Assembly (NCBI GenBank): GCA_029262115.1 | Contig: JAJCZZ010000084.1 | Span: 1 to 64,000 of the forward strand | Direction of reading: 5' to 3' | Origin: Gemmatimonadota bacterium | Lineage (GTDB): Bacteria; Gemmatimonadota; Gemmatimonadetes; Longimicrobiales; Gaopeijiaceae | DNA: 64,000 nt | Part shown: one piece after another, positions 1 through 64,000 of the stretch | Layout: each line of letters begins with the position of its first letter | How positions within the stretch are numbered: the stretch's first letter is position 1 | Translations under genes and position numbers: made by a program | Notes under the pieces: model-generated | What the model was told of the DNA's origin: nothing | Database searches by the model: none | Seen by the model: the letters and a program-made list of their open reading frames with translations, nothing else

Positions 1-874
1 GTCGGCGATCATGCCGGCGCGCAGGGCGGCACGGGCGCCCTGGATGAGCATCATGCGGAGGTAACTGTTGCCTCGCTTGGTGATGCGTCCCAGACGCCGA
101 GCGTGACCGGTGGAGTGCTCGCGGGGCGTGAGGCCGAGGTACGCGGCGAAGTGGCGACCGGATCGGAAGCGATGAATGTCACCCACCTGGGCGATCAGGG
201 CGGTGGCCGTGAGGACGCCGACTCCCGGAACACTCAGGAGGGCGAGCGCGGCCGGACTCTGCTTGGCGAGCCGTTCGAGTTCGGATTCGAGTTGCTTGGC
301 CCCGGCAGCGAGGTCCTCAATCTCGCGGAGCGACTCCAGGAGGGCGGCGCGCAGCGGTTCGGGGATCCGACCAGCATCGAGGGCGGCCTGGGCGTGGGGA
401 ATGACCTTGCGGGCCCCGAGGGGGATGATCACTCCGAATTCACGCAGATGCCCACGCACTGCGTTGATGCGTGCGATGCGGGTCTGCATGAGACCGCTGC
501 GCAGGCAATGCAGCGCGGCGATTGCCTGCTGCTGTTCGGACTTCACGGGCACCGCGTCGATCGCCTCGTTACGCGCGGCCTCGAGGATCGCCTTCGCATC
601 GGCCCGGTCGGTCTTGTTGCCGTCGCGGTAGCGTGCGACATCGCCGGGGTGAAAGAAGCGACACCGTGTGGCCCATGGCATTGAGCTCGCGACCCCAGAA
701 GTGAGCCGTGTCGCACGCCTCCATGAGAACATCCATCGGCTCGCGATCCTCGAAGAAGCGCCGGAACTGAGCTCGGCTCAACCGGTGCCGTTCCTTCACC
801 GATCCGGGCGTGTCGGACACCGCGACTTCGAACACTGACTTTGCCAGATCCACACCGGCCTGGGTACTGTGCAT
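1..874 (-). pseudogene. IS110-family transposase, frameshifted and cut by the window edge
   Basis: Translating the minus strand gives an IS110/IS1111-type transposase. The N-terminal DEDD domain starts with the GVDLAK motif, followed by an MEACDTAHFW glutamate block and the NKTDRADAKAI segment with the paired aspartates. The C-terminal IS116/IS110/IS902 domain shows SVPGVG, AYLGLTPREHSTG and RITKRGNSYLRMML before the window ends. The start at 874 opens MHSTQAGVDLAK. The frame breaks at about 661: after NAMGHTV one extra base shifts the reading, and RFFHPGDVARYRDG resumes in the next frame. IS110 transposases are not known to need frameshifting, so this copy is probably inactive, unless the extra base is a sequencing error. 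Confidence 0.85.
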
Positions 875-960
875 TTGAACTCCTCCTTCCGCTGTTGGCC
901 TTCGGGCCGTGATCGATGTACCGGCACACTGGTGCCGTCGGGAGGAGGAGTCCGTGCCGG
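1..960 (-). mobile_element. IS110-family insertion element, partial
   Basis: The element comprises the transposase gene and its upstream flank on the minus strand (875 to about 960). In the IS110 family the noncoding end next to the transposase gene encodes the bridge RNA that chooses target and donor sites. The flank here is GC-rich with several short inverted GTGCCG/CGGCAC motifs. The outer boundary is set only by where similarity to the attC-like repeat of 53.1 and 54.2 kb begins, so it is approximate. Confidence 0.5.
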
Positions 961-1104
961 TGCCGCTTCCGCTCGCTACGCTCGCTCCGGAGTACATGGC
1001 CCTGTAGCATATCTGCTAGGTAGGCGACGGTGGCGTGATCGCCCACGGTCGGTCCTTTGGGCTTTTCGCGGAGGGGCCACGTCGGCACCCTGGAACGTTA
1101 ACTG
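961..1104 (+). repeat. attC-like repeat A (left part missing)
   Basis: This stretch shares the core TCGCTCCGG (982-990) and the tract CCCTGTAGCATATCTGCTA with the repeat at 54.2 kb. Its right end, CGGCACCCTGGAACGTTA, closely matches the right end of the repeat at 53.1 kb and resembles the L'/R' end of an integron attC site, with GTTAACT at 1097-1103. The core-to-end distance (about 119 bases) is the same as in the minus-strand copy at 60.7-60.8 kb. The expected left half is absent, and IS110 sequence lies there instead. Confidence 0.5.
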
Positions 1105-1194
1105 AAATCCCTTGTTGTTCAGGCCGCCATTGGAACGGGGAGGGCGGTCCCCGTATACTAGATGACAGGCTTTCTAAACGGATAGCGAGGCGGG

Positions 1195-1482
1195 ATGTCT
1201 CAAACAATTCAGGCGTTAGAATCGGCGGCCCTGCTCCTCCCCGCGGAAGGGCGGGCGCGCTTGGCCGAGCGGCTCCTCGCCAGCTTGGATACCGACCCTG
1301 AAGTGGAGTCGGCCTGGGCCGCAGAGGTGGAGAGACGGCTCGCGGATTGGGACGCCGGGTTGCTGGATGCAGTTTCCTGGGATGAAGCGCGTCGGCAAAT
1401 GCAGGCGGTCCTGAGGGAACGTGAAGGTCAGGATCCTGACCCCGGCGTTGCGAGAAATAGTCGGCGCGCTGGAGTACTATGA
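1195..1482 (+). CDS. Addiction-module antitoxin (TIGR02574/PF09720-like)
   Basis: This is a small acidic helical protein, probably the labile antitoxin of the RelE/ParE-type toxin that follows. The body matches the putative addiction-module component family, with AALLLPAEGRARLAERLLAS early and AAEVERRLADWDAG in the middle. Family members usually end near residue 75. This one runs to 95 because its frame continues about 60 bases into the toxin gene. Its start lies about 90 bases after attC-like repeat A, and the pair sits between two such repeats, as a cassette would. The antitoxin reading frame looks intact. Confidence 0.75.
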   Translation: MSQTIQALESAALLLPAEGRARLAERLLASLDTDPEVESAWAAEVERRLADWDAGLLDAVSWDEARRQMQAVLREREGQDPDPGVARNSRRAGVL

Positions 1483-1710
1483 AGGGCAAGCCAGTGGCCT
1501 CGCGAGCGCGCTCGATGCCGACGTGACTCGATCGCTCGAGTTTGTGGTTGCGACTCCCTGCTAGGGTCTCCGTTCCAGAGCGGGACCAGACGCGTTCTGC
1601 TGCATCGATTTCCGTACACCATCGTGTACAAGGCCCTGGACGATGAGATCCTCGTGGTGGCACTCGCCCACCAGAAGCAGCGCCCTGGGTACTGGCGAGA
1701 CCGGGTTTGA
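1421..1710 (+). pseudogene. RelE/ParE-family toxin, single-base frameshift
   Basis: The GTG start overlaps the antitoxin gene. The first frame reads VKVRILTPALREIVGALEYY and continues to VVATPC before a TAG stop at 1562-1564. The adjacent frame then gives LLGSPFQSGTRRVLLHRFPY followed by TIVYKALDDEILVVALAHQK, a standard RelE/ParE C-terminus, ending at 1710. Restoring one C in the C run at 1556-1558 joins the halves into about 96 residues. As written, the toxin is dead while its antitoxin is intact. Confidence 0.75.
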
Positions 1711-1729
1711 AGGAAAGAGCGCGGGACTT

Positions 1730-1748
1730 CAGTTAACAAACGTTAGCC
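1730..1748 (+). repeat. attC-like repeat B (collapsed)
   Basis: GTTAACAAACGTTAGCC lies 20 bases after the toxin gene. It joins the left-end motif seen at 54.2 kb (GTTAACAAACG) directly to a right-end motif (CGTTAGC), as if the central part of an attC-like site had been lost. The 15 bases at 1097-1111 and the complement of this region (about 1723-1737) also form a near-perfect inverted pair around the TA unit. Confidence 0.4.
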
Positions 1749-1776
1749 GCAATGCCCCGAAAGAAGGGGGAACGGG

Positions 1777-2166
1777 TCAGCGAGGAGAGATGTGGTGCCG
1801 GAGCCACTCGGCGAGGCTCGGCTCATCCAGATTCCCGCTCGCGAGGGAGAGGATGAGGGCGACGACGTCTTCTTCAGGCGCATCGATTCGGAAGGCGTTC
1901 AACCCGAGGAAGAGGTACATCGCCTGGAAGGCGACACGCTTGTTGCCGTCCACGAAGGGATGATTGCTAGAGAGTCCGAACCCATAGGCGGCTGCGAGCG
2001 CGGAAAGGTCGGACTCGGGCTCGTAGAGAAACCGGTTGCGAGGGCGCTCGAGAGCTGACTCTAGGAGCCCCCTATCTCGGACGCCGAGAGAGCCGCCGTG
2101 GGCTTGGATCTGATCCGCGTGAATACGAAGGACGTGGACAATGGAGAGCCAACGTGGTTCAATCAC
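1777..2166 (-). CDS. doc: Death-on-curing (Doc/Fic) toxin
   Basis: Doc toxins are Fic-fold kinases that phosphorylate elongation factor EF-Tu and stop translation. This 129-residue protein carries the signature HPFVDGNKR, the Doc form of the Fic motif, with the catalytic histidine first and the NKR phosphate-binding end. Length matches the family. The GTG start overlaps the stop of the upstream AbrB-type antitoxin by four bases (GTGA), so the two are translationally coupled. Both run on the minus strand, opposite to the TA pair before it. Confidence 0.92.
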   Translation of the reverse strand: MIEPRWLSIVHVLRIHADQIQAHGGSLGVRDRGLLESALERPRNRFLYEPESDLSALAAAYGFGLSSNHPFVDGNKRVAFQAMYLFLGLNAFRIDAPEEDVVALILSLASGNLDEPSLAEWLRHHISPR

Positions 2167-2390
2167 TTGGCAAGTTCACGCATGGCGTTGCGATACTGCT
2201 TGGCTCCTTCAGCATAGATCGCCATGGCTTCCTCGAAGTCGGGATCGAAGGGCGTGATCAAGATGCCTTCGTCGGTCTCAACGAGGTGGACGGTGTCTCC
2301 TTCCCCCATGTGGTAGCGCTCGAGCATGGGCTTCGGGATGGTTGTGCCGGCCGAGTTGCCGATGGCTCGAATGGTGGTTTGCTTGGGCAT
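2163..2390 (-). CDS. AbrB/MazE-type antitoxin of Doc
   Basis: This 75-residue SpoVT/AbrB-fold protein (IRAIGNSAGTTIPKPMLERY, then GDTVHLVETDEGILITP) should bind its own promoter through the N-terminal swapped-hairpin domain and neutralise Doc with its C-terminal tail. The frame is open further upstream, but the ATG at 2390 has an AAGGA-like ribosome site and begins exactly at the family start MPKQTTIRAIGNS. Doc antitoxins are usually Phd-type, though AbrB-type partners are known. Confidence 0.88.
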   Translation of the reverse strand: MPKQTTIRAIGNSAGTTIPKPMLERYHMGEGDTVHLVETDEGILITPFDPDFEEAMAIYAEGAKQYRNAMRELAK

Positions 2391-2415
2391 GTTAGACGAG
2401 TCCTTAGGGGTCAGA

Positions 2416-2435
2416 GTTATAACAACGGTAATAAC
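2416..2435. promoter_or_regulatory. AT-rich dyad upstream of the AbrB-Doc operon
   Basis: GTTATAAC (2416-2423) and GTTAT/ATAAC arms separated by ten bases form an AT-rich dyad 25-45 bases upstream of the antitoxin start, in otherwise GC-rich DNA. It probably holds the promoter and the autoregulatory AbrB site. This is inferred from position and symmetry only. Confidence 0.4.
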
Positions 2436-2470
2436 GTGATCGCCAAAGAACAAGTGGAGAGGTTCGTTGG

Positions 2471-3142
2471 ATGGCGAGGCAGGAGAGGGTGCTTGGCACA
2501 GCGGCTGACAAACGTGACCGCCGACCGGGCTCTCCCTCCGATCCAGGGCTCTGGGTTCTCGCCCCTATGGACCCTCTTCAGACGAACCCGAAGAGGAAGG
2601 GGAAGCACGGCCGGGGCACGGTCTACGATAGCTGGCTTTCGTTGGAGTTGACTCGTCGCCTGATCGAGACGTACCCGGAGATCCAGATCCCCGACGACAA
2701 TCGCAGGCTGGTTGAGGCTGTCTACCACCCCGACATCATCCAAGACTTCCTCGACAACGCTCCGGTCTGGCAGGCCGCGTGGGAGAATGACCAGGGCCAG
2801 GACTTCGCCAGAAGCTCGCATGGACACCAAGTAGCACTCGACTTCACCACCACATACATGGAACAAGCGCACCGCTACCGCACGAACGAACGGCAGATCC
2901 GCACGCGTCTGGGAAGCGATGACATCACGGTTCAACTGGACGAACCGGTCGCTGCGCGTTTCGTGGCGGGCGCTACTCAGGAAACCGTCGACCTCCCGCT
3001 CTGGCTTCTAGTGAAGGTCGGCGTATCCGACCTGACATCCCCAGGGGCAACGAGGCAGTCCGACCGGAACGGAGAAACAGTTTATCTCCTGAATGGGAGG
3101 ACCGAAATTCGCTACGGCCCGTTCGGCTGGACCTGGGACTGA
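2471..3142 (+). pseudogene. cas3: CRISPR-associated helicase Cas3, C-terminal fragment
   Basis: The 223-codon frame resembles the last third of a type I Cas3 helicase-nuclease. It runs from just after helicase motif VI (LWVLAPMDP) through the conserved IQIPDDNRRLVEAVYHP segment and RTNERQIRTRLGSDDITV, to a Cas3-like end, EIRYGPFGWTWD. The HD nuclease and the helicase motifs that bind ATP are absent, and no other cas gene or repeat array is present. The nominal start at 2471 is simply the first ATG after the break. The preserved 200 codons have no internal stop, so decay may be recent. The Cas3 assignment is by remembered family pattern, not by a search. Confidence 0.6.
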
Positions 3143-3518
3143 CCTACCTCCCCCCTCACCACTCCACCCGACTCCGTCAGATCAACTGCCCCCCCGCCTC
3201 CTTCCGACGATCCAACTCCTCCCCGGTCCGCTCCGTCCCGGCCGCGAACTCCTCCCGAGAGTGCGGGGTCCCACACGAAGTCGTCGGACAGGGCTTTGGC
3301 GGTCCGGAACCGGGGGAGGAGGTCGGAGCCCGAGGCATCGGCGTCCCAAGGTTCGACCACCGGACGCTGCACCGGGAGAAGGACCAGGACAAGGAACTCG
3401 GATCCACGGAATGTCAGGCGGAAGTTGGCCGCTGTCCGCGAGCGGATTCTCGCGCATCTGACTCCCCCGGCCTCTGGGGTCGTCGGCGTGACCGAATATG
3501 TTGCCCGCTCCCTCCGCT
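3143..3518. other. 376-base gap, possible frameshifted small gene on the minus strand
   Basis: No intact gene is visible. On the minus strand two adjacent frames join into protein-like sequence: LPVQRPVVEPWDADASGSDL followed by LLPRFRTAKALSDDFVWDPA in one frame, then REEFAAGTERTGEELDRRK to a stop at 3177 in another. The switch is near 3260. This could be a small broken gene of unknown family. I do not recognise it. Confidence 0.3.
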
Positions 3519-6221
3519 TCAATCGCCCCGGAGAACACCAGCCGGATTGACCAGCGCGGCACCCACCGCCGGACGCAGTGCAGCCGCGAGGGCAACCGTG
3601 AACAGAACGGTCGCCACCAGGGCATAGACGCCCGCGGAGGGCACCGGCAGGCCGACGAAGACCGCTCCCAACAGACCTTGAAGCAGTAGCGACCCACTCA
3701 CCCCGGCCAGTACACCGATCCCGCTCACCACCAGAAGCGGTGTCAGAGCGGCCCAAAGGACCGCGCTCGACGTCGCGCCAAGGGCCTTTCGGACTCCGAG
3801 CGACGGGCGAGCGGCCTCCACCACCTGGGTCACGGCCCCGAATACGCCCATGCCGGTGAGCAGAAGGCCAAAGACCACGAGCCCGACGGCTAGCACCGCC
3901 CCGGTCCGCTCGAGTACGTACTCGGGACTCTGTACGCTCGCCTGGGCCTGGATGCCGAACAGCGCCACGTCCGAGTCGACCGACCGGAGGGCGGCACGTA
4001 CCGGTGTGGCGAGCGAGAGGACCGTCGCGTCGAGGCCCCCAGCCGACGACCCACCGGGGTCGGTTGGACCCGCCGGTGCGGCGCGGACGAAAAGATGAAG
4101 TTCTTGTGCGGGGAATCGCCCGATATGGTGCTCGTACGGCAGATATATGGTAGCCGTCTCACCACCGGCTTCGCGGAGATCACCGACCACCCCAACGACG
4201 CTCCACTCCCGGACCTCTCCCGTCGGATCCGTGAGCGACACCCGACCGCCGAGACTGGCTCCCCGCTCACCCCAAAGCGCTTCCGCCAGCGACGCGGAGA
4301 CGACCGCGGCCAGGGGGCCCGTCGGGTCGCGCTCGTCCAGACCGCGCCCGTTCAGCACGGGAAGGCCGAGCGTGCGGTCGAAGTCACCCGCCACGTAGCG
4401 GGCATTGGCTCGACGCCCCACCTCACCGCTACCGGCGTCGGGCCGTCCCACGATGGCAGCCCATCCGCCAAGAGACGGGTTGCTCGTCGACAGGCTCACG
4501 GAGGCCACTCTGGGTACCCGCTCGATCTCGGTGAGGAGCGCGCGCGCGGCGCGGGATCGCGCTGCGGACGTAGGGTATCGGTCTTCCGGCAAGGAAGTCC
4601 GCAGCGTCAGGACCGCCCCGGGATCGGATCCAAGAGGTCGAAGACGCTCATTCAGGAAGGACGACGTGACCGTGCTGGCTCCGACGATCAACACCACCGC
4701 GAAGGCGAGCTGCGGCGCGATCAAGCCGTACCCTCCCAGCCGACCGAACAGACCGAACGATCCGCCGCCACCCCGGCTCCCCCTCCCACCCGCTCGAAGG
4801 ACGCGGGCGGGGTTGCGAACGGGGAGGCGGGCGGCAGGGAGACCGCCCACGAGAAGGGTGGCGAGCAGGGCGATCCCGGCCACGAACGCGTAGACGGTCC
4901 GGTCCATCACGATCTCGTTCTGCGCGAGCTCGACGCTCATGACCGGCGGCACGAGCAGCGCGAGATACGGTTGGAGAACGTGGGCCATACCGACTCCCAG
5001 CATCGTGCCTGCCGCGACGAGGAGGCCGGCCTCGGCAAGGAGCTGCCCGGCCTGGCGCCACCGTGTGGCGCCGAGGCTCGCCCGGAGCGCCATCTCCCGG
5101 GACCGCACCGTGGCCTCGGCCAAGGCCAGGCCCGCCACGTTCATTGCCCCAACCATGAGCAGGAACCCGACGACGGAGAGCAACGCCAACGCGGTCCGGT
5201 CGTACCCTCGGACCAGGTTGTCGCGGAGCGGCACCGCCTGGTACGAGATCCGTGTATTCGTATCAGGGAAGCGGGCGGCCATGCGCACGGAAAGCACGTC
5301 CAACTCGGCTCGGAGGTCTCCCAGGCTCTGCCCCGACGCCAGACGACCGAACACGAGCAGGGTGTGCGCATCTCCCTCGATCGGATCGTAGTCGATCGGC
5401 ACCCAGAGTTCCGCTTCGTAGGGGAACCGGAAGCCGCGGGGGAGCACGCCGACCACCGTGCGCGGTCGCCCATTCAGATGTAGCGTCGCCCCGACCGCAC
5501 CCGGCGCGCCGCCCCACCGACGTTGCCAGAGCCCGTAGCCGATCAGCACCGAGCCGCTCGCCTCACCCACGCGGTGTTCATCGGCCGTGAATGCCCGCCC
5601 GAGCACGGGCTCGATACCAAGGCCGCCCAGCCATTCCGCCGACACACCGGCTCCGCGGAGGCGCTCGGGGTCGCCCTGGCCGTTGGCCACGAAGGGGCGG
5701 TAGTCCTGCACAATGATCTCGGACAGCCCCCGGATGGAGGAAAAGGCCTCCGCATTGAGCGGGGCGACGTTCGAGCTCTGCGACCCGTCGGCGCTCACGT
5801 CGTCGATTCGCACGAGGCGATCGATGTCGTGGATCAGCATGGGGCGGATCAACGTGTTGTTGACCACGCTGAAGACCGAGGTCGCGGCGCCGATGCCCAC
5901 GGCGAGGGTCAGGATGGACGTCGCGGCGCGCACCGGCCGGCGAACCACTGTGCGGACGGCGGGCACGATTCCGGCGGTCATCCCTCTCCAAACGTCCGTC
6001 CCACCGCGAGCCCACCCCCCCGCACCTTGCCCGACCACGTCCGCGCACTCGGCGGCGCCGACCCACAGCGCTCGCCAGAACCCGTGCGCTCGTGCGGCTG
6101 CGGCCACAGCCTCGCGGGCGGTCGCGTGGGCATCCTCGGCCCACCCGTCCGGTAAGCGATTCGGCGACGCCCTCAACAGGAAGCGGTGCACCAGCAGGAC
6201 CGCCCGCAGGACGACGTTCAT
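3519..6221 (-). CDS. ADOP-family ABC transporter permease
   Basis: This is a large two-repeat permease of the MacB/FtsX superfamily, the type called acidobacterial duplicated orphan permease. Residues 1-90 form the ADOP N-terminal region. A first membrane anchor follows near residue 105 (ILTLAVGIGAATSVFSVVNN), then a periplasmic MacB core domain, three FtsX-type helices (near 385-500), a second periplasmic domain and a last helix set. Length (900) is typical of the family. Such genes usually have no ATPase partner nearby and are controlled by an adjacent PadR regulator. The start at 6221 overlaps the PadR stop by four bases (ATGA). Confidence 0.9.
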   Translation of the reverse strand: MNVVLRAVLLVHRFLLRASPNRLPDGWAEDAHATAREAVAAAARAHGFWRALWVGAAECADVVGQGAGGWARGGTDVWRGMTAGIVPAVRTVVRRPVRAATSILTLAVGIGAATSVFSVVNNTLIRPMLIHDIDRLVRIDDVSADGSQSSNVAPLNAEAFSSIRGLSEIIVQDYRPFVANGQGDPERLRGAGVSAEWLGGLGIEPVLGRAFTADEHRVGEASGSVLIGYGLWQRRWGGAPGAVGATLHLNGRPRTVVGVLPRGFRFPYEAELWVPIDYDPIEGDAHTLLVFGRLASGQSLGDLRAELDVLSVRMAARFPDTNTRISYQAVPLRDNLVRGYDRTALALLSVVGFLLMVGAMNVAGLALAEATVRSREMALRASLGATRWRQAGQLLAEAGLLVAAGTMLGVGMAHVLQPYLALLVPPVMSVELAQNEIVMDRTVYAFVAGIALLATLLVGGLPAARLPVRNPARVLRAGGRGSRGGGGSFGLFGRLGGYGLIAPQLAFAVVLIVGASTVTSSFLNERLRPLGSDPGAVLTLRTSLPEDRYPTSAARSRAARALLTEIERVPRVASVSLSTSNPSLGGWAAIVGRPDAGSGEVGRRANARYVAGDFDRTLGLPVLNGRGLDERDPTGPLAAVVSASLAEALWGERGASLGGRVSLTDPTGEVREWSVVGVVGDLREAGGETATIYLPYEHHIGRFPAQELHLFVRAAPAGPTDPGGSSAGGLDATVLSLATPVRAALRSVDSDVALFGIQAQASVQSPEYVLERTGAVLAVGLVVFGLLLTGMGVFGAVTQVVEAARPSLGVRKALGATSSAVLWAALTPLLVVSGIGVLAGVSGSLLLQGLLGAVFVGLPVPSAGVYALVATVLFTVALAAALRPAVGAALVNPAGVLRGD

Positions 6222-6568
6222 ACGCCCCCTCCGCGCGCCAGGAGATCGGCAGGAGCCAGTCGAAGTTCCGCCGCACGCGAAACCAGGCCGGCCAACCGGA
6301 CCGCTTCCGCCCGTACGGCGTCCCTCCCCACCGACGTCAGGCGGAAGTAGCGCCGTCGACCGTCGACTCCCTCCGGCGCGGGTGTGGTCTCGACCAGCCC
6401 CCCGGCATGCAATTCCCGGAGCGTCGCGTACAAGGTGCCGGAGCGGATGGTGCTCCCGGCTCCCCCTCGTTCTTCGATGTCCTGGATGATGCCGTAGCCG
6501 TGGAGCGGACCGTCCCCGAGTGCCAGGAGCACCCGCAAGGACAGCTCGGGAAGCGTAGTACGAGTCAT
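6218..6568 (-). CDS. PadR-family transcriptional regulator
   Basis: This 116-residue winged-helix repressor has the classic PadR pattern: LSLRVLLALGDGPLHGYGI, then GTLYATLRELHAGGLVE and RRRYFRLTSVGRDAV. It lacks a long C-terminal dimerisation helix, as in the short (PadR-s1) class that accompanies ADOP permeases. It is the first gene of a two-gene operon and is translationally coupled to the permease, so it most likely senses the permease substrate and represses the pair. An AT-rich dyad lies about 55 bases upstream. Confidence 0.93.
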   Translation of the reverse strand: MTRTTLPELSLRVLLALGDGPLHGYGIIQDIEERGGAGSTIRSGTLYATLRELHAGGLVETTPAPEGVDGRRRYFRLTSVGRDAVRAEAVRLAGLVSRAAELRLAPADLLARGGGV

Positions 6569-6619
6569 GAACGTGCCGGCCGGTCGTCAGGTGGAGAGAC
6601 ACACAAACGAAACTACCGT

Positions 6620-6638
6620 GATTATCCCTATAATAATC
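6620..6638. promoter_or_regulatory. Dyad upstream of padR, candidate operator/promoter
   Basis: GATTAT and ATAATC form perfect 6-base arms around seven bases, inside a sharply AT-rich patch upstream of the PadR start. On the minus strand the patch contains TATTATAGG-like -10 sequence. PadR proteins usually autoregulate from such sites. The spacing differs from the common ATGT-N8-ACAT box, so the match is only positional. Confidence 0.4.
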
Positions 6639-6747
6639 TTGCTGCCGTCTACGCCGCCACCTACCCTCGCCCATCCCCGAGATCCCATGCTGAGGCGCCG
6701 ACCTCGCGACCGCCGCCAGAGAACACGACGTCTGAAGCCCGCCGCCC

Positions 6748-7012
6748 GAACGGCGAGCTGTTGATGACGCTCGGCGAACGGGGTGTAGCCGGGGCGGACG
6801 AGACGCACTTCACCAAGCCCTCCGACGTCCTCGTGGCACCCGACGGGAGCATCTTCGTGGCCGACCGCAGGGCAACACCCGCGTGGTCAAGCTTGCGGCA
6901 GACGGTTCGTTCATCACGGCCTGAGCGAAACCCGTGCTCGGAGGACGGTTAGTTCTCCGACGTGCACGCGCTGGCCATGGGCTCGCGAGGCCGCCTCTTC
7001 GTCGGTGAGTTG
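6748..7012 (+). pseudogene. Decayed partial copy of the 8.9-kb propeller gene
   Basis: About 265 bases match the middle of the beta-propeller gene at 8909-10075 (its region 9475-9740) at high identity, starting at the shared GAGCTGTTGATGACGCTCGG and ending near GTCGGTGA. The copy has a short deletion where the parent encodes GHDAQGNN, a TGA in place of the parent tryptophan codon after FITA, and a TAG soon after. It cannot be translated as a domain. It lies about 2.7 kb upstream in the same orientation, so it is either a failed tandem duplication or the trace of a recombination. Confidence 0.85.
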
Positions 7013-7227
7013 ACGACGGAGATCCCTTCGGCCGTGCGCTCGATTCGAATAGCCGCGCCTATCTGCGGGGCAGGTAGTCGGACGCTCCTCCAGCACGTGA
7101 GGCTGCGACGTACGGGTGAGGATGTAGAGGATCCGAAGTAGCTGGGCTGATGCTCGATCGCGCTGGGGTGTCGGCGGTCACCGTATCGGCTCCTTTCGGA
7201 CGCGACTCCTTCGAGAGCGTGGCGTCA

Positions 7228-7511
7228 TCAGTTCTGCTCCTCGTCGCGGTGAGCCGCGGCGATGCGATCAGCCATCGCCTTGGCATCGTCCCGCCACTCG
7301 GCAGGAAGCTCGATGCGGGCGGCACCCTTGAGCGACAGCACCCAACGGATCAGGGCACGGTGATCACGAACCTCGAAGTGCCTGATCTCGCTTCCGTCGG
7401 GTAGTTCCTCTTTCACCGTGCCCGTGCCCCAGCCGTTCCTCCGAATCCACCCGACTGCCTTGGGGGAAAATCGAACACGCGCAACCCGCGCGGGCTTTCC
7501 CCAGCCGCACC
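7228..7511 (-). pseudogene. WYL-domain regulator, C-terminal remnant
   Basis: The minus strand encodes PARVARVRFSPKAVGWIRRN, then the DGSEIRHFEV segment and HRALIRWVLSLKGAARIELP, ending at 7228. This is the pattern of the C-terminal (WCX) extension of WYL-domain transcription factors, which sense nucleic acid or nucleotide ligands. The N-terminal HTH and the WYL core are missing. A stop lies in frame at about 7516, and the next gene begins 45 bases further on. Internal starts exist, but a product of about 60-90 residues would have no DNA-binding part. Confidence 0.6.
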
Positions 7512-7556
7512 AGTCCTACGCTTCCGTCAGAGTTGGACGATCCTCTCGGCTCCTCC

Positions 7557-8723
7557 TCACGCCCCCCACTTCCCCGGCCGCAGTTCTCCAAGGAACTCCT
7601 CCACCGGTATGCAGCGTACACCACCCTTTCGAAGCCGCCGATCCCCACGATACAACAGAACGAGCGCGGCCTCGGGGTAGTCTTCACCGAAGGCTCGCAG
7701 GCCCCGAAGATCACCGGGCCGGACAGCGCGGCTGTTCTTCACCTCCACGGCGGCGAAAGTCTCAGGGCCGTAGAGGACGAAGTCGACCTCCGACCCCCCT
7801 CGGGTTCTCCATGTAGACAGTTCCACGGCGTCCCCCGAGTAGGCGACCCAGGATCGCAAATGCTGAGCGACGAGTCCCTCGAGAGCGGCCCCCTCCAACT
7901 CGGTGGCCGGGTCGAGCGGCCCCGAGGGGCGAAGCGCGCGGAAGACCCCGGTATCGAAGAGATAGAGCTTCGGATGAGATGCCGTGCTTCGCTTGGCGCG
8001 GCGGGCGAACACCTCCACGCGGAACGCGAGAAGGAGATCCTCCAGGACACCGAGGTAGCCGTCGACGGTCTTTCGACCAACCCCACACTCCCGCGCGACA
8101 GCGCTCACGTTGAGCACCGACCCGTGAGACAAGCTCACTGCTTCCAGGAATCGCCCAAAGTGACCCACGTTGCGAACGAGGCCTTCGGCCATGACCTCTT
8201 GTTCCATGTACAGGCCGGCGTACGTCCGTAGAACTTCCGCCGGTGATGGCGACTCGACTACAAGGGGGACCAAGCCGTGAACCAGTGCACGATCCAGGTC
8301 GAACGCGTCCCATTCCGAACCCATGAATGGGTGGAGCGTACGGAGAACGGCCCGTCCGCCCAGGAGGTCCACGCCCCCGCGCCGAAGCTTCCGGGCGCTC
8401 GAACCCGTCATGATAAAGCGAGGAGGGTTGGGCTGCTCCAGAAGGTCGTGCACAACGTGCAACAACTCCGGGATCCTCTGCACCTCGTCGATCACGACGT
8501 CCGGATTGGTCCCCACGTCCCCACCCGTCCCGATCCCACGGACCAGCTCGACGAGCCGTTCGGGCCGCGCCTGCAGGGCTCGATGCTCTTCAGGGTCGAG
8601 CAGATTCAACCAAAGCGCGTTCGGAAAGAGCTGGCGTAGCCAGGTCGTCTTTCCGGTCCCCCTCGGCCCGAAAAGAAAGAAGCTCGTCGGAGGTGGGTCG
8701 AAAAATCGACGGACTATCTCCAT
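7557..8723 (-). CDS. AAA+ ATPase with DUF4143 (AAA_14 family)
   Basis: This 388-residue ATPase has Walker A FFLFGPRGTGKTTWLR near residue 15, Walker B-like PDVVIDEVQRIPELL, sensor RFIMTGSSARKLRRGG, and a C-terminal DUF4143 segment with a restriction-nuclease-like core (GSEVDFVLYGPETFAAVEVK). The frame is open upstream of 8723, but similarity begins at MEIVRRFFDPPPTSF, so I chose that ATG. Family members are widespread in mobile parts of genomes and their cellular role is poorly known. An 11-base inverted repeat lies just upstream of the start. A second, broken member occurs at 18.6 kb. Confidence 0.88.
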   Translation of the reverse strand: MEIVRRFFDPPPTSFFLFGPRGTGKTTWLRQLFPNALWLNLLDPEEHRALQARPERLVELVRGIGTGGDVGTNPDVVIDEVQRIPELLHVVHDLLEQPNPPRFIMTGSSARKLRRGGVDLLGGRAVLRTLHPFMGSEWDAFDLDRALVHGLVPLVVESPSPAEVLRTYAGLYMEQEVMAEGLVRNVGHFGRFLEAVSLSHGSVLNVSAVARECGVGRKTVDGYLGVLEDLLLAFRVEVFARRAKRSTASHPKLYLFDTGVFRALRPSGPLDPATELEGAALEGLVAQHLRSWVAYSGDAVELSTWRTRGGSEVDFVLYGPETFAAVEVKNSRAVRPGDLRGLRAFGEDYPEAALVLLYRGDRRLRKGGVRCIPVEEFLGELRPGKWGA

Positions 8724-8732
8724 AATGCGTCG

Positions 8733-8759
8733 CAAAATGGAATTGGCGATTCCGTTTTG
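8733..8759. promoter_or_regulatory. Inverted repeat just upstream of the DUF4143 ATPase gene
   Basis: CAAAATGGAAT (8733-8743) and ATTCCGTTTTG (8749-8759) are complementary at 10 of 11 positions across a 5-base spacer (TGGCG). The repeat begins ten bases before the ATG at 8723. Position and symmetry suggest an operator or a 5' hairpin in the leader, and its AT content contrasts with the surroundings. Confidence 0.5.
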
Positions 8760-8908
8760 TCGAACCTCTTCTCGGCTAGCCGGAGGGCGGGATTCCGCCA
8801 ACCCTCTCCCACCCTTGCCGCCACACCCCGCCGCCCCTACCGTCGCCCGGTCCCCGAAGGCCTTTCCCGCCACCGTTTTGCGACCCCGGCCATCCCCGGA
8901 GAAGCCCT

Positions 8909-10075
8909 ATGCGACGATCCCTCCGAACCCGCACCCTCGAGGTGACGAGCGCGCCGACAGCCGCGCCCGCCACCGCGACGCCAACGCCGAGCCCCGTCCC
9001 GACTGGCCCGATCTCCTCGTACCCGCGCGGCCGGACCTCTCTCGCCACCTCGGCCGTCGCCCTCCTCGTCCTCGCCGCCTGCTCCGGAAACGACCCCGAG
9101 GCGGCCGAGGCCCCACAGGTCGATCCTATGGCCAACAACCCGTTCACCGTGTCCGACAGCACGTTCGGGCAGGGGGCCTCCGGCGCCGCGCGTGACTTCG
9201 GAGCTGTTAGCGCCATCTACCCCGCCCCCGACGGTCAGAGCATCTGGGTCGCCGAGCGGTGCGGAGCCAACGTCTGCTTGGACGCCGACGTCGACCCCGT
9301 CATGCAGTTCGATCTGGAGGGCAACCTTCTCACGAGCTTCGGTAAGGGGATGTTCGCCTGGCCCCACGGGATGTTCGTGGATGACGGCGGCAACGTCTGG
9401 GTGGCAGACGCCACGGGATACGCTGCGGTGCCGCCGGGCTGGGGGCACGTCATCTACAAGTTCAGCCCGGACGGGGAGCTGTTGATGACGCTCGGCGAAC
9501 GGGGCGTGGCCGGGGCGGACGAAACGCACTTCAACAAGCCCTCCGATGTGCTGGTGGCGCCCGACGGGAGCATCTTTGTGGCCGACGGCCACGACGCTCA
9601 GGGCAACAACCGCGTGGTCAAGCTTGCGGCAGACGGTTCGTTCATCACGGCCTGGGGCGAGACCGGCTCCGAGGACGGTCAGTTCTCCGACGTGCACGCG
9701 CTCGCCATGGACTCCCGCGGCCGCCTCTTCGTCGGCGATCGGAACAACAGCCGGATCCAGATCTTCGATCAGGACGGTACCCACCTGGAGACCTGGACGC
9801 ACTTCGGCCGGCCGAGCGGCGTCTTCATTTCCGAGGACGACGTCCTCTACGCCATCGACTCGGAGTCCAACACGCGCCGAAATCCGGGTGTCCGGCGTGG
9901 TATCTACATCGGGAACGCGCTCACCGGAGAGCTGACCGCCTTCGTTCCCGACCCCGAGCCGACGCCCGACGAGTCGGGCACGAGCGGAGGCGAGGGCGTT
10001 GCGGTCGATGCAGCCGGGAACGTCTACGCCGCCGAGGTAGGACCGCAGACCGTGCGGAAGTACATCCTCCGTTGA
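8909..10075 (+). CDS. NHL-repeat beta-propeller lipoprotein (peptidyl-amidoglycolate lyase-like)
   Basis: This exported protein resembles the NHL-repeat propellers often annotated as peptidyl-alpha-hydroxyglycine amidating lyase-like. Blade motifs recur: HGMFVDDGGNVWVAD, KPSDVLVAPDGSIFVADGH, VHALAMDSRGRLFVGD and NNSRIQIFDQDG. The start has a GGAG ribosome site seven bases away. The signal is odd: a hydrophobic stretch and lipobox-like LAACSGND come only after about 43 residues rich in Ala, Thr and Pro. It is followed closely by two HpcH/HpaI-like genes, so the three probably form one operon. The substrate is unknown. Part of the gene is duplicated at 6.7 kb. Confidence 0.85.
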   Translation: MRRSLRTRTLEVTSAPTAAPATATPTPSPVPTGPISSYPRGRTSLATSAVALLVLAACSGNDPEAAEAPQVDPMANNPFTVSDSTFGQGASGAARDFGAVSAIYPAPDGQSIWVAERCGANVCLDADVDPVMQFDLEGNLLTSFGKGMFAWPHGMFVDDGGNVWVADATGYAAVPPGWGHVIYKFSPDGELLMTLGERGVAGADETHFNKPSDVLVAPDGSIFVADGHDAQGNNRVVKLAADGSFITAWGETGSEDGQFSDVHALAMDSRGRLFVGDRNNSRIQIFDQDGTHLETWTHFGRPSGVFISEDDVLYAIDSESNTRRNPGVRRGIYIGNALTGELTAFVPDPEPTPDESGTSGGEGVAVDAAGNVYAAEVGPQTVRKYILR

Positions 10076-10110
10076 GCACCACCCCCATCCTTCAAAGCCG
10101 GATTCGACGC

Positions 10111-10935
10111 ATGACGCATTCCGCACGGACCGCCCTTTCCCTGATCGCCGTGAGCACCGCTCTCGCCGGTTGCTCCTCGGACGCCCCACCCGAGGGTGCG
10201 GACACGCCCGATGGCCCGGCCATGACGGCCACCAGTTCGGCCGCCGGGCTGGCCGGCATGCTGGCGAACGGGCAGGCCGTCTTCGGCATCTTCTCCGGCG
10301 ACCACGACCGGGCGGGCGGCATGGCCATGGCGGCCAATCGGGAGACGGACTTCGTCTTCTATTCGCTGGAGAACGGGCCGTTCGACATTCCCGCGATGCA
10401 GGAGTACATGGCCGGCATGGCGGAGGCGACCGGCGCCCAGGGCGCGCACCCGATGGTGCTCCGGGTGCCACCGCCTCACGAGGACGCGGCCACACGTGAC
10501 CATGTGCGCCAGGGGCTGGCCGCCGGCATCGATGGCATCGTGTATCCGCACGTCCAGAACGCCGAGCAGGCGGCGCTCGCCGTGGACGCCATGGGCGACG
10601 GCGTATGGCCCGACGATCCGGACGGCAGCCTGATCAACGTCCTCATTATCGAAGACCAGGAAGGCATTGGAAACGCGCGCGCGATCATGGAGACCGGGGG
10701 CATCAGCGTTGCCATCCCCGGCCCCGGTGACCTCCGTCGTGCGTACGACGGCGACATGGTGGCTGTCGAGGATGCCATCCAGCAGGTGCTGGCCCTCTGC
10801 CTGGAGATGAACGTGGCGTGCGGCATCACGGCCGGCGTGGACGACATTGCCGGGCGGCTCGACCAGGGCTTCAAGATGATCATCGTCACGGCGCCGGAGG
10901 CGCTCGCGGTCGGGAAGCGCGCGGCGGGCCGGTGA
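10111..10935 (+). CDS. HpcH/HpaI aldolase-like lipoprotein (first of two)
   Basis: The fold matches the HpcH/HpaI aldolase/citrate lyase family: VFGIFSGDHDRAGGM, DFVFYSLENGPFD, MVLRVPPP, GIDGIVYPHVQNAEQAALAV, INVLIIEDQEGI and IPGPGDLRRAYDG. The metal-binding Glu (IIED) and Asp (GPGDL) and the arginine of MVLRVP are present, but the usual GEH histidine reads EN here. A TTG overlapping the previous stop is possible, but I chose the ATG at 10111 because it gives a clean lipoprotein signal ending LAGCSSD. Canonical relatives are cytosolic, so an exported form is unusual. Confidence 0.82.
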   Translation: MTHSARTALSLIAVSTALAGCSSDAPPEGADTPDGPAMTATSSAAGLAGMLANGQAVFGIFSGDHDRAGGMAMAANRETDFVFYSLENGPFDIPAMQEYMAGMAEATGAQGAHPMVLRVPPPHEDAATRDHVRQGLAAGIDGIVYPHVQNAEQAALAVDAMGDGVWPDDPDGSLINVLIIEDQEGIGNARAIMETGGISVAIPGPGDLRRAYDGDMVAVEDAIQQVLALCLEMNVACGITAGVDDIAGRLDQGFKMIIVTAPEALAVGKRAAGR

Positions 10936-11879
10936 GGCGTATCGCCGGCGCCGGCCAGCGGCGGTCGGGGCGTCTCGGCCCATCGGGCCGCAGGCCCCTG
11001 ATTCATGGTCTCGCGGTACTGCTTCTGACCGGGTGCGGCGGTGAGGCCGCGGATGACGCCGCCTCCACAAACGCGGGCACGGAAACTCCGAGCGCCGCGG
11101 TCGCCGCGCCCTCGGACATCTTCTCGTTGTGGGCGTCCGGCCTGCCGGCGTTCGGCGTCTACGTGCCCGACGAACGTCCCACCGACGTCACTCGCAGTCC
11201 CGAGGGGCGCGGGCAGCCGGCGCTCTACACGCGGGAAGGCGCCGCGGCGCTCGCCGCGAACCCGCTGTACGACTACCTCTTCCTCAACCTCGAGGGCTCC
11301 TACGACCCCGACGCGGTCGTGACCCTTTCGGAGGGGCTCCGCACCCCGGGGTCGAGTGCCCGAAAGACCCTCCTGGTTCGGATCCCCTCGATCTCCGCGG
11401 ACGGCGAGGAGGCTGCGCGCACGCGCGTGGCCGAGATCCTCGCGGCGGGAGCGGACGGCGTGATCCTCCCGCACGTCCGGACTCTTGAGGAGGCCCGGAC
11501 CGCCATCGGGTTCTTCGAGGAGGCCGGAGCGGACGTGTGGTCGCCGAGCAATCCCGACGGACGGATCGTGGCCATGCTGATGGTCGAGGATCCTGCCGCG
11601 GTCGGTGCCGCAAAGGAGATCGCGGCGCTTCCCGGCTTCTCGATCCTCGCATGTGGTATCGGCTCGCTCACCCGCGCACTCGATGGCGACCGCGACGCGG
11701 CCGAGTCGGGCAATCAGGCGGTGCTCGCGGCGGCGAAGGCTGCTGGGCTGGCCGACATGATCACCGCCAACACGGAGGACGTCGCGCGGCGGGTGGACGA
11801 GGGCTTCAACGCGCTCCTGATGTCAGGGCCGCAGGCGGATGAGGCCATCCGGTCAGGACGGGAGGCCGCGGGGCGGTAG
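10932..11879 (+). CDS. HpcH/HpaI aldolase-like lipoprotein (second of two)
   Basis: This is a diverged paralogue of the preceding gene, coupled to it by a GTGA overlap. The GTG start gives an arginine-rich n-region, a hydrophobic stretch and lipobox LLLTGCGG. Family landmarks are present: DYLFLNLEGSYDP, TLLVRIPS, GADGVILPHVRTLEEAR and AMLMVEDPAAVG. The aspartate expected after the second strand (GPADL in enzymes) is replaced (CGIGSLTRAL), and the catalytic histidine is absent. Metal-dependent aldol chemistry is therefore doubtful. It may be a binding partner of the first copy. Confidence 0.78.
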   Translation: MRRIAGAGQRRSGRLGPSGRRPLIHGLAVLLLTGCGGEAADDAASTNAGTETPSAAVAAPSDIFSLWASGLPAFGVYVPDERPTDVTRSPEGRGQPALYTREGAAALAANPLYDYLFLNLEGSYDPDAVVTLSEGLRTPGSSARKTLLVRIPSISADGEEAARTRVAEILAAGADGVILPHVRTLEEARTAIGFFEEAGADVWSPSNPDGRIVAMLMVEDPAAVGAAKEIAALPGFSILACGIGSLTRALDGDRDAAESGNQAVLAAAKAAGLADMITANTEDVARRVDEGFNALLMSGPQADEAIRSGREAAGR

Positions 11880-11927
11880 GTCTCGTGGAAGCGTGAGAAA
11901 GGGGGACGGCCCTCCAGCGGCAGGCCC

Positions 11928-12362
11928 TTATCCGACCAGCGGGTTGCGGCGCTTCAGATCGGAAAAGCGGGAGAAGTCGCGGTCCGCGGTCCACAACTCA
12001 CGAACACCGTGCTGGCCGCAGATGGCCGCGATCCGCGCATCGTGCACCTTCGCTCCTGTGACGCGGCTGGACGCCAGCGTCTCTCTCAGGCGTTCCCAAT
12101 AGCCGATTTCCTCGCCGAGGAGGGTCACGGACGGCGACTCCAGCCAGGCGTCGATCTGTGCCGTGGCGTCCGCCACCGAACTCGGGGGGTGGTACACACG
12201 CGGGTGGGTGACGATGGCCGCGAATTCGTGGATGCAGGGCCAGGGAATGCCCCATCGACCGGGGCCTTCCGCAAGCTCCCGGATGGTTGCAGAAGCCCGA
12301 TCGTGCCACTGGGAGTCCCGTCTATGGGCGTAGACCAGGATGTTCGTGTCGATCGCGATCAC
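11928..12362 (-). CDS. vapC: VapC-type PIN-domain ribonuclease toxin
   Basis: This 144-residue PIN-domain protein opens IAIDTNILVYAHRRD, with the first catalytic aspartate. A central glutamate (CIHEFAAIV) and C-terminal aspartates (KVHDARIAAIC and WTADRDFSRF) complete the acidic site. VapC toxins cleave tRNA or rRNA. The GTG start overlaps the VapB stop by four bases. All active-site acids are present and the frame is intact, so the toxin is probably functional. Confidence 0.93.
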   Translation of the reverse strand: MIAIDTNILVYAHRRDSQWHDRASATIRELAEGPGRWGIPWPCIHEFAAIVTHPRVYHPPSSVADATAQIDAWLESPSVTLLGEEIGYWERLRETLASSRVTGAKVHDARIAAICGQHGVRELWTADRDFSRFSDLKRRNPLVG

Positions 12363-12601
12363 CCGCCGTGCCCTTCGTAGATCATCGCAGCAATTCGGTC
12401 CCAGTCGCCCTCGACCACTCCCTCCTGAACTCCCTGCCCGTCCACGCCTCGGTCGCGTAGCACGAAGTCACGCGGCGGATCGGCTTCGAGGACAGACCTG
12501 AGGCCCTCCTCGAACAGCGTCCTCAGCGTGGTCCCCCGCCGTCTCGCCTCGGCCTTCGCCGCCGTGAGCAGGGCGTCCGAGATCTCGACCGTCGTCTTCA
12601 T
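12359..12601 (-). CDS. vapB: VapB-type antitoxin
   Basis: This small ribbon-helix-helix type antitoxin starts MKTTVEISDALLTAAKAEAR, then RRRGTTLRTLFEEGLRSVL, with an acidic C-terminal tail that should wrap VapC. Two in-frame starts are possible, 12601 and 12613. Both fall on a 14-base palindrome that is a likely operator. Most family members begin at MKTTVEIS, so I chose 12601. It is the first gene of the vapBC operon. Confidence 0.9.
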   Translation of the reverse strand: MKTTVEISDALLTAAKAEARRRGTTLRTLFEEGLRSVLEADPPRDFVLRDRGVDGQGVQEGVVEGDWDRIAAMIYEGHGG

Positions 12602-12614
12602 ATGGGTACCCATA
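12601..12614. promoter_or_regulatory. Perfect 14-base palindrome at the vapB start
   Basis: TATGGGTACCCATA is fully self-complementary and covers both candidate vapB start codons. VapB proteins bind palindromes at or near their own start to repress the operon, so this is a probable VapB(C) operator. Occupancy would block transcription and possibly initiation too. Confidence 0.55.
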
Positions 12615-12721
12615 ATTGTTCTACCATCTCCCCATACGAAGACGCTGAAGCCGAATGATGTCAAGGTTCACCATGTGCATCGAGCGATCCAATGGCCGGA
12701 TGTCACTGCAGTCCCTCCTCC

Positions 12722-13738
12722 CTACGGCAGCTCCCCATTCAACTCGGCGTAAACCTGCTGGACGGCCCGCGCCCCCTGGCTCGATCGCAGGCTCCATCCT
12801 TCGAGGTCGCCGAACTGGGCGATCTCCATGGCCTCGGTCACAGGAATGCCCGCCGCGTGGAGCCGTTTGGCTTCTTCGATCACGGTGACCATCGCCTGGC
12901 GATAGACCTCCAGCTCCTCCTCGAGCACCTCCGGCGAGTCGACGAAGCCGTGGCCAGGGACGTACGTGTCAACGTCCAGCGCCTGGGCCTGCTCGATCAT
13001 GGCCACCCACTCGCTCGGGTACGCCGAGCGCATGGCGGGGAAGACACGGTGCAGGTAGGCCTCGCTCATGAAGAGTACCTTCTCCTCCGGGAGATAGACC
13101 GTGAGATCTCCCCCCGTGTGCGCCCGGCCCAGGAAGCGCAGCTCGATGGTGCGGCCGCCCAGATTCAGAACCTCCCGGTCTGTCACCAGCCGGGTCGGCA
13201 GGGGCATGGCCGGCGTGCCGGCGGAGGCGTTGTCCGCGGACCGGCGGAGGTTCTCCGCCGAGGTCGGATGGGCCCACACGGTCGCGCTGGCGGGGAACGC
13301 CGAGTTGCCGGCCGTGTGGTCGCCGTGGTCGGACGACACCACCACGTGTGTGATCGGCTGGTCCGTCACCGCGCCGATCTCGTCGATCATGCGCCGGGTC
13401 TCCTCCACGCTCCCCTGACCGTCCGCGACCAGGACACCCTCGTCCGTGACCACGAACATGCTGACCGTCGTGAACAGTTCCTCACCGGCCGAGCGGAGTT
13501 GCTCGTAGGTGTACACGCCGTCCGCGATCTGCTGCACGCGAGGGAAGTCCTCCACTGTGTACCCGCGCGCGAACGGATCGGCGGTGCGCGCCAATGCCTC
13601 AGCAAGAGGGGTGGGCGCACCGGCATCGGTATCGCTGTCGGCTCCTGTGTCGGCATCTCCGCACGCCGTCAGGAACGTTGTGCTCATGAGCACATACGCC
13701 AACGGGAACGCACGGAACGAGAGGGGACGAATCGCCAT
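12722..13738 (-). CDS. Exported MBL-fold metallo-hydrolase
   Basis: This 338-residue metallo-beta-lactamase-fold hydrolase has a lipoprotein-like signal (TTFLTACGD). Fold landmarks are ITHVVVSSDHGDHTAGN, GRAHTGGDLTVYLPEE and TYVPGHGF. In the HxHxDH motif the first histidine is serine (S-x-H-x-D-H), so one zinc ligand of the first site is missing, while the later histidines remain. The C-terminus carries a helical extension (residues about 270-338). A GGAG ribosome site precedes the ATG. It stands alone, divergent from the next gene. The substrate cannot be told from sequence. Confidence 0.85.
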   Translation of the reverse strand: MAIRPLSFRAFPLAYVLMSTTFLTACGDADTGADSDTDAGAPTPLAEALARTADPFARGYTVEDFPRVQQIADGVYTYEQLRSAGEELFTTVSMFVVTDEGVLVADGQGSVEETRRMIDEIGAVTDQPITHVVVSSDHGDHTAGNSAFPASATVWAHPTSAENLRRSADNASAGTPAMPLPTRLVTDREVLNLGGRTIELRFLGRAHTGGDLTVYLPEEKVLFMSEAYLHRVFPAMRSAYPSEWVAMIEQAQALDVDTYVPGHGFVDSPEVLEEELEVYRQAMVTVIEEAKRLHAAGIPVTEAMEIAQFGDLEGWSLRSSQGARAVQQVYAELNGELP

Positions 13739-13817
13739 GCAACATCTCCGGGTATAGTGTTGGCAGGCATCATATCGTCGCACTCTTCGACCACACCACC
13801 TCTCGCCTCGGACGCCC

Positions 13818-14849
13818 GTGTCTCGACTCACTCCCGTCGTCGGTTTGCTCAGCGTCGTCGGCGTTGTGGCCGTCGCGTATCCGACCGTGCGCGACGCGTT
13901 CGCTTGGAGCGCCTTCGAGCAGGAGAACGCCGCGCGTGCGCCGACGTTCGCGGACACGGTGGCCGTCCTCGACCGTGACATGCGAGAAAGCTCGGGGTTG
14001 GCGCTCAGCCGGATGACCGAGGGCGTGTTCTGGACGCACAACGACTCGGGCGACGGCCCGATCATCTACGCCTTCGACCGGACCGGGGAGGTTCTCCGCG
14101 ACATCGAGGTGGAGGGCGCCAAGGCCGTCGACTGGGAGGACATGGACATCGGACCCTGCCCCCGCCTCGGCGTGAATCCCGACTCCGGGGCGGCCGAAGC
14201 GGACGCGGTCCTCGCCACGGTCGACCCGTCGCCTTCCACTGCCTCTGCCTCCCCCTGGCCATCCGAGTCAGCCTGCCTCTACCTCGCCGACACGGGCGAC
14301 AACAACCGCCGGAGGGACGTCCTGACCGTGTACGTGGTCGAGGAGCCCGACCCACGCACGGCGGGGAAGTCCGTCCCGATGGTCGGCCGCCTTCAATTCA
14401 CGTATCCGGACGAGCCGCACGACACCGAAATGCTCGCCGTGGAGCCCAACGGGGACCTCGTGTTCGTGACCAAGGGCCGCACCGGCTTCATCGTGCTGTT
14501 CGAACTGGAGGCCCACGCTGTGTCGCGAGCGATCCGTGCGGACAGGCCGGTCGTGCTTCCCGCGGGCCGCGTCCTACCGATCGTTCCGGACTGGGACCGC
14601 GAGCGCACCGTGACGGGTGGCTCCTTCCGTCGGGACGGCGCCGAGCTAGCCGTCCGAACCTATACCGAGATCTTCTTCCTCCCCTGGCCCCTCCGTGCCG
14701 CGGGAGAGGAAATCCGGTCGAGCTGCTTCACGGGTCGACTGCAGCGCGGCGGCGAGTCGCTGGCCTACCAGGGCCCGATCGACCTGATGCTCACCTCGGA
14801 GGCGGGCCGAAGCGGCCCGGGCATCCTACTTCAGGTGCGTTGCGACTGA
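13818..14849 (+). CDS. Exported protein, probable beta-propeller, unknown function
   Basis: A GTG start leads to one N-terminal hydrophobic segment (LLSVVGVVAVAYP), so the protein is anchored or exported. The body has propeller-like strands with recognisable blocks ESSGLALSRMTEGVFWTHND, IIYAFDRTGEVLRDI, DWEDMDIGPC, CLYLADTGDNNRRR and DTEMLAVEPNGDLVFVTKG. These blocks occur in secreted propellers that are usually left unnamed. Metal- or ligand-binding acidic residues are frequent in the HNDSGDG and DTGDNN turns. It is divergent from the MBL hydrolase and 72 bases before the creatininase-like gene. I assign no reaction. Confidence 0.7.
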   Translation: MSRLTPVVGLLSVVGVVAVAYPTVRDAFAWSAFEQENAARAPTFADTVAVLDRDMRESSGLALSRMTEGVFWTHNDSGDGPIIYAFDRTGEVLRDIEVEGAKAVDWEDMDIGPCPRLGVNPDSGAAEADAVLATVDPSPSTASASPWPSESACLYLADTGDNNRRRDVLTVYVVEEPDPRTAGKSVPMVGRLQFTYPDEPHDTEMLAVEPNGDLVFVTKGRTGFIVLFELEAHAVSRAIRADRPVVLPAGRVLPIVPDWDRERTVTGGSFRRDGAELAVRTYTEIFFLPWPLRAAGEEIRSSCFTGRLQRGGESLAYQGPIDLMLTSEAGRSGPGILLQVRCD

Positions 14850-14921
14850 CCGCTCGCCAGACAGAGCCGCCGGCCCTAATCTGACGGGTTCGCCCGACCG
14901 GCCGTTCTCCTCGGAGCCATC

Positions 14922-15812
14922 ATGAAACGCATCCGCATCATCCCGCTCGCCGTCGTTGCCTTCCCGTTGCTCTTCGCCTCCCCCGCCATCGCCCAAATGA
15001 GTGACGCCGACCGTGCGGCGCGGATGGCCGAAGCACAGCGTGCGTTCCAACGTGAGATGGCGGCCGAACGCCCCATGGACGGGATCAGCACCGTGTGGCT
15101 CGAGGAAATGACGTGGATGGAGATCCGCGACGCTCTGCGCGGCGGCACGACCACCGTGATCGTATCGACCGGTGGGATCGAGCAGAACGGGCCCTATCTG
15201 GCCATGGGCAAGCACAACTACATCCTGGAGGGTGCGTGCGAAGGCATCGCACGGAGCCTCGGCAACGCGATGTGCGCGCCGATCATCAAGCTGGTTCCTG
15301 AAGGCAACATTGATGAGCCGTCAGGGCATATGCGCTACCCAGGAACCATCAGCGTTCGGCAGGAGACGTTCGAGGCTATGCTGACCGATGTGGGCATGAG
15401 CCTGGCGGCGCACGGCTTCACGGACATCGTCTTCATCGGCGACAGCGGTGGCAACCAGACCGGCATGCGCAACGTAGCCGACGCCATGAACGCCAAAGGG
15501 CTCCGGGCGCGGGCGCACTACATTCCCGAGTACTACCAGTCGTACACGGACGCCTTCACGCATCTAAAGGATGAAATGGGCGTCGAGGAGCCGATGAACG
15601 AAGGCATCCACGACGACATCGTCATCACCGCGCAGATGATGACCGTGTCTCCCGAGGCCGTGCGGCACGGGCAGCGACTCGCCGCAGGCAATGCGACGAT
15701 CAACGGAATCTCTATCGCTGACGCGCATAAGACACGCATGTTGGGACATGCAGTACTGGCGTTCAGAGTCGAGGAAACCGTCCGTGCGATTCACAAGGCG
15801 ATCAATCGGTAG
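14922..15812 (+). CDS. Exported creatininase-family protein with altered metal site
   Basis: This 296-residue member of the creatininase (creatinine amidohydrolase) family has a Sec signal ending SPAIAQ. The family frame is clear: TTTVIVSTGGIEQNGPYLAM, HMRYPGTISVRQETF, HGFTDIVFIGDSGGNQTGM and a C-terminal helix region. Where enzymes of the family have EQHGPHLPLxTD and NGHGGN, this protein has EQNGPYLAMGKHN and GDSGGN. Some metal ligands are therefore replaced, while the first glutamate and several glycines stay. It is an exported hydrolase or binding protein of unknown substrate, first of a tight four-gene run. Confidence 0.82.
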   Translation: MKRIRIIPLAVVAFPLLFASPAIAQMSDADRAARMAEAQRAFQREMAAERPMDGISTVWLEEMTWMEIRDALRGGTTTVIVSTGGIEQNGPYLAMGKHNYILEGACEGIARSLGNAMCAPIIKLVPEGNIDEPSGHMRYPGTISVRQETFEAMLTDVGMSLAAHGFTDIVFIGDSGGNQTGMRNVADAMNAKGLRARAHYIPEYYQSYTDAFTHLKDEMGVEEPMNEGIHDDIVITAQMMTVSPEAVRHGQRLAAGNATINGISIADAHKTRMLGHAVLAFRVEETVRAIHKAINR

Positions 15813-15830
15813 TAGGGGGATGGCGGTTCG

Positions 15831-16511
15831 ATGAGTGGGGACGGGCGCGGGGCGGAGGCCGAGGAGGATCGTCGGCTGGTCGGACCCACTCCGTCACGTG
15901 GCACGGTCGAGTCGGGACCGGCCGGCCGGATGGTCGCATCTCATTTGCCCGGGGGCCTGTCCGACCCGATCAGCGGTGCCGTACTCCAGCCCGATCGCCC
16001 GCTGATCTGGCGGCGGACGGTGCCGCTCGGGTGGGAGTTCGAGTTGATCCAGGATTCGGTCCTCCTTGGTGAGATGGACGCGTCGGAGGACCGCGGCACC
16101 GTGGCCTGGGGGGTCAGGAGCACCACCGTGGTGACCCGCCCGGACGAGGTGGCCAGTGGCGGGGCGGATCCGCCGGGAGCCGGGCCGTCGTTTCGTGGGC
16201 ACTTCGTAAACGTGGGGCGCATCAGATCAGGGGCCGGTGAGCGTCTCCTGTGGAGACGTTCCTTGATCCGCATGTACGACAACATCCTCCGCGACTCGAC
16301 CGGCGCGGAGCTGTTGCGGCTGCGCCCGGCGTTTCTCCGCTTCGGTGGGACCGAGACGAAGGTGATGCTCTCGGAGGCTGGACGTGCACGGCCGGATATC
16401 GCGCATCTGATTCTCCTGTGTTGGTTTCTCTGGATCCAGGGAGACTCCTTTCGGGTGAGGCTCTTCGGCCGGTTCGGCCGGCGGCGGCGGGACGAGACGG
16501 AGCCGTTCTGA
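15831..16511 (+). CDS. Conserved hypothetical protein, tubby-C/LURP-like pattern
   Basis: I do not recognise a named family. The protein is 226 residues with no signal peptide. The second half alternates short strands (FRGHFVNVGRI, LLWRRSLIRMYDNILRD, LLRLRPAFLRFGGTETKVML) and ends with a hydrophobic helix (IAHLILLCWFLWIQ), which loosely recalls the tubby-like beta-barrel plus central helix of LURP-one/scramblase proteins. It starts 18 bases after the creatininase-like gene and one base before the next gene, so it is in the same operon. Confidence 0.6.
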   Translation: MSGDGRGAEAEEDRRLVGPTPSRGTVESGPAGRMVASHLPGGLSDPISGAVLQPDRPLIWRRTVPLGWEFELIQDSVLLGEMDASEDRGTVAWGVRSTTVVTRPDEVASGGADPPGAGPSFRGHFVNVGRIRSGAGERLLWRRSLIRMYDNILRDSTGAELLRLRPAFLRFGGTETKVMLSEAGRARPDIAHLILLCWFLWIQGDSFRVRLFGRFGRRRRDETEPF

Positions 16512-16512
16512 C

Positions 16513-17454
16513 GTGAAAGAGGGAGGGGAGAACCACGAGGCGGAGGACGGTCCGGCGGGGAACCACGAACCCGAGGACGGCGCTGCGGAGGGAGGCGGGG
16601 GCGAGAAGCACGCCCTCGCCACTCGGGATCAGGTCTTTTCGACGCTGCTGGAAGAGGTGAACTCCTTCGACCGCCAGTACGACGAGGCTCCGACCAGGAA
16701 GGCCAGTCACGGCTTTGCGATGGCCGCCACCGCACTCGCGGTACTGATGGCGACCGGCGATCCGATGCACTGGATCATCATCTCAGCGGTGTGCATCGTG
16801 CTCCTGGATCAACTCTGGTACCTCTGGCGGCGCCGAGCGTATGAACAGAGGCGCCAACAGGTCTTCCAGAGGCAGGGGACCATGCAGGATGCCATCGCCC
16901 AACGACTACCTCCCCCCGGGACCGTCGTCGCTGTCTGCTTGAGCGCCGAACACGGCGTCGGTAAGCGTCCCCGCGACGTGATCCACCTGATCGAGGGCCG
17001 GGGCGTCGAGGGTGACGCGCATATGGGAGAGACCGTTCAGCATCGCTCCCGTGTCCGACAGGATCCGACGCAGCCGAATCTGCGGCAGGTCCACCTGATC
17101 CACTCGGAGCTGTTCACCGACCTCGCGGAGGCCGGTTTCGACGTGCGCCCGGGCGACATGGGGGAAAACATCACGACCGAAGGCGTCGACCTGCTGGGCT
17201 TGCCGACCGGCGCGCTGGCGCGGCTCGGTGAGGCGGCCGTCGTCGAGGTCACCGGCCTCCGGAACCCGTGCAGCCAGTTGGACGGGATCGCGCCCGGGCT
17301 GATGGCGGCTACCCTCGATCGGGGCCCGGCCGGCCAGGTGGTCCGCAAGGCTGGCGTGATGGCGGTGGTGCGGACCGGCGGCGTGGTACGGGCGGGTGAT
17401 CCGATCCGTGTCACGCTACCGAGCGAGCCGTATCGCCCGTTGGAGCGGGTGTGA
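16513..17454 (+). CDS. MOSC-domain protein fused to an N-terminal membrane segment
   Basis: The C-terminal about 180 residues form a MOSC (molybdenum cofactor sulfurase C-terminal) domain with HLIEGRGVEGDAHMGETVQH, RPGDMGENITTEGVDL and the conserved cysteine block VEVTGLRNPCSQLDG, the likely Moco- or sulfur-carrying site. The first about 130 residues are different: an acidic, glycine-rich tail, then two closely spaced hydrophobic stretches (AMAATALAVLMATG and WIIISAVCIVLLDQLWYLW) and a basic patch. MOSC proteins are usually soluble, so this is a membrane-anchored variant. The GTG start follows the previous stop by one base and the gene overlaps the next by GTGA. Confidence 0.82.
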   Translation: MKEGGENHEAEDGPAGNHEPEDGAAEGGGGEKHALATRDQVFSTLLEEVNSFDRQYDEAPTRKASHGFAMAATALAVLMATGDPMHWIIISAVCIVLLDQLWYLWRRRAYEQRRQQVFQRQGTMQDAIAQRLPPPGTVVAVCLSAEHGVGKRPRDVIHLIEGRGVEGDAHMGETVQHRSRVRQDPTQPNLRQVHLIHSELFTDLAEAGFDVRPGDMGENITTEGVDLLGLPTGALARLGEAAVVEVTGLRNPCSQLDGIAPGLMAATLDRGPAGQVVRKAGVMAVVRTGGVVRAGDPIRVTLPSEPYRPLERV

Positions 17455-18491
17455 CGGCCGGGGGTGGCAGGAAGGCGGATCAGTCTCCCGCGCCGGGGCG
17501 CGAGTGGTCGCGCGCACGACCCTGGCTCCGGGCATTCGGCGCCGCAGGCATCCTCGTCCTGGTGGCGAAGTGCAACCCACCGGAGTCACCGGAGGTCTCC
17601 ACCCAGATCGCCGAGATCCTCCGACTGGAGGAGTCCGACACGGTGGACCTCTCCGTTGTCGCGGACTTCGCCTGGGACCGTGTGTGCATCGCCACACCCT
17701 ACATGGGACGCACCACGGTGTGGAAAGGAACCGGCTCCCCGTGGCTGGGACCGATCCCAGGCTTCGCGGACTGGAAGTCGGTTCTGATCTTCATGAAGGG
17801 GCGGCGGGCGGTCCGCCATACGGTCCACCACGACTCCATCGGCATTTTCCGGGGCGACGACGAGATGAGCTGCCACCCTCCGGACGACGCCCGTTTCCTG
17901 GTCAGTCGCCCGATGACGCCGGGGAGGGCGCCGAGGCTCGTCCATACGTCGGAGCCGGCGCCGGCCGCCTTCATCACGCAGTTGCCTCCGGGTGAGGGAC
18001 GACCTCGCTTCGTGGCAACCGGACGAGCAATCGTCGGCCGCAAGGGGCCGTCCCGATCCGCAGAGATCGTCTTCCGCAACGACGCACCCGAACCGGGAAG
18101 CGGAATCGAGGCCGAGGAGAGCCGCGTGATCACGGTTGTACCGGGCCGGGCGGTCGCGCGCACCGCCACCGAAATCGAGGGTCGCTCTTTCGGCCGCTTC
18201 CGAACGATCTCGCGCCGGCGGTACTACGGTCCCGACGCCCCGAGGGTCACCCGGCCGCTGTCTCCCGGCGACGGAGTCGCTCTCTTCGGCCACCGGGCGG
18301 AGGGCTCCTGCTTCATCGGCATCGGCGCCGAAACGCTCGAGGCACACCTGTGCCCGACGTTCCGTCCCGACGACTTTGCGGTGCGCGAGGAGCCGACATT
18401 GGAGTGGTGGATCCAGATGCGGTGGGAGGGCGGGCCAGCCTACTGGCTCCTGGTGGAGGATTCGGTGCTGGATGTGGAGCGGGAGTTCTAG
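17451..18491 (+). CDS. Hypothetical exported protein
   Basis: This 346-residue protein has a possible N-terminal export signal (AFGAAGILVLVAKC, lipobox-like) after a basic n-region. The rest is mostly beta-rich with no motif I recognise. The strongest features are DFAWDRVCIATPYMG near residue 72 and WWIQMRWEGGPAYWLLVEDS at the end. The start overlaps the MOSC gene by four bases, so the two should be made together. I infer no function. Confidence 0.6.
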   Translation: MTAGGGRKADQSPAPGREWSRARPWLRAFGAAGILVLVAKCNPPESPEVSTQIAEILRLEESDTVDLSVVADFAWDRVCIATPYMGRTTVWKGTGSPWLGPIPGFADWKSVLIFMKGRRAVRHTVHHDSIGIFRGDDEMSCHPPDDARFLVSRPMTPGRAPRLVHTSEPAPAAFITQLPPGEGRPRFVATGRAIVGRKGPSRSAEIVFRNDAPEPGSGIEAEESRVITVVPGRAVARTATEIEGRSFGRFRTISRRRYYGPDAPRVTRPLSPGDGVALFGHRAEGSCFIGIGAETLEAHLCPTFRPDDFAVREEPTLEWWIQMRWEGGPAYWLLVEDSVLDVEREF

Positions 18492-18597
18492 GAGAGCCCG
18501 TTCGCCGGAGTCGAATACGCACGGGCATGATCTCTGGGATTCCTGACGCCTTCACCGCAGTCCGACTTGCCGAAGCCACACCCAAGGAGTCCTACGC

Positions 18598-19793
18598 GTG
18601 GGGCACCGAAGGAAAGACAGGCGACATCTTTCCTTGTCAAAACGGATCGAGGCGGGGCGGCCTCGCGATTCGCAGCTCCTCCTCTCCCTGGAGGACGAGC
18701 GGCTCGTGGGAATGTCGGCCGCGGATCTGGGGTGGATGCTCGAAGAACATGCGCGCCGCTTCCCGCGGCCGCGGGAAGCGAAATCACTGACGGTCTACCT
18801 GGACGAGGTCCATCTGGTCGATGGGTGGGAGACCCTGGTCCGACGGCTGATGGACGAAGGCGGTCTCGAGCTATTCGTTTCCGGCTCGTCCGCCAAATTG
18901 CTCAGTCGAGAGGTCGCGACATCCCTCCGCGGCCGGGCCATGGAGATCCTGATTCACCCATTCTCTTTCCGAGAGGCCTTGAGACACGAAGGCCAGGAGC
19001 CGGATGCCCCTAGCGCCTGGATCCGTCCGACCGCACAGCGATCGACGCTCGGCTGCTTCGGTACCTGGTCGAAGGAGGGTTCCCCGAGGCTCAACAAATC
19101 GAACGCCGCGACCGCCTCGCCCTCCTGAAGGGTTATGTCGACGTCGTGGTGCTCCGGGATGTAATCGACCGTCATCGGGCCTCGAATCCGCGAGCGTTGC
19201 GGTGGCTCCAGCGACACCTCCTGTCGACACCCGGGGGGAATTTCAGCATGAAGAAGCTGTACGACTCCCTACGCTCGCAGGGGGTGCCCGTCTCCAAGGA
19301 CACACTCTACGAGTATCTGGATCATCTGGAGGATGCGTTCCTGATCCGCACGATCACCATGCACAGCCACTCGGAACGTCAACGAATGGCCAACCCGAGA
19401 AAGGCGTATCCCATCGATCCCGGCCTGATCCCTCTCTTTACACGGCTCGGGCGGGAGCACGAGGGCCGCGCTCTGGAGACTGTCGTGCTCCTCGAGTTGG
19501 AACGTCGTGGCTACACAGTGGACTGGCTCCGAACATCCGACGGATGGGAGGTCGACTTCTTCGCCGAACGGCCCGGGGAAGCGCCGCTCCTTCTCCAGGT
19601 GAGTCTGGATACCGCGGAGGCGGGGACGTGGGACCGGGAGATCCGAGCACTGGAGGACGCACGCAACGCTCACCCGGAGGCGGAGCCCATTCTGCTCACT
19701 CTGGACCCGGACCCTCCCCGGCAGGAGCTCCCCACCGGGGTGTACTGGGCCCCCGCCTCGTGGTGGCTCCTGGGGTCGTCCGCGGGCGAATAG
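18598..19793 (+). pseudogene. DUF4143/AAA_14 ATPase, 5'-truncated and frameshifted
   Basis: This is a second ATPase of the type at 7.6 kb but another subfamily. The first frame has LLLSLEDERLVGMSAADLGW, Walker B SLTVYLDEVHLVDGWETLVR and LELFVSGSSAKLLSREVATS, then changes frame near 19018. The next frame continues LLRYLVEGGFPEAQQIERRD and runs through the DUF4143 domain (DGWEVDFFAERPGEAPLLLQ) to 19793. One base is missing at the junction. The Walker A region, normally the first 60 residues, is absent, so the ATP site is gone even without the frameshift. A product starting at 19146 would be the C-terminal domain only. Confidence 0.85.
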
Positions 19794-19847
19794 CGGCCGT
19801 TGGCCCCATCGGGGCATCGCCGGCTAACGTCGCGGATCCTGGACTGA

Positions 19848-19879
19848 AAGCGGACGGCTCCTTCCGGAGCCGCCCGCTT
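19848..19879. terminator. Bidirectional hairpin terminator
   Basis: A 14-position stem with one A-C mismatch, with arms AAGCGGACGGCTCC and GGAGCCGCCCGCTT around loop TTCC, sits between two convergent genes. It lacks a strong T tract but is the only strong hairpin in the gap, and its position fits termination from both sides. Confidence 0.6.
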
Positions 19880-19921
19880 CCCTACGTCCACGTTCCCGGC
19901 GTGTCAGCCGGGCCGCATGAC

Positions 19922-21307
19922 CTACACGCTGAAGGAGAAGTCCTTCGTCGAGTCGCCGAACTGCTCCTTGTCGTCCAGACCCAGCTTGTGCATCAGGCTC
20001 AACATGACGTTGGCCATGGGCGTCCCGTCCTCGGCCCGGATGTGCATGTTGCCTTCGAGCTGACCATTGGCCCCACCCGCAATGAAGAGCGGGCAGCGCT
20101 TGTGGTTGTGAAGGTTCGAGTCGCCCATGGGCGAGCCGTAGATGATCATGGTCTTGTCGAGCAGATGCGTATCGCCTTCCATGGTGTCCTTCAGCTTTTC
20201 CATGAAGTACGGCAGCATGCTGACGTGGTACTCGTTCAGCTTCGCGAAGTCGATCACCCGATCCTCGCGGCCGCCATGGTGCGACGCCGGGTGGAACGCC
20301 GTGTCGATGCCGGAACCGGGGTAGACGCGGCCCGAGCCGTCACGACCCATCTTGAACGAGAACACCCGGGTCATGTCCGCCGCGAACGCGAGCGCCTGGA
20401 TGTCGAACATCAACTTCACATGCTCTTCGAAGTCGTCGGGAACTCCGGCCGGCGCGCCGGGCAGGGCCCGTTGCTCGCCGCTCTGGTTCCGCACTTCGAT
20501 CCGCTGGATCCGACGCTCGATCTCGCGGATGTTCTCGAGGTACCGCTCCATGCGCTGCTGATCGGCCGCCCCGAGCTGACGCTTGAGGGCCACGACCTCC
20601 GACGCGATCCAGTCGAGGATGCTCCGATCGGTACGCCGGCGCATCGAACGCTCCTCCGCGGTGCCACCCGACCCGAAAAGCTGGTCGAAGGCGACGCGCG
20701 GATCACGGATCATGGGCAGAGGCTGATCGGGCGCGGCCCAGGAAATCGTGTCGGTGTAGACGCAGGCGTATCCGTACGCGCAGCCACCGGCCTGATCCAC
20801 ATTCTCGATGCAGAGCTGCATGGACGGGATCGGCGTGTCCTGGCCGAAGCGCTGGGCGTAGTACTGGTCCAGCGACGTGCCGACGCGGACGTCCGAGCCT
20901 TCCGTCTGGTACGGGTGCTCCTGCGTGAGGAACACCGCGCTGGACCGGAAGTGGTCGCCGCCGATCTCGCGAGCGGACTTGGCCTCGGCGTTCTCCATGT
21001 CGGTGTTGCTGACGATGGTGAGGTAGTCCTTGAACGGCTCCAGCGGCTTCAGGCTGCTGGTCGACAGATCGAAGTCGCGCCCGACCTGGGCCGGAGCCCA
21101 CAGGTGCTTGGACGCACCCAACTCGTTGGAGCCCGCCGCGCCGTGCACCATCTCGATGGCCACGAGCCGGGTCTTGTCGAGTTCGCTCGCCGTGGTGGAC
21201 CACAACGACCGTGCCGGAACCATGGCGTCGAGGAACGGGAGGGCTACCGACGCGCCCATTCCCTTCATGAAGGTCCGACGCGGGATGTGTTTCTGGGTGA
21301 TGTACAT
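19922..21307 (-). CDS. DUF1552 domain protein with Tat signal
   Basis: This 461-residue DUF1552 protein has a twin-arginine export signal (PRRTFMKGMGASVALPFLDA). Family landmarks are VAIEMVHGAAGSNELG, AVFLTQEHPYQTEGSDV, DWIASEVVALKRQL, FSFKMGRDGSGRVYPGSG, HPASHHGGREDRVI and the C-terminal IIYGSPMGDSNLHNHKRCP. DUF1552 genes usually follow a DUF1592/DUF1588 cytochrome-type gene in the same operon. None is present here, so this copy is an orphan. The role is unknown and suspected to be a periplasmic oxidative or hydrolytic step. Confidence 0.9.
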   Translation of the reverse strand: MYITQKHIPRRTFMKGMGASVALPFLDAMVPARSLWSTTASELDKTRLVAIEMVHGAAGSNELGASKHLWAPAQVGRDFDLSTSSLKPLEPFKDYLTIVSNTDMENAEAKSAREIGGDHFRSSAVFLTQEHPYQTEGSDVRVGTSLDQYYAQRFGQDTPIPSMQLCIENVDQAGGCAYGYACVYTDTISWAAPDQPLPMIRDPRVAFDQLFGSGGTAEERSMRRRTDRSILDWIASEVVALKRQLGAADQQRMERYLENIREIERRIQRIEVRNQSGEQRALPGAPAGVPDDFEEHVKLMFDIQALAFAADMTRVFSFKMGRDGSGRVYPGSGIDTAFHPASHHGGREDRVIDFAKLNEYHVSMLPYFMEKLKDTMEGDTHLLDKTMIIYGSPMGDSNLHNHKRCPLFIAGGANGQLEGNMHIRAEDGTPMANVMLSLMHKLGLDDKEQFGDSTKDFSFSV

Positions 21308-21539
21308 CGACGCTGATCTCCTGGCGCTCGTGGTCCGACTACCGTTCCGCCCCTCAAGACACACCACATCGGGGTTTCGTTGGGGAAGAATGCGGGTGCG
21401 TTCGTGGTACGCGCCAGTGACACACATGTCACGCGCCCGATCGGCGCCGGTGGCCGCGGACCCGTCAGGGGTTGCTCCCCAACGCAGATCGGCCCTAACC
21501 TGCGCCGACCAACGCCACTCTCGAGTTCGGAGCACCCAC

Positions 21540-22226
21540 ATGCGCGCGGCCTCAGTCGGATCCATCGCCTTGGCGGTCTTTTCGCTCGCTGTCCCGGGAG
21601 CGCTCACCGCCCAGAGCAACACCATGAGCTTCTTCATCACCAGCGCGGGACCGGGAGATGGCGCGGACCTGGGCGGCCTCCAGGGCGCCGACGACCACTG
21701 TGCCTTCCTGGCCTACCAGGCGGGTGCCGGCGACCTCACGTGGCGCGCGTACCTGAGCGCGGTCGCGAAGGACGGCTCCCCGGCGGTCAACGCCCGGGAC
21801 CGCATCGGTAGCGGGCCCTGGTTCAACTATGCAGGGGTCATGGTCGCACGCGACGCCACGGACCTGCACTCGGAGAACGCGAATCTGACCAAGGAGACGA
21901 TCCTGACCGAGAAGGGCTCGATGGTGAACGGTCGTGGTGACTCTCCGAACATGCACGACATCCTGACGGGATCGACCCTCGACGGGACGGTCGCCGCCGG
22001 CATGGACGACACCACGTGCGACAACTGGACCAGTTCCGGCGAGGGCAGCGCCCTGGTGGGGCATCACGACCGGCAGGGCGGCGGACAGAATCCGACATCG
22101 TGGAACTCCGCCCACGGATCTCGCGGGTGCGGCCAGGCGGACCTGCAGGGCACCGGCGGCAACGGGTACTTCTACTGCTTCGCGACCGACGGCGCCTCAG
22201 CCGGTTCCGCCTTCCGCGACGAGTAG
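21540..22226 (+). CDS. Secreted lectin/endostatin-like domain protein
   Basis: A 228-residue protein with Sec signal (LAVFSLAVPGALTAQS) and one domain resembling the C-type-lectin-like fold seen in secreted bacterial proteins: MSFFITSAGPGDGADLGGLQ, DHCAFLAYQAGAGDLTWRAY, RIGSGPWFNYAGVMVARD and CDNWTSSGEGSALVGHHDRQ, ending GNGYFYCFA. Cysteines fall at the classic places (DHC, TTC, RGC, FYC), suggesting two disulfides. The last 30 bases overlap the end of the convergent regulator gene. A carbohydrate-binding or adhesive role is possible. Confidence 0.75.
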   Translation: MRAASVGSIALAVFSLAVPGALTAQSNTMSFFITSAGPGDGADLGGLQGADDHCAFLAYQAGAGDLTWRAYLSAVAKDGSPAVNARDRIGSGPWFNYAGVMVARDATDLHSENANLTKETILTEKGSMVNGRGDSPNMHDILTGSTLDGTVAAGMDDTTCDNWTSSGEGSALVGHHDRQGGGQNPTSWNSAHGSRGCGQADLQGTGGNGYFYCFATDGASAGSAFRDE

Positions 22227-23642
22227 GGACGCACCGCCACCGCGCCGCTCGAGACCGAGGCGAGACAGGACCGCTCTGTAGCCCTCCTGGCCTCGGAGGG
22301 CGGCCAGCCGGGGGTCGACCGCTGCAGCCAGAACTCCGAAGCCTCCCTGGTCCACGGCCTGGCGGAGGGCGGCCACGGCCTCGGCTGTGCGCCCCATCGC
22401 CGAGAGGGCCACGGCCCGCTCGTACAGTGAGCCGCGTTCCTCAGCCTGTGCCAGCCGCCACCGCCAGAGGGCGTCGACCGGATCAGCCGCGTGCGGACCG
22501 CCGACCGCCTCGTTTCCGCCGACCGCCATCGGCTCGGCACGCCCGCTGAGGAGGTCGCGAGCCACTCTCGCTGCACGGGCCCTGTCGCCCGCCGCCTCCG
22601 CCGCGTCGAACTCGCACAGCCGAGCCCAGGTCAACTCCGGAGCCAACTCCGCTGCCTCGCCGCACATGTCGGCGGCACGGGCGAGATGTCCGGCCCAGAG
22701 GTACACGAGACCGGCGTCGTGATGCACCACCGGAGACAGTGGGTCGAGCGCGAGCGCACGTTCGATGTCAGCCACGGCCGCCTCGCCCAAACCAACCAAC
22801 GCCCGAGCGAACGCTCGCACCACGAAACCTTCGGCGGACGCATCCAGGTGGACGGCTTCATCGGCGGCTGCCAACGCAGAGGTCCAACGACGGTCGAGGA
22901 GGTCGAGCAGAACCTCCGCGCGGTAGGCGCGGGCGTCTTCGCCCGCGGTTCGCGACGCGACGATGGCGGTCCGGGCCTCCTTGGTGCGCCCCAGCACCGC
23001 GAGGAACTCGGCTTCTGCTCCGTGTAGGTCAGCCCGACCGGGGAACGCTTCGGCCGCCCGACGCGCCACCTCCAGAGCGCGCTCGTTCTCTCCGCGGTGC
23101 GCGAGGAAGTCGATGCGGACCAGCTCGGCTCTGACTTCGGCGGGAACTGCGGCCATGGGTCGCTCCCCGCCCGTGATCGGCACGGACCCCCCGGGGAGGA
23201 ACGTCGAGGACGACACCCCGGCCGCCACGAGCAGTACGGCGGCGGCGGCGTACCGCCATCGCCTTGAAACACCCCCGTCCTCCGACCCGCTGGCTGACCT
23301 CGTCACCTCCGGCAGGAAGCGGTAGCCACGGCCCCGCAGGGTCTCGACGAAGCGAGGCGAGCGCGCGTCGTCGCCGAGCGCGTCCCGGATCTGCCGAATG
23401 CACGTATTCAGGGAGTCGTCGGCCACACCCGGAAGCCGCGGCCAGCCGAATCGGCGCAGTTCCTCCCGCGTGACCAACTCACCCGGATGCGCCGCCAGAT
23501 AGCCGAGGATCCGCACCGGAAGCGGTTCGAGGTCGAGCGCTCGCCCGCCGCGTCGTAGCTCGGCCGAGCGGAGGTCGACCTCATGTCCGTCGAAGAAGTA
23601 GCTCTGCCGAGCCGGGGCCCGCCCCTCGCGTTCCTGCTCCAT
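22197..23642 (-). CDS. CadC-like winged-helix/TPR transmembrane regulator
   Basis: This 481-residue one-component regulator has an OmpR/PhoB-type DNA-binding domain at about residues 12-110 (ILGYLAAHPGELVTREELRR, DDSLNTCIRQIRDALGDD, VETLRGRGYRFLPEV) and one membrane helix (AAAAVLLVAAGVSS, about 125-145). A long TPR-rich periplasmic or cytoplasmic region follows, with repeats such as AAEFLAVLGRTKEARTA-like helices and AVADIERALALDPLSPVVHH. The architecture matches CadC-like regulators that read a signal outside the membrane. The frame is open well upstream. The ATG at 23642 fits the domain start. Its target genes are unknown. Confidence 0.85.
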   Translation of the reverse strand: MEQEREGRAPARQSYFFDGHEVDLRSAELRRGGRALDLEPLPVRILGYLAAHPGELVTREELRRFGWPRLPGVADDSLNTCIRQIRDALGDDARSPRFVETLRGRGYRFLPEVTRSASGSEDGGVSRRWRYAAAAVLLVAAGVSSSTFLPGGSVPITGGERPMAAVPAEVRAELVRIDFLAHRGENERALEVARRAAEAFPGRADLHGAEAEFLAVLGRTKEARTAIVASRTAGEDARAYRAEVLLDLLDRRWTSALAAADEAVHLDASAEGFVVRAFARALVGLGEAAVADIERALALDPLSPVVHHDAGLVYLWAGHLARAADMCGEAAELAPELTWARLCEFDAAEAAGDRARAARVARDLLSGRAEPMAVGGNEAVGGPHAADPVDALWRWRLAQAEERGSLYERAVALSAMGRTAEAVAALRQAVDQGGFGVLAAAVDPRLAALRGQEGYRAVLSRLGLERRGGGASLLVAEGGTG

Positions 23643-23794
23643 GTCCCGTCCTCTCGTGTGGTCGCGACCACACGTACGCGAAAGAGGCATGGTGATGGCA
23701 CCCTCCGACCGGCGTGGGCCCCATCCGGCCGCGCCCCCCCAGCCGGCGCGGACCGCATCACGCTCGCCGCCGTCCGGCAAAAGACGAAGTCGCC

Positions 23795-24943
23795 CTACTC
23801 TCCTCCGAGCGGCACCAGACGCACCAGAAGCCCTGAATCCGTGCCGAGGTAGACCGTCCCGTCCGACGCCTCGTCGATCATCCGGACCCGCCATCCACGG
23901 TCGGTGAGCACCCTCTCTTCGTGGAGAACCCGGTCGCCATCCAGCGTCAGAACGTTCAGGTGCTCCAGCCCCATGGCACCGATCAGGGCGTGCCGAGACC
24001 AACCAGGAAACGCCGGGCCGGTCGGGAACACCAGGTCACTTGGGGCGATCGACGGGCGGTAAACGTAGACTGGCTGCGTCGTCCCCGGCCGTCTCGTCCG
24101 GCCCTCTCCGACCGGCCCGCCGCCGTACTCCTCGCCGTAGGTCACGAGAGGCCATCCATAATTCTCCCCCGGCTGGACGACGTTGATCTCGTCGCCGCCC
24201 TGAGGCCCGTGTTCGTTCACCCAGAGCGAACCGGTGTGAGGGCTGACTGCCATCCCCTGGGGATTCCGGTGCCCGTAGCTCCACACCTCGGGGCGGGCTC
24301 CCGACACACCGACGAACGGGTTGTCGGTCGGCACCGTTCCGTCCATCCTCAGCCGCACCACCGTGCCGTTGTGGGTGCCCGTCGACTGGGCGAGATCCCT
24401 CGTCTCACGATCGCCAACCGTCAGAAACACGTGCCGGTCCGCAAACGCGATGCGGCCTCCGTAGTGCTGGTTCCGCTCGAAGGCGTCGGAGGTGAACAGC
24501 CGTTCCCGGTCGACGAACGCGTTGCCCACGAGGCGCGCCCGATCCAGCACTGTGGTCGAGCCCCCGTCGGCGGGGGCCGAGTATGCGACGTAGATCCACG
24601 CATCCTCTGACCAGTCGGGTCCGACGAGCACGTCCAGGAGGCCGGCGTCCCCTTCCGTCCAGATGTCCCCGAGTCCGGCGATCGGCCGGCGGGAGCCGTC
24701 GGACAGATCGAGGAGGCTCACGCGCCCTGGGGTGCGTTCAGCCAGGAGGACGCGCCCGTCGGGAAGGAAGGCCGTCGCCACGGGGGTCGTGAGTCCGGTC
24801 GCCACCACCGTAACCGTGAACGAAGCGCTCTGCGTGTGCACGGTATCTACGGACGGCGCTGTTCTCCCGTCCTGGGCAGAGGTGTTCCCACTGTTCACGG
24901 CAAGTGCCACCACCATTCCGGTAATCCCCACGGTCCGGACCAT
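23795..24943 (-). CDS. PQQ-dependent soluble aldose sugar dehydrogenase-like protein
   Basis: This 382-residue exported beta-propeller is of the soluble glucose/aldose sugar dehydrogenase (YliI/GdhB-like) family, which oxidises sugars with pyrroloquinoline quinone in the periplasm. Key motifs are present: GLTTPVATAFLPDGRVLLAE, NQHYGGRIAFADR, VWSYGHRNPQGMAVSP and VNEHGPQGGDEINVV, followed by GENYGWP. A signal peptide (ITGMVVALAVNSGNTSAQ) starts the protein. It is divergent from a LysR gene with a shared 121-base promoter region, which suggests LysR control. Confidence 0.9.
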   Translation of the reverse strand: MVRTVGITGMVVALAVNSGNTSAQDGRTAPSVDTVHTQSASFTVTVVATGLTTPVATAFLPDGRVLLAERTPGRVSLLDLSDGSRRPIAGLGDIWTEGDAGLLDVLVGPDWSEDAWIYVAYSAPADGGSTTVLDRARLVGNAFVDRERLFTSDAFERNQHYGGRIAFADRHVFLTVGDRETRDLAQSTGTHNGTVVRLRMDGTVPTDNPFVGVSGARPEVWSYGHRNPQGMAVSPHTGSLWVNEHGPQGGDEINVVQPGENYGWPLVTYGEEYGGGPVGEGRTRRPGTTQPVYVYRPSIAPSDLVFPTGPAFPGWSRHALIGAMGLEHLNVLTLDGDRVLHEERVLTDRGWRVRMIDEASDGTVYLGTDSGLLVRLVPLGGE

Positions 24944-25064
24944 CCTCCCTCCTCCCCCATCAGCGACGAATCAAACGAATCAAGATCCAGCGGCAATCCA
25001 CGGTCGCCGGAGTCGTATCATCAATCCAGAGGAACTATTTGATACGTCCAATCAGGATTCTTGA
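24944..25064. promoter_or_regulatory. Divergent promoter region with LysR-type dyad
   Basis: The 121 bases between the sugar dehydrogenase and LysR starts are AT-richer than the surroundings. ATCA-N7-TGAT occurs at 25051-25065 (a T-N11-A type LysR box), and a related GAATCAAGAT lies near 24978. LysR regulators often bind such sites to control themselves and the divergent gene. The first box abuts the chosen LysR start, so either it blocks initiation or the true start is a little downstream. Confidence 0.45.
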
Positions 25065-25997
25065 TTGACCATCCGCCCTGACCTCGACCACCTGGAAACA
25101 TTTCTGGCCGTAGTGGACGCCAGGGGCTTCGCACGCGCGGCGGAGCGACTCGGTGTGTCCCAGCCCGCCGTCAGCTACCGGGTCTCTCGACTTGAGGACC
25201 AACTCGGCACGCCGCTCTTGGAGGAGCCGCGGCGTCGTATCATCCTTACCCCAGCCGGCGTGGCCCTTCGGGATTTCTGCAGGCGCCTTTTCCCGGACCT
25301 CGACACCCTCGTCGATGGGATCGTCGAAGGAACGGCGGCGCCTCCGCCGCTCCGGATCGCCTGCCCTGGTACGTTCGGCCGCAACGTCGTATTCCCGGCT
25401 CTCCAGGATGGAGTCCTCCAAACGATGCCGGTGGAACTCCTCTTCCGTTCACTCGACGACATCTTTGACCTCGTCGAATCGGGGACCGTGGACCTGGGCA
25501 TCGCGTACGGCACTCGCGTGACGAACTCGCTCGAGTTCATTGAAATCGCCGAGGAGGAGTTCGTCCTCATCGCGCCTCCCGGAGGGTCACCGACGCCGGA
25601 CGCCTCGGTCGCACAGATCGCCGACCGACCGTTCGTGACGTACGAGGAGTGCGACTACGTGTTCGGAAAGTACTTCCAGGACGTCTTCGGCCACCGACCG
25701 GCGCGCATGAACACCAGTTCGGCCTTCTCTCGCTTGGAGGAAGTGGTCGAGAGCGTCGCTGGGGGAGGGGGCTGCTCCATCGTGCCCGTCCACTCGATTC
25801 GGCCCGCCCACCGGGAGCGGGGCGTGGAAGTCTACCGCCCGATCGGGCGTCCGCGTTCCCTGAACCCCGAGTACGCGGTCACTCGGCCCGGGTGGCAATC
25901 CCGGGCCGAGGTTCCCGCGCTGCTGGCCGACATCGGCCGCCGCGCCCGCCTCACCTACTTAGAGGCTCCTACTCCGACCGCGACGCGTTCGCCTTGA
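25065..25997 (+). CDS. LysR-family transcriptional regulator
   Basis: This 310-residue LysR regulator has HTH residues 8-67 (LETFLAVVDARGFARAAERL, then GVSQPAVSYRVSRLEDQLGT) and an effector-binding domain from about 95 (LRIACPGTFGRNVVFPALQD to the end). The TTG start is the only one matching the family start. It probably regulates the divergent sugar dehydrogenase. The 3' end overlaps the convergent TipAS gene by 29 bases. Confidence 0.9.
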   Translation: MTIRPDLDHLETFLAVVDARGFARAAERLGVSQPAVSYRVSRLEDQLGTPLLEEPRRRIILTPAGVALRDFCRRLFPDLDTLVDGIVEGTAAPPPLRIACPGTFGRNVVFPALQDGVLQTMPVELLFRSLDDIFDLVESGTVDLGIAYGTRVTNSLEFIEIAEEEFVLIAPPGGSPTPDASVAQIADRPFVTYEECDYVFGKYFQDVFGHRPARMNTSSAFSRLEEVVESVAGGGGCSIVPVHSIRPAHRERGVEVYRPIGRPRSLNPEYAVTRPGWQSRAEVPALLADIGRRARLTYLEAPTPTATRSP

Positions 25998-26361
25998 TGG
26001 CGGCCGACACATACTCGGCCAGACCCTCCGCTCGATCGTCGTAGTGCGCCTTGAAGCGCGCGTCCGCCGTGTACATCTCGGCGAGGTTCGCGTGCACGTC
26101 CGTTGAACAGGGATAGTACCACCGGTCGATGTGGAGCCTCCCCTCCTCGGCCAGATCCATCGCGCGCTCGCCGTCGGCGGGCGCTCCGGATGCCATCGCT
26201 TCGGCGAATCCAGCCTCGATGTCGTCCAACTCGGCCTTGAGCGCGGCCATCTTCTCCGGACCGTACTCCTTCGTTCGACGCGCGGACTCCTTGTACGCGT
26301 CCGTGTGTCCCCAACGCTCCCGCGCCTCTTCGGCGTACGGGTTCTCCGTCTCGGTGCTCAT
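25969..26361 (-). CDS. Stand-alone TipAS-domain protein
   Basis: This 130-residue all-helical protein matches the TipAS antibiotic-recognition domain: EEARERWGHTDAYKESARRT, ERAMDLAEEGRLHIDRWYYP and AEMYTADARFKAHYD. In TipA this domain follows a MerR DNA-binding part and traps thiopeptide antibiotics covalently. Here the DNA-binding part is absent, as in the short TipAS form, so it could act as a binding or sequestering protein. A cysteine is present (WYYPCS), the residue type used for covalent capture. Confidence 0.85.
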   Translation of the reverse strand: MSTETENPYAEEARERWGHTDAYKESARRTKEYGPEKMAALKAELDDIEAGFAEAMASGAPADGERAMDLAEEGRLHIDRWYYPCSTDVHANLAEMYTADARFKAHYDDRAEGLAEYVSAAIKANASRSE

Positions 26362-26410
26362 CGTCCTCTCTCCTGTGAGTGTTCGTACCGGCGTAGGAGA
26401 CGATAAGACC

Positions 26411-27910
26411 TCACGTTACGTGAGGATCAAGTCCCTCGCCTCGAGACGTCCATCCGAGTCGGCCGTAGAGGACCGAAAGCCCCCACGCGGCACCCACCGC
26501 GACGAGGGTCAGCATGGCGGCTCGCATGAGCCCGGCAACGAACAGGCCGTCGAGAACCGGCCACGCCGGACGGTACTCCATCAAGGTCGCCCCACGCGCC
26601 GTCATCCAGTGCCAGGCGGTGTGGGCCACCAGCGCGGACAGCACCACGACGCCGGCCCTGGGTGAGGGGAGCCGTGCCAGGCCCCAGCGAAGCAGGACCG
26701 CCACGACCGCAATCACCGCGAGTTGGCCCAACTCGACCCCCACGTTGAACGCGAGGAGCGACGTGATCAGATGACCTCCCGCGAACTGGAGTGAGCGGCT
26801 CAGCGCGAAGGAGAAGCCGAAGCCGTGCACGAGTCCGAATATGAAGGCCACGATCCACCGCCGACCGGGCCGGGCCCTGAGAATGTTCTCGAGAGCCATG
26901 AGCACGATCGACAGGGCAATCAAGGTCTCGATCAGGGGTGGGAACCACAGGCCGCCCGGCACGAAACCGACCGCGGCGGCCAGAAGCGTAAGGCTGTGCG
27001 CCACGGTAAAGGCCGTGACGACAGGGACCAGGGCACGCACGCTTTGTAAGGGGATGACGAGGCAGAGGATGAACAGCAGGTGGTCCATCCCCTCCAGGAT
27101 GTGGATGAAGCCCATCCGCACGAAGCGGAGGACCGCCTGATGCCAGCGCGGGTCGAGGCGCACGACCCCGGGGTCGCCGTCGTATTGGAAGACCCGCTCG
27201 CCGCCCCCGGCGGGCAGAAAGTGGAGGACGCTGACCGTCGCCACGCCGAGGTGCGCAAGAGACGGGTCGATCGAGAAGCGCGCCTCGTCCGACACGATCG
27301 GCACGGTCAGCTCGACGTCGAGCAAGGCTTGCTCCGACACGATGTCCGTCGAGGGGTCGAGCGTCCCCGCGCGCAGATGGGCCAGCGCCTGCTCGTACGA
27401 ACCGAACGACCGATCCGAGGGAAGGCTCAGGCGGACCGCACCGATCTGCTCAGACCCGAGCGGTCGGCCATCCTCGTAGAGGGTCAGGTAGTCAGCAATC
27501 CACAGGGACGCCGCTTCCCGGAGGAGGGGAGCGGCCGCGGTCAGGTCCAGGTATCCGGGGCCCCGGACAGGCCAGTCCATGTCGCGCATGGCCTCCAGCG
27601 GCACCCGCACGAGGAGGCGGAGGGTGTCGGCGTCCGGTCGAATGTAGATCTGCACGGCGACGTCGGCGGGCACTTCGTGACGGCGTGATCGCGTCGGCTC
27701 CGCCGAAGTGGGCTCGAGGGCCACGACCACCGCGGCCGCGACGTCCGCACCCCGCCCTCCGACCTCCGCGGCTGCAGCGCCACCGAAAGGGCCAGCCCCG
27801 CCGCCCACCGCCGCCACCGCCACCAGCGCGACCGAGCGCCGAGCGAGGACGGACTGGCCCGCCGACCTCGAGGAGCGACGCCGCGCGTCGGATGAACGGG
27901 CAGGGAGCAT
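26411..27910 (-). CDS. HupE/UreJ-family membrane protein with exported N-domain
   Basis: The protein is about 499 residues. The first half is an exported beta-rich region after a signal-like N-terminus (residues 1-48). The C-terminal about 230 residues form the HupE/UreJ_2 domain of six or seven helices with conserved histidine/acid motifs MGFIHILEGMDHLLFILCLV, TAFTVAHSLTLLAAAVGFV, FGLVHGFGFSFALS and FNVGVELGQL. Related HupE/UreJ proteins are thought to pass nickel or cobalt. A metal or other secondary transport role is a family inference. The gene is monocistronic. Confidence 0.85.
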   Translation of the reverse strand: MLPARSSDARRRSSRSAGQSVLARRSVALVAVAAVGGGAGPFGGAAAAEVGGRGADVAAAVVVALEPTSAEPTRSRRHEVPADVAVQIYIRPDADTLRLLVRVPLEAMRDMDWPVRGPGYLDLTAAAPLLREAASLWIADYLTLYEDGRPLGSEQIGAVRLSLPSDRSFGSYEQALAHLRAGTLDPSTDIVSEQALLDVELTVPIVSDEARFSIDPSLAHLGVATVSVLHFLPAGGGERVFQYDGDPGVVRLDPRWHQAVLRFVRMGFIHILEGMDHLLFILCLVIPLQSVRALVPVVTAFTVAHSLTLLAAAVGFVPGGLWFPPLIETLIALSIVLMALENILRARPGRRWIVAFIFGLVHGFGFSFALSRSLQFAGGHLITSLLAFNVGVELGQLAVIAVVAVLLRWGLARLPSPRAGVVVLSALVAHTAWHWMTARGATLMEYRPAWPVLDGLFVAGLMRAAMLTLVAVGAAWGLSVLYGRLGWTSRGEGLDPHVT

Positions 27911-28058
27911 CGGCGCCTCAAAGGTGGGTAGGAGAGGGAAGCCCCTTCATGCGAACGCGGGGCTTCAGTCAGTCCCCCGCTGGACGGGGTCCGTGCCCCT
28001 CCAGTAGGATGACGCATTGTTACTCGTGATACCCCCTGGTGAAAAGGGAGCGTTGTCG

Positions 28059-29243
28059 ATGAAGCCGAACGGTGGACCCCTCCTGGCCCTCGGAATGATC
28101 GTCGCGGTGGTCGCGCTCGGATACGGCGCCACCGCCATGGAGGGCGCCGCCGACCGCTCAGGGCTCGTCGAGGCGCCGGTGTTCGAAGTCGACCCGCTGT
28201 GGCCCCAGCCGCTCCCGAACCACTGGCTGCTGGGATCGGCCATCGGCGTCGGCGTCGATTCGCGCGACCACGTGTTCGTGATCCACCGCCGTGAGAGCTT
28301 CAACGAGCGCACGGAGCTCGGAGCGGCGACCGATCCTCCGACGGGCGAGTGCTGTATTCCAGCGCCCAATATCCTCGAATTCGATCCCGACGGGAATCTC
28401 GTGAACTCCTGGGGCGGGCCGGCCGACGGGTACGATTGGCCGTCTTCGAACCACGGGCTTTCGATCGACGCCAAGGACAACATCTGGATCGGCGGAAACG
28501 GTCCGCGGGATTCGCACATCCTGAAGTTCACGCGCAATGGCCGCTTCCTCCTCCAGATCGGTGAGTCCGGGCAGGCGGCCGACAGCCATGCGCGCGACCA
28601 CTTCGGGCGGGTCGCCAAAATCTCTTTCGACAACCGAGCGAACGAGGCGTACGTGGCCGACGGCTACAGCAACAAGCGCGTGGCGGTCCTCGACATGGAC
28701 TCAGGCGAGCTCAAGCGGTACTGGGGCGCGTACGGCAACGAGCCGTCGGACGAGAATCTCGGTCCGTACGATCCGTCGGCTCCACTCGCGCAGCAGTTCC
28801 GAAACCCTGTGCACTGCGCCGATCCATCCCACGACGGCCTCGTATATGTGTGCGACCGCCCCAACGACCGCATTCAGGTGTTCCGCACGGACGGCACGTA
28901 CGTCGACGAGGTGCGGATCGCTCCATTGACGCGCGGCGACGGCTCGACCTGGGACATCGCCTTCAGTCGCGACCCGGACCAGCGCTTCATGTACGTCGCC
29001 GACGGGAAGAACCAGCGGGTGTACGTGATGCTCCGGGAGTCGCTGGAGATCATCACCCAGTTCGGCGACGGCGGACGTCAGCCCGGCCAGTTCTTCGCCG
29101 TGCATTCGATCGCGACGGATTCGCAAGGCAACATCTACACGACGGAGACCTACGAAGGAAAGCGGGTCCAGAAATTCGTATACCGGGGGATGGGCAACGT
29201 CGCTCCCGACCAAGGTGTGGTGTGGCCGACGGGTAGCGACTGA
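28059..29243 (+). CDS. NHL-repeat beta-propeller protein (amidating lyase-like)
   Basis: This 394-residue exported protein of the peptidyl-amidoglycolate lyase-like NHL family resembles the lipoprotein at 8.9 kb. Blades show NHGLSIDAKDNIWIGGNG, KISFDNRANEAYVADGYSNK and HSIATDSQGNIYTTETYEGK. The ATG at 28059 is preceded by a GGGAG ribosome site and gives a signal-anchor (ALGMIVAVVALGYGATAM), so I preferred it to the earlier TTG. The next gene follows after five bases, so they may be cotranscribed. The substrate is unknown. Confidence 0.85.
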   Translation: MKPNGGPLLALGMIVAVVALGYGATAMEGAADRSGLVEAPVFEVDPLWPQPLPNHWLLGSAIGVGVDSRDHVFVIHRRESFNERTELGAATDPPTGECCIPAPNILEFDPDGNLVNSWGGPADGYDWPSSNHGLSIDAKDNIWIGGNGPRDSHILKFTRNGRFLLQIGESGQAADSHARDHFGRVAKISFDNRANEAYVADGYSNKRVAVLDMDSGELKRYWGAYGNEPSDENLGPYDPSAPLAQQFRNPVHCADPSHDGLVYVCDRPNDRIQVFRTDGTYVDEVRIAPLTRGDGSTWDIAFSRDPDQRFMYVADGKNQRVYVMLRESLEIITQFGDGGRQPGQFFAVHSIATDSQGNIYTTETYEGKRVQKFVYRGMGNVAPDQGVVWPTGSD

Positions 29244-29248
29244 CGGGG

Positions 29249-29950
29249 GTGCCGGCCGAGGGCCATCCGGCGGCCGAGGGTGCTGAACGGATCGACGATC
29301 ACGACAGCGCGCACAGCGAAGGTCTGATCACGGGGGAGGACCAGGCCCTCGATCCCGCGCTCATCGAGCGGACACGGGGCCCTCAACCGTGGCGGCGGGT
29401 GTTCCACGCGGCCAATGGCCTGGTGGTGGCTGCGGCCCTCACGCGGTTCGACCCGACCCGGGAGCAGGTGGTCGTCGTGCTGGCGGTCGTCCTTGCCGCT
29501 CTGGTCGTCCTGGACATCATCCGCCTGAGGGTCCGGCGCGCCAACGAGCTTTTCTTCAGGTGGTTCTCGTCGCTCGCGTCGCCGCGCGAAGCGAACGGGG
29601 TGGCGTCGTCCACCTGGTACGCGCTAGCGCTTCTCCTGACGCTCGGTCTTTTCCCACGTGCCGACGCCATATCCGCTATTCTGGTGCTCGCCCTGGCGGA
29701 CCCGGCCGCATCGTGGATCGGACGGCGCTGGGGCCGGAGACCGTTCCTCGGCGGATCGGTCGAAGGTACGCTGGCCTTCCTGGTGGCCGCGGGCATCGTG
29801 CTCGGGCTGCGCCACCCGCCGGCCCAGGCAGCGGTGGGAGCGGTGGTCGGCGCGCTGGCCGAGCGGCTCGGGTGGCCGCTCGACGACAACCTGGCCGTGC
29901 CACTGGCGACCGTAGCGGCGCTCTGGGTAGCGGGCTACTTCCTGATGTAG
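29249..29950 (+). CDS. Dolichol-kinase/SEC59-like CTP-transferase family membrane protein
   Basis: This 233-residue membrane protein shares the pattern of the dolichol kinase/DGK1/VTE5 branch of the CDP-alcohol cytidylyltransferase superfamily: WRRVFHAANGLVVAAALTRF, NGVASSTWYALALLLTLGLF, LVLALADPAASWIGRRWGRR, GGSVEGTLAFLVAAG and PLDDNLAVPLATVAALW. It has six or seven helices after an acidic 45-residue tail. These enzymes phosphorylate isoprenoid or diacylglycerol-type alcohols with CTP. The GTG start is five bases after the propeller gene. Confidence 0.8.
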   Translation: MPAEGHPAAEGAERIDDHDSAHSEGLITGEDQALDPALIERTRGPQPWRRVFHAANGLVVAAALTRFDPTREQVVVVLAVVLAALVVLDIIRLRVRRANELFFRWFSSLASPREANGVASSTWYALALLLTLGLFPRADAISAILVLALADPAASWIGRRWGRRPFLGGSVEGTLAFLVAAGIVLGLRHPPAQAAVGAVVGALAERLGWPLDDNLAVPLATVAALWVAGYFLM

Positions 29951-30247
29951 CGGAGCCCGAGGGCTGCCGCCACGGCTGGCGCGCACCCGATGCCCTGGCC
30001 AGCCTCGCCTTCGCGCCCTCCAGCCTGGTAGGGTCCGACTCTAGAGCGGTCCGTCCTCACCACATTGAATAGGGCACCCACCGCACCTCGATCGCCTCCG
30101 GGCTGTCGGCGGGCGACCGGCCCTCCTTGGACTCGGAGTCCGACGGTGTCGCCCGCCAACTAGACCCCTCAACCCTCACGCCGCCTGAATCCCACTCGCT
30201 CACCCGTTCACAGGGAGCGATGTCGTGACATCCAGATGTCGCAGTTC
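29951..30247. other. Intergenic stretch without a recognisable gene
   Basis: About 300 bases between two convergent genes. Short frames exist but show no family pattern or ribosome site. I see no tRNA, no repeat and no strong hairpin terminator. Confidence 0.5.
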
Positions 30248-31474
30248 TCAGCACGCGGGGGGTTCGTCTTCGGGGCCGGCCGCCCCAGAGAGCCGGGACA
30301 GTTGGTCGTGACCCGGCAGCGCGAAGACCTCAACGTACTTCTCATCGAACTGACCGCTACGAACACCGACCGCGCGATCCCCCCTGGCCCGCACGAATGT
30401 CATATCCCTGGGAAATACCACTGTCCAGAGAAGGCGACCTCTCGGATCGACGACGTCGTAAACGTTGGGCTCGACCCAACCGATTCGTGGCGCGTCACCT
30501 CCGCCGAGGACGCTCAAAGGGGCCGGGTCTTCGTAGGCGCGGCAAAACCGAGCCACCCAAATCCTGCCATCGTCGTCGACCCGCAACGCTCGCATAGCAG
30601 GCTTTACCGGCGGAACCTCGGTGGATGAAACCCCGAATCGGACCGCTGCGTGATCGGAGAAGCGCTGCCACTCCAGGCGTTCGGCCGTGCTCGGCCGCCG
30701 TGGCTCGTAGGTCCGGCTCAGAAGCACGACGCGCCCGTCGTCGAGCGGCCAGGAGATCGCATAGCGATCGTTCCGGGCAGACACCAAAAAGCCGTCAGGG
30801 CTCGGAGCAGACATTGTGAGCGTCACGAACGGCGTCCGACCTTCTTCAGTCGTGGGGTAGACCCAGTTGGAAGCGGAGGGGTGGCGGCGGGGCGGGAACA
30901 CGGAGTCGATGACCGTTCCGGAAGAAGAAATACGGAGCCAACCAGGCCACAGTGGCTCCGTCGGCCCTCGGTATCGCATTGCAGTCCGCACCCAGTAGCG
31001 GCCTCTACGATCCCGAATCATTCCAGCTTCGGAGCCGACGAGGATGGTGCCGAGTTCGACGCGAAACTCGTCAAGTACGACGCCGGCCGTATCGAAAACA
31101 GTCATCCTGCCCTGAGAGGGATCCCAGACTGAAAAGCGTCCGGAATCGAGCGGCGCGATACCGTCAATCGATTGGAACTCGCCAGGCCCTTCACCAGCCC
31201 TCCCTATCCTACGAACGAATGCGCCCGCCTCAGAGAAGAGCCGCACCTCACGGGCATAGCGATCGGCCACCGCAATGTAGCCGCCGTCAAGCAACGCGAC
31301 ATCGGCCACAGCACCGAATGCCTCCATCTCGGGCCCGTCGACTGACCCGAGCGAAAGAACCGCTTCCAGAGCAACCGCCGGAGCAACCGTCCGCTCAGCG
31401 GGAAGAATGATCGCGAGTGTATCTCCGACCTGAGAGGCCGGCGCGGCAACGAGGGCGACGAGGACCAAGTACAT
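30248..31474 (-). CDS. 6-bladed beta-propeller protein
   Basis: This 408-residue exported protein (signal MYLVLVALVAAPASQ) is of the 6-bladed beta-propeller family common in Gemmatimonadota and Bacteroidota. Landmarks are FGAVADVALLDGGYIAVADR, GRAGEGPGEFQSIDGIAPLD, SVWDPSQGRMTVFDTAG and ALRVDDDGRIWVARF. The family role is unknown and is probably ligand or protein binding at the envelope. It stands alone. Confidence 0.8.
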   Translation of the reverse strand: MYLVLVALVAAPASQVGDTLAIILPAERTVAPAVALEAVLSLGSVDGPEMEAFGAVADVALLDGGYIAVADRYAREVRLFSEAGAFVRRIGRAGEGPGEFQSIDGIAPLDSGRFSVWDPSQGRMTVFDTAGVVLDEFRVELGTILVGSEAGMIRDRRGRYWVRTAMRYRGPTEPLWPGWLRISSSGTVIDSVFPPRRHPSASNWVYPTTEEGRTPFVTLTMSAPSPDGFLVSARNDRYAISWPLDDGRVVLLSRTYEPRRPSTAERLEWQRFSDHAAVRFGVSSTEVPPVKPAMRALRVDDDGRIWVARFCRAYEDPAPLSVLGGGDAPRIGWVEPNVYDVVDPRGRLLWTVVFPRDMTFVRARGDRAVGVRSGQFDEKYVEVFALPGHDQLSRLSGAAGPEDEPPAC

Positions 31475-31619
31475 CGTGTTCTACTAGTGGAGAAGTTCAG
31501 CCTAACAGATGCGACCAACTTATCCGTAGCGCCAGTCGAGACGGCAGGTCCCGACACGAGCCAAGCGGCGGGAGTCCGAGCGGGTTCACGACACCTCCCC
31601 CCACGGCGCACCCCCCAAC

Positions 31620-31976
31620 CTAACAGTCCACCAACTCGATCCTGTCCGGGCCGTTTGGCACCACGCACAGGAATTCGAACGGTTCGTCTCCCTCCGCGTT
31701 GTACGAGTGCGGCGTTCCACCGGGGATGTACACGACGTCACCGGCCTTCACGCGGTGCTCCTCGCCGCCGATCCGAACCCGAGCCTGACCGCGCAGCACG
31801 TACTGCTCATGCTCCACCTCGTTGGTATGGAGCGGCATGCCCCCACCCGGCTCCATGATGAAGCGACGGAGCGCGAAGTTCGGACCCACGTCCGAGCCAA
31901 TCAGGACCTGCCGGCGGGTGCCGGAACCGGCCTTTACCTCTTCGGTCGGGATGGACTCGGATGCGCGGACGGACAT
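31620..31976 (-). CDS. Small cupin-domain protein
   Basis: A 118-residue single cupin. The metal-binding motifs are visible: PLHTNEVEHEQYVLRGQARV (His, His-less glutamate and second Glu/His pattern) and GGTPHSYNAEGDEPFEF. The second motif begins with GDVVYIPGGTPH. The frame is open further upstream, but the ATG at 31976 begins MSVRASESIPTEEV, where cupins of this type start. Such small cupins bind a metal and often a small organic ligand. No partner gene is nearby. Confidence 0.85.
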   Translation of the reverse strand: MSVRASESIPTEEVKAGSGTRRQVLIGSDVGPNFALRRFIMEPGGGMPLHTNEVEHEQYVLRGQARVRIGGEEHRVKAGDVVYIPGGTPHSYNAEGDEPFEFLCVVPNGPDRIELVDC

Positions 31977-32061
31977 GCAGACGGCTCCTGTTCGGGGTAG
32001 AGCGCCAAAGTTGGGGTGTCGACACGCCCGCTGCCAGACGCACGTGCAGCGCCGACCCCAC

Positions 32062-32706
32062 TCAACCGCAGGGCGTCGGCCGGTTTCGCTTGCGAACCCA
32101 GGTGTATGTGCGCCGAGGAACCCACTCCCCGTTCTCCCGAGCCAGGCTCCCGGCGACGTGGGTGTCGGCGTCGGGCCACTCTTCGAAGTGCCCCAGCATT
32201 TCCGTCCCGGTCGGCCAATGGAATTCCTGGACGAGCACCGGATCACGCCCCTCGTCGAAGTGGCCGAATCCCACCGCTCCACCGGCGTTCGACTGGTACA
32301 GCATGCCCTTGCCTTCGACGGGGTCCCACGCCTGGAAGAAATTCCAGTAGACGCCGCTCACCTCGCCGTCGATCTCACCCCACAAGCACCCCACGGCCGA
32401 CATCCCTCCGGGCATCAACTCCAGGGCCAAGCCGTAGATCTCGTCCTCGTCCGGGGTGGCACGATACTCCGCGTTCGAGGTGATCCACGCGCCATCGGTA
32501 AGGTTCGCGAGCTTCGCGACGAAGGCGGCGCGCGCCGCTGCCGGATCGTCGTCCTGGGCCGCGACGACCCCAGGCTGACCCAGCGTACTCGACAGCACGA
32601 TACCGATCCCACATGCGATCGCTCTGAGCCCCGGATTCGGGGCCCGTGACGTCCGACTTACCTCTACATCCGCTCGCTCTCCATACATCGGGACCCCCGG
32701 TTTCAT
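32062..32706 (-). CDS. Hypothetical exported protein (calycin-like)
   Basis: This 214-residue protein has an N-terminal signal ending VVAAQDDD. The mature part has a beta pattern (DGAWITSNAEYRATPDEDEI, AVGCLWGEIDGEVSGVYWNF, GFGHFDEGRDPVLVQEFHWP, REN-type turns and TYTWVRKR), compatible with a lipocalin-like or DUF1579-like barrel. I do not recognise a named family. The start may be 32706 or the internal ATG at 32688. Confidence 0.6.
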   Translation of the reverse strand: MKPGVPMYGERADVEVSRTSRAPNPGLRAIACGIGIVLSSTLGQPGVVAAQDDDPAAARAAFVAKLANLTDGAWITSNAEYRATPDEDEIYGLALELMPGGMSAVGCLWGEIDGEVSGVYWNFFQAWDPVEGKGMLYQSNAGGAVGFGHFDEGRDPVLVQEFHWPTGTEMLGHFEEWPDADTHVAGSLARENGEWVPRRTYTWVRKRNRPTPCG

Positions 32707-32848
32707 AGCCTTGCGCGTCCTTTCCCCGATGACGCTGGGCTGCCGCGGGTCACCAGTCCATGGAGGCCACCGAAGGAGTATCTGAGGACCGTCTGAGGAG
32801 GACCTCCCGAGTTCTGAGTAGGCCCCTCGAGTCAGGGTGGCGCCGGGC

Positions 32849-34063
32849 CTAACCGTCCTCTTCTACACTCAGCCCCATGGCTTCCAGCATCCGGATGATC
32901 TCGTCGACGTGCTCGCGGCCGCGGGTCTCCAGGTTGAGGACGATCTCGACCTCGCCCACCGAAATGTCCGCAAACGCCCGTCGATGGTATGTCTCCCGAA
33001 CGTTGGCGCCCAGCCGCGCGACGGTCTCGGTCAGCCGGGCCAGGAAGCCCGGCCGGTCGGGCACCTTGACCATGAGGTGGGCCGCGCGTCCATCCAGCAC
33101 GAGCCCTCGATCGATGATCCGGGACACCCGGTTTACGTCGATGTTGCCGCCGGACAGCACCACGGCGATCCGCTCGTCTCGGCCTCGCACCGGAATGCGC
33201 GACGACACGAGCGCGGCAAGCCCGACCGCGCCGGCGCCCTCCACCACGGTCTTTCGCCGCTCGAGGAGCAGGAAGATGGCCGAAGCGATCTCTTCCTCGC
33301 TGACCACGACGAGGTCGTCCACGTACTTCTGGATGACGGGAAAGGTCAGGTCGCCCACCCGCTTGACCGCGATCCCGTCCGCGAGCGTATCAGTCGCGCT
33401 GATCTTCACGATGTGACCGGCCGAGCGAGACGCACGCGCCGACGGCGCGGCTTCGGCCTCCACCCCGATCACTCGGACCTCCGGCCGCTGCTCCTTGATG
33501 GCAACGGCCACCCCCGAGATCATGCCCCCTCCACCGACCGGCACCACCACGGTGTCGACATCGGGGATCGACTCCAGGAGCTCCAACGCCATGGTTCCCT
33601 GGCCCGCCATGACCGCCTCGTCGTCGAAGGCCGGTACCATGACGAGGCCCTGGCTCTCCGCCAGCCGGCGCGCCTCGACGGCGCTCTCGTCCAGGATCGC
33701 GCCCGATTGGACGACGCGTGCGCCGTACGCTCGAGTGTTGGACACTTTGATCAACGGAGCGGGGTCGGGCATGACCACCGTCACCGGCACACCGAGCCGC
33801 CCGCCGTGGTAGGCGAGGGCCTGCGCATGGTTTCCCGCGCTCGCAGCGATAACGCCCCGTCGGCGCTGCTCGCTGTCGAGCTGGAGCAGCTTGTTCAGGG
33901 ACCCTCGATCCTTGAACGAGCCCGTGCGCTGGTGGTTCTCGAACTTGAACCAGAGGGTCCCGGGCGCGACGTCCTCGAAGGATCGGGCCGGCGCGCACAG
34001 GGTCTCGACGACGCCGTCCCGGATCCGCTCACGGGCGGAACGGATGTCAGCGAGCGTCAGCAT
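32849..34063 (-). CDS. ilvA: Threonine ammonia-lyase (threonine deaminase)
   Basis: This 404-residue PLP-dependent enzyme converts threonine to 2-oxobutyrate and ammonia, feeding isoleucine synthesis or catabolism. The PLP lysine lies in TGSFKDRGSLNKL, the phosphate-binding glycine loop in VVVPVGGGGMISGVAVA, and a C-terminal regulatory ACT domain runs from about residue 330 (HLMVKVPDRPGFLARLTETV). The single ACT domain resembles the catabolic (TdcB-like/IlvA short) form rather than the long biosynthetic one. It stands next to a small unknown gene on the same strand. Confidence 0.93.
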   Translation of the reverse strand: MLTLADIRSARERIRDGVVETLCAPARSFEDVAPGTLWFKFENHQRTGSFKDRGSLNKLLQLDSEQRRRGVIAASAGNHAQALAYHGGRLGVPVTVVMPDPAPLIKVSNTRAYGARVVQSGAILDESAVEARRLAESQGLVMVPAFDDEAVMAGQGTMALELLESIPDVDTVVVPVGGGGMISGVAVAIKEQRPEVRVIGVEAEAAPSARASRSAGHIVKISATDTLADGIAVKRVGDLTFPVIQKYVDDLVVVSEEEIASAIFLLLERRKTVVEGAGAVGLAALVSSRIPVRGRDERIAVVLSGGNIDVNRVSRIIDRGLVLDGRAAHLMVKVPDRPGFLARLTETVARLGANVRETYHRRAFADISVGEVEIVLNLETRGREHVDEIIRMLEAMGLSVEEDG

Positions 34064-34075
34064 GTCAGATGAGGC

Positions 34076-34486
34076 TCAGGTCCGCTTCTCGTACACCGCC
34101 ACCCGGAGCGCGGGCGCGAGCGTATAGTGAAAACGGAGGCGGTTCTCGCCTTCCACGATCACGTTCGAGGTCTTCTGGCGCGTCTTGGGGTAGTCATGCC
34201 CGCTCTCGTTCTCGACGACCAGGACCTGCTGCTCGCTCAACCCATCGAGCAGCTCCTGGATCTTTGCTTCAAGCCGGTCGAGCAACTCCTGCTCGGTGTG
34301 GTCCTGCACGGGGCCGTCGGCCGAGGCGGTCAACTCGTGGAGCTGGACCTTGTGGTATCCGCCTACGAATTCCTCCGTGGGGATCGCCTCCTGACGGTCC
34401 CGCCGGAACGAGACCTCGTTCAAGGCCTTGGAGTCGAAGTTCAGGACAACGGACTGGTAGCTGTTGCCGTACTGTTTGAAGATCAC
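34076..34486 (-). CDS. Conserved hypothetical protein
   Basis: This 136-residue soluble protein begins IFKQYGNSYQSVVLNFDSKA and contains a charged helical middle (LLDRLEAKIQELLDGLSEQQ), then ENESGHDYPKTRQKTSNVIV. No domain is recognised. It lies 12 bases upstream of the threonine deaminase gene on the same strand, so they may share a transcript. Confidence 0.65.
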   Translation of the reverse strand: MIFKQYGNSYQSVVLNFDSKALNEVSFRRDRQEAIPTEEFVGGYHKVQLHELTASADGPVQDHTEQELLDRLEAKIQELLDGLSEQQVLVVENESGHDYPKTRQKTSNVIVEGENRLRFHYTLAPALRVAVYEKRT

Positions 34487-34605
34487 GACGTGCTCCTCCC
34501 TGTTGTCGCGGGATGTGTGGGCGAAGTGCCGAGCGAAGCCGGTCGGCTGCCGCGAGCCGCGCAGCTCGCGCGGACCCGCCTCACCTACGCAGAGGTTATC
34601 CTACC

Positions 34606-35865
34606 CTAGTCGCTCGGGTCGAGCAGCGCGGCCAGCTCTTCGGGCGAGAGGTCGTCCACCGAACGCGACCCCATACCCTGCGGCGCCCGGGAATTCCTTC
34701 CCCGCCTCGGCGCGGCTCGGTCTTCGGTCTGGGGCGTGCCGGCGTAGTCGTACTCGGGAAGGTGGACGCGTTCGACACTGCGTCCAAGCCGATACTCGAG
34801 GGTCTTCATAGCGCCGAGATCTCCGGCCGTGACGAGCGTGACGGCCGTTCCCTCCGCTCCGGCTCGACCGGTTCGCCCGATCCGGTGGACGTAATCCTCG
34901 GGGTCCTGCGGGATGTCGTAGTTCACGACGTGGCTGATCCCGTCGACGTCCAGGCCGCGCTGGGCGATGTCGGTGGCGACCAGCACCCGGACGCTCCCAG
35001 TCGCGAACCGATCGAGCGCGCGCGTGCGGTGCTTCATCTGGCGATCCGAGTGCATCACGTCCGCCTTGATGCCCTCTCGCTGCAGTCGAGACTCGAGTAC
35101 GTCGGCGCCCGCCTTCGTGCGGGTGAAGACCAGGACCTGGCTCCACCCTTTCTGCTTCAGAAGATTGAGCAAAAGGTCCGGCTTCTTCTCCGGCTTGACC
35201 GAATAGAAGACCTCGGTGACTCCCTCGGCCGTCGTGCCGGCCGGCGTCGCTTCGATCCAGACGGCGTCGCGCGTGATGCGCGTGGCGAGGTCGTGGACCC
35301 CGTTGGGCATCGTCGCGCTGAACAACATGGTCTGGCGCTTCTTCGGCATGCCGCGTAGGCACTGCTCGATCTGCGGTCGGAAGCCCATGTCGAGCATCCG
35401 GTCCGCCTCGTCGAGCACCAGATAGTTGACGTTCGAAAGGTCGACCCGATTCGACTGCATGTGGTCGATGAAGCGACCCGGAGTGGCCACGATGACCTCG
35501 TAGCCATCCTCAAGCGCCTTGATCTGAGGCCCGTATCCAACACCGCCGTAGATGGCTTCGACCCGAATATTCGTCCCCTTGGACAGAGACTCGGTGTCCT
35601 CTGCCACCTGTTGGGCCAGCTCGCGCGTCGGGCACAGCACCAGTACCTGCAGACCCTTACCCGCCTGAAGCCGCTCGAGGGCCGGAATCATGAAGGCGCC
35701 CGTCTTGCCCGTACCCGTCTGGGCAATTCCGACGACGTCGTTGCCCTCCAATCCGGGCAGAATGGCCTTGGCCTGAATCGGCGTCGGCGTCGTCCATCCC
35801 TGGGCCTCGATCGCAGCGAGGCGCTCCTCGCTCAACTTCAACTCACGAAAACTCGTTGCTTCCAC
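34606..35865 (-). CDS. DEAD-box RNA helicase
   Basis: This 419-residue helicase has all motifs in order: Q motif (WTTPTPIQAKAILPGLEGND), I AQTGTGKT, Ia PTRELAQQ, Ib TPGR, II DEAD (LVLDEADRMLDMGF), III SAT, IV TRTKAG, V ATDIAQRGLDVDG and VI HRIGRTGR. The C-terminal tail is basic and disordered. It unwinds structured RNA in ribosome or mRNA metabolism. The start at 35865 is GTG with a GGAG site six bases away and is the first position matching the family. The frame is open upstream but without homology. Confidence 0.95.
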   Translation of the reverse strand: MEATSFRELKLSEERLAAIEAQGWTTPTPIQAKAILPGLEGNDVVGIAQTGTGKTGAFMIPALERLQAGKGLQVLVLCPTRELAQQVAEDTESLSKGTNIRVEAIYGGVGYGPQIKALEDGYEVIVATPGRFIDHMQSNRVDLSNVNYLVLDEADRMLDMGFRPQIEQCLRGMPKKRQTMLFSATMPNGVHDLATRITRDAVWIEATPAGTTAEGVTEVFYSVKPEKKPDLLLNLLKQKGWSQVLVFTRTKAGADVLESRLQREGIKADVMHSDRQMKHRTRALDRFATGSVRVLVATDIAQRGLDVDGISHVVNYDIPQDPEDYVHRIGRTGRAGAEGTAVTLVTAGDLGAMKTLEYRLGRSVERVHLPEYDYAGTPQTEDRAAPRRGRNSRAPQGMGSRSVDDLSPEELAALLDPSD

Positions 35866-36035
35866 GTCCGCTCCGGCGTCGGCCGCTCCGATAGGGCGGC
35901 GCAGATTACGACCCGGGCCATTCCCAGGCCGGGTTTGGCGAAAGGTAACGGGCTTGCTTGCGTGACGTGTAGACTGGCACGAGTTTGGGGCCGACCCGCC
36001 CGCAGACCCACCTTTCAACGCCTATCCGCGGTCCG

Positions 36036-36545
36036 ATGGAATCCTCCGACAACGGGCCCGCCCCCACGTCCGTTCTGTTCGTATGCCTTGGCAATATCTG
36101 CCGGTCCCCGCTGGCCGAAGGTGTCTTCAAGCACCTGCTCGAAGCGGAAGGTCTCTCAAACCGTTTCATCGTCGATTCAGCAGGCACCGGGGGATGGCAT
36201 GTCGGTGAGCCGCCTGACTCCCGCGCAGCCTACGTGGCAGAGAGCCACGGGATCACCCTCGACAGCCACGCGCGGCAGGTTCAGTCGGAGGACACGAACC
36301 GCTTCGACATCCTTGTCGCGATGGACCACGAGAACCTCAGGAACCTCGAACGCATGGCGAGCGAGGAGGAGGGGAGCGCGGAGATCCATCTTCTGCGAGA
36401 GTGGGATCCCGAGAAGTCGGAAGGGGACGAGGTACCGGACCCCTACTACGGAGGTCCGACCGGCTTTGAAAACGTCTACCGCATGATCCACCGGTCGTGT
36501 GAGGGGTTGCTCGAGCATCTGCGGAGCGGAGCGTGGGCTGGCTAG
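36036..36545 (+). CDS. Low-molecular-weight protein-tyrosine phosphatase
   Basis: This roughly 169-residue phosphatase has the P-loop VCLGNICRSPLAEG (C-x5-R-S) near the N-terminus and the general-acid loop with DPYYGGPTGFE near the C-terminus, both required for catalysis. It removes phosphate from tyrosine or from small molecules. The start at 36036 (MESSDNGPAP) is preferred to an upstream ATG with no homology. The stop overlaps the stop of the convergent gene by four bases. Confidence 0.93.
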   Translation: MESSDNGPAPTSVLFVCLGNICRSPLAEGVFKHLLEAEGLSNRFIVDSAGTGGWHVGEPPDSRAAYVAESHGITLDSHARQVQSEDTNRFDILVAMDHENLRNLERMASEEEGSAEIHLLREWDPEKSEGDEVPDPYYGGPTGFENVYRMIHRSCEGLLEHLRSGAWAG

Positions 36546-36826
36546 GAGGCTTCTCGCCCCCTGCGGCCGCCGGCGCGCAGCCGCCTCCATCCCCAATCCA
36601 GGGCGAGCGAGAGGAGCAGCAAGACAGCGAGTATCATCAACCCATTGAACCCGAGGAGAGGCCCGAGGACGAGATGGGCCACATAGGCTGGGGCCAGGAG
36701 CACACGCCAGACGATGGTCGGAGGGACTCCCTGGGATGCCAACGCCATGGCCACCTCCGACGCCACCAGCGCCAACGTCGCCGGATAGCGGGCTATCAGC
36801 CCTACGATCGGGGAGCCGTTACTCAT
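36542..36826 (-). CDS. Small membrane protein
   Basis: The 94-residue protein has two or three hydrophobic helices (LIARYPATLALVASEVAMAL, VLLAPAYVAHLVLGPLLGFN, LMILAVLLLLSLALDWGW) and an arginine-rich end. No family is recognised. It overlaps the phosphatase gene end to end by four bases. Confidence 0.55.
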   Translation of the reverse strand: MSNGSPIVGLIARYPATLALVASEVAMALASQGVPPTIVWRVLLAPAYVAHLVLGPLLGFNGLMILAVLLLLSLALDWGWRRLRAGGRRGREAS

Positions 36827-36905
36827 TACCCATGGTCCGTCACGGATTCAGTCAACCGGCGCGTCCTCCTTCCGGGTCCTCGTGCCCGGCAGTGGCCGCC
36901 CAACT

Positions 36906-37562
36906 CTACCTCCGGACCGCCACCGCCACACCGTCGCCCACCGGAAGGATGGTCGCGTCGAAATGATCGTGGCCGGCCAGCGCGCGGTTGAAGTCCTGGA
37001 GCGCCCGGGTCGCGGCGTCGGCTTCGTCCGAGTCGTCGAGAATCCGACCCTGCCAGAAGACGTTGTCCGCGAGCAACACCCCACCCGGGCGTAGCAGGCG
37101 CTGCGCCTGCTTCAAGTAGACGCCGTAGCGCTCCTTGTCCGCGTCCACGAACATGGCGTCCCACCCGCCGTCCGGCCCGAGCTCCTGGAGGAGGTCGACC
37201 GCGTTTCCCTGCCGGACCTCGACCATCTCCGCCCGACCCGCCCGGTCGATGAACTCCCGAGCGAGGGACGCGTGCTCCGGCTCACTCTCCATGGTCACGA
37301 CGCGCCCGTCGGCGGGAAGAGCCTTGGCGATCCAGAGCGCGGAATATCCTCCGAGCGTCCCGACTTCGACCACGCGACGGGCGCCGACGGCGCGGAGCAG
37401 GATGGACAGCAGATGGCCGGTGCGGGCGGGAACCTGGATCGAAGGGAAACCGCGGGCCTCCTGTTCGGCCCTCAACTCGGCCAAGATCGGATCCTCCCGC
37501 ACAAACAGCGCCTGGGCATAGTCCTCCAACTCCTCGCGCGACGGTCCGGACCGCTCGCTCAC
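36906..37562 (-). CDS. O-methyltransferase (COMT/CCoAMT type)
   Basis: This 218-residue SAM-dependent methyltransferase shows the SAM motif VVEVGTLGGYSALWIAKALP, the aspartate-bearing WDAMFVDADKERYGVYL and DNVFWQGRI, the metal-binding pattern of catechol/caffeoyl-CoA O-methyltransferases. The GTG start at 37562 overlaps the aminotransferase stop by four bases (GTGA), so the two genes form an operon. The substrate is unknown. Confidence 0.9.
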   Translation of the reverse strand: MSERSGPSREELEDYAQALFVREDPILAELRAEQEARGFPSIQVPARTGHLLSILLRAVGARRVVEVGTLGGYSALWIAKALPADGRVVTMESEPEHASLAREFIDRAGRAEMVEVRQGNAVDLLQELGPDGGWDAMFVDADKERYGVYLKQAQRLLRPGGVLLADNVFWQGRILDDSDEADAATRALQDFNRALAGHDHFDATILPVGDGVAVAVRR

Positions 37563-38761
37563 GCCGACGTCCCCGCGCCGACGAGCGCGCCAATCCGGCG
37601 GAATGCCTCTTCGAGCGAGTCGTCCGAAGCGGCGTAGCTCATTCGTACCCACCGGTCGTCGCCGAACGCCGCGCCCGGCACGAGGGCCACCCCCTGCTCC
37701 TTGAGCAGTCGGCTACACCACGCTGTGGCGTCGGTCACCCCGTCGTCGAAGAGGCCGTCCACACGGAAGTAGAGGTAGAACGCCCCCTCCGGCTCGACGA
37801 ATGACACGTCCGGCAGGACCTCGCCCAGTCGCGTCGTGACGAGGTCTCGCCGCCGTCGGAAGGCCCGACCCATCTCGTGAACGGATGCGTCGGCCGCGCC
37901 GGCGTCCGAAAACGCGGCGAGCGCGGCCATCTGGGACGGCGTTGCCGCGTTGGAGGTGATCTGGCTCTGGAGCGACGTGAACTTGGCCGCCAGATCGGGC
38001 TCACAGTAGGAGAAGCCGATCCGCCACCCCGTCATCGCGTAGCTCTTGGACGCGCCGTCGATCAGAACGATGTCGCCCACCCGATCGGCGGCGAGGTCGA
38101 GGATGCCTGCCGCGGCTGGCCGGTCATTCCCGTAATAGATGTTCCGGTAGATCTCGTCGGAGATGAGCACGACTCCGTTCGCCCGGGCCCACTCGGCAAT
38201 CGCCCTGAGTTCACTCAGCGAATAGACCGCCCCAGTAGGGTTGCACGGCGTGTTCAGGATCAACCCCCGGGTCGCGTCCGTGCGAGCCGTGTCGAGCACC
38301 GCCGGCGAGATCTTGAATCCGTCGGCCTCCGGTCCGCTGACGGGGAGCGGGATCGCGCGGGCGATCGTGACGAGGTCAGGGTAGCTCGTCCAGAACGGGG
38401 CGGCCACGAGGACGTGATCGCCGGGCCCGAACAGGCAGAAGATCGAATTGAAGAGGGCCTGCTTGGCACCGGAGCTGACGACGACGCCCTCCCACGGCAG
38501 GTCGTGACCCGCTCGCTCGGAGAGCCGTGCGGCAATGGCTTTTCGCAACTCCGGCACTCCCGCTGGCGGCGTATAGCGGGTCCTGCCCGCCCGAATCCCG
38601 GCGATGGCCGCGTCCGACACGAAAGACGGCGTGTCGAAGTCGGGCTCTCCCGCGCTCAGGTTGATGATGTCGCGCCCCTCCGCTGCGAGCCGCTTGGCCA
38701 ACGTGCTGACGGCGATGGTCGCCGACGGCTTCAGATCTCGAACGTTCGCTGACAGGCGCAT
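37559..38761 (-). CDS. aspC: Aspartate aminotransferase family (class I)
   Basis: This 400-residue PLP enzyme has LSAGEPDFDTPSFVSDAAIA, the substrate-binding RYTPPAGVPELRKAI, NTPCNPTGAVYS, the PLP lysine in GASKSYAMTGWRIGFSYC and a C-terminal arginine region RMSYAASDDSLEEAF. The pattern fits subgroup I-gamma aspartate (or aspartate/prephenate) aminotransferases. The start at 38761 matches the family. It is coupled to the methyltransferase. Confidence 0.9.
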   Translation of the reverse strand: MRLSANVRDLKPSATIAVSTLAKRLAAEGRDIINLSAGEPDFDTPSFVSDAAIAGIRAGRTRYTPPAGVPELRKAIAARLSERAGHDLPWEGVVVSSGAKQALFNSIFCLFGPGDHVLVAAPFWTSYPDLVTIARAIPLPVSGPEADGFKISPAVLDTARTDATRGLILNTPCNPTGAVYSLSELRAIAEWARANGVVLISDEIYRNIYYGNDRPAAAGILDLAADRVGDIVLIDGASKSYAMTGWRIGFSYCEPDLAAKFTSLQSQITSNAATPSQMAALAAFSDAGAADASVHEMGRAFRRRRDLVTTRLGEVLPDVSFVEPEGAFYLYFRVDGLFDDGVTDATAWCSRLLKEQGVALVPGAAFGDDRWVRMSYAASDDSLEEAFRRIGALVGAGTSA

Positions 38762-38890
38762 GGGCTCTCGTGTTCGGCCGGCGGGTCGAACCCGTCGGCG
38801 GTGGGGGGCTCGCAATATTGAGCGCGCGAAAGGGGGAATCAAGGAAGGGGCCCCGCTTTGCGACGCGCCCACCCGGAGTCACCTTCGACC

Positions 38891-39475
38891 ATGTCCATGA
38901 TCGCTGTGCGTCTGTACTACGACCTGATCGACCCGCTTTCCTACCTCCTGGATGTCGAGTGTACCGCCGTGGAGCGGGCGCGTGCCATCCGAGTCGAGCG
39001 GGTGCCCTTCGAGCTACGTCCGCCCCCCGCGGGGCTCATCGACTCCGAGTCACCCGAGTGGCGTGAGCGCTGGGACCTCGCCGAGGATATCGCTGGCGGG
39101 CTCGATATCGTCCTTCGGCGACCGTCCTTCGTTCCATGGAGCCGTAAGGCGCACGAGATGGTGATGCACGCGAAGGAGGTCGGCCACGAGGACGAGGTAC
39201 GTACGCGTCTGTTCCAGGCGACACTCATCGAGGGGCTGGACCTCGGCAGGATCGACGTCCTCGTGGGCCTCGCCCGGGAGATGGGGCTCGACGCCAGCCG
39301 GACCAAGGCCGTCCTGGACGTCGATCGCCACGCGGAGGCAGTGGCCGCCGCCCGCCTCGGCGCAACGGCACACTCCGTGGTCGAAGCCCCCGCGTTCGTA
39401 CGCGGCAGCAGCGTTCTTCGGGGCTTCCACAACCGCGACGCCCTGGACACCTTTCTCCGGGACACTGCCGGCTGA
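38891..39475 (+). CDS. DsbA-superfamily isomerase-like protein (HCCA type) lacking CxxC
   Basis: This 194-residue thioredoxin-fold protein of the DsbA/2-hydroxychromene-2-carboxylate isomerase group matches: AVRLYYDLIDPLSYLLDVEC, KAHEMVMHAKEVGHEDEVRT, LFQATLIEGLDLGRIDVLV and a C-terminal VEAPAFVRGSSVLRGFHNRD with the cis-proline. Where DsbA and FrnE have a CxxC pair the sequence reads DLIDPLSY, so it cannot be a thiol oxidant of the usual kind. The serine fits HCCA isomerases, which use glutathione. Confidence 0.8.
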   Translation: MSMIAVRLYYDLIDPLSYLLDVECTAVERARAIRVERVPFELRPPPAGLIDSESPEWRERWDLAEDIAGGLDIVLRRPSFVPWSRKAHEMVMHAKEVGHEDEVRTRLFQATLIEGLDLGRIDVLVGLAREMGLDASRTKAVLDVDRHAEAVAAARLGATAHSVVEAPAFVRGSSVLRGFHNRDALDTFLRDTAG

Positions 39476-39516
39476 CCGCCGTGGCTGGACCCGACCCTCC
39501 CTCCCAGTAGGACAGA

Positions 39517-39882
39517 ATGGCCGGATATCAACGAAAGACCGCCCTGTCGCCCCGTGAGATCCTCGAGCGCGCGGAGGAGTTTCTTCCCGCGCTGGCCGGA
39601 CTCACCCGTTCGAAGAGTTCCGGCCACGGAGCGACCTACACCGGGGCCGAGGGAACCGTGACCCTGGCCGCACATCGTCATGGTCACTACACGGAGGTCG
39701 TCGCGATGACCGACCGCTTGCGCACGTCACGGGTCGACTACGAGGTGCAGAAGTTTCTCAACCGGCTGCCGTACGAGCCGGGAGACGAAGGCGGTCCCGG
39801 CTCCGGTGAGCCCGACTCCACGCTCCAGGATGAGGCGAACAGCGCGTCTCCCGCTGGCGATATCGCCGCCGAGGCACCGTAA
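39517..39882 (+). CDS. Hypothetical protein
   Basis: This 121-residue protein has a charged N-terminal half (LSPREILERAEEFLPALAGL) and a compact beta-like segment (GTVTLAAHRHGHYTEVVAMT). The C-terminal 40 residues are acidic and low-complexity. It ends three bases before the degenerate DEAD-box gene, so they are likely cotranscribed. No family is recognised. Confidence 0.6.
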   Translation: MAGYQRKTALSPREILERAEEFLPALAGLTRSKSSGHGATYTGAEGTVTLAAHRHGHYTEVVAMTDRLRTSRVDYEVQKFLNRLPYEPGDEGGPGSGEPDSTLQDEANSASPAGDIAAEAP

Positions 39883-39885
39883 CCC

Positions 39886-41466
39886 GTGGACTCCTTTGAA
39901 GCGCTGGGAATCGGGCCGGAACTGGTCGAAGCGCTGGCAGCAGACGGTATCGAACAGCCCACACCCCTCCAGGAGACGGCGATCCCCGTGCTGCGGAGGG
40001 CGAACAACGCCTTGCTAGCGGCCGGTCCCGGGTCGGGAACGTTGATCGCGTGGGGCGCGGCCATCCTCGACGCCCTGGACGGCGAGACTGAGGGGCCCGC
40101 CTGCCTGGTGTTGACACCGACGGCGCAGACAGCCGAGGCACTCGCACGTTCGCTGGCTCCGCTCGCCACCGCGGCAGGGCACTCGGTGGCGGCGCTCGAG
40201 TCCCCCTGGGTCATGCCAGAGCGAGCCCGAGTCCTCTTCGCGACGCCCGCGGCGGCGCTCGCCGCAGCCCGCGGTGGTTCGATTCCGATCGGGTCCATCG
40301 AGTCCCTCATCGTCGACCAGGCCGAGAAGCTCGAGACGCTGGGCCTGTTCCCCGTAGTGGAGAGCGTGCTGGGATTCCTCCCCAAGGAGGGCCAGCGCGT
40401 GGTGACCGCCCTGCCCGTGACGAAAGGCGTGTCCGACTTCGTTGAACGGCACGCACGACGTGCGACCATGATTCCGAGCGCCGCTCCCGAAGCGGGCTCG
40501 GCGGCAGCGTCGTTGAAGCGGGGCGCCATCCGCTTCCGTGTGGTCGCGGAGAACCGAGAAGACGGCGTTCTGGCTACCGTCGCGGAACTCCTCGATGACG
40601 ATGTCCGTCACGTGCTGGTCTTTTCGCGAAGTGAGGACCGCGCCGCCGACCTCGGCGACCACCTCGCGATGCACGGATACGACTCGTCGTCTCCGGGCGA
40701 CGAAACCGCACCGGTCTGGCTTGGCGTGGATGCGCTCGAAGCTCGGGCGGCAGTCAGCGGTGTGACCGGACTGGCGGTGGTCAGCGCCGACGTGCCGGTC
40801 GGTCCCGACGAACTCGATCGGAGGCACGGCATCGCGGACGACGGCGTGGCCGTGATCGTCCCCCGTGAGATTCCCCATCTTCGGGATCTGGCGCGCCGCA
40901 CCGGCTATTCGGTCCAGCCGTTGCCGATGAAGCCCGCCGCGCGACCCGAGGGGCTCCGTGACCTGCGGGACCAGTTGGCCCGGGCCATCGAGCAGGAGGA
41001 CGTGGACGCGTACGCGCTCGTGCTGGAGCCCCTCTTCGAGCAGTACGACGCCGTTCAGGTGGCGGCGGCGGCCACGGCGCTGCTGCGGAAGAAGGTGCCG
41101 GACGCCCCGGTGGCGGCAGCCACGCCGGCGGACGCCGCGGTGCGCTCGGCCCCTGCGTGGGTTCGCGTCTTCCTCAGCGTCGGGGAGCGCGACGGGCTGA
41201 CCCCGGGCGACCTTCTGGGCGCTATCACGGGCGAGGCCGGTGTTCCGGGTGGCAAAGTCGGGAAGATCGAGATCAAGGAGAGCCACTCGCTCGCCGACGT
41301 CGAGGAGTCGGTGGCACGCCAGGTGATCACGGCGTTGAACGGGACGTCGATCCGCGGGCGTGCGGTACGGGCGGATGTCGATCGCCCGCGGCGAAGCGGT
41401 CCGGGCCGGGGGAGTGGCGCAGGCGGCGGCGGTGGTTCTCGTGGAAGGCCGCCTCGACCCACCTGA
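39886..41466 (+). CDS. Degenerate DEAD-box-like protein with DbpA-type RNA-binding domain
   Basis: This 526-residue protein aligns with DEAD-box helicases but its catalytic motifs are lost. Motif I is LLAAGPGSGTLIAW (no lysine), motif II is IVDQAEKLE in place of DEAD, SAT reads TALPV, and motif VI HRxGRxxR reads LARRTGY. The Q-motif (GIEQPTPLQETAIPVL) is intact. The C-terminus has a DbpA/CsdA RRM-like domain (WVRVFLSVGERDGLTPGDLL to VKGRAV-type end) and a glycine-arginine tail. It probably binds RNA without unwinding it. The frame is intact, so the decay is old and the protein may have a selected role. Confidence 0.82.
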   Translation: MDSFEALGIGPELVEALAADGIEQPTPLQETAIPVLRRANNALLAAGPGSGTLIAWGAAILDALDGETEGPACLVLTPTAQTAEALARSLAPLATAAGHSVAALESPWVMPERARVLFATPAAALAAARGGSIPIGSIESLIVDQAEKLETLGLFPVVESVLGFLPKEGQRVVTALPVTKGVSDFVERHARRATMIPSAAPEAGSAAASLKRGAIRFRVVAENREDGVLATVAELLDDDVRHVLVFSRSEDRAADLGDHLAMHGYDSSSPGDETAPVWLGVDALEARAAVSGVTGLAVVSADVPVGPDELDRRHGIADDGVAVIVPREIPHLRDLARRTGYSVQPLPMKPAARPEGLRDLRDQLARAIEQEDVDAYALVLEPLFEQYDAVQVAAAATALLRKKVPDAPVAAATPADAAVRSAPAWVRVFLSVGERDGLTPGDLLGAITGEAGVPGGKVGKIEIKESHSLADVEESVARQVITALNGTSIRGRAVRADVDRPRRSGPGRGSGAGGGGGSRGRPPRPT

Positions 41467-41536
41467 TCCTCGGGCCACGCCAGGGCGTCACGCTGGCGTC
41501 ACCGTGGCCACCCCGTGGTGTCTAAGCGATGCGGAA

Positions 41537-41566
41537 GAGGCCGCGTCGCACTCGCGACGCGGCCTC
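41537..41566. terminator. Bidirectional hairpin between convergent genes
   Basis: Perfect 13-base arms, GAGGCCGCGTCGC and GCGACGCGGCCTC, flank an ACTC loop between the helicase-like gene and the HU gene. It has no clear T tract on either side, but is an unusually strong hairpin and the only one in the gap. Confidence 0.7.
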
Positions 41567-41620
41567 TCACCTCACTGAACACATCGCGGCCTCACGAACC
41601 GGCCGCGTCGGTCGGGCCTC

Positions 41621-41905
41621 CTACTTGATGCCGTCCTTGAGACCCTTACCGGCGCGGAAGCCGGGGGTCTTGGTCGCGGCGATCTTGATGGTCTCGCCCG
41701 TGCGAGGGTTGCGACCCGTACGTGCCTTGCGCTGCTTGGCCTCGAACGTGCCGAACCCGGTGATCTGGACGCGGTCTCCCTTCTTCAACGTCTTGGCGAT
41801 GATGCCGCTACCGGGGGAAAAGAGTGCGTCCACCGCCCGGCCGGCGTCGGCTTTCGTCATGCCGGTCGCCTCGGCAAGGGCGTCCACGAGATCGGACTTG
41901 TTCAT
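41621..41905 (-). CDS. hup: HU-family DNA-binding protein
   Basis: This 94-residue nucleoid protein shows MNKSDLVDALAEATGMTKAD, GRAVDALF, and the DNA-arm GFGTFEAKQRKARTGRNPRT with the intercalating proline region, followed by IAATKTPGFRAGK. It bends and compacts DNA. The start has a strong CAGGAG ribosome site. The frame is open upstream but only this start matches HU. It is monocistronic. Confidence 0.95.
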   Translation of the reverse strand: MNKSDLVDALAEATGMTKADAGRAVDALFSPGSGIIAKTLKKGDRVQITGFGTFEAKQRKARTGRNPRTGETIKIAATKTPGFRAGKGLKDGIK

Positions 41906-42143
41906 CTGGCAACTCCTGTAAGCTGGATGAGGAGGGTATGGGTCGCGGCCCTGGGCCGCCCTGGCGCGGGCCTCAGAGAGTCTCTCCAAGGAGTGCCCAC
42001 CACCTGAAAATGTAAGAGAATCAAGTGTTTCCGGACCCCGCGGGTCAGATGGCTCTACGTTAGGACCCGACCCCTGCAGCGTCAAGGGATAAAGTAGCCG
42101 AAAAGCCGCGCCCCACCTAGCTTCTTGCCGTCCGGGCAGGAAT

Positions 42144-43205
42144 TTGTCCGACATTCCCTCGCCCTCTCGGCGGATAGGCAACGCACGCGTGTCGCACTTC
42201 ATACCTCGTTTTCTGGGGGCCATCCTCGCGTTCCTCGTGCTCACGATCATCGGGAGCGTCGGGTACCTCTTGATCGAGAGCGTCTCACTCCTGGACGCCG
42301 TCTACATGACGGCCATCACACTCACGGCCGTGGGGTATCAGGAGGTCTTTCCGCTCAGCGTGTCGGGCCGCTCCTTCACGATGGGCCTCCTACTGGCCGG
42401 GGTCACATGGTTGGGATTCTGGTTCGCGCTCATCACTTCGTTTCTCGTCGAACTCGACCTCAAGGACGCACTCAGGAGACGCAGACTCGTGAAGGAAATG
42501 GAAGCGCTCAGTGGCCACGTCATTCTTTGCGGTGCGGGCCGGACCGGCCGCCAGGTCGCACAGGAACTTGCAGAAGCGGATAAGCCCTTTATTGCCGTGG
42601 ACCGAAGTGCAACTCGTCTAGCGGATCTGAAGGAGTACCTACCGGACGCCCTCACCCTCGAAGGCGATGCGACGCACGACCAGACCCTGCTCGACGCGGG
42701 GCTCACACGAGCGAGCGGTCTGGTCACCTGCCTGAGCGCCGACGCGGACAACCTGTTCGTCTGCCTCTCGGCGAGGGACCTCGCGGCTGGCGTCACGATC
42801 GTCGCCCGCGCGTACGAAGAGGAGACGCTCGACAAGTTGTACCGGGCGGGAGCCGATCACGTGGTGAGCCCCAACGTCAGCGGAGCGATCCGGATGGCGT
42901 CCATGCTTCTGAGGCCGTCCGTGGTCTCCTTTCTGGACATCGCCACGCGGTCCTCGGAGATGACGCTTCGGGTCGAAGAGGCGGAGGTAAAGGCTCAGTC
43001 GAAGCTGGCGGGACGCACGCTGGAAGAGTCCCGCATTCCCCAGCACACCGGCCTCATCGTCATTGCGGTGAAGAAGGTGGGGGGTGGGGGCCATGGATTC
43101 ACGTTCAATCCGATAGGCTCGACGATGGTCGACGCGGGCGACCGGATCATCGTGCTGGGCCGGCCCGACCAGATTCACGATCTGAAGTCGTTCACCGGCC
43201 AATAA
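42144..43205 (+). CDS. Two-helix K+ channel with TrkA-N (RCK) domains
   Basis: This 353-residue channel has two membrane helices (residues about 20-45 and 75-100) around a pore with filter-like TAVGYQEV, then a cytoplasmic TrkA-N Rossmann domain (HVILCGAGRTGRQVAQELAE) and a TrkA-C domain at about 270-345 (AGRTLEESRIPQHTGLIVIA). It resembles MthK/GsuK-type ligand-gated K+ channels. The filter ends in YQE where the canonical ending is YGD. A TTG start is used; a GTG at 42189 is an alternative. Confidence 0.88.
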   Translation: MSDIPSPSRRIGNARVSHFIPRFLGAILAFLVLTIIGSVGYLLIESVSLLDAVYMTAITLTAVGYQEVFPLSVSGRSFTMGLLLAGVTWLGFWFALITSFLVELDLKDALRRRRLVKEMEALSGHVILCGAGRTGRQVAQELAEADKPFIAVDRSATRLADLKEYLPDALTLEGDATHDQTLLDAGLTRASGLVTCLSADADNLFVCLSARDLAAGVTIVARAYEEETLDKLYRAGADHVVSPNVSGAIRMASMLLRPSVVSFLDIATRSSEMTLRVEEAEVKAQSKLAGRTLEESRIPQHTGLIVIAVKKVGGGGHGFTFNPIGSTMVDAGDRIIVLGRPDQIHDLKSFTGQ

Positions 43206-43241
43206 CGTTCACCGGCTGGTAGCGGACCGACACAAGGCACC

Positions 43242-43457
43242 TCAAGACGACGAGGTGCCGGACCACTCTCCATCGTCACGACGGCGCTTGAACAGCGAGT
43301 AAAGAAAGAACACCACGGCCGCAATGACGGCGATCTTTACCGTGAGCATCATGAGCCCGAAGAAGAGGGCGAGAATCGGGAACATGAGCATGCCGAAAAG
43401 CTTCACCAGAAGCAGCCCCCCGAGTCCGGCAACTGTGAGTGTCGCGAACGCTCTCAT
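43242..43457 (-). CDS. Small two-helix membrane protein
   Basis: The 71-residue protein has one long hydrophobic region (LTVAGLGGLLLVKLFGMLMF, then ILALFFGLMMLTVKIAVIAA) and a basic tail. A GGAGG ribosome site lies six bases before the ATG at 43457 and three before an ATG at 43460. I chose 43457. The function is unknown. Confidence 0.65.
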   Translation of the reverse strand: MRAFATLTVAGLGGLLLVKLFGMLMFPILALFFGLMMLTVKIAVIAAVVFFLYSLFKRRRDDGEWSGTSSS

Positions 43458-43460
43458 CAT

Positions 43461-43761
43461 TTCCCTCCTGTGGTCCCTTGATTCGTTTTCGGGCCGTTCC
43501 GTCGGCTCCGCCAGCACTTCCATACCACCACACTACCCTACGCGCCGTTGATTGGACGGGTTTCGGGACCGATGGGTTGCCATTCGGCCATTCCCGTGGC
43601 GCAAGCAGCCGCTTCGGCACGCGAGTGGCATGGCACTCCCTCACGCCGCGCGGACCTCGCTCCACGACCGACGCCATCCTACCCGACCGACGCTGACGTG
43701 CCGCCGGCGCCTGAGCGATTTCCTCGCTCGGGAACGTCTGCTTCCCATTCGGGAGGGTGTC
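43461..43761. other. About 300 bases without a recognisable gene
   Basis: Between divergent genes. Short frames are present but lack homology and ribosome sites. It holds the ribosome site of the leftward gene (43464-43468) and, near 43751-43757, that of the rightward gene. Confidence 0.5.
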
Positions 43762-44091
43762 ATGTTCATCCAAGGCCGTTCGCTCCTCCACAAGGGTCGG
43801 CACGTCGTGTCGACCGTTACCTGCTTGCTCGCGCTGGCATGGAGTCCGGTTCCCGGCCTCGCCGGGGTCGAGTGCCTCGCATTCGACAGTTGGGACTTTC
43901 CGCGGAACTGCACGTTCACGGAAATGCTCGGGCAGTGCCTCTGGGAGGCGACCCAATCGCGTAACGGGTGCATCGACCACGCCGACGGGTTGATCGCGAG
44001 AGGGCGGTGCCACTTCGCGTTCGGCATCGACTTCACCGCCTGCATCGTCGGATCCCCGCTCAACATCTGGATCGGGACCCTGAAGAAGTGA
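43762..44091 (+). CDS. Small secreted cysteine-rich protein
   Basis: A 109-residue protein with a clear signal peptide (RHVVSTVTCLLALAWSPVPG, cleaved near LAG-VEC) and a mature domain of about 73 residues with six cysteines (VEC, RNC, GQC, NGC, GRC, TAC), probably three disulfides. A GGGAGGG ribosome site precedes the ATG. No homologue is recognised. It is followed by a hairpin, then by a propeller lipoprotein and an ABC transporter on the same strand. Confidence 0.7.
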   Translation: MFIQGRSLLHKGRHVVSTVTCLLALAWSPVPGLAGVECLAFDSWDFPRNCTFTEMLGQCLWEATQSRNGCIDHADGLIARGRCHFAFGIDFTACIVGSPLNIWIGTLKK

Positions 44092-44098
44092 CGGGCCA

Positions 44099-44125
44099 GC
44101 CCGGGGGGCGCCCAGCTCCCCGGGC
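44099..44125 (+). terminator. Hairpin after the Cys-rich protein gene
   Basis: Perfect 8-base arms GCCCGGGG and CCCCGGGC lie just after the stop. No T tract follows, so it may be a weak terminator or an mRNA-stabilising hairpin that sets this gene apart from the next. Confidence 0.4.
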
Positions 44126-44204
44126 ATCCGACCCTCGGACAAGGTCCACGCTATCCGTCCCATCCAGACATTCCACCGCGGCCCACAGCGCAGAGATTCC
44201 CACC

Positions 44205-45305
44205 ATGGACCTCAACATCCTACGCGCCGGCATGATCACTGCCGCCATGCTCTCGATAGGGTGCGGCGCCGACTCGGCAGTCGACGGTGAGGGACGTTCG
44301 TTCGGTCCTGCACTCGTCGGCCCGGCACTGGATACGACCGCACTCGAGTGGACTACGCTCCCGGAGGTCGCTTCCGTATCGGACGCGCGAAGAACGTCGA
44401 GCGGGTGGTTCCTGGTCGACGTTCGGGTGGGGGAGGCCTACCACCTGTCCGACCACGCGACGTCGGTTCGCCCTGTCGCGCACCAGGGCGACGGGCCGGG
44501 CGAATTACGAATGCCCGAGTTCGCGGCTGTGGTCAGCGACACCGTCTGGATCCTCCCGCCCGCGCCAGTGCGTGCCGACGGATTCGGACCTGACGGGCGC
44601 TTCCTGCGGCAGCTCGCGCTCGGCGCGCCACCGTGCGCTCCAGCGCTCCTGCACGCGGTCGCGCCCGACCCACCCCGCGTCGCGATGGCCGTGCAATGCG
44701 TCACGCCCGACGGCACCAAGCGCTTTCTCGGCTGGGCGTCCTTGAGCGACGGAGTGACCGAGTGGGCTCCGTGGGGCGGGCCGGGCCCCCGACCCTCCCA
44801 ACTCGTGGGCGTCGTGGACATGGACCGTATGGGGTTGGCGTGGGGGGACGGGCGCCTGACCTCCACGCTATCGAGCGCCCACTGCGTCGGTCGGTCCGAC
44901 CCGCGACCGCTGGACGAGGCATGGACCGCTTTGGGCGGGGTGTACTCTCCGGCTCTCGGCCCCTGCCTGGACGAGACCGACCGACCACCCCTGGCCCCCG
45001 CCGTCATCACGTCCCTGCGTCGCGATCTCACGCCCATGGCCAAGCGCATCGGGCTCCGCTTCGAAGCTCCCACCCATGACGGCTATCTCGATCGGCTCTT
45101 CGTGACCGACCAGGGGTTGGTGGTATCGCGGCCGGACGGATCCGTGCTCGTGATCGAATCCCTGGATTGGTCCGACCGCGCGTGGCGGCTGCGCCTCCCC
45201 GAGGGAGTGACGCCGTTCCTTGCTGGTGGAGACGTTCTTCTCGTTCGGCAGGCGCTGGAGGGGACCACGGTCGCCCGTCTGACCCTGCAGAGCGTACTCC
45301 CGTGA
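44205..45305 (+). CDS. 6-bladed beta-propeller lipoprotein
   Basis: This 366-residue lipoprotein (signal MITAAMLSIGCGAD) is of the propeller type, with the family pattern AHQGDGPGELRMPEFAAVVS and repeated strands (VWILPPAPVRADGFGPDGRF). It is coupled to the following ABC ATPase gene by a GTGA overlap, which suggests a functional link: perhaps an external sensor or substrate-binding part of the transporter. Confidence 0.75.
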   Translation: MDLNILRAGMITAAMLSIGCGADSAVDGEGRSFGPALVGPALDTTALEWTTLPEVASVSDARRTSSGWFLVDVRVGEAYHLSDHATSVRPVAHQGDGPGELRMPEFAAVVSDTVWILPPAPVRADGFGPDGRFLRQLALGAPPCAPALLHAVAPDPPRVAMAVQCVTPDGTKRFLGWASLSDGVTEWAPWGGPGPRPSQLVGVVDMDRMGLAWGDGRLTSTLSSAHCVGRSDPRPLDEAWTALGGVYSPALGPCLDETDRPPLAPAVITSLRRDLTPMAKRIGLRFEAPTHDGYLDRLFVTDQGLVVSRPDGSVLVIESLDWSDRAWRLRLPEGVTPFLAGGDVLLVRQALEGTTVARLTLQSVLP

Positions 45306-46033
45306 CCGGCCCGGCCGTGACGGTTCGGGACGTCACGGCCGGGTACGGCCTCCTTACCAGGCGCGACGTCCTGACCGGCGTCAGCCTCGACCTTCCGGCC
45401 GGCGCGGCGACGGGGCTCATGGGTCGAAACGGGGCGGGAAAGACCACGCTCATCCGTCTGCTGCTCGGCGTCGGAGACCCCCGGAAGGGGCGAGTGGAGA
45501 TCGGCGACCTCGATCCGGCAGCGTACCGGGAGCGATTCGGTATCGGCTACCTACCCGAACGTACCGTCCTTCCGGGCGGGTGGATCCTCGACGACTTCCT
45601 ACGTTACGCTCGCTACCGATCGCGGGCATCCGACAGCGCCCGGGTCGCGGCCGATCAGGCACGGATCGTTTCGACCCTCGAGCTCGACTCCCGGCGAGGT
45701 GAACCGCTGTCGACTCTCTCCAAGGGGACGGCGCGGCGTGCGGCGCTCGCGTGGGCGCTCACCGGCGCCCCGTCCCTGGTCATCCTCGACGAGCCTGCGA
45801 GCGGCCTCGATCCGGCCTCTCGTATGGGACTCCGCAGGGTGATCGTGGACTGCGTGGCACGTGGCGCCACCGTCCTGATCTCGTCGCACGAGGTGGACGA
45901 AATGGTCCGCACGTGCAGCCATGTTCGAATCGTGCGTAACGGCGACGTGTCTCAGGCGTTTACGGGAGATCGCCTGCGCACCGATCTCCTCGAAAGCGCC
46001 CTGGCCGATATGGCCGTGCCCCCGCCCCCGTGA
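45302..46033 (+). CDS. ABC transporter ATP-binding protein
   Basis: This 243-residue ATPase has Walker A MGRNGAGKTTLIRLLLG, a signature-like LSKGTARRAALAWALTG (a variant of LSGGQ), Walker B LVILDEPASGLDP and the H-loop ISSHEVDEM. The GTG start overlaps the lipoprotein stop. It is most similar in pattern to the ATPases of two-gene CcmA/NatA-type exporters. The next gene is the permease. Confidence 0.92.
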   Translation: MTGPAVTVRDVTAGYGLLTRRDVLTGVSLDLPAGAATGLMGRNGAGKTTLIRLLLGVGDPRKGRVEIGDLDPAAYRERFGIGYLPERTVLPGGWILDDFLRYARYRSRASDSARVAADQARIVSTLELDSRRGEPLSTLSKGTARRAALAWALTGAPSLVILDEPASGLDPASRMGLRRVIVDCVARGATVLISSHEVDEMVRTCSHVRIVRNGDVSQAFTGDRLRTDLLESALADMAVPPPP

Positions 46034-46043
46034 GTGTCTCGAC

Positions 46044-46778
46044 ATGAGCGTGCCCCGCTTGGCGGTCCCCGCCCCCGTCCTGCCCACGGCGGCCCTGATG
46101 CGGAGGCGGCTGTGGTGGACCGTCGCCGCCGCCGCGGCCACGATCGCGGTCGCATGGGATCGGACCGACGGTCCGGAGGTCGCGGTCCCCTACCTCCTCC
46201 TCGTGGGTGGAGCCGTCACGATGCTGATGACCACCGGAGTGGTGGCCGGCGAGCAGAGGAGTGGTGTCGCCGATCTGTGGCTGCAAAAGGGCCGGTCTCC
46301 GTGGCGACTGGCGCTCGGTGGACTGGGCCACGCGCTCGTGGCTTCCCTCATGGTTTACCTCGTGCTCGCGGCACTGTACGTGGTCATCGACCGCAGATCG
46401 AGCGCGAGCGACGCCGCGAGTGCTCTCGTGGCTGGGATCCCTGGCATCGCCGTGATGGCATGCGTCGTGTTCGCCTTCTCCTGCTGGAGGGTGCGCCTCG
46501 ACATTATCCCGGCCATCGTCATGATCTTCTTTATCGGTCTGGCGGGCCACGACGCGGAGCAGAACCCCGGATCGGCCCCGCGCTGGGGTTGGCTGCTTCG
46601 GATCGTGCGGTTCCCACTGGCGGAGCTACAGGACCTCAGTGAGTGGGGAGGTGGCGGGGCCCTCCCGCCGATCGACTCGTGGGCTCGAATCGTCACCTAC
46701 GGGGGTGCCTGGCTCGCCCTCGGGCTGATCGGAGTGATCGTCCTGCCTCCGGCGCTGGGTCGGGACACAACGGAGTGA
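46044..46778 (+). CDS. ABC transporter permease (CcmB/ABC-2-like)
   Basis: This 244-residue membrane protein with about six helices (VAVPYLLLVGGAVTMLMTTG, ALVASLMVYLVLAALYVVID, GIPGIAVMACVVFAFSCW, IIPAIVMIFFIGLAG) is the partner of the preceding ATPase. The start is 10 bases after the ATPase stop. The next gene (minus strand) ends one base away. The cargo is unknown. Confidence 0.8.
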   Translation: MSVPRLAVPAPVLPTAALMRRRLWWTVAAAAATIAVAWDRTDGPEVAVPYLLLVGGAVTMLMTTGVVAGEQRSGVADLWLQKGRSPWRLALGGLGHALVASLMVYLVLAALYVVIDRRSSASDAASALVAGIPGIAVMACVVFAFSCWRVRLDIIPAIVMIFFIGLAGHDAEQNPGSAPRWGWLLRIVRFPLAELQDLSEWGGGGALPPIDSWARIVTYGGAWLALGLIGVIVLPPALGRDTTE

Positions 46779-46779
46779 C

Positions 46780-47574
46780 TCAGGCCGCCTTGTTCCCGGC
46801 TCCCGCCACGGCATCCTCCAACCCCTCGGCCGATACGGGCGCCCCACCCCCCAGGATCAGCGCGGCTTCGAGCGCGTGCGCCAGTTCGCGGACGTTGCCC
46901 GGCCAGTGGTACTCGGAAATGAACCGACGGGCGTCGCCGGCCAGGCTCACTTCGCCCAGACCGTGTCGCAGCGAGAGCGTGCGCATCAATCGGATGGCCA
47001 GATGGAGAGCATCGTCGGGCCGCTCCCGCAGAGGTGGGATGTGGTAGTGGAGCACCGCCACCCGGTGGAAAAGATCCCGGCGGAACTCGCCGTTTTCGAT
47101 CGCGCTCGCCAGATCGCATCCGGTGCCCGAGACGAGGCGGATGTCGATGGAGCGGACATCGTTGCCACCGACCCGGCGAACCTTGGCATCCTCGAGCGCG
47201 GTGAGCACCTTCCCCTGCTGCGTTCTCGGCATCTCACCCAGCTCGTCGAGAAACAGCGTGCCCCCGGCCGCCGCCTCCATGAGGCCAACCCGGCTCCGGT
47301 CAGCACCGGTGAACGCGCCCTTCTCGTGACCGAACAGCTCGCTCTCGAAGAGCGATTCCGGGATTCCGGCACAGTTGACAAGGACGAACGGGGAGTCGGC
47401 CCTCGGGCTCAGGCGGTGGATGACGCGGGCCACCATCGACTTGCCGGTGCCGGTCTCGCCCGTGATGAGGACCGGAACCGAGACGCCTCCGGCCTGGGCA
47501 ACAAAGCGCCGCAGAGCGGACATCGCGGGGCTGGGGCCTTCGATCGCGCGCAGGGCGTCGGAGTGGGAGTCCAT
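46780..47574 (-). CDS. Sigma54-interacting AAA+ activator without DNA-binding domain
   Basis: This 264-residue protein is essentially the central AAA+ domain of a bacterial enhancer-binding protein: Walker A ITGETGTGKSMVARVIH, the sigma54-contacting loop GHEKGAFTGADRSRVGLMEA, Walker B GGTLFLDELGEMPR, arginine fingers FRRDLFHRVAVL and ISEYHWPGNVRELAHALEAA. It lacks both an N-terminal sensor and a C-terminal Fis-type helix-turn-helix (ends VAGAGNKAA). A few bEBPs activate sigma54 from solution without DNA binding. The promoter it serves is not visible here. Confidence 0.88.
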   Translation of the reverse strand: MDSHSDALRAIEGPSPAMSALRRFVAQAGGVSVPVLITGETGTGKSMVARVIHRLSPRADSPFVLVNCAGIPESLFESELFGHEKGAFTGADRSRVGLMEAAAGGTLFLDELGEMPRTQQGKVLTALEDAKVRRVGGNDVRSIDIRLVSGTGCDLASAIENGEFRRDLFHRVAVLHYHIPPLRERPDDALHLAIRLMRTLSLRHGLGEVSLAGDARRFISEYHWPGNVRELAHALEAALILGGGAPVSAEGLEDAVAGAGNKAA

Positions 47575-47725
47575 GCCGCAAACGTGGCGCCATCCGGCGG
47601 GCGGGCGCATGGTGAGGCGGGACGGTGCGTCCCGCGTCCGATCGCCGTGGACCCGCAAGATATCCGCGGCTCAACCGAGCCGGATCGGCACAGGAGCAGT
47701 GGCGGACTACCCGACCCGCGATCGC

Positions 47726-50134
47726 CTAGAAACGGAACCTGTAGCTGAGCTTGACGAACAGTCCGTCCGCGGTCGGACGGATATCCCGGAAATCGAACGC
47801 GCCGGTGTCGTCCATCTCCCGGCTGTACCCCAGGTAGACCACGGTGCCCGGAGACGGTTCGTAGGTGATCAGACCTTCGACGTAGAAGTCGTTCGCCGTC
47901 GAGCCGCTGACCGCAGAGCAGATCTCGTCGCTGCACGACAGAATCGGGAGCCCCGTTTCGGGGTCGAGAAGACCGGCGCGGTCCTGCGCCGAATATTCGA
48001 AGATGCCGCGGATGAAGAAGGCTCTGGAGAACTGATACTGCGCGCGGATCCGTGGAATCGTCGCAGTGGAGTACTCACCGCCACTCGCTCGGGTGATCGT
48101 GTTGTGGCGGATCCCGACCTCCGCTTGGAGGGCGCGGGTGGGGTAGAGGTTCAGCGAACCGTCGAGGTTCAGCGAACTGGCCGGCTCGACCGCAACTCCG
48201 CGGCCCCGGTCGAAGATCGGAGTGTCGCTCCACGTGACACGGACGTTGCCCCTGACCCGCTGCCAGTTGTTGAACCACATCGAGAGGTTGGTCGAGGCCA
48301 GGCCGCTGAACAGATCCTGGTCGGGAACGAACGGCTGAATGCCGCCCGGTCCGTCCACCGCGAGCCCCTCGTAGGCCTCGGGGGCATAGGAGAACATTCC
48401 ACGGGAGTGATTTCCGAACAACGAAATGTTGTTGCGCAGTGAGAAGCGCCACCCGAGTTGCAGCCGACCTTCCTCGATGCCCTCGCCGTCCCAGAAGCCA
48501 TCGTGATCCCAGAAGCCTCGCGCCTCGAGGGACGGGGAGATCTGCTCCAGGAACGCACCCGGCGTCCCGAACCAATTGAAGGACATCCGGGAATTCAACT
48601 GGGTGTCGCCGACACGACTGAAGAAGCCGCTCCCCGCGTCGAATTCGTCGTTCGAGTCCTCGAACTCGGCATTGAAGGAGAAGGCACGGCCGGCCCTTTC
48701 CACACGACTGTAGAGGAAGCGACCGCTCTCGAGCGACCCGAACGTCGGAGCGTCCGTGAAGCTGCCCGCACCCATCATCGTGATCGTATACCGGCGGGCG
48801 AGGACCACCCGTGCGTCGGTACCGAGGACGCGGTTGAAGTCGTTCGAACCGACCGTCCGGTCTGTGTAGACCGCACCGATGTTCCCGGAGCGCCCCACGT
48901 CCTTCTTGATCCTGAACAGGTTGACGTACGTGTCGGCGGCCCCGGCGTCGAACGATTGATCCACGGCACCGATGTAGCCGACGTTCAGGCTCCCGACCTT
49001 CCCCGTGAGCTTCGCTCCCCCGATCGGGTTGGCGATGCTGCGCGTGTAGACGAGCTGGCGCGGCATCCCGAAGACCTCCGTACCCTCCAGAAAGAACGGT
49101 CGCTTCTCGGGGAAGAAGAGGGCGAACCGCTCGTTCACCGAGATCTGTCCCGCGTCGGCCTCGACCTGGCTGAAGTCCGGGTTGTAGGTGGCGTCCAGAG
49201 TCAGGTTCGACGTAACCCCGTACGTAAAGTTCAGGCCGAAGTCCGCGTCGGGATCCGAATGCACGAAGTCGTCGGTGTCGTCGACCGAACCGAACCGGTT
49301 CCCGGTCAACACCGGGTTGATCTCCATGAACATGCCCGGGTCCAGCTCACGCAGGCCGGTGAGTCTGCCGGACTGGGTCAACCGATTGGGGATGTTCTCG
49401 GTCAGGGGCGCCCAGGCGCTCTCATATCCGTTCCTCTGCACCCGACGCGTGACCTGGATCCCCCAGTCCTGAACGGGTACCTCTGGAAACCGTAGGCTCT
49501 TGAACGGGACCTTCACCTCCACGAGGTATCCCCACTCCGAGATCTTGGCGTCGGAGGACCAGAGGAAGTCCGGATTGTCGTCCACGGGCGGACCGAAGCC
49601 CCCCCGGCGCCCGGTGCTTCCCCCCTCGTTCCAGATACCGTCGTGCTGAACACCGAGCGGGTTTACGCTGAACACATACGCGCGCCGCTGATCGTCGAAG
49701 GTGTCCAGAACGATCCGCACGTAGTCGTCGGAGCGCGTGAACGAGTCACGCTCACCGAGCGTCGCTCGGATCCCCGACTGGTCACTGTCGAACGCCTTCA
49801 CCGCGAAGTAGATGGCCGACCGGTCCATCAGGACCCTGACCTCCGTCGGCTGATCCGCCGCAACGCCCTCCACCGGCTCAAACTGCGTAAACGAAGTGAG
49901 AACGGCGGCGGTCGCCCAGGCATCCTCGTCGGCCAGCCCGTCGATACGGATGCCCGCGTCCTCCAGGACCGGCACCGGCACGTTCACGTTTCCGTCCGCC
50001 CCGCTGTACTCTTCGGAGGTAGTGGGCGCCGCTCGGGCGCCGCCGTCCGCCTCCTGAGCGGCGGCAACCTGTTGTGACCCAACGCCGCTCAGTACCAGAG
50101 CGGCAAGGGTTATCGGCAGAATTTTCATGGACAT
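47726..50134 (-). CDS. DUF5916 outer-membrane protein with CBM9-like N-domain
   Basis: This 802-residue exported protein (signal ILPITLAALVLSGVG, cleaved after VAAAQ) starts with a carbohydrate-binding family 9-like domain (residues about 55-200, with DGLADEDAWATAAVLTSFTQ and RAYVFSVNPLGVQHDGIWNE). The DUF5916 region (residues about 220-800) is a predicted outer-membrane beta-barrel ending in an aromatic (YRFRF). The role is unknown and is often suspected to be envelope glycan binding or transport. Confidence 0.88.
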   Translation of the reverse strand: MSMKILPITLAALVLSGVGSQQVAAAQEADGGARAAPTTSEEYSGADGNVNVPVPVLEDAGIRIDGLADEDAWATAAVLTSFTQFEPVEGVAADQPTEVRVLMDRSAIYFAVKAFDSDQSGIRATLGERDSFTRSDDYVRIVLDTFDDQRRAYVFSVNPLGVQHDGIWNEGGSTGRRGGFGPPVDDNPDFLWSSDAKISEWGYLVEVKVPFKSLRFPEVPVQDWGIQVTRRVQRNGYESAWAPLTENIPNRLTQSGRLTGLRELDPGMFMEINPVLTGNRFGSVDDTDDFVHSDPDADFGLNFTYGVTSNLTLDATYNPDFSQVEADAGQISVNERFALFFPEKRPFFLEGTEVFGMPRQLVYTRSIANPIGGAKLTGKVGSLNVGYIGAVDQSFDAGAADTYVNLFRIKKDVGRSGNIGAVYTDRTVGSNDFNRVLGTDARVVLARRYTITMMGAGSFTDAPTFGSLESGRFLYSRVERAGRAFSFNAEFEDSNDEFDAGSGFFSRVGDTQLNSRMSFNWFGTPGAFLEQISPSLEARGFWDHDGFWDGEGIEEGRLQLGWRFSLRNNISLFGNHSRGMFSYAPEAYEGLAVDGPGGIQPFVPDQDLFSGLASTNLSMWFNNWQRVRGNVRVTWSDTPIFDRGRGVAVEPASSLNLDGSLNLYPTRALQAEVGIRHNTITRASGGEYSTATIPRIRAQYQFSRAFFIRGIFEYSAQDRAGLLDPETGLPILSCSDEICSAVSGSTANDFYVEGLITYEPSPGTVVYLGYSREMDDTGAFDFRDIRPTADGLFVKLSYRFRF

Positions 50135-50269
50135 CGCAATCTATGACTCGGTGGCGGGCCGGTCGGCCTTACCTGATTGCAGACTGAGCAGGGGTGCAGC
50201 CATACAAGATACAACCGGATCGAGTGTACTACAGACACATTCACGCAGGGGCCCGTTGAGTTCCCTGGC

Positions 50270-50479
50270 ATGAGCAAGCCGTTCTCGCACGAGAGCGCGA
50301 AGATCATCGAGCGCGCCTTCCGTGCCAATCACGACCTCACTTGTCCCGAGTGCGAAGTCGCGCTGGACCGACGGGCAATTCCGCCTCGCAAGGACGTTTC
50401 GTACGTGCGCGACCGACTCTGGCTGGTGTGTCCAGCATGCTCGTCGACTGTGGTCCTGGACCGCAGGGACGGCCGTTGA
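50270..50479 (+). CDS. Small zinc-ribbon protein
   Basis: A 69-residue protein with two CPxC pairs (LTCPECEVAL and LVCPACSSTV), a zinc ribbon. The start at 50270 is MSKPFSHESAK. An earlier in-frame ATG exists, but the sequence between is not protein-like. The stop overlaps the next start by TTGA, so it is coupled to NudC. It may be an adaptor or a nucleic-acid-binding factor. Confidence 0.72.
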   Translation: MSKPFSHESAKIIERAFRANHDLTCPECEVALDRRAIPPRKDVSYVRDRLWLVCPACSSTVVLDRRDGR

Positions 50480-51300
50480 GCGAAGCACCGGGGTCCACGA
50501 ATTCCACGCTCCACCTCGTCTTCGCGGGCACGCGTCTCGTGCTGTCGAGATCGACCGACGGCGAGGATGGGTTGGGACGACTGACCCCGGCCGACCTGCT
50601 CGACCTCGGAGTGAACGACGGCGAGCGGATCGTCCCGGTCGATCTCACTCCGCCCGACGGGTTGGACGTGCGCATCCACGACCTGCCCGCCGACTTCGAA
50701 CCGGCCCCGGGCTACGAGGTGGTGGGACTACGAGAGGTCGGACGCCGCTGGCCCGAGGAGCTGTTTCGTCTATCCGGGACGGCGCTGCAGAAGCTCGAGT
50801 GGATCCGCACCCACCGATTCTGCGCGAGGTGCGGGCACCCGACTGCGCGCCGCCTGGACCATCAGGCCATGGCCTGCACGGACTGCGGGCAACTCCACTT
50901 CCCACGTGTGGCACCGGCCGTGATCGTACTCGTGCAGCGCGAAACGGAGATGCTGTTGGGTCGGTCGCCACGTTTCGCGGAGGGCGTGTATTCGACGCTG
51001 GCGGGCTTCGTCGAGCCGGGTGAATCACTGGAGGAGACGGTCCACCGGGAGATCCGGGAGGAGGTCGGTGTGGAGGTCGCGAACCTCCGGTACTTCGGCA
51101 GCCAGCCCTGGCCGTTCCCTCACTCCCTCATGGTTGGGTTCGTCGCCGATTGGGCTTCGGGGGACATCGTGGTGGACGGCGAAGAGATCGAGGACGCCCG
51201 CTGGTTCAGCCCCAATCGCCTGCCACCCCGACTCCCCTACGGCCTGTCGATCGCGCGGAAGCTGGTGGACGACTTTCTCCAACGGGTGGGCGGCGCGTAG
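50476..51300 (+). CDS. nudC: NAD-capped RNA/NADH pyrophosphatase NudC
   Basis: This 274-residue NudC-type Nudix hydrolase has a central zinc ribbon (FCARCGHPTARRLDHQAMAC then TDCGQLHFPRVAPAV), the Nudix box GFVEPGESLEETVHREIREE with VGVEV following, and the NADH pyrophosphatase signature SQPWPFP (GSQPWPFPHSLMVGF). It removes NMN from NAD-capped RNA or hydrolyses NADH. A TTG start overlaps the zinc-ribbon stop. Confidence 0.93.
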   Translation: MSEAPGSTNSTLHLVFAGTRLVLSRSTDGEDGLGRLTPADLLDLGVNDGERIVPVDLTPPDGLDVRIHDLPADFEPAPGYEVVGLREVGRRWPEELFRLSGTALQKLEWIRTHRFCARCGHPTARRLDHQAMACTDCGQLHFPRVAPAVIVLVQRETEMLLGRSPRFAEGVYSTLAGFVEPGESLEETVHREIREEVGVEVANLRYFGSQPWPFPHSLMVGFVADWASGDIVVDGEEIEDARWFSPNRLPPRLPYGLSIARKLVDDFLQRVGGA

Positions 51301-51309
51301 CTTCTGCCC

Positions 51310-52254
51310 ATGGCTCAGATTTCATCCCGATTCCGACGCGCGTCGGCGGCCGCGCTGTGCACCGCGCCGCTCCTCCTCATCGCACCTACCCTCGAGGCCC
51401 AGGAGTCGCGAGGCCCGAGGGTTCTCCGGCTGCCCGCGTCGACCCGGGCCATGGCTCTGGGCGATGCCTATATGATGAACGCCGGCCACGCGGACGCGGT
51501 GTTCTATCACCCCGCCCTGGTTCAGGGCGCGTCCGGCTTCGGACTGGACGTCCAGACCTGGTCGGGGGCGTCCAGCTCGTCGGCGGCGTCCGCCGCGGTG
51601 GCGTGGCTCGGCGGTTCGGTCGCGATCGGTTTGCAGACCCTCCACTTCGACGGGCCCCCGGGGGATCTGGGTGCCTATCCGGTCGGACAGGACCTCCTCT
51701 TCGACCGGGGCGCGACTCCCGTGTCGGAACGGGTGGCGTCGCTGGCCTACGCCCGGGAGATTTTCGGCGTGCGGGCCGGCCTGACGGCGAAGCTGCTCGA
51801 TGAGCGCTTCGATACGTCCAACGAGACCACGGGCGCGCTCGACGTGGGTCTGGCCAAGGGGCTCGGTCCAGTCACCGTGGGGCTGTCGGCCCGCAACCTC
51901 GGCCGGCACATGGACGTGGGCCGTGAAGACGTCTCCCTTCCGACGGCCTTCACCTTGGGGGTCGGCTCGTACGGGCGTCCCCTCGGTCCCCTGGACGTCG
52001 GTTTCACCGGCGCCCTGACCTACGAGTCGGACGAGTTGATTCCGGCTGGCGGTATCGAATTCGGATACTGGCCCGTACCCGGGCGGACCTTCGTGGGCCG
52101 CATCGGCGCCCGCCGCGTCGTCGAAGGCGATGGAAACCCACTCAGCGTCGGCGCCGCCTTCTGGGGCGACGACATCGTGCTGGAATGGGCCTACCGGCCG
52201 TTCGGCGGCACGGTCGACGACGGAACGCACCGATTCGGGGTGCGCTGGCGGTAG
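51310..52254 (+). CDS. PorV/PorQ-like outer-membrane protein
   Basis: This 314-residue exported protein (signal to LEAQES) has the PorV-like pattern RVLRLPASTRAMALGDAYMM, AVFYHPALVQGASGFGLDVQ and beta-hairpins of an outer-membrane barrel (GVGSYGRPLGPLDVGFTGAL) that end in an Arg-rich strand. In Bacteroidetes PorV binds type IX secretion cargo. Whether that applies here is unknown. It starts nine bases after NudC. Confidence 0.78.
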   Translation: MAQISSRFRRASAAALCTAPLLLIAPTLEAQESRGPRVLRLPASTRAMALGDAYMMNAGHADAVFYHPALVQGASGFGLDVQTWSGASSSSAASAAVAWLGGSVAIGLQTLHFDGPPGDLGAYPVGQDLLFDRGATPVSERVASLAYAREIFGVRAGLTAKLLDERFDTSNETTGALDVGLAKGLGPVTVGLSARNLGRHMDVGREDVSLPTAFTLGVGSYGRPLGPLDVGFTGALTYESDELIPAGGIEFGYWPVPGRTFVGRIGARRVVEGDGNPLSVGAAFWGDDIVLEWAYRPFGGTVDDGTHRFGVRWR

Positions 52255-52461
52255 GGGAAGGGTTGCGAGCGGCTGGAAGGCACTCCGCTGAGAACCTGAT
52301 AACGATTCACATCGTGGGTGATTGTTACCCACAACGTGCGTAGTTGTCGTGATCGAGCGTGGACGTCTGTAATCGCGAGTTATCGTTATGTGAAATTGAG
52401 CCTCAGGCTCGGGGTTCGACCGTGACGGGATGCTCCCGGGACTAAGTTTGTCGAACCGGAG

Positions 52462-52789
52462 CTAGCGGGCTGCGGCTTGCGGACCTCGGGACATGGCCTT
52501 GGCCAGGTCCTCCCGAGCGGCTCCAAGCTTCAACAACGATCGAACTAACAGGTCGATGGACACGGTTGGATCGGCGGCCTCCATCTTGGCCACACGGGAC
52601 TGACTGGACCCTACGATCCGGGCGACCTGTGTCTGATTGAGGTGCCGCTGGAGCCGTCGCGAGCGAAGATCCTGAGCGAGCGCGAGCTTGAACTCGATGA
52701 ACTCAGCCTCGGCGTCGGTTAGCTCGAGGAAGTCTTTAGCGTCGCCCCTATTTCGCGGCCGCGAGCTTTTTCCTGGTTTTGGTGTCCAT
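52462..52789 (-). pseudogene. XRE-family (HigA-like) antitoxin, frameshifted
   Basis: Minus-strand reading from the ATG at 52789 gives MDTKTRKKLAAAK and a stop at about 52750. The next frame continues DFLELTDAEAEFIEFKLALA, RRLQRHLNQTQVARIVGSSQ, SRVAKMEAADPTVSIDLLVR and SLLKLGAAREDLAKAM to the stop at 52462. This is a helix-turn-helix antitoxin of the XRE/HigA type, with the DNA-binding helix intact but cut off from its start by a frameshift. The toxin end lies just upstream, so an operon once stood here. Confidence 0.8.
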
Positions 52790-52799
52790 CGTCCTCTCC

Positions 52800-52878
52800 T
52801 TAGCTGGTGCGGGCGCGTCGATAGGCCCGGAGTCGATCCTTACAGACGTCGATCACATTCTTCGGTGTTGCCCGAGTC
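52800..52878 (-). pseudogene. HigB/RelE-type toxin, C-terminal fragment
   Basis: Minus-strand codons KKKTRATPKNVIDVCKDRLR then AYRRARTS to the stop at 52800 match the C-terminus of phage-derived Gp49-like/HigB toxins (…KTPKxxID…). A stop lies three codons upstream in frame, so only about 25 codons survive. It precedes the XRE antitoxin with the toxin-first order of HigBA operons. Confidence 0.6.
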
Positions 52879-52884
52879 TTCTTC

Positions 52885-53067
52885 TTGGTGTTTCGTCAGG
52901 GCCGAACCCACCACGGCGTCGTGTTGGTTCGCCTGCACGGCGTCGAGGCGGCGGAGAAGGCGCGGATCGCCGCTACGGCCATTGCTGATCATGTTGACGA
53001 ACTGCCTGGTGCCTTCTCGGTCATCGAGAGGGATCGCATCCGGATTAGGCTCGGCCGACCGAAGTAG
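52885..53067 (+). pseudogene. DUF5615 PIN-like toxin, C-terminal fragment
   Basis: Plus-strand VVLVRLHGVEAAEKARIAAT followed by ELPGAFSVIERDRIRIR matches the C-terminal end of DUF5615 PIN-like proteins, the toxin-like partner of small antitoxins. The N-terminal PIN core is missing. The fragment is joined head to tail with the HigB remnant, which runs the other way. Confidence 0.5.
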
Positions 53068-53100
53068 GGGTCGTGTCAGCCTTTAGACCGTGGCATCGCG

Positions 53101-53188
53101 TAACATCTGTGCCGCCTGCGCTCACTGCGTTCGCTCCGGAGAACACGGCTCGCGTTGCGAGCCGCGCCGGCACCCTTGAACGTTATCA
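53101..53188 (+). repeat. attC-like repeat C
   Basis: TAAC at 53101-53104 and GTTATCA at 53182-53188 form outer ends. GTGCCG/CGGCAC are inner complementary arms, and GGCTCGCGTTGCGAGCC makes a central hairpin. The core CTCACTGCGTTCGCTCCGG is shared with the repeat at 54.2 kb. The dyad design, length (about 85 bases) and position before a gene fit an integron attC site, though R' deviates from GTTRRRY. Confidence 0.5.
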
Positions 53189-53282
53189 GAAATTAATCAG
53201 AAATGCGCGGTGAGGATCTTAGTGGAATGGCCGGAAACGATGGTTCAGCGACCGGACGCAACGAACTGGTCAGGAGGCCTAC

Positions 53283-54158
53283 GTGATCGCACTGGGTCTT
53301 GTTGAGTCGGCATCGCTGTTCCTAGGAGAGCCTCTGCTTGGCGGAGAGAGTCTTGGCGGTGGCTATGAGTCAGAGGTGTTCCTGTCGAGTTGCAACGATA
53401 TTTCCTTGGTGCTTCATCTGAGCCCGGCATGGCGGACGACTGAGGAACTCGAGTGGGTGCATTCGGTCGTTAAGATGGTGCGTAAAGATGTTTCGGTGGC
53501 AGTTGGGCCCATCCAGAGGAAGAACCGAACTGTCTTCGAGTGGAATGGCCGGGGAGCTGCGCTATTTCCGTACGTATCCGGTAGAGCGGTACCTCGCGGC
53601 CACCCTGAGCTCGTTGAGGCGGCAGCTCGGCTCCTAGCACGGATTCATCTTGCCCTCGGTCGCCTTGACCCGCAGCCCCGGCCCGCCGGGGCCGGGAATC
53701 GGCCCCGGCCGGTTTCCGTCCCGCCGGAGCTTGAGGACAGTGAGTTGGATAAGTGGTGGAAAGGGCTAAGGAGCCGACAGCCCCGGACTGGATTGGTCCA
53801 CGGTGACTACTACGGTGCCAATCTGCTGGCCGACGACACCCAGGTAGTGGGGGTGATCGACTGGCACGAGATGGACGTCGGCCTGCTCGCCCTAGAGGTC
53901 GCGGGTGCATCATATGAATTCTGTCGAAACGACGCGCATGAACTTGATGACCATGCTGCACAGCGTTTCGTGGCAGCCTATCAGGCGAGTGGTGGGCCGC
54001 TGGCGGAATGGGAATGGGCGATGATCCCGAAGTTCCGAGCCTGGTGGGTTCGGCAAGACGCCCTTCGCTCCCTCTCTTACGGTCCCGATGGGGACCTCGA
54101 TTACGCTCGGAAGCAGATGCGCGCGTTCCACGTGTTAAGGGGTCGCGGATGGAAGTGA
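53283..54158 (+). CDS. APH-family (aminoglycoside phosphotransferase-like) kinase
   Basis: This 291-residue kinase-fold protein of the APH/choline kinase family has the catalytic loop GLVHGDYYGANLLADD (H-x-D-x5-N) and the metal-binding GVIDWHEMDVGLLALEV (D-W). The N-terminal ATP lobe is clear around GGGYESEVF. Substrates of the family include aminoglycosides, homoserine and sugars, so an antibiotic target is not proven. It lies between attC-like repeats C and D on the same strand, as a gene cassette would. Confidence 0.85.
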   Translation: MIALGLVESASLFLGEPLLGGESLGGGYESEVFLSSCNDISLVLHLSPAWRTTEELEWVHSVVKMVRKDVSVAVGPIQRKNRTVFEWNGRGAALFPYVSGRAVPRGHPELVEAAARLLARIHLALGRLDPQPRPAGAGNRPRPVSVPPELEDSELDKWWKGLRSRQPRTGLVHGDYYGANLLADDTQVVGVIDWHEMDVGLLALEVAGASYEFCRNDAHELDDHAAQRFVAAYQASGGPLAEWEWAMIPKFRAWWVRQDALRSLSYGPDGDLDYARKQMRAFHVLRGRGWK

Positions 54159-54197
54159 TGCAGTACGGGTTGAGCAGGCCACCGGAAGCGCCCTTAA

Positions 54198-54270
54198 GTT
54201 AACAAACGGGTATCGCCGGCACTCACTGTGTTCGCTCCGGTGAATCACGGCCCTGTAGCGTATCTGCTAA
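54198..54270 (+). repeat. attC-like repeat D
   Basis: GTTAACAAACG (54198-54208) is a good attC R''/L'' end, 40 bases after the kinase stop. It is followed by TCGCCGGCACTCACTGTG and the shared core TTCGCTCCGGTGAATCACGG, then CCCTGTAGCGTATCTGCTA, which also occurs at 1001-1017. A right end with GTTA is not visible, so the site may be partial. Confidence 0.45.
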
Positions 54271-54325
54271 TCGAGCAGTATTTCTGTGGTCGCCGGAAGT
54301 TCGGGTCGTATCGAGGTCTAGTGAG

Positions 54326-54344
54326 TAGCACAGTGAGTGTGCTA
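54326..54344. promoter_or_regulatory. Operator-like dyad of the HigBA operon
   Basis: TAGCACAGTGAGTGTGCTA has perfect 7-base arms around GTGAG and ends 10 bases before the HigB start. HigA proteins repress their own operon through such a dyad overlapping the promoter. Confidence 0.6.
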
Positions 54345-54354
54345 TCGTGCTAGT

Positions 54355-54651
54355 ATGGCGATAGAGTTCCGAAATCGGTGCGCCGAGGATGTCTTCAACG
54401 GTGTCGATTCCAAGGCCGCCCGAAAGCTATGCCCACCGGACCTTGTGAGTCGCGCACGGGAGAGGCTCTTCCTCTTGGATGACGCGGAAGTGCTTCAGGA
54501 TCTCCGCGTTCCTCCAAGGAACCGCCTTGAGACGCTCAAGGGAGATCGGGAGGGTCAGTCCAGCGTCCGAATCAACGATCAGTTCCGCATTTGTTTCCGG
54601 TGGACGGAGCGGGGGGCGATAGACGTTGAGATTGTCGACTATCACTCGTAG
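54355..54651 (+). CDS. higB: HigB toxin (RelE/ParE family)
   Basis: This 98-residue mRNA-cleaving toxin begins MAIEFRNRCAEDVFNG, with PPRNRLETLKGDREGQSSVR and INDQFRICFRWTERGAIDVE, then VEIVDYHS, the fully conserved HigB end. An upstream in-frame ATG is rejected because it lies inside the operator dyad. Toxin-first order with HigA is typical. Confidence 0.92.
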   Translation: MAIEFRNRCAEDVFNGVDSKAARKLCPPDLVSRARERLFLLDDAEVLQDLRVPPRNRLETLKGDREGQSSVRINDQFRICFRWTERGAIDVEIVDYHS

Positions 54652-54667
54652 CGAGAGGAAAAGGAGA

Positions 54668-54991
54668 ATGGTCAGGGTCCCCACACATCGCCCGCCTACC
54701 CACGCCGGTGAGATGCTCTTACGGGAGTTCCTGGAGCCTTTGGGAATCACCCAGACCCAGCTCGCTGAGCGGATGGAGATCCCCCTCCAGCGGATCAACA
54801 GCCTCGTGAACGGCAGGCGCGGCATCACCCCGGACACGGCCCTGCGCCTGTCCAAGGTCTTTGGCACCACCCCCGGGTTCTGGATGAATCACCAGCTGCG
54901 TTGGGACCTCTTCCATGCAGAGCGTGATGCGAAGAAGACATTGGAGCGCATCGAGCCCGTTCCCAGGCGAGACCTCGTTGGGATCACCTGA
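54668..54991 (+). CDS. higA: HigA antitoxin (XRE family)
   Basis: This 107-residue antitoxin has THAGEMLLREFLEPLGITQT, then QLAERMEIPLQRINSLVNGR and RGITPDTALRLSKVFGTTPG, the HigA helix-turn-helix. The ATG at 54668 has an AGGAG-type ribosome site and is 17 bases after HigB. The operon is intact, unlike the decayed pair nearby. Confidence 0.93.
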   Translation: MVRVPTHRPPTHAGEMLLREFLEPLGITQTQLAERMEIPLQRINSLVNGRRGITPDTALRLSKVFGTTPGFWMNHQLRWDLFHAERDAKKTLERIEPVPRRDLVGIT

Positions 54992-55138
54992 GTGGTAAGA
55001 AGAAATGGTATCGGTCGCGGTTGAGGGGATTCCGTTGGAGGATGCCCGTACCACGGTCCGGTCCCGATTCGGGTGGTAGTCCGACTTCATCCCGAGACGC
55101 TTGATGAGTTCATGGAGCGGCCATACCCCCTCCCGCCC

Positions 55139-56362
55139 CTACTCCTTCACAATCCGATACCGCGACACGGCCTGGACGTCATTCCGATCCAGTTCGGAGC
55201 ACAGCAGATACTCTCCATCCACGTCCAACAGTCGACACCCGCCCGGGCTCTCGACCCTCCCGAGAACGAAGCCGTCGGGGAGAAGGACTGTAAAGAACTG
55301 CGGCGGAGCACCTCCCCGCTCGTACGATCCGAGCCACACCGTCCCGTCTCGTCCAACCGTCATCGACGAAAAGACCGGCTGAAAATCCGCGACCGACCGT
55401 TCGAGCTCGAGCGCGTCTTCCATGCGCTTCAGGACCGCCGGCGCTGCCTCGCGGTGCCCGCTTGCACGATCGAGATAGGCGGCCTTGTGTGCGGCCCACC
55501 ATTCATCGTCGACGGCCACCCGCTCCGGCGCCCAACGTGCGACCTGACGTAGTTCTCCATCCAGCCCGTACCAGCGAACCTCCGCCTCCGGCGAGGCCGC
55601 GTAGACGAAACGGTCTTCGGTGGCATCGACCTCGCCTCGCTCCCCGGTGCTTCGGGTTGCCGCAAAGCCGCCGGGACCGGCATACGTCGCGATCATCGGG
55701 AACCAGCCGACGGTGTCCATCGGCGCGGCGCCGTCCCATCCAGTTGCCACGACGGGGCCGTCCCGCCAGGGGATGAATGCAGGGTCGGGCGAGGCAGACC
55801 AAGCGCCGACATCCATGACAATCCGCCCGGTAGGCGACGCCACCATCGGCCGAAGGGAATACGGCGCGCGAGATTCCCGGCGGAAGGTCCGCCCGAGCGA
55901 TCCCGTCGCGTCGAATACCGCCCAGCGTCCGTCTCCTCCCACGGTCAGGACGGAATCTCCCGGTAGCAGGACGGCCCCCCGAAGTCCTCCACCGATCTCC
56001 GACGGACCGTCTCCGCGCCCGCCGAAAACCGCCTCTACGTCCCCACCCGGCCCCACGACGTAGACGATGTCCGACCGGGAATCCGTCACCAGGGCGCCGC
56101 CGTCGCTACGCAGAGCACCGGACCCGAGCCCCTCGAACTCCGGGCCGTCGTCACTCCAACCGACGCGCCAATCCGGTCGGCTCGCGACCGTCCAGGGAGC
56201 CAGCTGCGTCCCGCTACCCGCCGTCTGCACCACCCGCACGTCGGCGGAATCTGTAACGGTAGGCAGGGCCACAGACGGCGAGGGGTCGGCGGCGCAGCCG
56301 CCGAGCGCGAAGCCGCCGAGGAGACAGAGGAGGACGGTGGACGGTTGGGTCGGGTGTCTCAT
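55139..56362 (-). CDS. 6-bladed beta-propeller lipoprotein
   Basis: This 407-residue lipoprotein (signal with lipobox LGGCAAD) has the propeller family pattern FGGRGDGPSEIGGGLRGAVL, GALRSDGGALVTDSRSDIVY and SSMTVGRDGTVWLGSYERGG. The start at 56362 (MRHPTQPS) is the first position giving a normal signal. The frame is open further upstream without homology. The function is unknown. Confidence 0.8.
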   Translation of the reverse strand: MRHPTQPSTVLLCLLGGFALGGCAADPSPSVALPTVTDSADVRVVQTAGSGTQLAPWTVASRPDWRVGWSDDGPEFEGLGSGALRSDGGALVTDSRSDIVYVVGPGGDVEAVFGGRGDGPSEIGGGLRGAVLLPGDSVLTVGGDGRWAVFDATGSLGRTFRRESRAPYSLRPMVASPTGRIVMDVGAWSASPDPAFIPWRDGPVVATGWDGAAPMDTVGWFPMIATYAGPGGFAATRSTGERGEVDATEDRFVYAASPEAEVRWYGLDGELRQVARWAPERVAVDDEWWAAHKAAYLDRASGHREAAPAVLKRMEDALELERSVADFQPVFSSMTVGRDGTVWLGSYERGGAPPQFFTVLLPDGFVLGRVESPGGCRLLDVDGEYLLCSELDRNDVQAVSRYRIVKE

Positions 56363-56508
56363 ACAGGATAGGGGACGAGGGCACTGGATTCCGTATTCTA
56401 TGCGGGAGGCTCCGGCTATCGCCACCACGCACCGATATCACGTTTGTAATTCCGCCGGCCGCCTGTACTGGTCGCCGGGCGCCGCACCCGAAAGCCGCGA
56501 TCTTCCCC

Positions 56509-58452
56509 CTACCGCCCCTCCACCCGCGCCGACAGGAACGCTGGATCCAGGTCGCTGAAGCCGATCTGGTCGACCACGACCTCTCCGGCCACCGCTTGAT
56601 CGAAGACGAGTCGGACCGCTTCGAGCCGGCGAACGTCGAGCGCGGGGTTGGCCGCGACGAAGTCGCCCAGAGGAATCGAGTACGTCTGCAGCACCATCTC
56701 CCAGAGCGTCTGGAAGCGTCGGTTTTCCTGGTCGCGGCGGCGGGAGATCGTGGTCTTCAAGGGGCGGCGCACCGGCCCGTAGGCCGACAGGATCACACTG
56801 GCCGTCCCGCCTGAGGCGTCCCGGACCTCCACGCTGAGGTCGACCGGGGGCTTCTCATCGTCCTCGTCGTCTCCACCCCCCGGACGCCCTCGACCGCCGC
56901 CGCTCGATTCCTCCGACTTGGTCGTGTCCGGGACCGGATCCGCACGGGGGCCCGGCAGGTTCTCGGTGGCAGCAAGAGTGAAGTCGAGCGTGGTGCCGGC
57001 CGAAAGCGCCCACCGCCGGGCGGATCCCGCGGGGAGGGCGACCTCGAAGGCGGCCGGTGGGCCCATGCGCGTGGTATCCGCTCCCGCAATCCGATTGTTC
57101 CAGCCCAACCACACCGCCTGGTTCTCCTGACTGGCGGACGTGTTGTTCCGGTTGGCGGAGCGAAGCTCGAGGGTGGCCTCGCGCCATACGGCCAACGAGT
57201 CGCCGCGCAGCCGCACGCCCGCCTCGGTGCCGGAGGTGACGTCGATATCCTCTTCGAAGGTGGCGAGCGGACGGAAGTCGCTCGTCTCGAAGCGCGTCAC
57301 GTACATCGTCTTGGGAAGCCACTCGCCCACGACCCTGTGATCCCGGAACATGGGCAGGTATCGCTTATCTCCACGAAGAACCGTCTCGAGGAACGCGGAC
57401 ACGTAGAGCTCGGCAAAGCGGCGCTGATCCTCTCCGGGAATGAGCGTCCTCAGGTCGAGAATCCGACCACTCCGGGGACCGTTGTCGTGCGCGCCCCAGA
57501 CCGTATTCCACTGCCCGTGGTTCGCACGATACACGTAGATGGCCGACTTGAAGTGGAAGTCATCGTCTGTGAAGCGGAGGCGGTTGTAGATGCGCAGGCC
57601 GTGGAAGCTCGTCACGTCACCGTCGTGGGAGCCGTGAAAGACCAGATAGCTCACATTCTCCGTAGCGACTTTTCGACCGGTCGGGAGGTACTGACCGTCC
57701 ACCGGCGCGATCGAAACGATGCCCTTGATGTCAAAACCGAAGTCGAAGTCGAGCGTGGCGTCGTCCGGGTAGTGGCTCAGCGTGTTGAAGGCGGCCGCGT
57801 TCGCCACGGCCTCCCCACCCCGGGAGTGGCCCATGAGCACGATATTGCCCATGTCGACCTTCCCTGTGAATGGGTTACCTGCTTCTCCGGTCCAGTCACG
57901 GAAGAGCCCGAGATGCCTCAACAAGAACCAGCCGCGCGCGTCGTTCTCTCCGCGGATGCCCCCGTTGATGAAGTTCTCGTCCACGCTCGCCAGGATGTAG
58001 CCGCGGCTCGCCAGGAGCTCGCCCAGGTAGTCGTACCCCGGGTCGGAGAAGTCCTTCATGTTGTGGTTTCCGTGCACCACCAACACGAGGGGAAACGGTC
58101 CGGCACCGTCGGGATACCAGACGCGTGCGTTCAGCGGCATCTCCTTGGGCGTGAAACCCCAGTAGTCGTTCCGCTCGTCCGCGGACTGGCCGAGGCTGAC
58201 CAGCTTGGACGCATCGACCGCTTCGGTCGTGATCGCAACCGAATCGCGGTACTCGGCTCGGTTCTTGTCGGTCCCGCTTCCGTAGTAGAGCGTCAGGACG
58301 TCGTACCGGCCGGTCGCACCGGGGTCGGGAGCGTCCAACGCCTGATGGGCGAGGACGGTCGGCGCGTCGTTCGGGCTGAACTCGAGGGCGGGAGCACACG
58401 AGGCAAGCAGGGCCAGAGCCGCCGTCGCGGCATTTCGAGATCGGTTGGTCAT
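56509..58452 (-). CDS. Exported alpha/beta hydrolase with disordered linker
   Basis: This 647-residue exported alpha/beta-hydrolase-fold protein has a lipoprotein-like signal (ALALLASCAPALEF). The hydrolase half contains FPLVLVVHGNHNMKDFSDPG, the nucleophile elbow GHSRGGEAVANAA and the VFHGSHDGDVT acid/histidine region. A beta-rich second part is interrupted by a linker of acidic Gly/Asp/Glu repeats (residues about 520-545). Such proteins can act on esters, but the substrate is unknown. Confidence 0.8.
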   Translation of the reverse strand: MTNRSRNAATAALALLASCAPALEFSPNDAPTVLAHQALDAPDPGATGRYDVLTLYYGSGTDKNRAEYRDSVAITTEAVDASKLVSLGQSADERNDYWGFTPKEMPLNARVWYPDGAGPFPLVLVVHGNHNMKDFSDPGYDYLGELLASRGYILASVDENFINGGIRGENDARGWFLLRHLGLFRDWTGEAGNPFTGKVDMGNIVLMGHSRGGEAVANAAAFNTLSHYPDDATLDFDFGFDIKGIVSIAPVDGQYLPTGRKVATENVSYLVFHGSHDGDVTSFHGLRIYNRLRFTDDDFHFKSAIYVYRANHGQWNTVWGAHDNGPRSGRILDLRTLIPGEDQRRFAELYVSAFLETVLRGDKRYLPMFRDHRVVGEWLPKTMYVTRFETSDFRPLATFEEDIDVTSGTEAGVRLRGDSLAVWREATLELRSANRNNTSASQENQAVWLGWNNRIAGADTTRMGPPAAFEVALPAGSARRWALSAGTTLDFTLAATENLPGPRADPVPDTTKSEESSGGGRGRPGGGDDEDDEKPPVDLSVEVRDASGGTASVILSAYGPVRRPLKTTISRRRDQENRRFQTLWEMVLQTYSIPLGDFVAANPALDVRRLEAVRLVFDQAVAGEVVVDQIGFSDLDPAFLSARVEGR

Positions 58453-58579
58453 AGCCGAAAGACTAGGTCGAAACAGTGGAGACCGGCAACGGCAGGCCCT
58501 CGCCTGACCCATCTCCCTTGGACCCGCCCCGGCCGTCCTGGGTAGCGTTGGCTCCCACTACCGACACCAGGAGAAGTTC

Positions 58580-59050
58580 GTGGCAAACCCCACCGTGACC
58601 ATCGAAACCAACCAGGGCACCATCAAAGCCGAGATGTACGCCGACGTGGCACCCGAGACCACCGGCAACTTCATGAAGCTGGCGAAGGACGGCTTCTACG
58701 ACGGCGTCGTGTTCCATAGAGTCATCAAGGACTTCATGATCCAGGGCGGCGACCCGACAGGCACCGGCCGCGGTGGACCGGGCTACACGATCAAGGACGA
58801 ATTCGCGCCGGGCCTCACCCACAGTAAGAAGGGGCTGTTCTCGATGGCGAACTCGGGGCCCAACTCGGGCGGATCCCAGTTCTTCATCACGCTCGTCGCG
58901 ACGCCCTGGCTCGACGGAAAGCACGCGATCTTCGGCGAGGTCGTCGAGGGCATGGACGTGGTCGACAAGATCGGCGCTAGCATGACGGGGCCGGGGGATC
59001 GCCCGAAGGACGAGATCCGCATGGAGAAGGTGACGGTCTCGGAAGAGTAG
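58580..59050 (+). CDS. Cyclophilin-type peptidyl-prolyl cis-trans isomerase
   Basis: This 156-residue single-domain cyclophilin shows FMKLAKDGFYDGVVFHRVIK, DFMIQGGDPTGTGRGGPGYT, FSMANSGPNSGGSQFFITLV and the WLDGKHAIFGEVVEGMDVVD end. The arginine in FHRVIK and the QFFI phenylalanine form the proline pocket. It has no signal peptide, so it works in the cytosol. GTG start. Confidence 0.96.
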   Translation: MANPTVTIETNQGTIKAEMYADVAPETTGNFMKLAKDGFYDGVVFHRVIKDFMIQGGDPTGTGRGGPGYTIKDEFAPGLTHSKKGLFSMANSGPNSGGSQFFITLVATPWLDGKHAIFGEVVEGMDVVDKIGASMTGPGDRPKDEIRMEKVTVSEE

Positions 59051-59267
59051 AAGGGATGCTGGCTTCTCGCGGGTATGGAGATGCGCGGCGGTCATGAGCG
59101 CGGCGGCGTGCCAGGGCTCCACCGAAGCTCCGGTGTCGGTCGGACCGGGCAGCTACATCACGTCGGGCGAGGCGGTCCGAAGATCCGTGTTAACCGATGG
59201 GCGCCACCGCCCCTCGCTCCGCCACGCTACTGCGACCCATCCTTGAGGCGAGCACCCCTCTCACACC

Positions 59268-59498
59268 TCAACGCGCGCCGACCCCTTCCGGTGGCCACTC
59301 AAGTGTGGGTCGCTTCTTCTCCTCCGCGCACTCCCTCAAATACAGATTGATCAGGGTCTGGTATGGGATCCCGGTCTCCTCCGCGAGGCCCTTGAAATAC
59401 TCCACCGTGGGACCATCCAGACGGATCGTGACCCGTTGCTTCAGTCGACCGGCATACGGGTTCTTCCTTGCTTTTGAGAAGTCGTACTCGTCTCTCAT
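59268..59498 (-). CDS. brnA: BrnA-type (CopG) antitoxin
   Basis: A 76-residue antitoxin: QRVTIRLDGPTVEYFKGLAE, then YQTLINLYLRECAEEKKRP is the ribbon-helix-helix of BrnA. It should bind the operon and BrnT. It lies seven bases after the BrnT stop. The gene is intact while the toxin is not. Confidence 0.88.
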   Translation of the reverse strand: MRDEYDFSKARKNPYAGRLKQRVTIRLDGPTVEYFKGLAEETGIPYQTLINLYLRECAEEKKRPTLEWPPEGVGAR

Positions 59499-59504
59499 TC
59501 GGAT

Positions 59505-59834
59505 CTACCTCAAGCGAATCTCGTAGTCGCGTGTCTCCGGGCGGGTCGCTTTCCGCGCAGGGATGATCCGTATCGTGTCCCCGTCTCGTAGAGCGTGCAC
59601 CACGACCAGGAGTCGCAGCGAGGCGCTCAGACCGAGCATGACGACCCGCTCTTCGTCGGTGCGGGGGTGAGGGTCCTCCTAGAGCAGCGCCTGCTCGTCG
59701 TAGAACACCGAGCGCGCCTCTTCAAACGAGACGCCGTGCTTCCGACGGTTCATTTCCGCCTTACGGGAATCCCACTCGAATCGGATCTGGCCCTGAACGT
59801 GCAGAGCGGCGTGCCGTTCCACTGGGGTGGTCAT
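59505..59834 (-). pseudogene. brnT: BrnT toxin with premature stop
   Basis: BrnT is a RelE-fold ribonuclease. The frame opens IRFEWDSRKAEMNRRKHGVS, FEEARSVFYDEQALL, then a TAG at 59679-59681, and continues in frame EDPHPRTDEERVVMLGLSAS, LRLLVVVHALRDGDTIRIIP, ARKATRPETRDYEIRLR to 59505. The stop falls in the middle of the domain where a codon is expected, so the toxin is inactive unless the stop is suppressed. No frameshift is needed. A CTC-TAG-GAG context suggests a single-base substitution. Confidence 0.85.
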
Positions 59835-60066
59835 CAGGCTCACGGACGCTGTCCGGACCCTTGGCTCCCGAAACAACTCGCCGCCCATTCTTGCGGTGCG
59901 GCGACCACGCAAGAACGATCACTGATGCATGAAGCTGCCATAGGTTCCGTCACGTTGATCGATCGGTCTTTTTCTCGGGACACCAAACCTCCAGCGGCGG
60001 GCAGGTCAAAGGGGGCGGACACCTCAATACCCTTTACCTGAGCAATGCTTGGCTTCGCTCCCCTTC

Positions 60067-60570
60067 CTACCTGGGTCCACCGCCATCCATGACGTCCGCG
60101 ACCCGGGCACCCAGGGCACCGCCGCGTAGGATGACCAACTCGGCGGCAACCCAAAAATTGTTGTCGGTCGCTGGACCGGTCTTCTTGTCGCGCATTACCA
60201 CACCACCATCTTGAAGGACCTCGAAGTCCAACGAGCTAGGTCCACCGGCGTTGTACCCCTCTATAAGCACGTATAGGTCACCGCCCGTTATGAGTGCGGA
60301 GAAAACGTTCGGCTTGTCATTGCGAAGCGCCACGATATCGCGGACGATATCGACGTTTGCGACGCCACCGAGCTGTCTGTTCGTGTAGACGACGACTTTG
60401 TCGTCGCCCCCTGCCTCCTTCGACCACTTGCTAGCCACGGACACACGGGCGCCGTCATCGGGGGAATCGATGCGTACAAACCAGCTACCAATCCGCGGAG
60501 CGGTGTTCCGTCGAATATCTCTGAGCAGCTGGAGCTCCGCCTTGTTGTTGGGAGGTGGTGGAGGTGGCAT
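60067..60570 (-). CDS. Hypothetical protein in a cassette-like position
   Basis: This 167-residue protein starts with a proline run (MPPPPPP), followed by NNKAELQLLRDIRRNTAPRI and beta-rich sequence ending in LGARVADVMDGGGPR. I recognise no family. A GAGAGGA site lies eight bases before the ATG at 60570. It follows the right end of an attC-like repeat (60719) on the same strand, as the gene of a cassette would. Confidence 0.6.
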   Translation of the reverse strand: MPPPPPPNNKAELQLLRDIRRNTAPRIGSWFVRIDSPDDGARVSVASKWSKEAGGDDKVVVYTNRQLGGVANVDIVRDIVALRNDKPNVFSALITGGDLYVLIEGYNAGGPSSLDFEVLQDGGVVMRDKKTGPATDNNFWVAAELVILRGGALGARVADVMDGGGPR

Positions 60571-60718
60571 GAGAAGTCCTCTCGTTGGAAATGAGCTAGG
60601 CATGAGGCGCTCTATCTGCGCCCATACCATCAGACGGACATACCGTGTGCTTTTCTCGCTCAGGGGCTGCGGCTACCCCGGTAGCTCGAAGACAGAAGGT
60701 GGCTCAGAACGGCGGACG

Positions 60719-60838
60719 CTAACGTTCAGAGTTACCGGCGCAGCCCCCCGCAACTCCGGTTGAGGCTCCACTTCCGCTGACCCTTGTGCCGTCGTCCAGC
60801 CTACCCGAGACGTTTGGGGTCGTGATCCTCCGAAGCGA
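60719..60838 (-). repeat. attC-like repeat E (minus orientation)
   Basis: On the minus strand the core TCGCTTCGGAGGATCACGAC (60838-60819) matches the cores at 982, 53.1 and 54.2 kb, and the right end GGTAACTCTGAACGTTAGC lies 119 bases further on, the same spacing as repeat A. GTTAGCG at the end fits an attC R' (GTTRRRY-like). The left end is missing or diverged. Repeat A faces plus, this one minus. Confidence 0.5.
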
Positions 60839-60929
60839 GCGAAGCGAACCGGGCGCGGTGGCTGACGCGGCAGTGACAAGGCGGTTCGGTTGGTCGATCA
60901 CAAGGGTGAGAAGCGAACCAAGACTGGAG

Positions 60930-61305
60930 TGGGAGGGTCCACTTCAGGGATCGGCGCACATGGGAGATCGTTGGTGTCCTGGAGGACGTCCGCAGACAAG
61001 GCTTAGAGTCGAAGGCGGGCCCGGAGGTCTTCCTGCCACTCTCCCAAGAACCCTTCAATGGTTTCTTCGTGATCAGAACCCGGGGGAACGCCTCGGCAAT
61101 GGTCGGGTCCATCCGGGAGGCCCTTTGGGACGCTGACACTTCTCAGGCGATTTGGGCCAACCGCCCGGTGATCAACATGCTGTCCGAGTGGACGCGCCAG
61201 CGCACGTTCAACACGGCACTCCTAACCGCTTTTGCCGCATTGGCTTTGGCGCTCTCGGCTATTGGGGTCTACGGATTGATGGCGTTCTCGGTGGAGTTGA
61301 GGTTG
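60930..61305 (+). pseudogene. ADOP-type ABC permease fragment
   Basis: Plus-strand codons read TWEIVGVLEDVRRQGLESKA, GPEVFLPLSQEPFNGFFVI, RTRGNASAMVGSIREALWDA, TRQRTFNTALLTAFAALALA and LSAIGVYGLMAFSVEL, which match part of a MacB-type periplasmic region and the first FtsX helix of an ADOP permease. The frame is open but begins and ends abruptly: the right end is cut at about 61305 where IS91-like sequence starts. No start is apparent. Confidence 0.75.
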
Positions 61306-62100
61306 CCCTCGCGCGCTGCACGGACTGTGGTCAGGAGCACCTCGTGGCGTTCAGCTGCAAGGGACGCTGTGTCAGCCCCTCATGCACGAACCGGCGCATG
61401 GCGGAGCTCGCGGCGCACCTGAGCGACAGCGTCGTGCCCACGGTGCCGGTGCGGCAGTGGGTGCTGTCGGTGCCCAAGCGCCTGCGTCCCCAGCTGATGC
61501 GGGATCCCGATCTCGGTGGCGCGGTCCTGCGGATCCTGCTGCGCGTCATCCGGACCGAGCTACGCGGCGCCGCTCGGGGCGCTGTTCCGCCCGACGCACG
61601 TCTCGGTGCGGTGTCCTTCCTGCACCGCTTCGGCTCGGGCCTGAATCCCCACCCTCACTTCCACCTGGCGGTCCGATCATGCAGCGGCGGACTCTCCAGC
61701 TGTATGTCCGTCGCGGGCTCCTCTCCGAGCAGGATGCGAAGGACATGCTCACATGGCGGGGCACCGGCGGCTTCAGTCTCGATGGCTCGGTTCGGATCGC
61801 AGCGCACGACCGGGCCGGGCTCGAGCGACTCCTTCGCTACGGGCTCGACCGCCCTCGCGCTGCATCGCCTAGCTCCGCGTGCGGCCACTCGACCGACCGC
61901 GGCCCGCGCGGTCGCTGGGCGCAGCAGCACGCCCGGGTCTACGAGGTGCACCCGCTACGCTGTCCCGCCTGCCACGGTGCGATGCGCATCCTCGCCTTCC
62001 TCACCGACCCGGGCGTGCCGCGCCCCATCCTGCGACACCTACGCATCCCCGAGCATCCACCACCGGTCAGCCCGGCTCGGGGACCGCCGCAGACCGAGCG
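61305..62100 (+). pseudogene. IS91-family transposase remnant
   Basis: Parts of an IS91 (Y2, rolling-circle) transposase are visible in successive frames: zinc-finger RCTDCGQEHLVAFSCKGRCV, LAAHLSDSVVPTVPVRQWVL, SVPKRLRPQLM, ARLGAVSFLHRFGSGLNPHP (with HPHFH), then RTLQLYVRRGLLSEQDAKDM and RIAAHDRAGLERLLRYGLDR, and RVYEVHPLRCPACHGAMRIL near the end. Several frameshifts and internal losses separate them, and the Y2 tyrosines are not seen. The remnant abuts the ADOP fragment, so an IS91-mediated rearrangement may explain the junction. Confidence 0.75.
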
Positions 62101-62212
62101 GATCGCCGGCGACGCGCACCGAACCGGCCCCACGCCCCTTCTTGCGCCGCACGAACGCATCCCACCACGTTCCCTCCATCCGGGACCGACCCCGGTTGAA
62201 TTTCCTTCCCCA

Positions 62213-63031
62213 TCACGCGTACGCACCCAACAGTTTGACGTCGCCGACCGACGCACCGAGCACCTCGTATGCCGAGCGTAACGCGGTAGGATCGTCCGAG
62301 TGCACATCGACATGGAAGCGATACTCCCAAGGTTTTCCGGCGATGGGCCTCGACATGATCCACAGCAGGTCGACATCGCGTTCGGCCAAGACGCCCAGCA
62401 CGGCGTGGAGGCTGCCGGGCCGGTGGGGTAGCGTGAACGTGAGAGATGCTTTGCGTGCAGCACCGAGCGGTGGGGCGATCCCGGGCGCGACGCCCAGGAA
62501 ACGCGTGTGGTTGAGCGGGTCGTCCTCCAAGCCGCGGACGAGGATCTCGCCTCCATAGAGCTCCGCGGCCAACGCCGAACCGATGGCCGCGTCGTAGTCG
62601 GCCCCTCCCCCGATCAGGTCCCGGACGCTGCCGGCCGTGTCGTACGCCGGGACTTCAACGATGGAAGGGTGCGCACCGAAGAAGGCCCGGCACTGGCGTA
62701 GCGCGACCGGATGCGACGCGACTCGGTTCAGCTCGTCCAGGCGGAGGCCGGGTGGCGCGACAAGGCACAGTTCGACCCGCACCCGCGTTTCTGCCACGGC
62801 GTGGACGCTCGCGGCCGCCATGAGGTCGAGGTTTTCAACGACCGCGCCTGCCAGGCTGTTTTCCATAGGCACCGCACCCCGTTCCGCCCGCCCTTCGGCC
62901 ACTGCCTGGAACAGGCCGGGGAAGTCGCGACAAGGCAGGATTTCCACGTCGGCTCCGAACAGTTGTAGCGCGGCTTGATGGCTGAACGCACCGTGCTCGC
63001 CCTGGATGGCGACGCATAGCGGCGAGCTCAT
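62213..63031 (-). CDS. pheA: Prephenate dehydratase with ACT domain
   Basis: This 272-residue enzyme makes phenylpyruvate from prephenate in phenylalanine synthesis. The substrate region shows IQGEHGAFSHQAALQLFGAD, RGAVPMENSLAGAVVENLDL, PVALRQCRAFFG and the TRFLGV motif (DPLNHTRFLGVAPG). A C-terminal ACT domain (SLTFTLPHRPGSLHAVLGVL, RDVDLLWIMSRPIAGKPWEY) binds phenylalanine for feedback. The start overlaps the chorismate mutase stop by four bases. Confidence 0.94.
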   Translation of the reverse strand: MSSPLCVAIQGEHGAFSHQAALQLFGADVEILPCRDFPGLFQAVAEGRAERGAVPMENSLAGAVVENLDLMAAASVHAVAETRVRVELCLVAPPGLRLDELNRVASHPVALRQCRAFFGAHPSIVEVPAYDTAGSVRDLIGGGADYDAAIGSALAAELYGGEILVRGLEDDPLNHTRFLGVAPGIAPPLGAARKASLTFTLPHRPGSLHAVLGVLAERDVDLLWIMSRPIAGKPWEYRFHVDVHSDDPTALRSAYEVLGASVGDVKLLGAYA

Positions 63032-63369
63032 GGATCTCTCCGCGCCGCCCGCGCGCGGTCCGCCTCTCGGTCCAGGTGGGACAACGCGAGGAGGCTCCAG
63101 AACACATTGCGGACCGGTTCGGGCTCGATGCTGCGTTGGCGCGCGTTCGTCGCCGCCCTTCTGACGATCTCCGCCTCCCGCTGGAGATCGCGCGCGGGAG
63201 CGCCCTGGGCGTGTTTGGCCGCCGCCGCCCGGCGCGCAAGCTCGAGTCTGCTGGAGATGAGTTCGATGATCGAGTCGTCCACGTCGTCGATCTGCTTCCT
63301 CGGCCCCCCCAGGGTGACGCAGCGTGACGGGCGAGCGCGGGAAGATGTGTCGTTGTTTGAGATGTGCAT
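63028..63369 (-). CDS. aroQ: Chorismate mutase, AroQ class
   Basis: The 113-residue helical protein shows IDDVDDSIIELISSRLELAR, RAAAAKHAQGAPARDLQREA and EIVRRAATNARQRSIEPEPV, the AroQ-type fold with active-site arginines and lysine. It converts chorismate to prephenate, the substrate of the next enzyme. ATGA overlap couples it to the prephenate dehydratase gene. The start at 63369 is preferred to an open upstream extension. Confidence 0.9.
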   Translation of the reverse strand: MHISNNDTSSRARPSRCVTLGGPRKQIDDVDDSIIELISSRLELARRAAAAKHAQGAPARDLQREAEIVRRAATNARQRSIEPEPVRNVFWSLLALSHLDREADRARAARRDP

Positions 63370-63388
63370 GCTCGGTTCGTAGTCGAGG

Positions 63389-64000
63389 ATGGAGTGGAGG
63401 AACGGGATAGGGGGGCAGCCGGTGATCCCGGCTGTCCCCTCCCACACCACCGGACATGCGGGTCCGCATCCGGCGGTTCGGAGCGTCACGGCGGTGGACG
63501 GCGCCACTGTCCTTCCGGTACGCTCCCGACTGGCCGTTCAGGTGCAGGAGCGGAACGCGGCGTGGTGGCACTCCCTTGCGGTGGTGGTCCCGGAGAGCCG
63601 GACCCTTCAGGGAGCCGGCTACCTCTTCCCGGGGCCCCCTTTCGAGGTAGGACCGTATGATCCTGGGTTAGTGGTCCTCGAGGTGAAGGCCTACAATCCG
63701 CGGGCTCCGCATCAGTTCTTCGGTCTCGCGGCGTTCAGGGTCACCGGCTCGTATCCCTCGTGGACGGTGAGCTTCGAGGACGGCAGCGACGGGGACTTCA
63801 ATGACATCATCGTCTCTGTGACTGCATTTGATGCTCCCGCCGCCACCCTTGAGATCACATGCGTCCCAGCTTCGGTGATGCGTGGGAACCCGGTGGATTG
63901 CACCGCCACGAGCGGCGCCGAGGCGAACATCGTGGTAAAGGAGTGGTCGTTCTCGGGCACGAATGGGCTCACGGCGGGCGAGATGTCGGGCGTGAATCCC
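63389..64000 (+). CDS. Surface-type protein with DUF4114-like domain (partial, right edge)
   Basis: An open frame of at least 204 codons runs off the window. It contains FFGLAAFRVTGSYPSWTVSF followed by EDGSDGDFNDIIVSVTAFDA, an acidic loop pattern like DUF4114/Ca-binding surface proteins, and then an Ig/PKD-like strand set (ITCVPASVMRGNPVDCTATS). An ATG at 63389 (MEWRNGIGG) has a GAGG site and lies 19 bases from the divergent chorismate mutase start, which is very close for two promoters. The true start may be later. Confidence 0.55.
   Translation, partial: MEWRNGIGGQPVIPAVPSHTTGHAGPHPAVRSVTAVDGATVLPVRSRLAVQVQERNAAWWHSLAVVVPESRTLQGAGYLFPGPPFEVGPYDPGLVVLEVKAYNPRAPHQFFGLAAFRVTGSYPSWTVSFEDGSDGDFNDIIVSVTAFDAPAATLEITCVPASVMRGNPVDCTATSGAEANIVVKEWSFSGTNGLTAGEMSGVNP

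Follow-up and report, generated by a model that had tools for sequence, protein, structure and literature searches.

An apparently ancient DEAD-box pseudohelicase with a DbpA-type RNA-binding domain in Gemmatimonadota

The 64,000-nt stretch of a Gemmatimonadota genome analyzed here (the window) encodes a protein that keeps the domain order of a DbpA-type DEAD-box RNA helicase and has lost motifs I, II, III, and VI. We read it as an ancient pseudohelicase under selection, and put the probability of this reading at about 0.93. Comparative sequence evidence indicates that the family to which it belongs is ancient and vertically inherited, in at least one class of Gemmatimonadota. A role as a passive adaptor, bound to RNA independently of ATP, is the function we favor, with modest confidence; that 23S rRNA is its main target is plausible, at somewhat below even odds.

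The initial annotation, made from sequence alone, described an intact 526-codon frame in which motif I has lost its lysine, DEAD reads DQAE, SAT reads TALP, and HRxGRxxR is gone, and all of these readings hold. Motif I is AGPGSGTL, motif II lies within VDQAE, TALP occupies residues 174-177, and there is no HRxGRxxR either in the window protein or in any of the 71 distinct orthologues from its family. In all, motifs I, Ia, Ib, II, III, V, and VI are destroyed, and the four hallmarks of an active DEAD-box RNA helicase (Walker A lysine, DEAD glutamate, SAT, and HRxGRxxR) are missing. Pfam detects a weak DEAD domain at residues 26-172 (E 7.1e-9, above cut-off), no Helicase_C match in the protein, and a DeaD dimerisation domain at residues 359-405 just under cut-off (PF25399, E 2.4e-4). 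The DbpA-type RNA-binding domain that was said to be retained is found at residues 427-496 (E 1.5e-22, above cut-off). Across the alignment, PF03880 occurs in 51/51 members, and PF25399 in 17/51 at E values up to 1e-3. The C-terminal 26 residues include six K/R and no D/E.

Table 1. Coordinates, within the window, of the pseudohelicase, its parts, and two neighboring genes
Feature	Position	Strand	Description
Active CshA-like DEAD-box helicase	34606..36018	-	All motifs intact; syntenic neighbor
Small gene	39517..39882	+	121 aa; probable operon partner; stop 3 nt before pseudohelicase start
Pseudohelicase gene	39886..41466	+	526 aa; GTG start; no internal stop
RecA1-like domain	39886..40479	+	Residues 1-198; retains the Q motif, lacks motifs I, Ia, Ib, II, III (AlphaFold model, structural matches, motif table)
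Degenerate P-loop AGPGSGTL (motif I)	40021..40044	+	Residues 46-53; lacks Lys
Degenerate motif II VDQAE	40312..40326	+	Residues 143-147
RecA2-like domain	40513..40929	+	Residues 210-348; alignment gap of six residues where the motif VI arginines would lie
Predicted dimerisation helices, DeaD_dimer-like	40948..41094	+	Residues 355-403; PF25399 sub-threshold; helices in model
DbpA-type RNA-binding domain	41158..41385	+	Residues 425-500; PF03880
Basic Gly/Arg-rich tail	41386..41463	+	Residues 501-526

The helicase architecture is predicted to persist. An AlphaFold2 model built from 51 orthologues (pLDDT 89.5) shows two RecA lobes, the RNA-binding domain, and three helices of the dimerisation type, and its top Foldseek match among solved structures is E. 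coli DbpA with RNA. The first lobe aligns to DEAD-box RecA1 structures over ~190-200 residues (Z ~28-31, rmsd 1.3-2.1), so that the model and the structural matches together support two RecA-like domains. At the level of sequence profiles, CshA (5ivl) aligns to residues 4-408, dimerisation part included, and the RNA-binding domain alone finds E. coli DbpA as its best solved match (8.5e-9), ahead of DeaD and YxiN. The protein thus combines a helicase-derived sequence carrying non-functional motifs with a conserved helicase structure, the latter as predicted, which are two of the marks of a pseudohelicase set out in PMC9539457. It is the sole protein of its sort in its own genome, where the other two DEAD-box matches are just 27-29% identical, and neither it nor the small upstream protein has a match in PHROGs.

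Matches better than 1e-27 occur in 113 of the 121 genomes of the window's family (f1) and in 71 of the 73 with completeness of 90% or more and contamination of no more than 5%; full-length f1 orthologues are 33-59% identical to the window protein. The near-complete f1 genomes in which the gene was not found are two, G025 and G114. In G114 (L158:8662-9356) the small gene lies directly beside HU with no remnant of the pseudohelicase, a clean loss, and the protein is therefore dispensable in that organism. Identical stretches were taken out before the 71-row f1 set was compiled, and one member (L035) was assigned to f1 on similarity alone. Outside f1, 59 candidate loci (40, then a later 19) were read one by one; four of the 40 turned out to encode active DeaD helicases and joined the control set, and all 19 later loci scored higher with the dead than with the active profile. 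The resulting 55 dead orthologues fall in seven coded families (f3, 10; f2, 6; f9, 6; f4, 7; f7, 14; f10, 2; f6, 10). Class-wide match counts mix pseudohelicases with active proteins, and we did not use them as family counts. In another class of the phylum (f11), none of five genomes has a DbpA domain above cut-off, so the origin of the pseudohelicase is not dated further back.

We compared 126 distinct dead orthologues with 19 active helicases of the same phylum as controls (6 of 43 CshA-type plus 13 DeaD-type rows). In the controls, the Walker lysine, the motif II glutamate, and motif VI are each present in 19/19, and SAT in 18/19. Among the dead orthologues, SAT and HRxGRxxR never occur (0/126 each), the glutamate survives in a single f4 protein, and the lysine remains in 15 (10/10 in f3, 5/6 in f9, none elsewhere). 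PTRELA is absent from all 126, and TPGR appears once, out of its proper place, so the RNA contacts of the core have gone too. A six-column gap sits exactly over GRxGRA of motif VI in 124/126 dead rows (the exceptions being L064 and L074) and in 0/19 active ones, a count that depends on the MAFFT alignment, the anchor-distance control having been too noisy to use. Within f1, lysine, glutamate, SAT, and motif VI are each found in 0/71 rows; conservation of the dead motifs, which had been suggested as a check, is thus what the orthologues display, and a pattern repeated in all 71 is not chance. We also considered a hidden Walker A elsewhere in the protein, which is ruled out in f1 by the absence of [AG]x4GK[ST] from all 71 sequences. 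Orthologues with canonical motifs had been named as the finding that would count against a retained pseudohelicase; 15 of the 55 outside f1 keep a canonical Walker A, and none carries a working motif set.

In f3 and f9 (L098, L100-L103, L107-L112, L130, L131, and L134-L136), Walker A is canonical in 15/16 and motifs II, III, and VI are lost; these proteins may bind ATP and not hydrolyze it. Proteins from f6 and f10 (L141, L144-L153, and L156) are mostly shorter, with a reduced second RecA lobe and a retained RNA-binding domain. In both f6 and f10 the core has become shorter and no longer has a Q motif, and it is for this reason not certain that a single mechanism serves all families.

A quick LG+G4 tree, which included 21 of the 71 f1 rows and omitted L135 and the 19 later loci, split 56 dead rows from 20 active rows at an SH-aLRT of 100. 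Six families (f1, f2, f3, f4, f7, and f9) each form one group, the groups follow the host families, and f1, f2, and f3, which belong to a common order, cluster at 95. Three changes of the Walker lysine are needed on this tree. It is simplest to suppose that hydrolysis was lost once, early on (motifs II, III, and VI), and that the lysine disappeared afterwards in separate events.

Constraint on these proteins was measured as Nei-Gojobori omega in the 24 closest pairs of the 55 above 68% identity, pairs that share sequences and are not independent. Wherever dS was unsaturated, omega stayed below 0.31 in every domain (RecA1, 0.05-0.26; RecA2, 0.03-0.30; RNA-binding domain, 0-0.19), and in 23 of these 24 non-independent pairs it was lower in the RNA-binding domain than in RecA1. 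Both the core and the RNA-binding domain are under purifying selection. Mean pairwise identity within the dead family is 44% for RecA1, 46% for RecA2, and 61% for the RNA-binding domain, whereas active DeaD helicases average 70%, 74%, and 58%, respectively; constraint has shifted from the engine to the RNA grip, the reverse of the active state. The initial annotation had proposed purifying selection on the tail as a check and regarded the Gly-Arg tail as retained. Purifying selection on the RNA-binding domain is strong, and the tail is indeed present in the window protein, but as a conserved feature it fails, being common in f1, f2, f3, and f7 and mostly missing in f4, f6, and f9. Since the tail is patchy among families, what has been kept is the domain rather than the tail. 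Conservation of the dead state together with purifying selection bears out the earlier view that the pseudohelicase is retained and is not one copy in decay; the RNA or ribosome binding proposed along with it is suggested by the domain.

The gene has a characteristic neighborhood. The order that recurs in f1 is PLP enzyme, CshA, LMW phosphatase, aminotransferase, DsbA-like, small gene, pseudohelicase, HU, and TrkA, and it is partly kept in f2, f3, f9, f4 (HU), and f7 (aminotransferase). The full helicase noted upstream at the outset is this CshA-like gene, ~3.9 kb away on the opposite strand. A heterodimer between it and the pseudohelicase is not favored, as the CshA-like protein has no Pfam dimerisation domain. 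The small protein has no Pfam or NCBIfam family and 12 invariant columns among 68 members, and its gene family is present in 136 of the 149 genomes of the class whose completeness reaches 90%. The small gene lies within 30 nt of the pseudohelicase gene in 51/66 loci, sometimes with a 1-14 nt overlap. The model of its protein (pLDDT 80) has a predicted beta-alpha-beta4-alpha fold, for which the fold search gave middling KA1- or START-like matches (best Z 10.3, rmsd 2.0 over 84 residues; best Foldseek E 1e-3). An Rfam scan of positions 33000-44000 and a tRNA scan of 30000-50000 returned no matches.

As we reconstruct it, an ancestral helicase of DbpA/DeaD type lost motif III together with the glutamate of catalysis and the arginines of motif VI, as the sequences show, and on the tree the Walker lysine went later in some lineages. 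The two-lobed fold, dimerisation helices, and DbpA-type RNA-binding domain were kept, the fold being predicted with high confidence. Such a protein would work without ATP, its RNA-binding domain docking on structured RNA, most likely 23S rRNA around hairpin 92, and the dead core, probably dimeric, would together with the small upstream-gene protein serve passively, as an adaptor, a placeholder, or a scaffold for assembly. Against this reading stands the strong conservation of the Q motif and the P-loop glycines in f1, for which a pure scaffold has no use. Excerpts from the literature describe the DbpA domain as binding hairpin 92 and recruiting DbpA to nascent ribosomes (PMC7973409) and link DbpA-domain helicases to 50S maturation (PMC8190605); a further excerpt indicates, from the example of Hera, that domains related to this one can bind without reading the loop of hairpin 92 (PMC3695512). 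The loop pattern itself has 14 matches in the window's own genome versus five for a control, a result uninformative on the target. Taken to its full extent, the proposal is an ATP-free step of 50S maturation in Gemmatimonadota, in which a dimeric dead helicase and its small partner stay permanently on 23S rRNA and replace a catalytic DbpA-type step. We hold this only tentatively, with the odds against it; bacteria would then have their first DEAD-box pseudohelicase spread through a whole lineage, and the orthologues would form a graded natural series of engine loss, from Walker A (f3, f9) through P-loop glycines only (f1) to a shrinking second lobe (f6, f10).

The nucleotide pocket is the ground for one competing explanation, namely, a nucleotide-sensing switch that binds an adenine nucleotide without hydrolysis and whose bound state alters the grip of the RNA-binding domain. 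In f1, Q-motif residues P25 and Q29 and P-loop residues G49 and G51 are invariant (71/71 rows where ungapped), and P48 and G47 are more than 90% conserved, where the average over RecA1 is 0.58; the positions of the former lysine and of DEAD are variable. The whole of Walker A is kept, moreover, in 15 of the 16 f3 and f9 proteins. However, the motif I lysine is lost throughout f1 and the threonine in most of it, the Q motif is also lost in f4 and f7, and the conserved glycines may merely shape the loop, so we consider a switch unlikely. Comparably improbable is a scaffold that holds the small upstream-gene protein on non-ribosomal RNA, in mRNA decay or with small RNAs, as the tight spacing of the two genes, the spread of both families through the class, and the nearby active CshA might suggest. 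Against it, G042 has the pseudohelicase with no small gene found, and G114 has the small gene with no pseudohelicase.

A natural dominant-negative, occupying the DbpA/DeaD site on the immature 50S and delaying assembly as a checkpoint, seems less probable still. The six-residue gap takes out the place in motif VI at which E. coli DbpA has R331. An R331A mutant of DbpA is, judging by a title, reportedly helicase-inactive, and another title reports a dominant negative DbpA mutant that blocks 50S assembly; we take the two to be the same mutant. Of the 65 f1 genomes with a DbpA domain, however, 53 have the pseudohelicase as their only DbpA-domain protein, and there it cannot mainly oppose an active DbpA-type competitor. 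Recent decay of one helicase copy into an ordinary pseudogene, to which the broken motifs alone might point, is refuted by a dead state common to 126 orthologues across several families, with intact frames and omega well below 1.

The passive adaptor that we prefer resembles several known proteins in part. E. coli DbpA and B. subtilis YxiN have RecA1, RecA2, and the RNA-binding domain in the same order, and DbpA is the best structural and domain match, but they hydrolyze ATP and unwind RNA, and the window protein, without motifs I, II, III, and VI, also has dimerisation-type helices. The match to CshA and the combination of dimerisation and RNA-binding domains that an excerpt reports for Hera (PMC3695512) recall the CshA/DeaD/Hera group; these, however, are all active dimers, and dimerisation of the window protein is predicted. 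The eukaryotic DEAD-box pseudohelicase Utp25/Def shares the fold, the non-functional motifs, and a link to ribosome assembly, but acts in the small-subunit processome, with a requirement shown experimentally, and the consulted portions of its description mention no DbpA-type domain (PMC9539457). Deinococcus radiodurans PriA is likewise bacterial, dead throughout its lineage, and still able to bind nucleic acid, yet it is a DNA replication-restart protein outside the DEAD-box family, with a measured loss of activity (PMC4504706, in part). The description of Utp25 presents it as the second proposed pseudohelicase after PriA (PMC9539457). These were the two proposed in the literature searched, in keeping with the initial remark that the form is not commonly described. 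In open-licence literature we found no description of a bacterial DEAD-box pseudohelicase, although an earlier one is possible, and searches combining Gemmatimonadetes with DEAD-box, or Gemmatimonadota with RNA helicase and ribosome, found nothing relevant. Pseudohelicases as such are known; a class-wide bacterial DEAD-box one that carries a DbpA-type domain and has decayed step by step appears to be new. Stepwise motif loss across a class would let one ask which DEAD-box parts matter without ATP and would open the question of whether ribosomes can be assembled with one energy-consuming step fewer, and the conserved small neighbor offers a direct handle for pull-downs.

Two nearby reading frames deserve mention. 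The HU-like frame at 41621-42250 (209 aa) has its HU domain just at residues 116-208, and its true start is probably further downstream. At 34076-34486, a 136-aa frame without a Pfam family is conserved beside the CshA gene in many f1 genomes.

Follow-up and report, generated by a model that had tools for sequence, protein, structure and literature searches.

A 64-kb stretch of DNA (64,000 nucleotides, the window) contains what is probably a decayed, integrase-less cluster of gene cassettes derived from an integron-type system. It appears that this system is run by an Xer-like tyrosine recombinase that lacks the I2 insert of the integron integrase IntI and carries a HARP-like domain. We give this reading as a whole a probability of about 0.7.

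Attachment sites and the inserted block

An earlier note on this DNA described two repeats, C and D, that share a core and flank an APH-family kinase gene in one orientation, and the coordinates confirm the description. The core reads CTCACTGCGTTCGCTCCGG at 53121-53139 in repeat C and CTCACTGTGTTCGCTCCGG at 54222-54240 in repeat D, on the same strand and on either side of the kinase gene (53283-54158). In repeat C, the outer boxes TAAC (53101) and GTTA (53182-53185) and the inner arms GTGCCG and CGGCAC accompany a central hairpin, CGGCTCGC-GTT-GCGAGCCG. The relevant features of the window are as follows; R1 is a covariance model of the sites.

1-732, minus strand: IS110-family transposase (PF02371, E 8.3e-27)
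952-1103, plus strand: site E, a long attC-type site near the contig start, without a 5' TAAC end, beside the IS110-family gene (R1, 46.7 bits, E 3.1e-9)
52376-52387, plus strand: boundary-like short site CGCGAGTTATCG, candidate left edge of the block, 122 bp past the stop of the gene at 51310-52254 (GAGTTA motif; putative role)
52462-52839, minus strand: HTH (XRE-type) antitoxin-like gene, probably frameshifted, a putative cassette remnant (HTH_3, E 9.8e-7; frame broken near the start)
52825-53067, plus strand: remains of the C-terminal part of a toxin-like protein, DUF5615 region (PF18480, E 0.013, a match below the cut-off that spans only profile positions 61-109)
53097-53188, plus strand: site C, a full attC-type recombination site, TAAC..GTGCCG..hairpin..CGGCAC..TTGAAC-GTTA (R1, which does not include site C, 71.7 bits, E 1.5e-15)
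53283-54158, plus strand: APH-family kinase, cassette gene (PF01636, E 8e-22)
54196-54330, plus strand: site D, a long-type attC site of which the 5' half is kept and the 3' half has decayed, without a GTTA end (R1, 18.1 bits, E 0.05)
54337-54991, plus strand: gene pair for a HigB-like toxin and an HTH antitoxin, probably the following cassette and lacking a 3' site of its own (PF05015, E 1.1e-14; HTH_3, E 2.3e-13)
55139-56428, minus strand: gene of an unplaced family within the block (open reading frame)

Site C is an attC-type site. Its outer boxes end in AAC and start with GTT, its inner arms are inverted repeats, and its bottom strand forms a hairpin that is better (z -2.30) than the fold of the top strand (z -1.37). 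R1 was built from 12 sites on other contigs of the genome, with every window site excluded, and stood in for the attC model of IntegronFinder. Its search of the 64-kb window recovered site C with the score listed above, confirming the attC design that had been proposed for repeat C. Further evidence that R1 describes a pairing comes from the changes among its sites: in 29 cells both partners had changed, where shuffles gave 11.3 and sliding the partner gave 2-7. Site C is 88-92% identical to both sites on contig C68. Rfam searched over the whole window at gathering thresholds gave no match.

Repeat D, described in the earlier note as beginning with a good attC left end, is only the 5' half of a site. 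It starts with TTAACAAACGGGTATCGCCGGC at 54198 and is 82.5% identical over 63 bp to a long site on contig C45; in alignment A6 it follows the 5' half of this longer site variant, and then similarity is lost. However, a search for a matching 3' half found none, the set of attC features seen in site C is incomplete in repeat D, and its fold is not significant (z -0.40). With repeat D reduced to half a site, the kinase cassette no longer has a complete attC of its own.

The kinase itself is an accessory, cassette-like gene, absent from 58 relatives, so that only this genome among 59 has it. Its score with homoserine-kinase models is far below the cut-off (59.3 against 271 bits), and its match to macrolide kinase structures reaches only E 0.004. 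The gene at 51310-52254 is present in 27 of the 58 relatives. In relatives (loci L296, L297, L298, L300 and L301), this gene and a hydrolase-like gene (56509-58512 in the window) are convergent and 20-50 bp apart, and in the window an inserted block of 4.25 kb separates these two conserved genes.

Several pieces of this 4.25-kb block have homologues beside sites or inside arrays elsewhere. The antitoxin region (52492-52887) is 77% identical to DNA beside other sites on contig C86 and 75% identical to a cassette in an array of genome G042. The stretch 52884-53103 is 90% identical to C86 at 36.3 kb, and the HigBA region (54509-54920) is 67-69% identical to two places in an array of genome G098 and to one site-bearing locus of G112. 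The absence of the kinase in relatives, the cassette homologues in arrays, and the motif at the left edge together argue for a block that consists of decayed cassettes. In other words, judging from sequence relationships, the block is a decayed integrase-less cassette cluster, which would comprise site C, the kinase cassette, half-site D, the HigBA cassette, and the antitoxin and toxin remnants. The earlier suggestion of an integron cassette stands as far as the attC-type site C and the cassette-like kinase are concerned, but the block is decayed and integrase-less and not an intact array. No IntI is present in the window, as had been noted. The region at 53-54 kb has a full site and a half-site, and a further site is ~52 kb away, where a CALIN has at least two attC sites and no integrase.

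Could the kinase block have arrived by another route, such as homologous recombination or an IS, with the sites as mere passengers? Site D is broken and pieces of the block match different places in the genome (C86 twice), which would make the block a mosaic, and both facts lend this route some weight. Nevertheless, site C is complete, intact arrays contain homologues of the flanking accessory genes, and a boundary-like motif is found at 52376. We therefore regard such an arrival as unlikely and prefer the reading of a decayed cassette cluster.

Site E lies at the other end of the window, and a 56-bp edge at the IS110-family gene (900-953) shares 93% identity with DNA adjoining attC-type sites on contig C16. 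This match and the missing TAAC end of site E suggest a putative IS110-type element that targets attC-type sites. IS1111-attC elements are known elements of a comparable kind. Behind site E (1195-2453) there are an addiction-module antitoxin gene (PF09720), a Fic/Doc gene, and a MazE-like antitoxin gene on the minus strand, and GTTAACAAACG at 1733 resembles a further truncated site. A weak candidate site on the minus strand at 60714-60875, with a CGGTAACTCTGAACGTTAGCG 3' end, was found by pattern and missed by the covariance model.

The site family extends through the genome. If up to two mismatches are allowed, the 19-base core is present six times in 5.45 Mb and a reversed-pattern control once, which is above chance, and further copies of the core do exist. 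Two of the six are on the 3.4-kb contig C68 and one is at the end of C45. Both C68 copies are complete sites that bound one gene, the second with GGCTAAC..GTTAGCC ends; downstream is a large permease-like gene, and the contig then breaks within an apparent third site. R1 found about 25 matches in the whole genome (E < 0.01), spread over many contigs; the dispersed copies are put at about 20-25, several of them single. Behind its recombinase gene (L021), contig C49 ends in a stretch that C68 has in reverse complement at its start (L017); on C68 the stretch ends at GTTCAAC, ahead of the first site. This may be an assembly break caused by an inverted first cassette or a repeat.

The recombinase associated with the sites

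Which integrase goes with these sites? The genome has a true IntI on contig C58 (349 bits, over the cut-off), with its own linked hairpin site. C29 and C49 carry two more tyrosine recombinases, whose matches to the IntI model leave out its middle part and cover only what lies on either side. In 14 of 21 I2-less genes, the spacing from GKGxKxR to HxxRH is 66 residues (range 66-73); the figure is 65-66 for Bacteroidota, 72-73 for the two Xer genes, and 107 for IntI. This short spacing means that the I2 insert is absent; the Xer-like protein is ~41 residues shorter than IntI at the I2 position. In a tree, the IntI rows form one clade (100/100 support) and the I2-less rows fall outside it, in an order relative to IntI that the tree leaves unsettled. 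The best NCBIfam score of the C49 protein is with NF040815 (recomb_XerA_Arch; 221.4 bits, cut-off 220), which is described as a site-specific tyrosine recombinase/integron integrase. A Foldseek search with the whole model gave tyrosine recombinases only, among the matches listed, the best being 2a3v, an integron integrase structure.

The I2-less recombinase has an additional N-terminal domain, which was modeled with a pLDDT of 88.7. Its best PDB profile match is the HARP domain of SMARCAL1 (4o66, E 0.0045; next match 0.37), and Foldseek gave weak matches to XPB and HARP (E 0.05 to 0.1), so the assignment as HARP-like is a weak one. SMARCAL1/HARP acts on branched replication-fork DNA (PMC4035279). 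Because of this activity, it is attractive to think that the HARP-like domain might read the folded sites. At another locus (L022, on C71), the C-terminus of a tyrosine recombinase, related in sequence to the I2-less recombinases, is followed by an IS91-type-like transposase frame; this recombinase probably belongs to another element.

Evidence that ties the site family to the I2-less recombinase comes from the position and strand of the sites. On C29, GAGTTAGG is found ~140 bases past the stop of the recombinase gene and is followed by a site of the C/D family; integrase-linked arrays, whose absence would have counted against the hypothesis of the earlier note, are present elsewhere in the genome. 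Among 154 genomes of the order that were searched, a relative of the C49 protein occurs in 36, R1 sites in 24, and an IntI over the cut-off in 26. At 24 loci, 22 of them with the I2-less recombinase, R1 found 18 sites, all of which are 3' of the recombinase gene and on its strand. In G042, a one-contig genome, the I2-less recombinase gene is succeeded by eight R1 sites with toxin-antitoxin-like cassettes between them; G042 has no IntI match at E 1e-50.

A further scan relied on geometry, free of sequence beyond YAAC, an exact 8-base arm pair, and GTT. On the coding strand downstream of the order's I2-less genes, it found 14 sites where shuffled sequence gave 0.4; the 56 kb upstream had none. 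The four sites on the opposite strand downstream are expected for near-palindromes. Behind other Xer-like genes, there was one site against 1.8 shuffled. Of 21 draft cases, 17 have the 3' end of the recombinase gene within 2 kb of a contig end and 2 have the 5' end there, the bias that repeats behind the gene would produce; with many of these genes at contig ends, their arrays are not seen.

Could the sites be ordinary attC sites of the genome's IntI integron, with IntI acting in trans and the I2-less recombinase a bystander? The full IntI on C58 with its own hairpin site would be available, and IntI presence is also associated with R1 sites (Fisher p 0.0014), which are found in 8 of the 13 genomes with both integrases. 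The association with the I2-less recombinase is seen in 15 of 36 genomes that have it against 9 of 118 that do not (Fisher p 7e-6, the genomes not being independent). Seven genomes with R1 matches, most of them drafts, have neither integrase at the thresholds used. Against a role of IntI, R1 found no site of the C/D family around 27 IntI-type genes of the order, and arrays stand behind the I2-less gene in genomes without a detected IntI. Moreover, IntI-linked sites (C58 and G105) end in GAGTCGTTAG, not TTGAACGTTA, and have AGAGTCGTTAG as their 3' end, a comparison that is thin because such sites were recognized in two loci only. The C58 IntI was set aside as the partner on these grounds, and its action in trans appears rather improbable. 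The partner of the C/D family is most probably an enzyme other than IntI. The idea of an integron remnant, raised in the earlier note, is thus retained for the decayed cassettes, but most probably not with IntI as their integrase.

It is very improbable that the repeats are a REP- or MITE-like hairpin element unrelated to integrons, dispersed in the genome and near tyrosine recombinases by chance. The about 20-25 copies over many contigs, several single, would suit such an element. Against it, the copies are biased in strand and position behind the recombinase, successive sites on one strand have toxin-antitoxin cassettes between them, pairing is conserved while sequence varies, and the sites have TAAC/GTTA ends and an AACGTT core.

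A boundary motif, [CA]GAGTTA, also accompanies the I2-less genes, with 10 occurrences downstream on the coding strand against 1, 0, and 1 in the other three compartments. Inside the G098 array, the short motif AAACGAGTTATC turns up repeatedly between cassettes (L175 at 3920, 5333, and others). Given these occurrences within an array, the motif is a tentative attI at most and may also mark a second type of cassette junction, one that has no hairpin.

Bacteroidota relatives and the proposed mechanism

When named genomes were scanned, relatives that carry the N-terminal domain turned up in Bacteroidota, together with a single one in Undinarchaeales. Behind the recombinase genes of Arenibacter and Winogradskyella, there are repeats of the form CAAC-AATGGCTATAA..TTGC....GCAA..TCATAGCC-GAAAC-CGTTG, whose plan is that of the C-type sites but whose sequence is different. 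R1 gave no match in the Bacteroidota loci, indicating that the sites there are another sequence family. The geometry scan found 10 sites in Bacteroidota against 2.4 shuffled, and 1 upstream in 167 kb. The Bacteroidota alignment (A4) was chosen by exact arm complementarity and its inner-helix pairing is partly by construction; the claim for Bacteroidota rests on the repeats found without a complementarity filter and on the geometry scan. Near the 3' ends of L222 and L224, close to Bacteroidota recombinase genes, the contigs end in group II intron-like 5' ends (GTGCGCCTCTCACACC) that resemble those of group IIC-attC introns. They are unconfirmed, as Rfam gave one tRNA only in seven Bacteroidota loci.

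How might the cassettes move? By analogy with integrons, the cassette integrase would be the Xer-like recombinase encoded on both C29 and C49. Each site would form a hairpin from its bottom strand, so that the route would be a single-stranded one, and the recombinase would cut beside the GTT in AAC-GTTA. Circular cassettes would then enter at the boundary site behind the integrase gene, an entry that would place the array downstream on the strand of the integrase. Some cassettes may enter secondary places, such as the block in the window, and decay there. More broadly, we consider it somewhat probable that there is a second widespread class of integron, present in Bacteroidota as well as in the order to which the window belongs. 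Its hairpin-bounded cassettes would be captured by an I2-less, Xer-like recombinase that has a HARP-like N-terminal domain, and the class would possibly be near the source lineage of IntI.

Comparison with known systems

IntegronFinder recognizes IntI by PF00589 together with an IntI-specific domain (PMC9668308), and arrays without IntI are termed CALIN (PMC9668308; PMC9024848). I2 was reported to be necessary for IntI1 activity and not found in other proteins (PMC7790495), and its origin has been called a chicken-egg paradox (PMC4792948). No description of an I2-less integron was found in the open-licence literature, a search that left preprints and most subscription papers outside, so a prior description is possible. 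If the proposed system is real, attC-like sites can be used without I2, and this can be examined in living systems. Surveys in which the I2 domain serves to define an integron (PMC9668308) would overlook these arrays or list them as integrase-less CALINs, and consequently part of the CALINs may have an integrase of their own.

The sites resemble those of sedentary chromosomal integrons and CALINs in their TAAC/GTTA outer boxes, inner arms, and central hairpin, and the likeness extends to toxin-antitoxin-rich arrays, genome-specific site families, and integrase-less clusters. Unlike in sedentary integrons, the linked integrase is without the IntI-specific domain and its gene is read toward the array. 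An IntI-type integron has an I2-bearing IntI next to its array, whereas the recombinase linked here is without the insert. Of the general plan of an integron, the integrase and a one-orientation array are seen; a boundary motif, the candidate primary insertion site, is found behind several integrase genes and also within the G098 array.

The recombinase shares with IntI the tyrosine recombinase core, and the best Foldseek match of its model is the integron integrase structure 2a3v, but it differs from IntI in the absent I2 insert (66 against 107 residues), the extra HARP-like N-terminal domain, and its separation from the IntI clade. NF040815, its highest NCBIfam score, relates the C49 protein to XerA/XerC/XerD. 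In contrast, the housekeeping Xer genes of this genome have no such N-terminal domain and are distant in the tree, and other Xer-like genes have no site arrays behind them. Likewise, the window kinase is joined to the APH superfamily by its PF01636 match, although it matches the homoserine kinase models and macrolide kinase structures only poorly.
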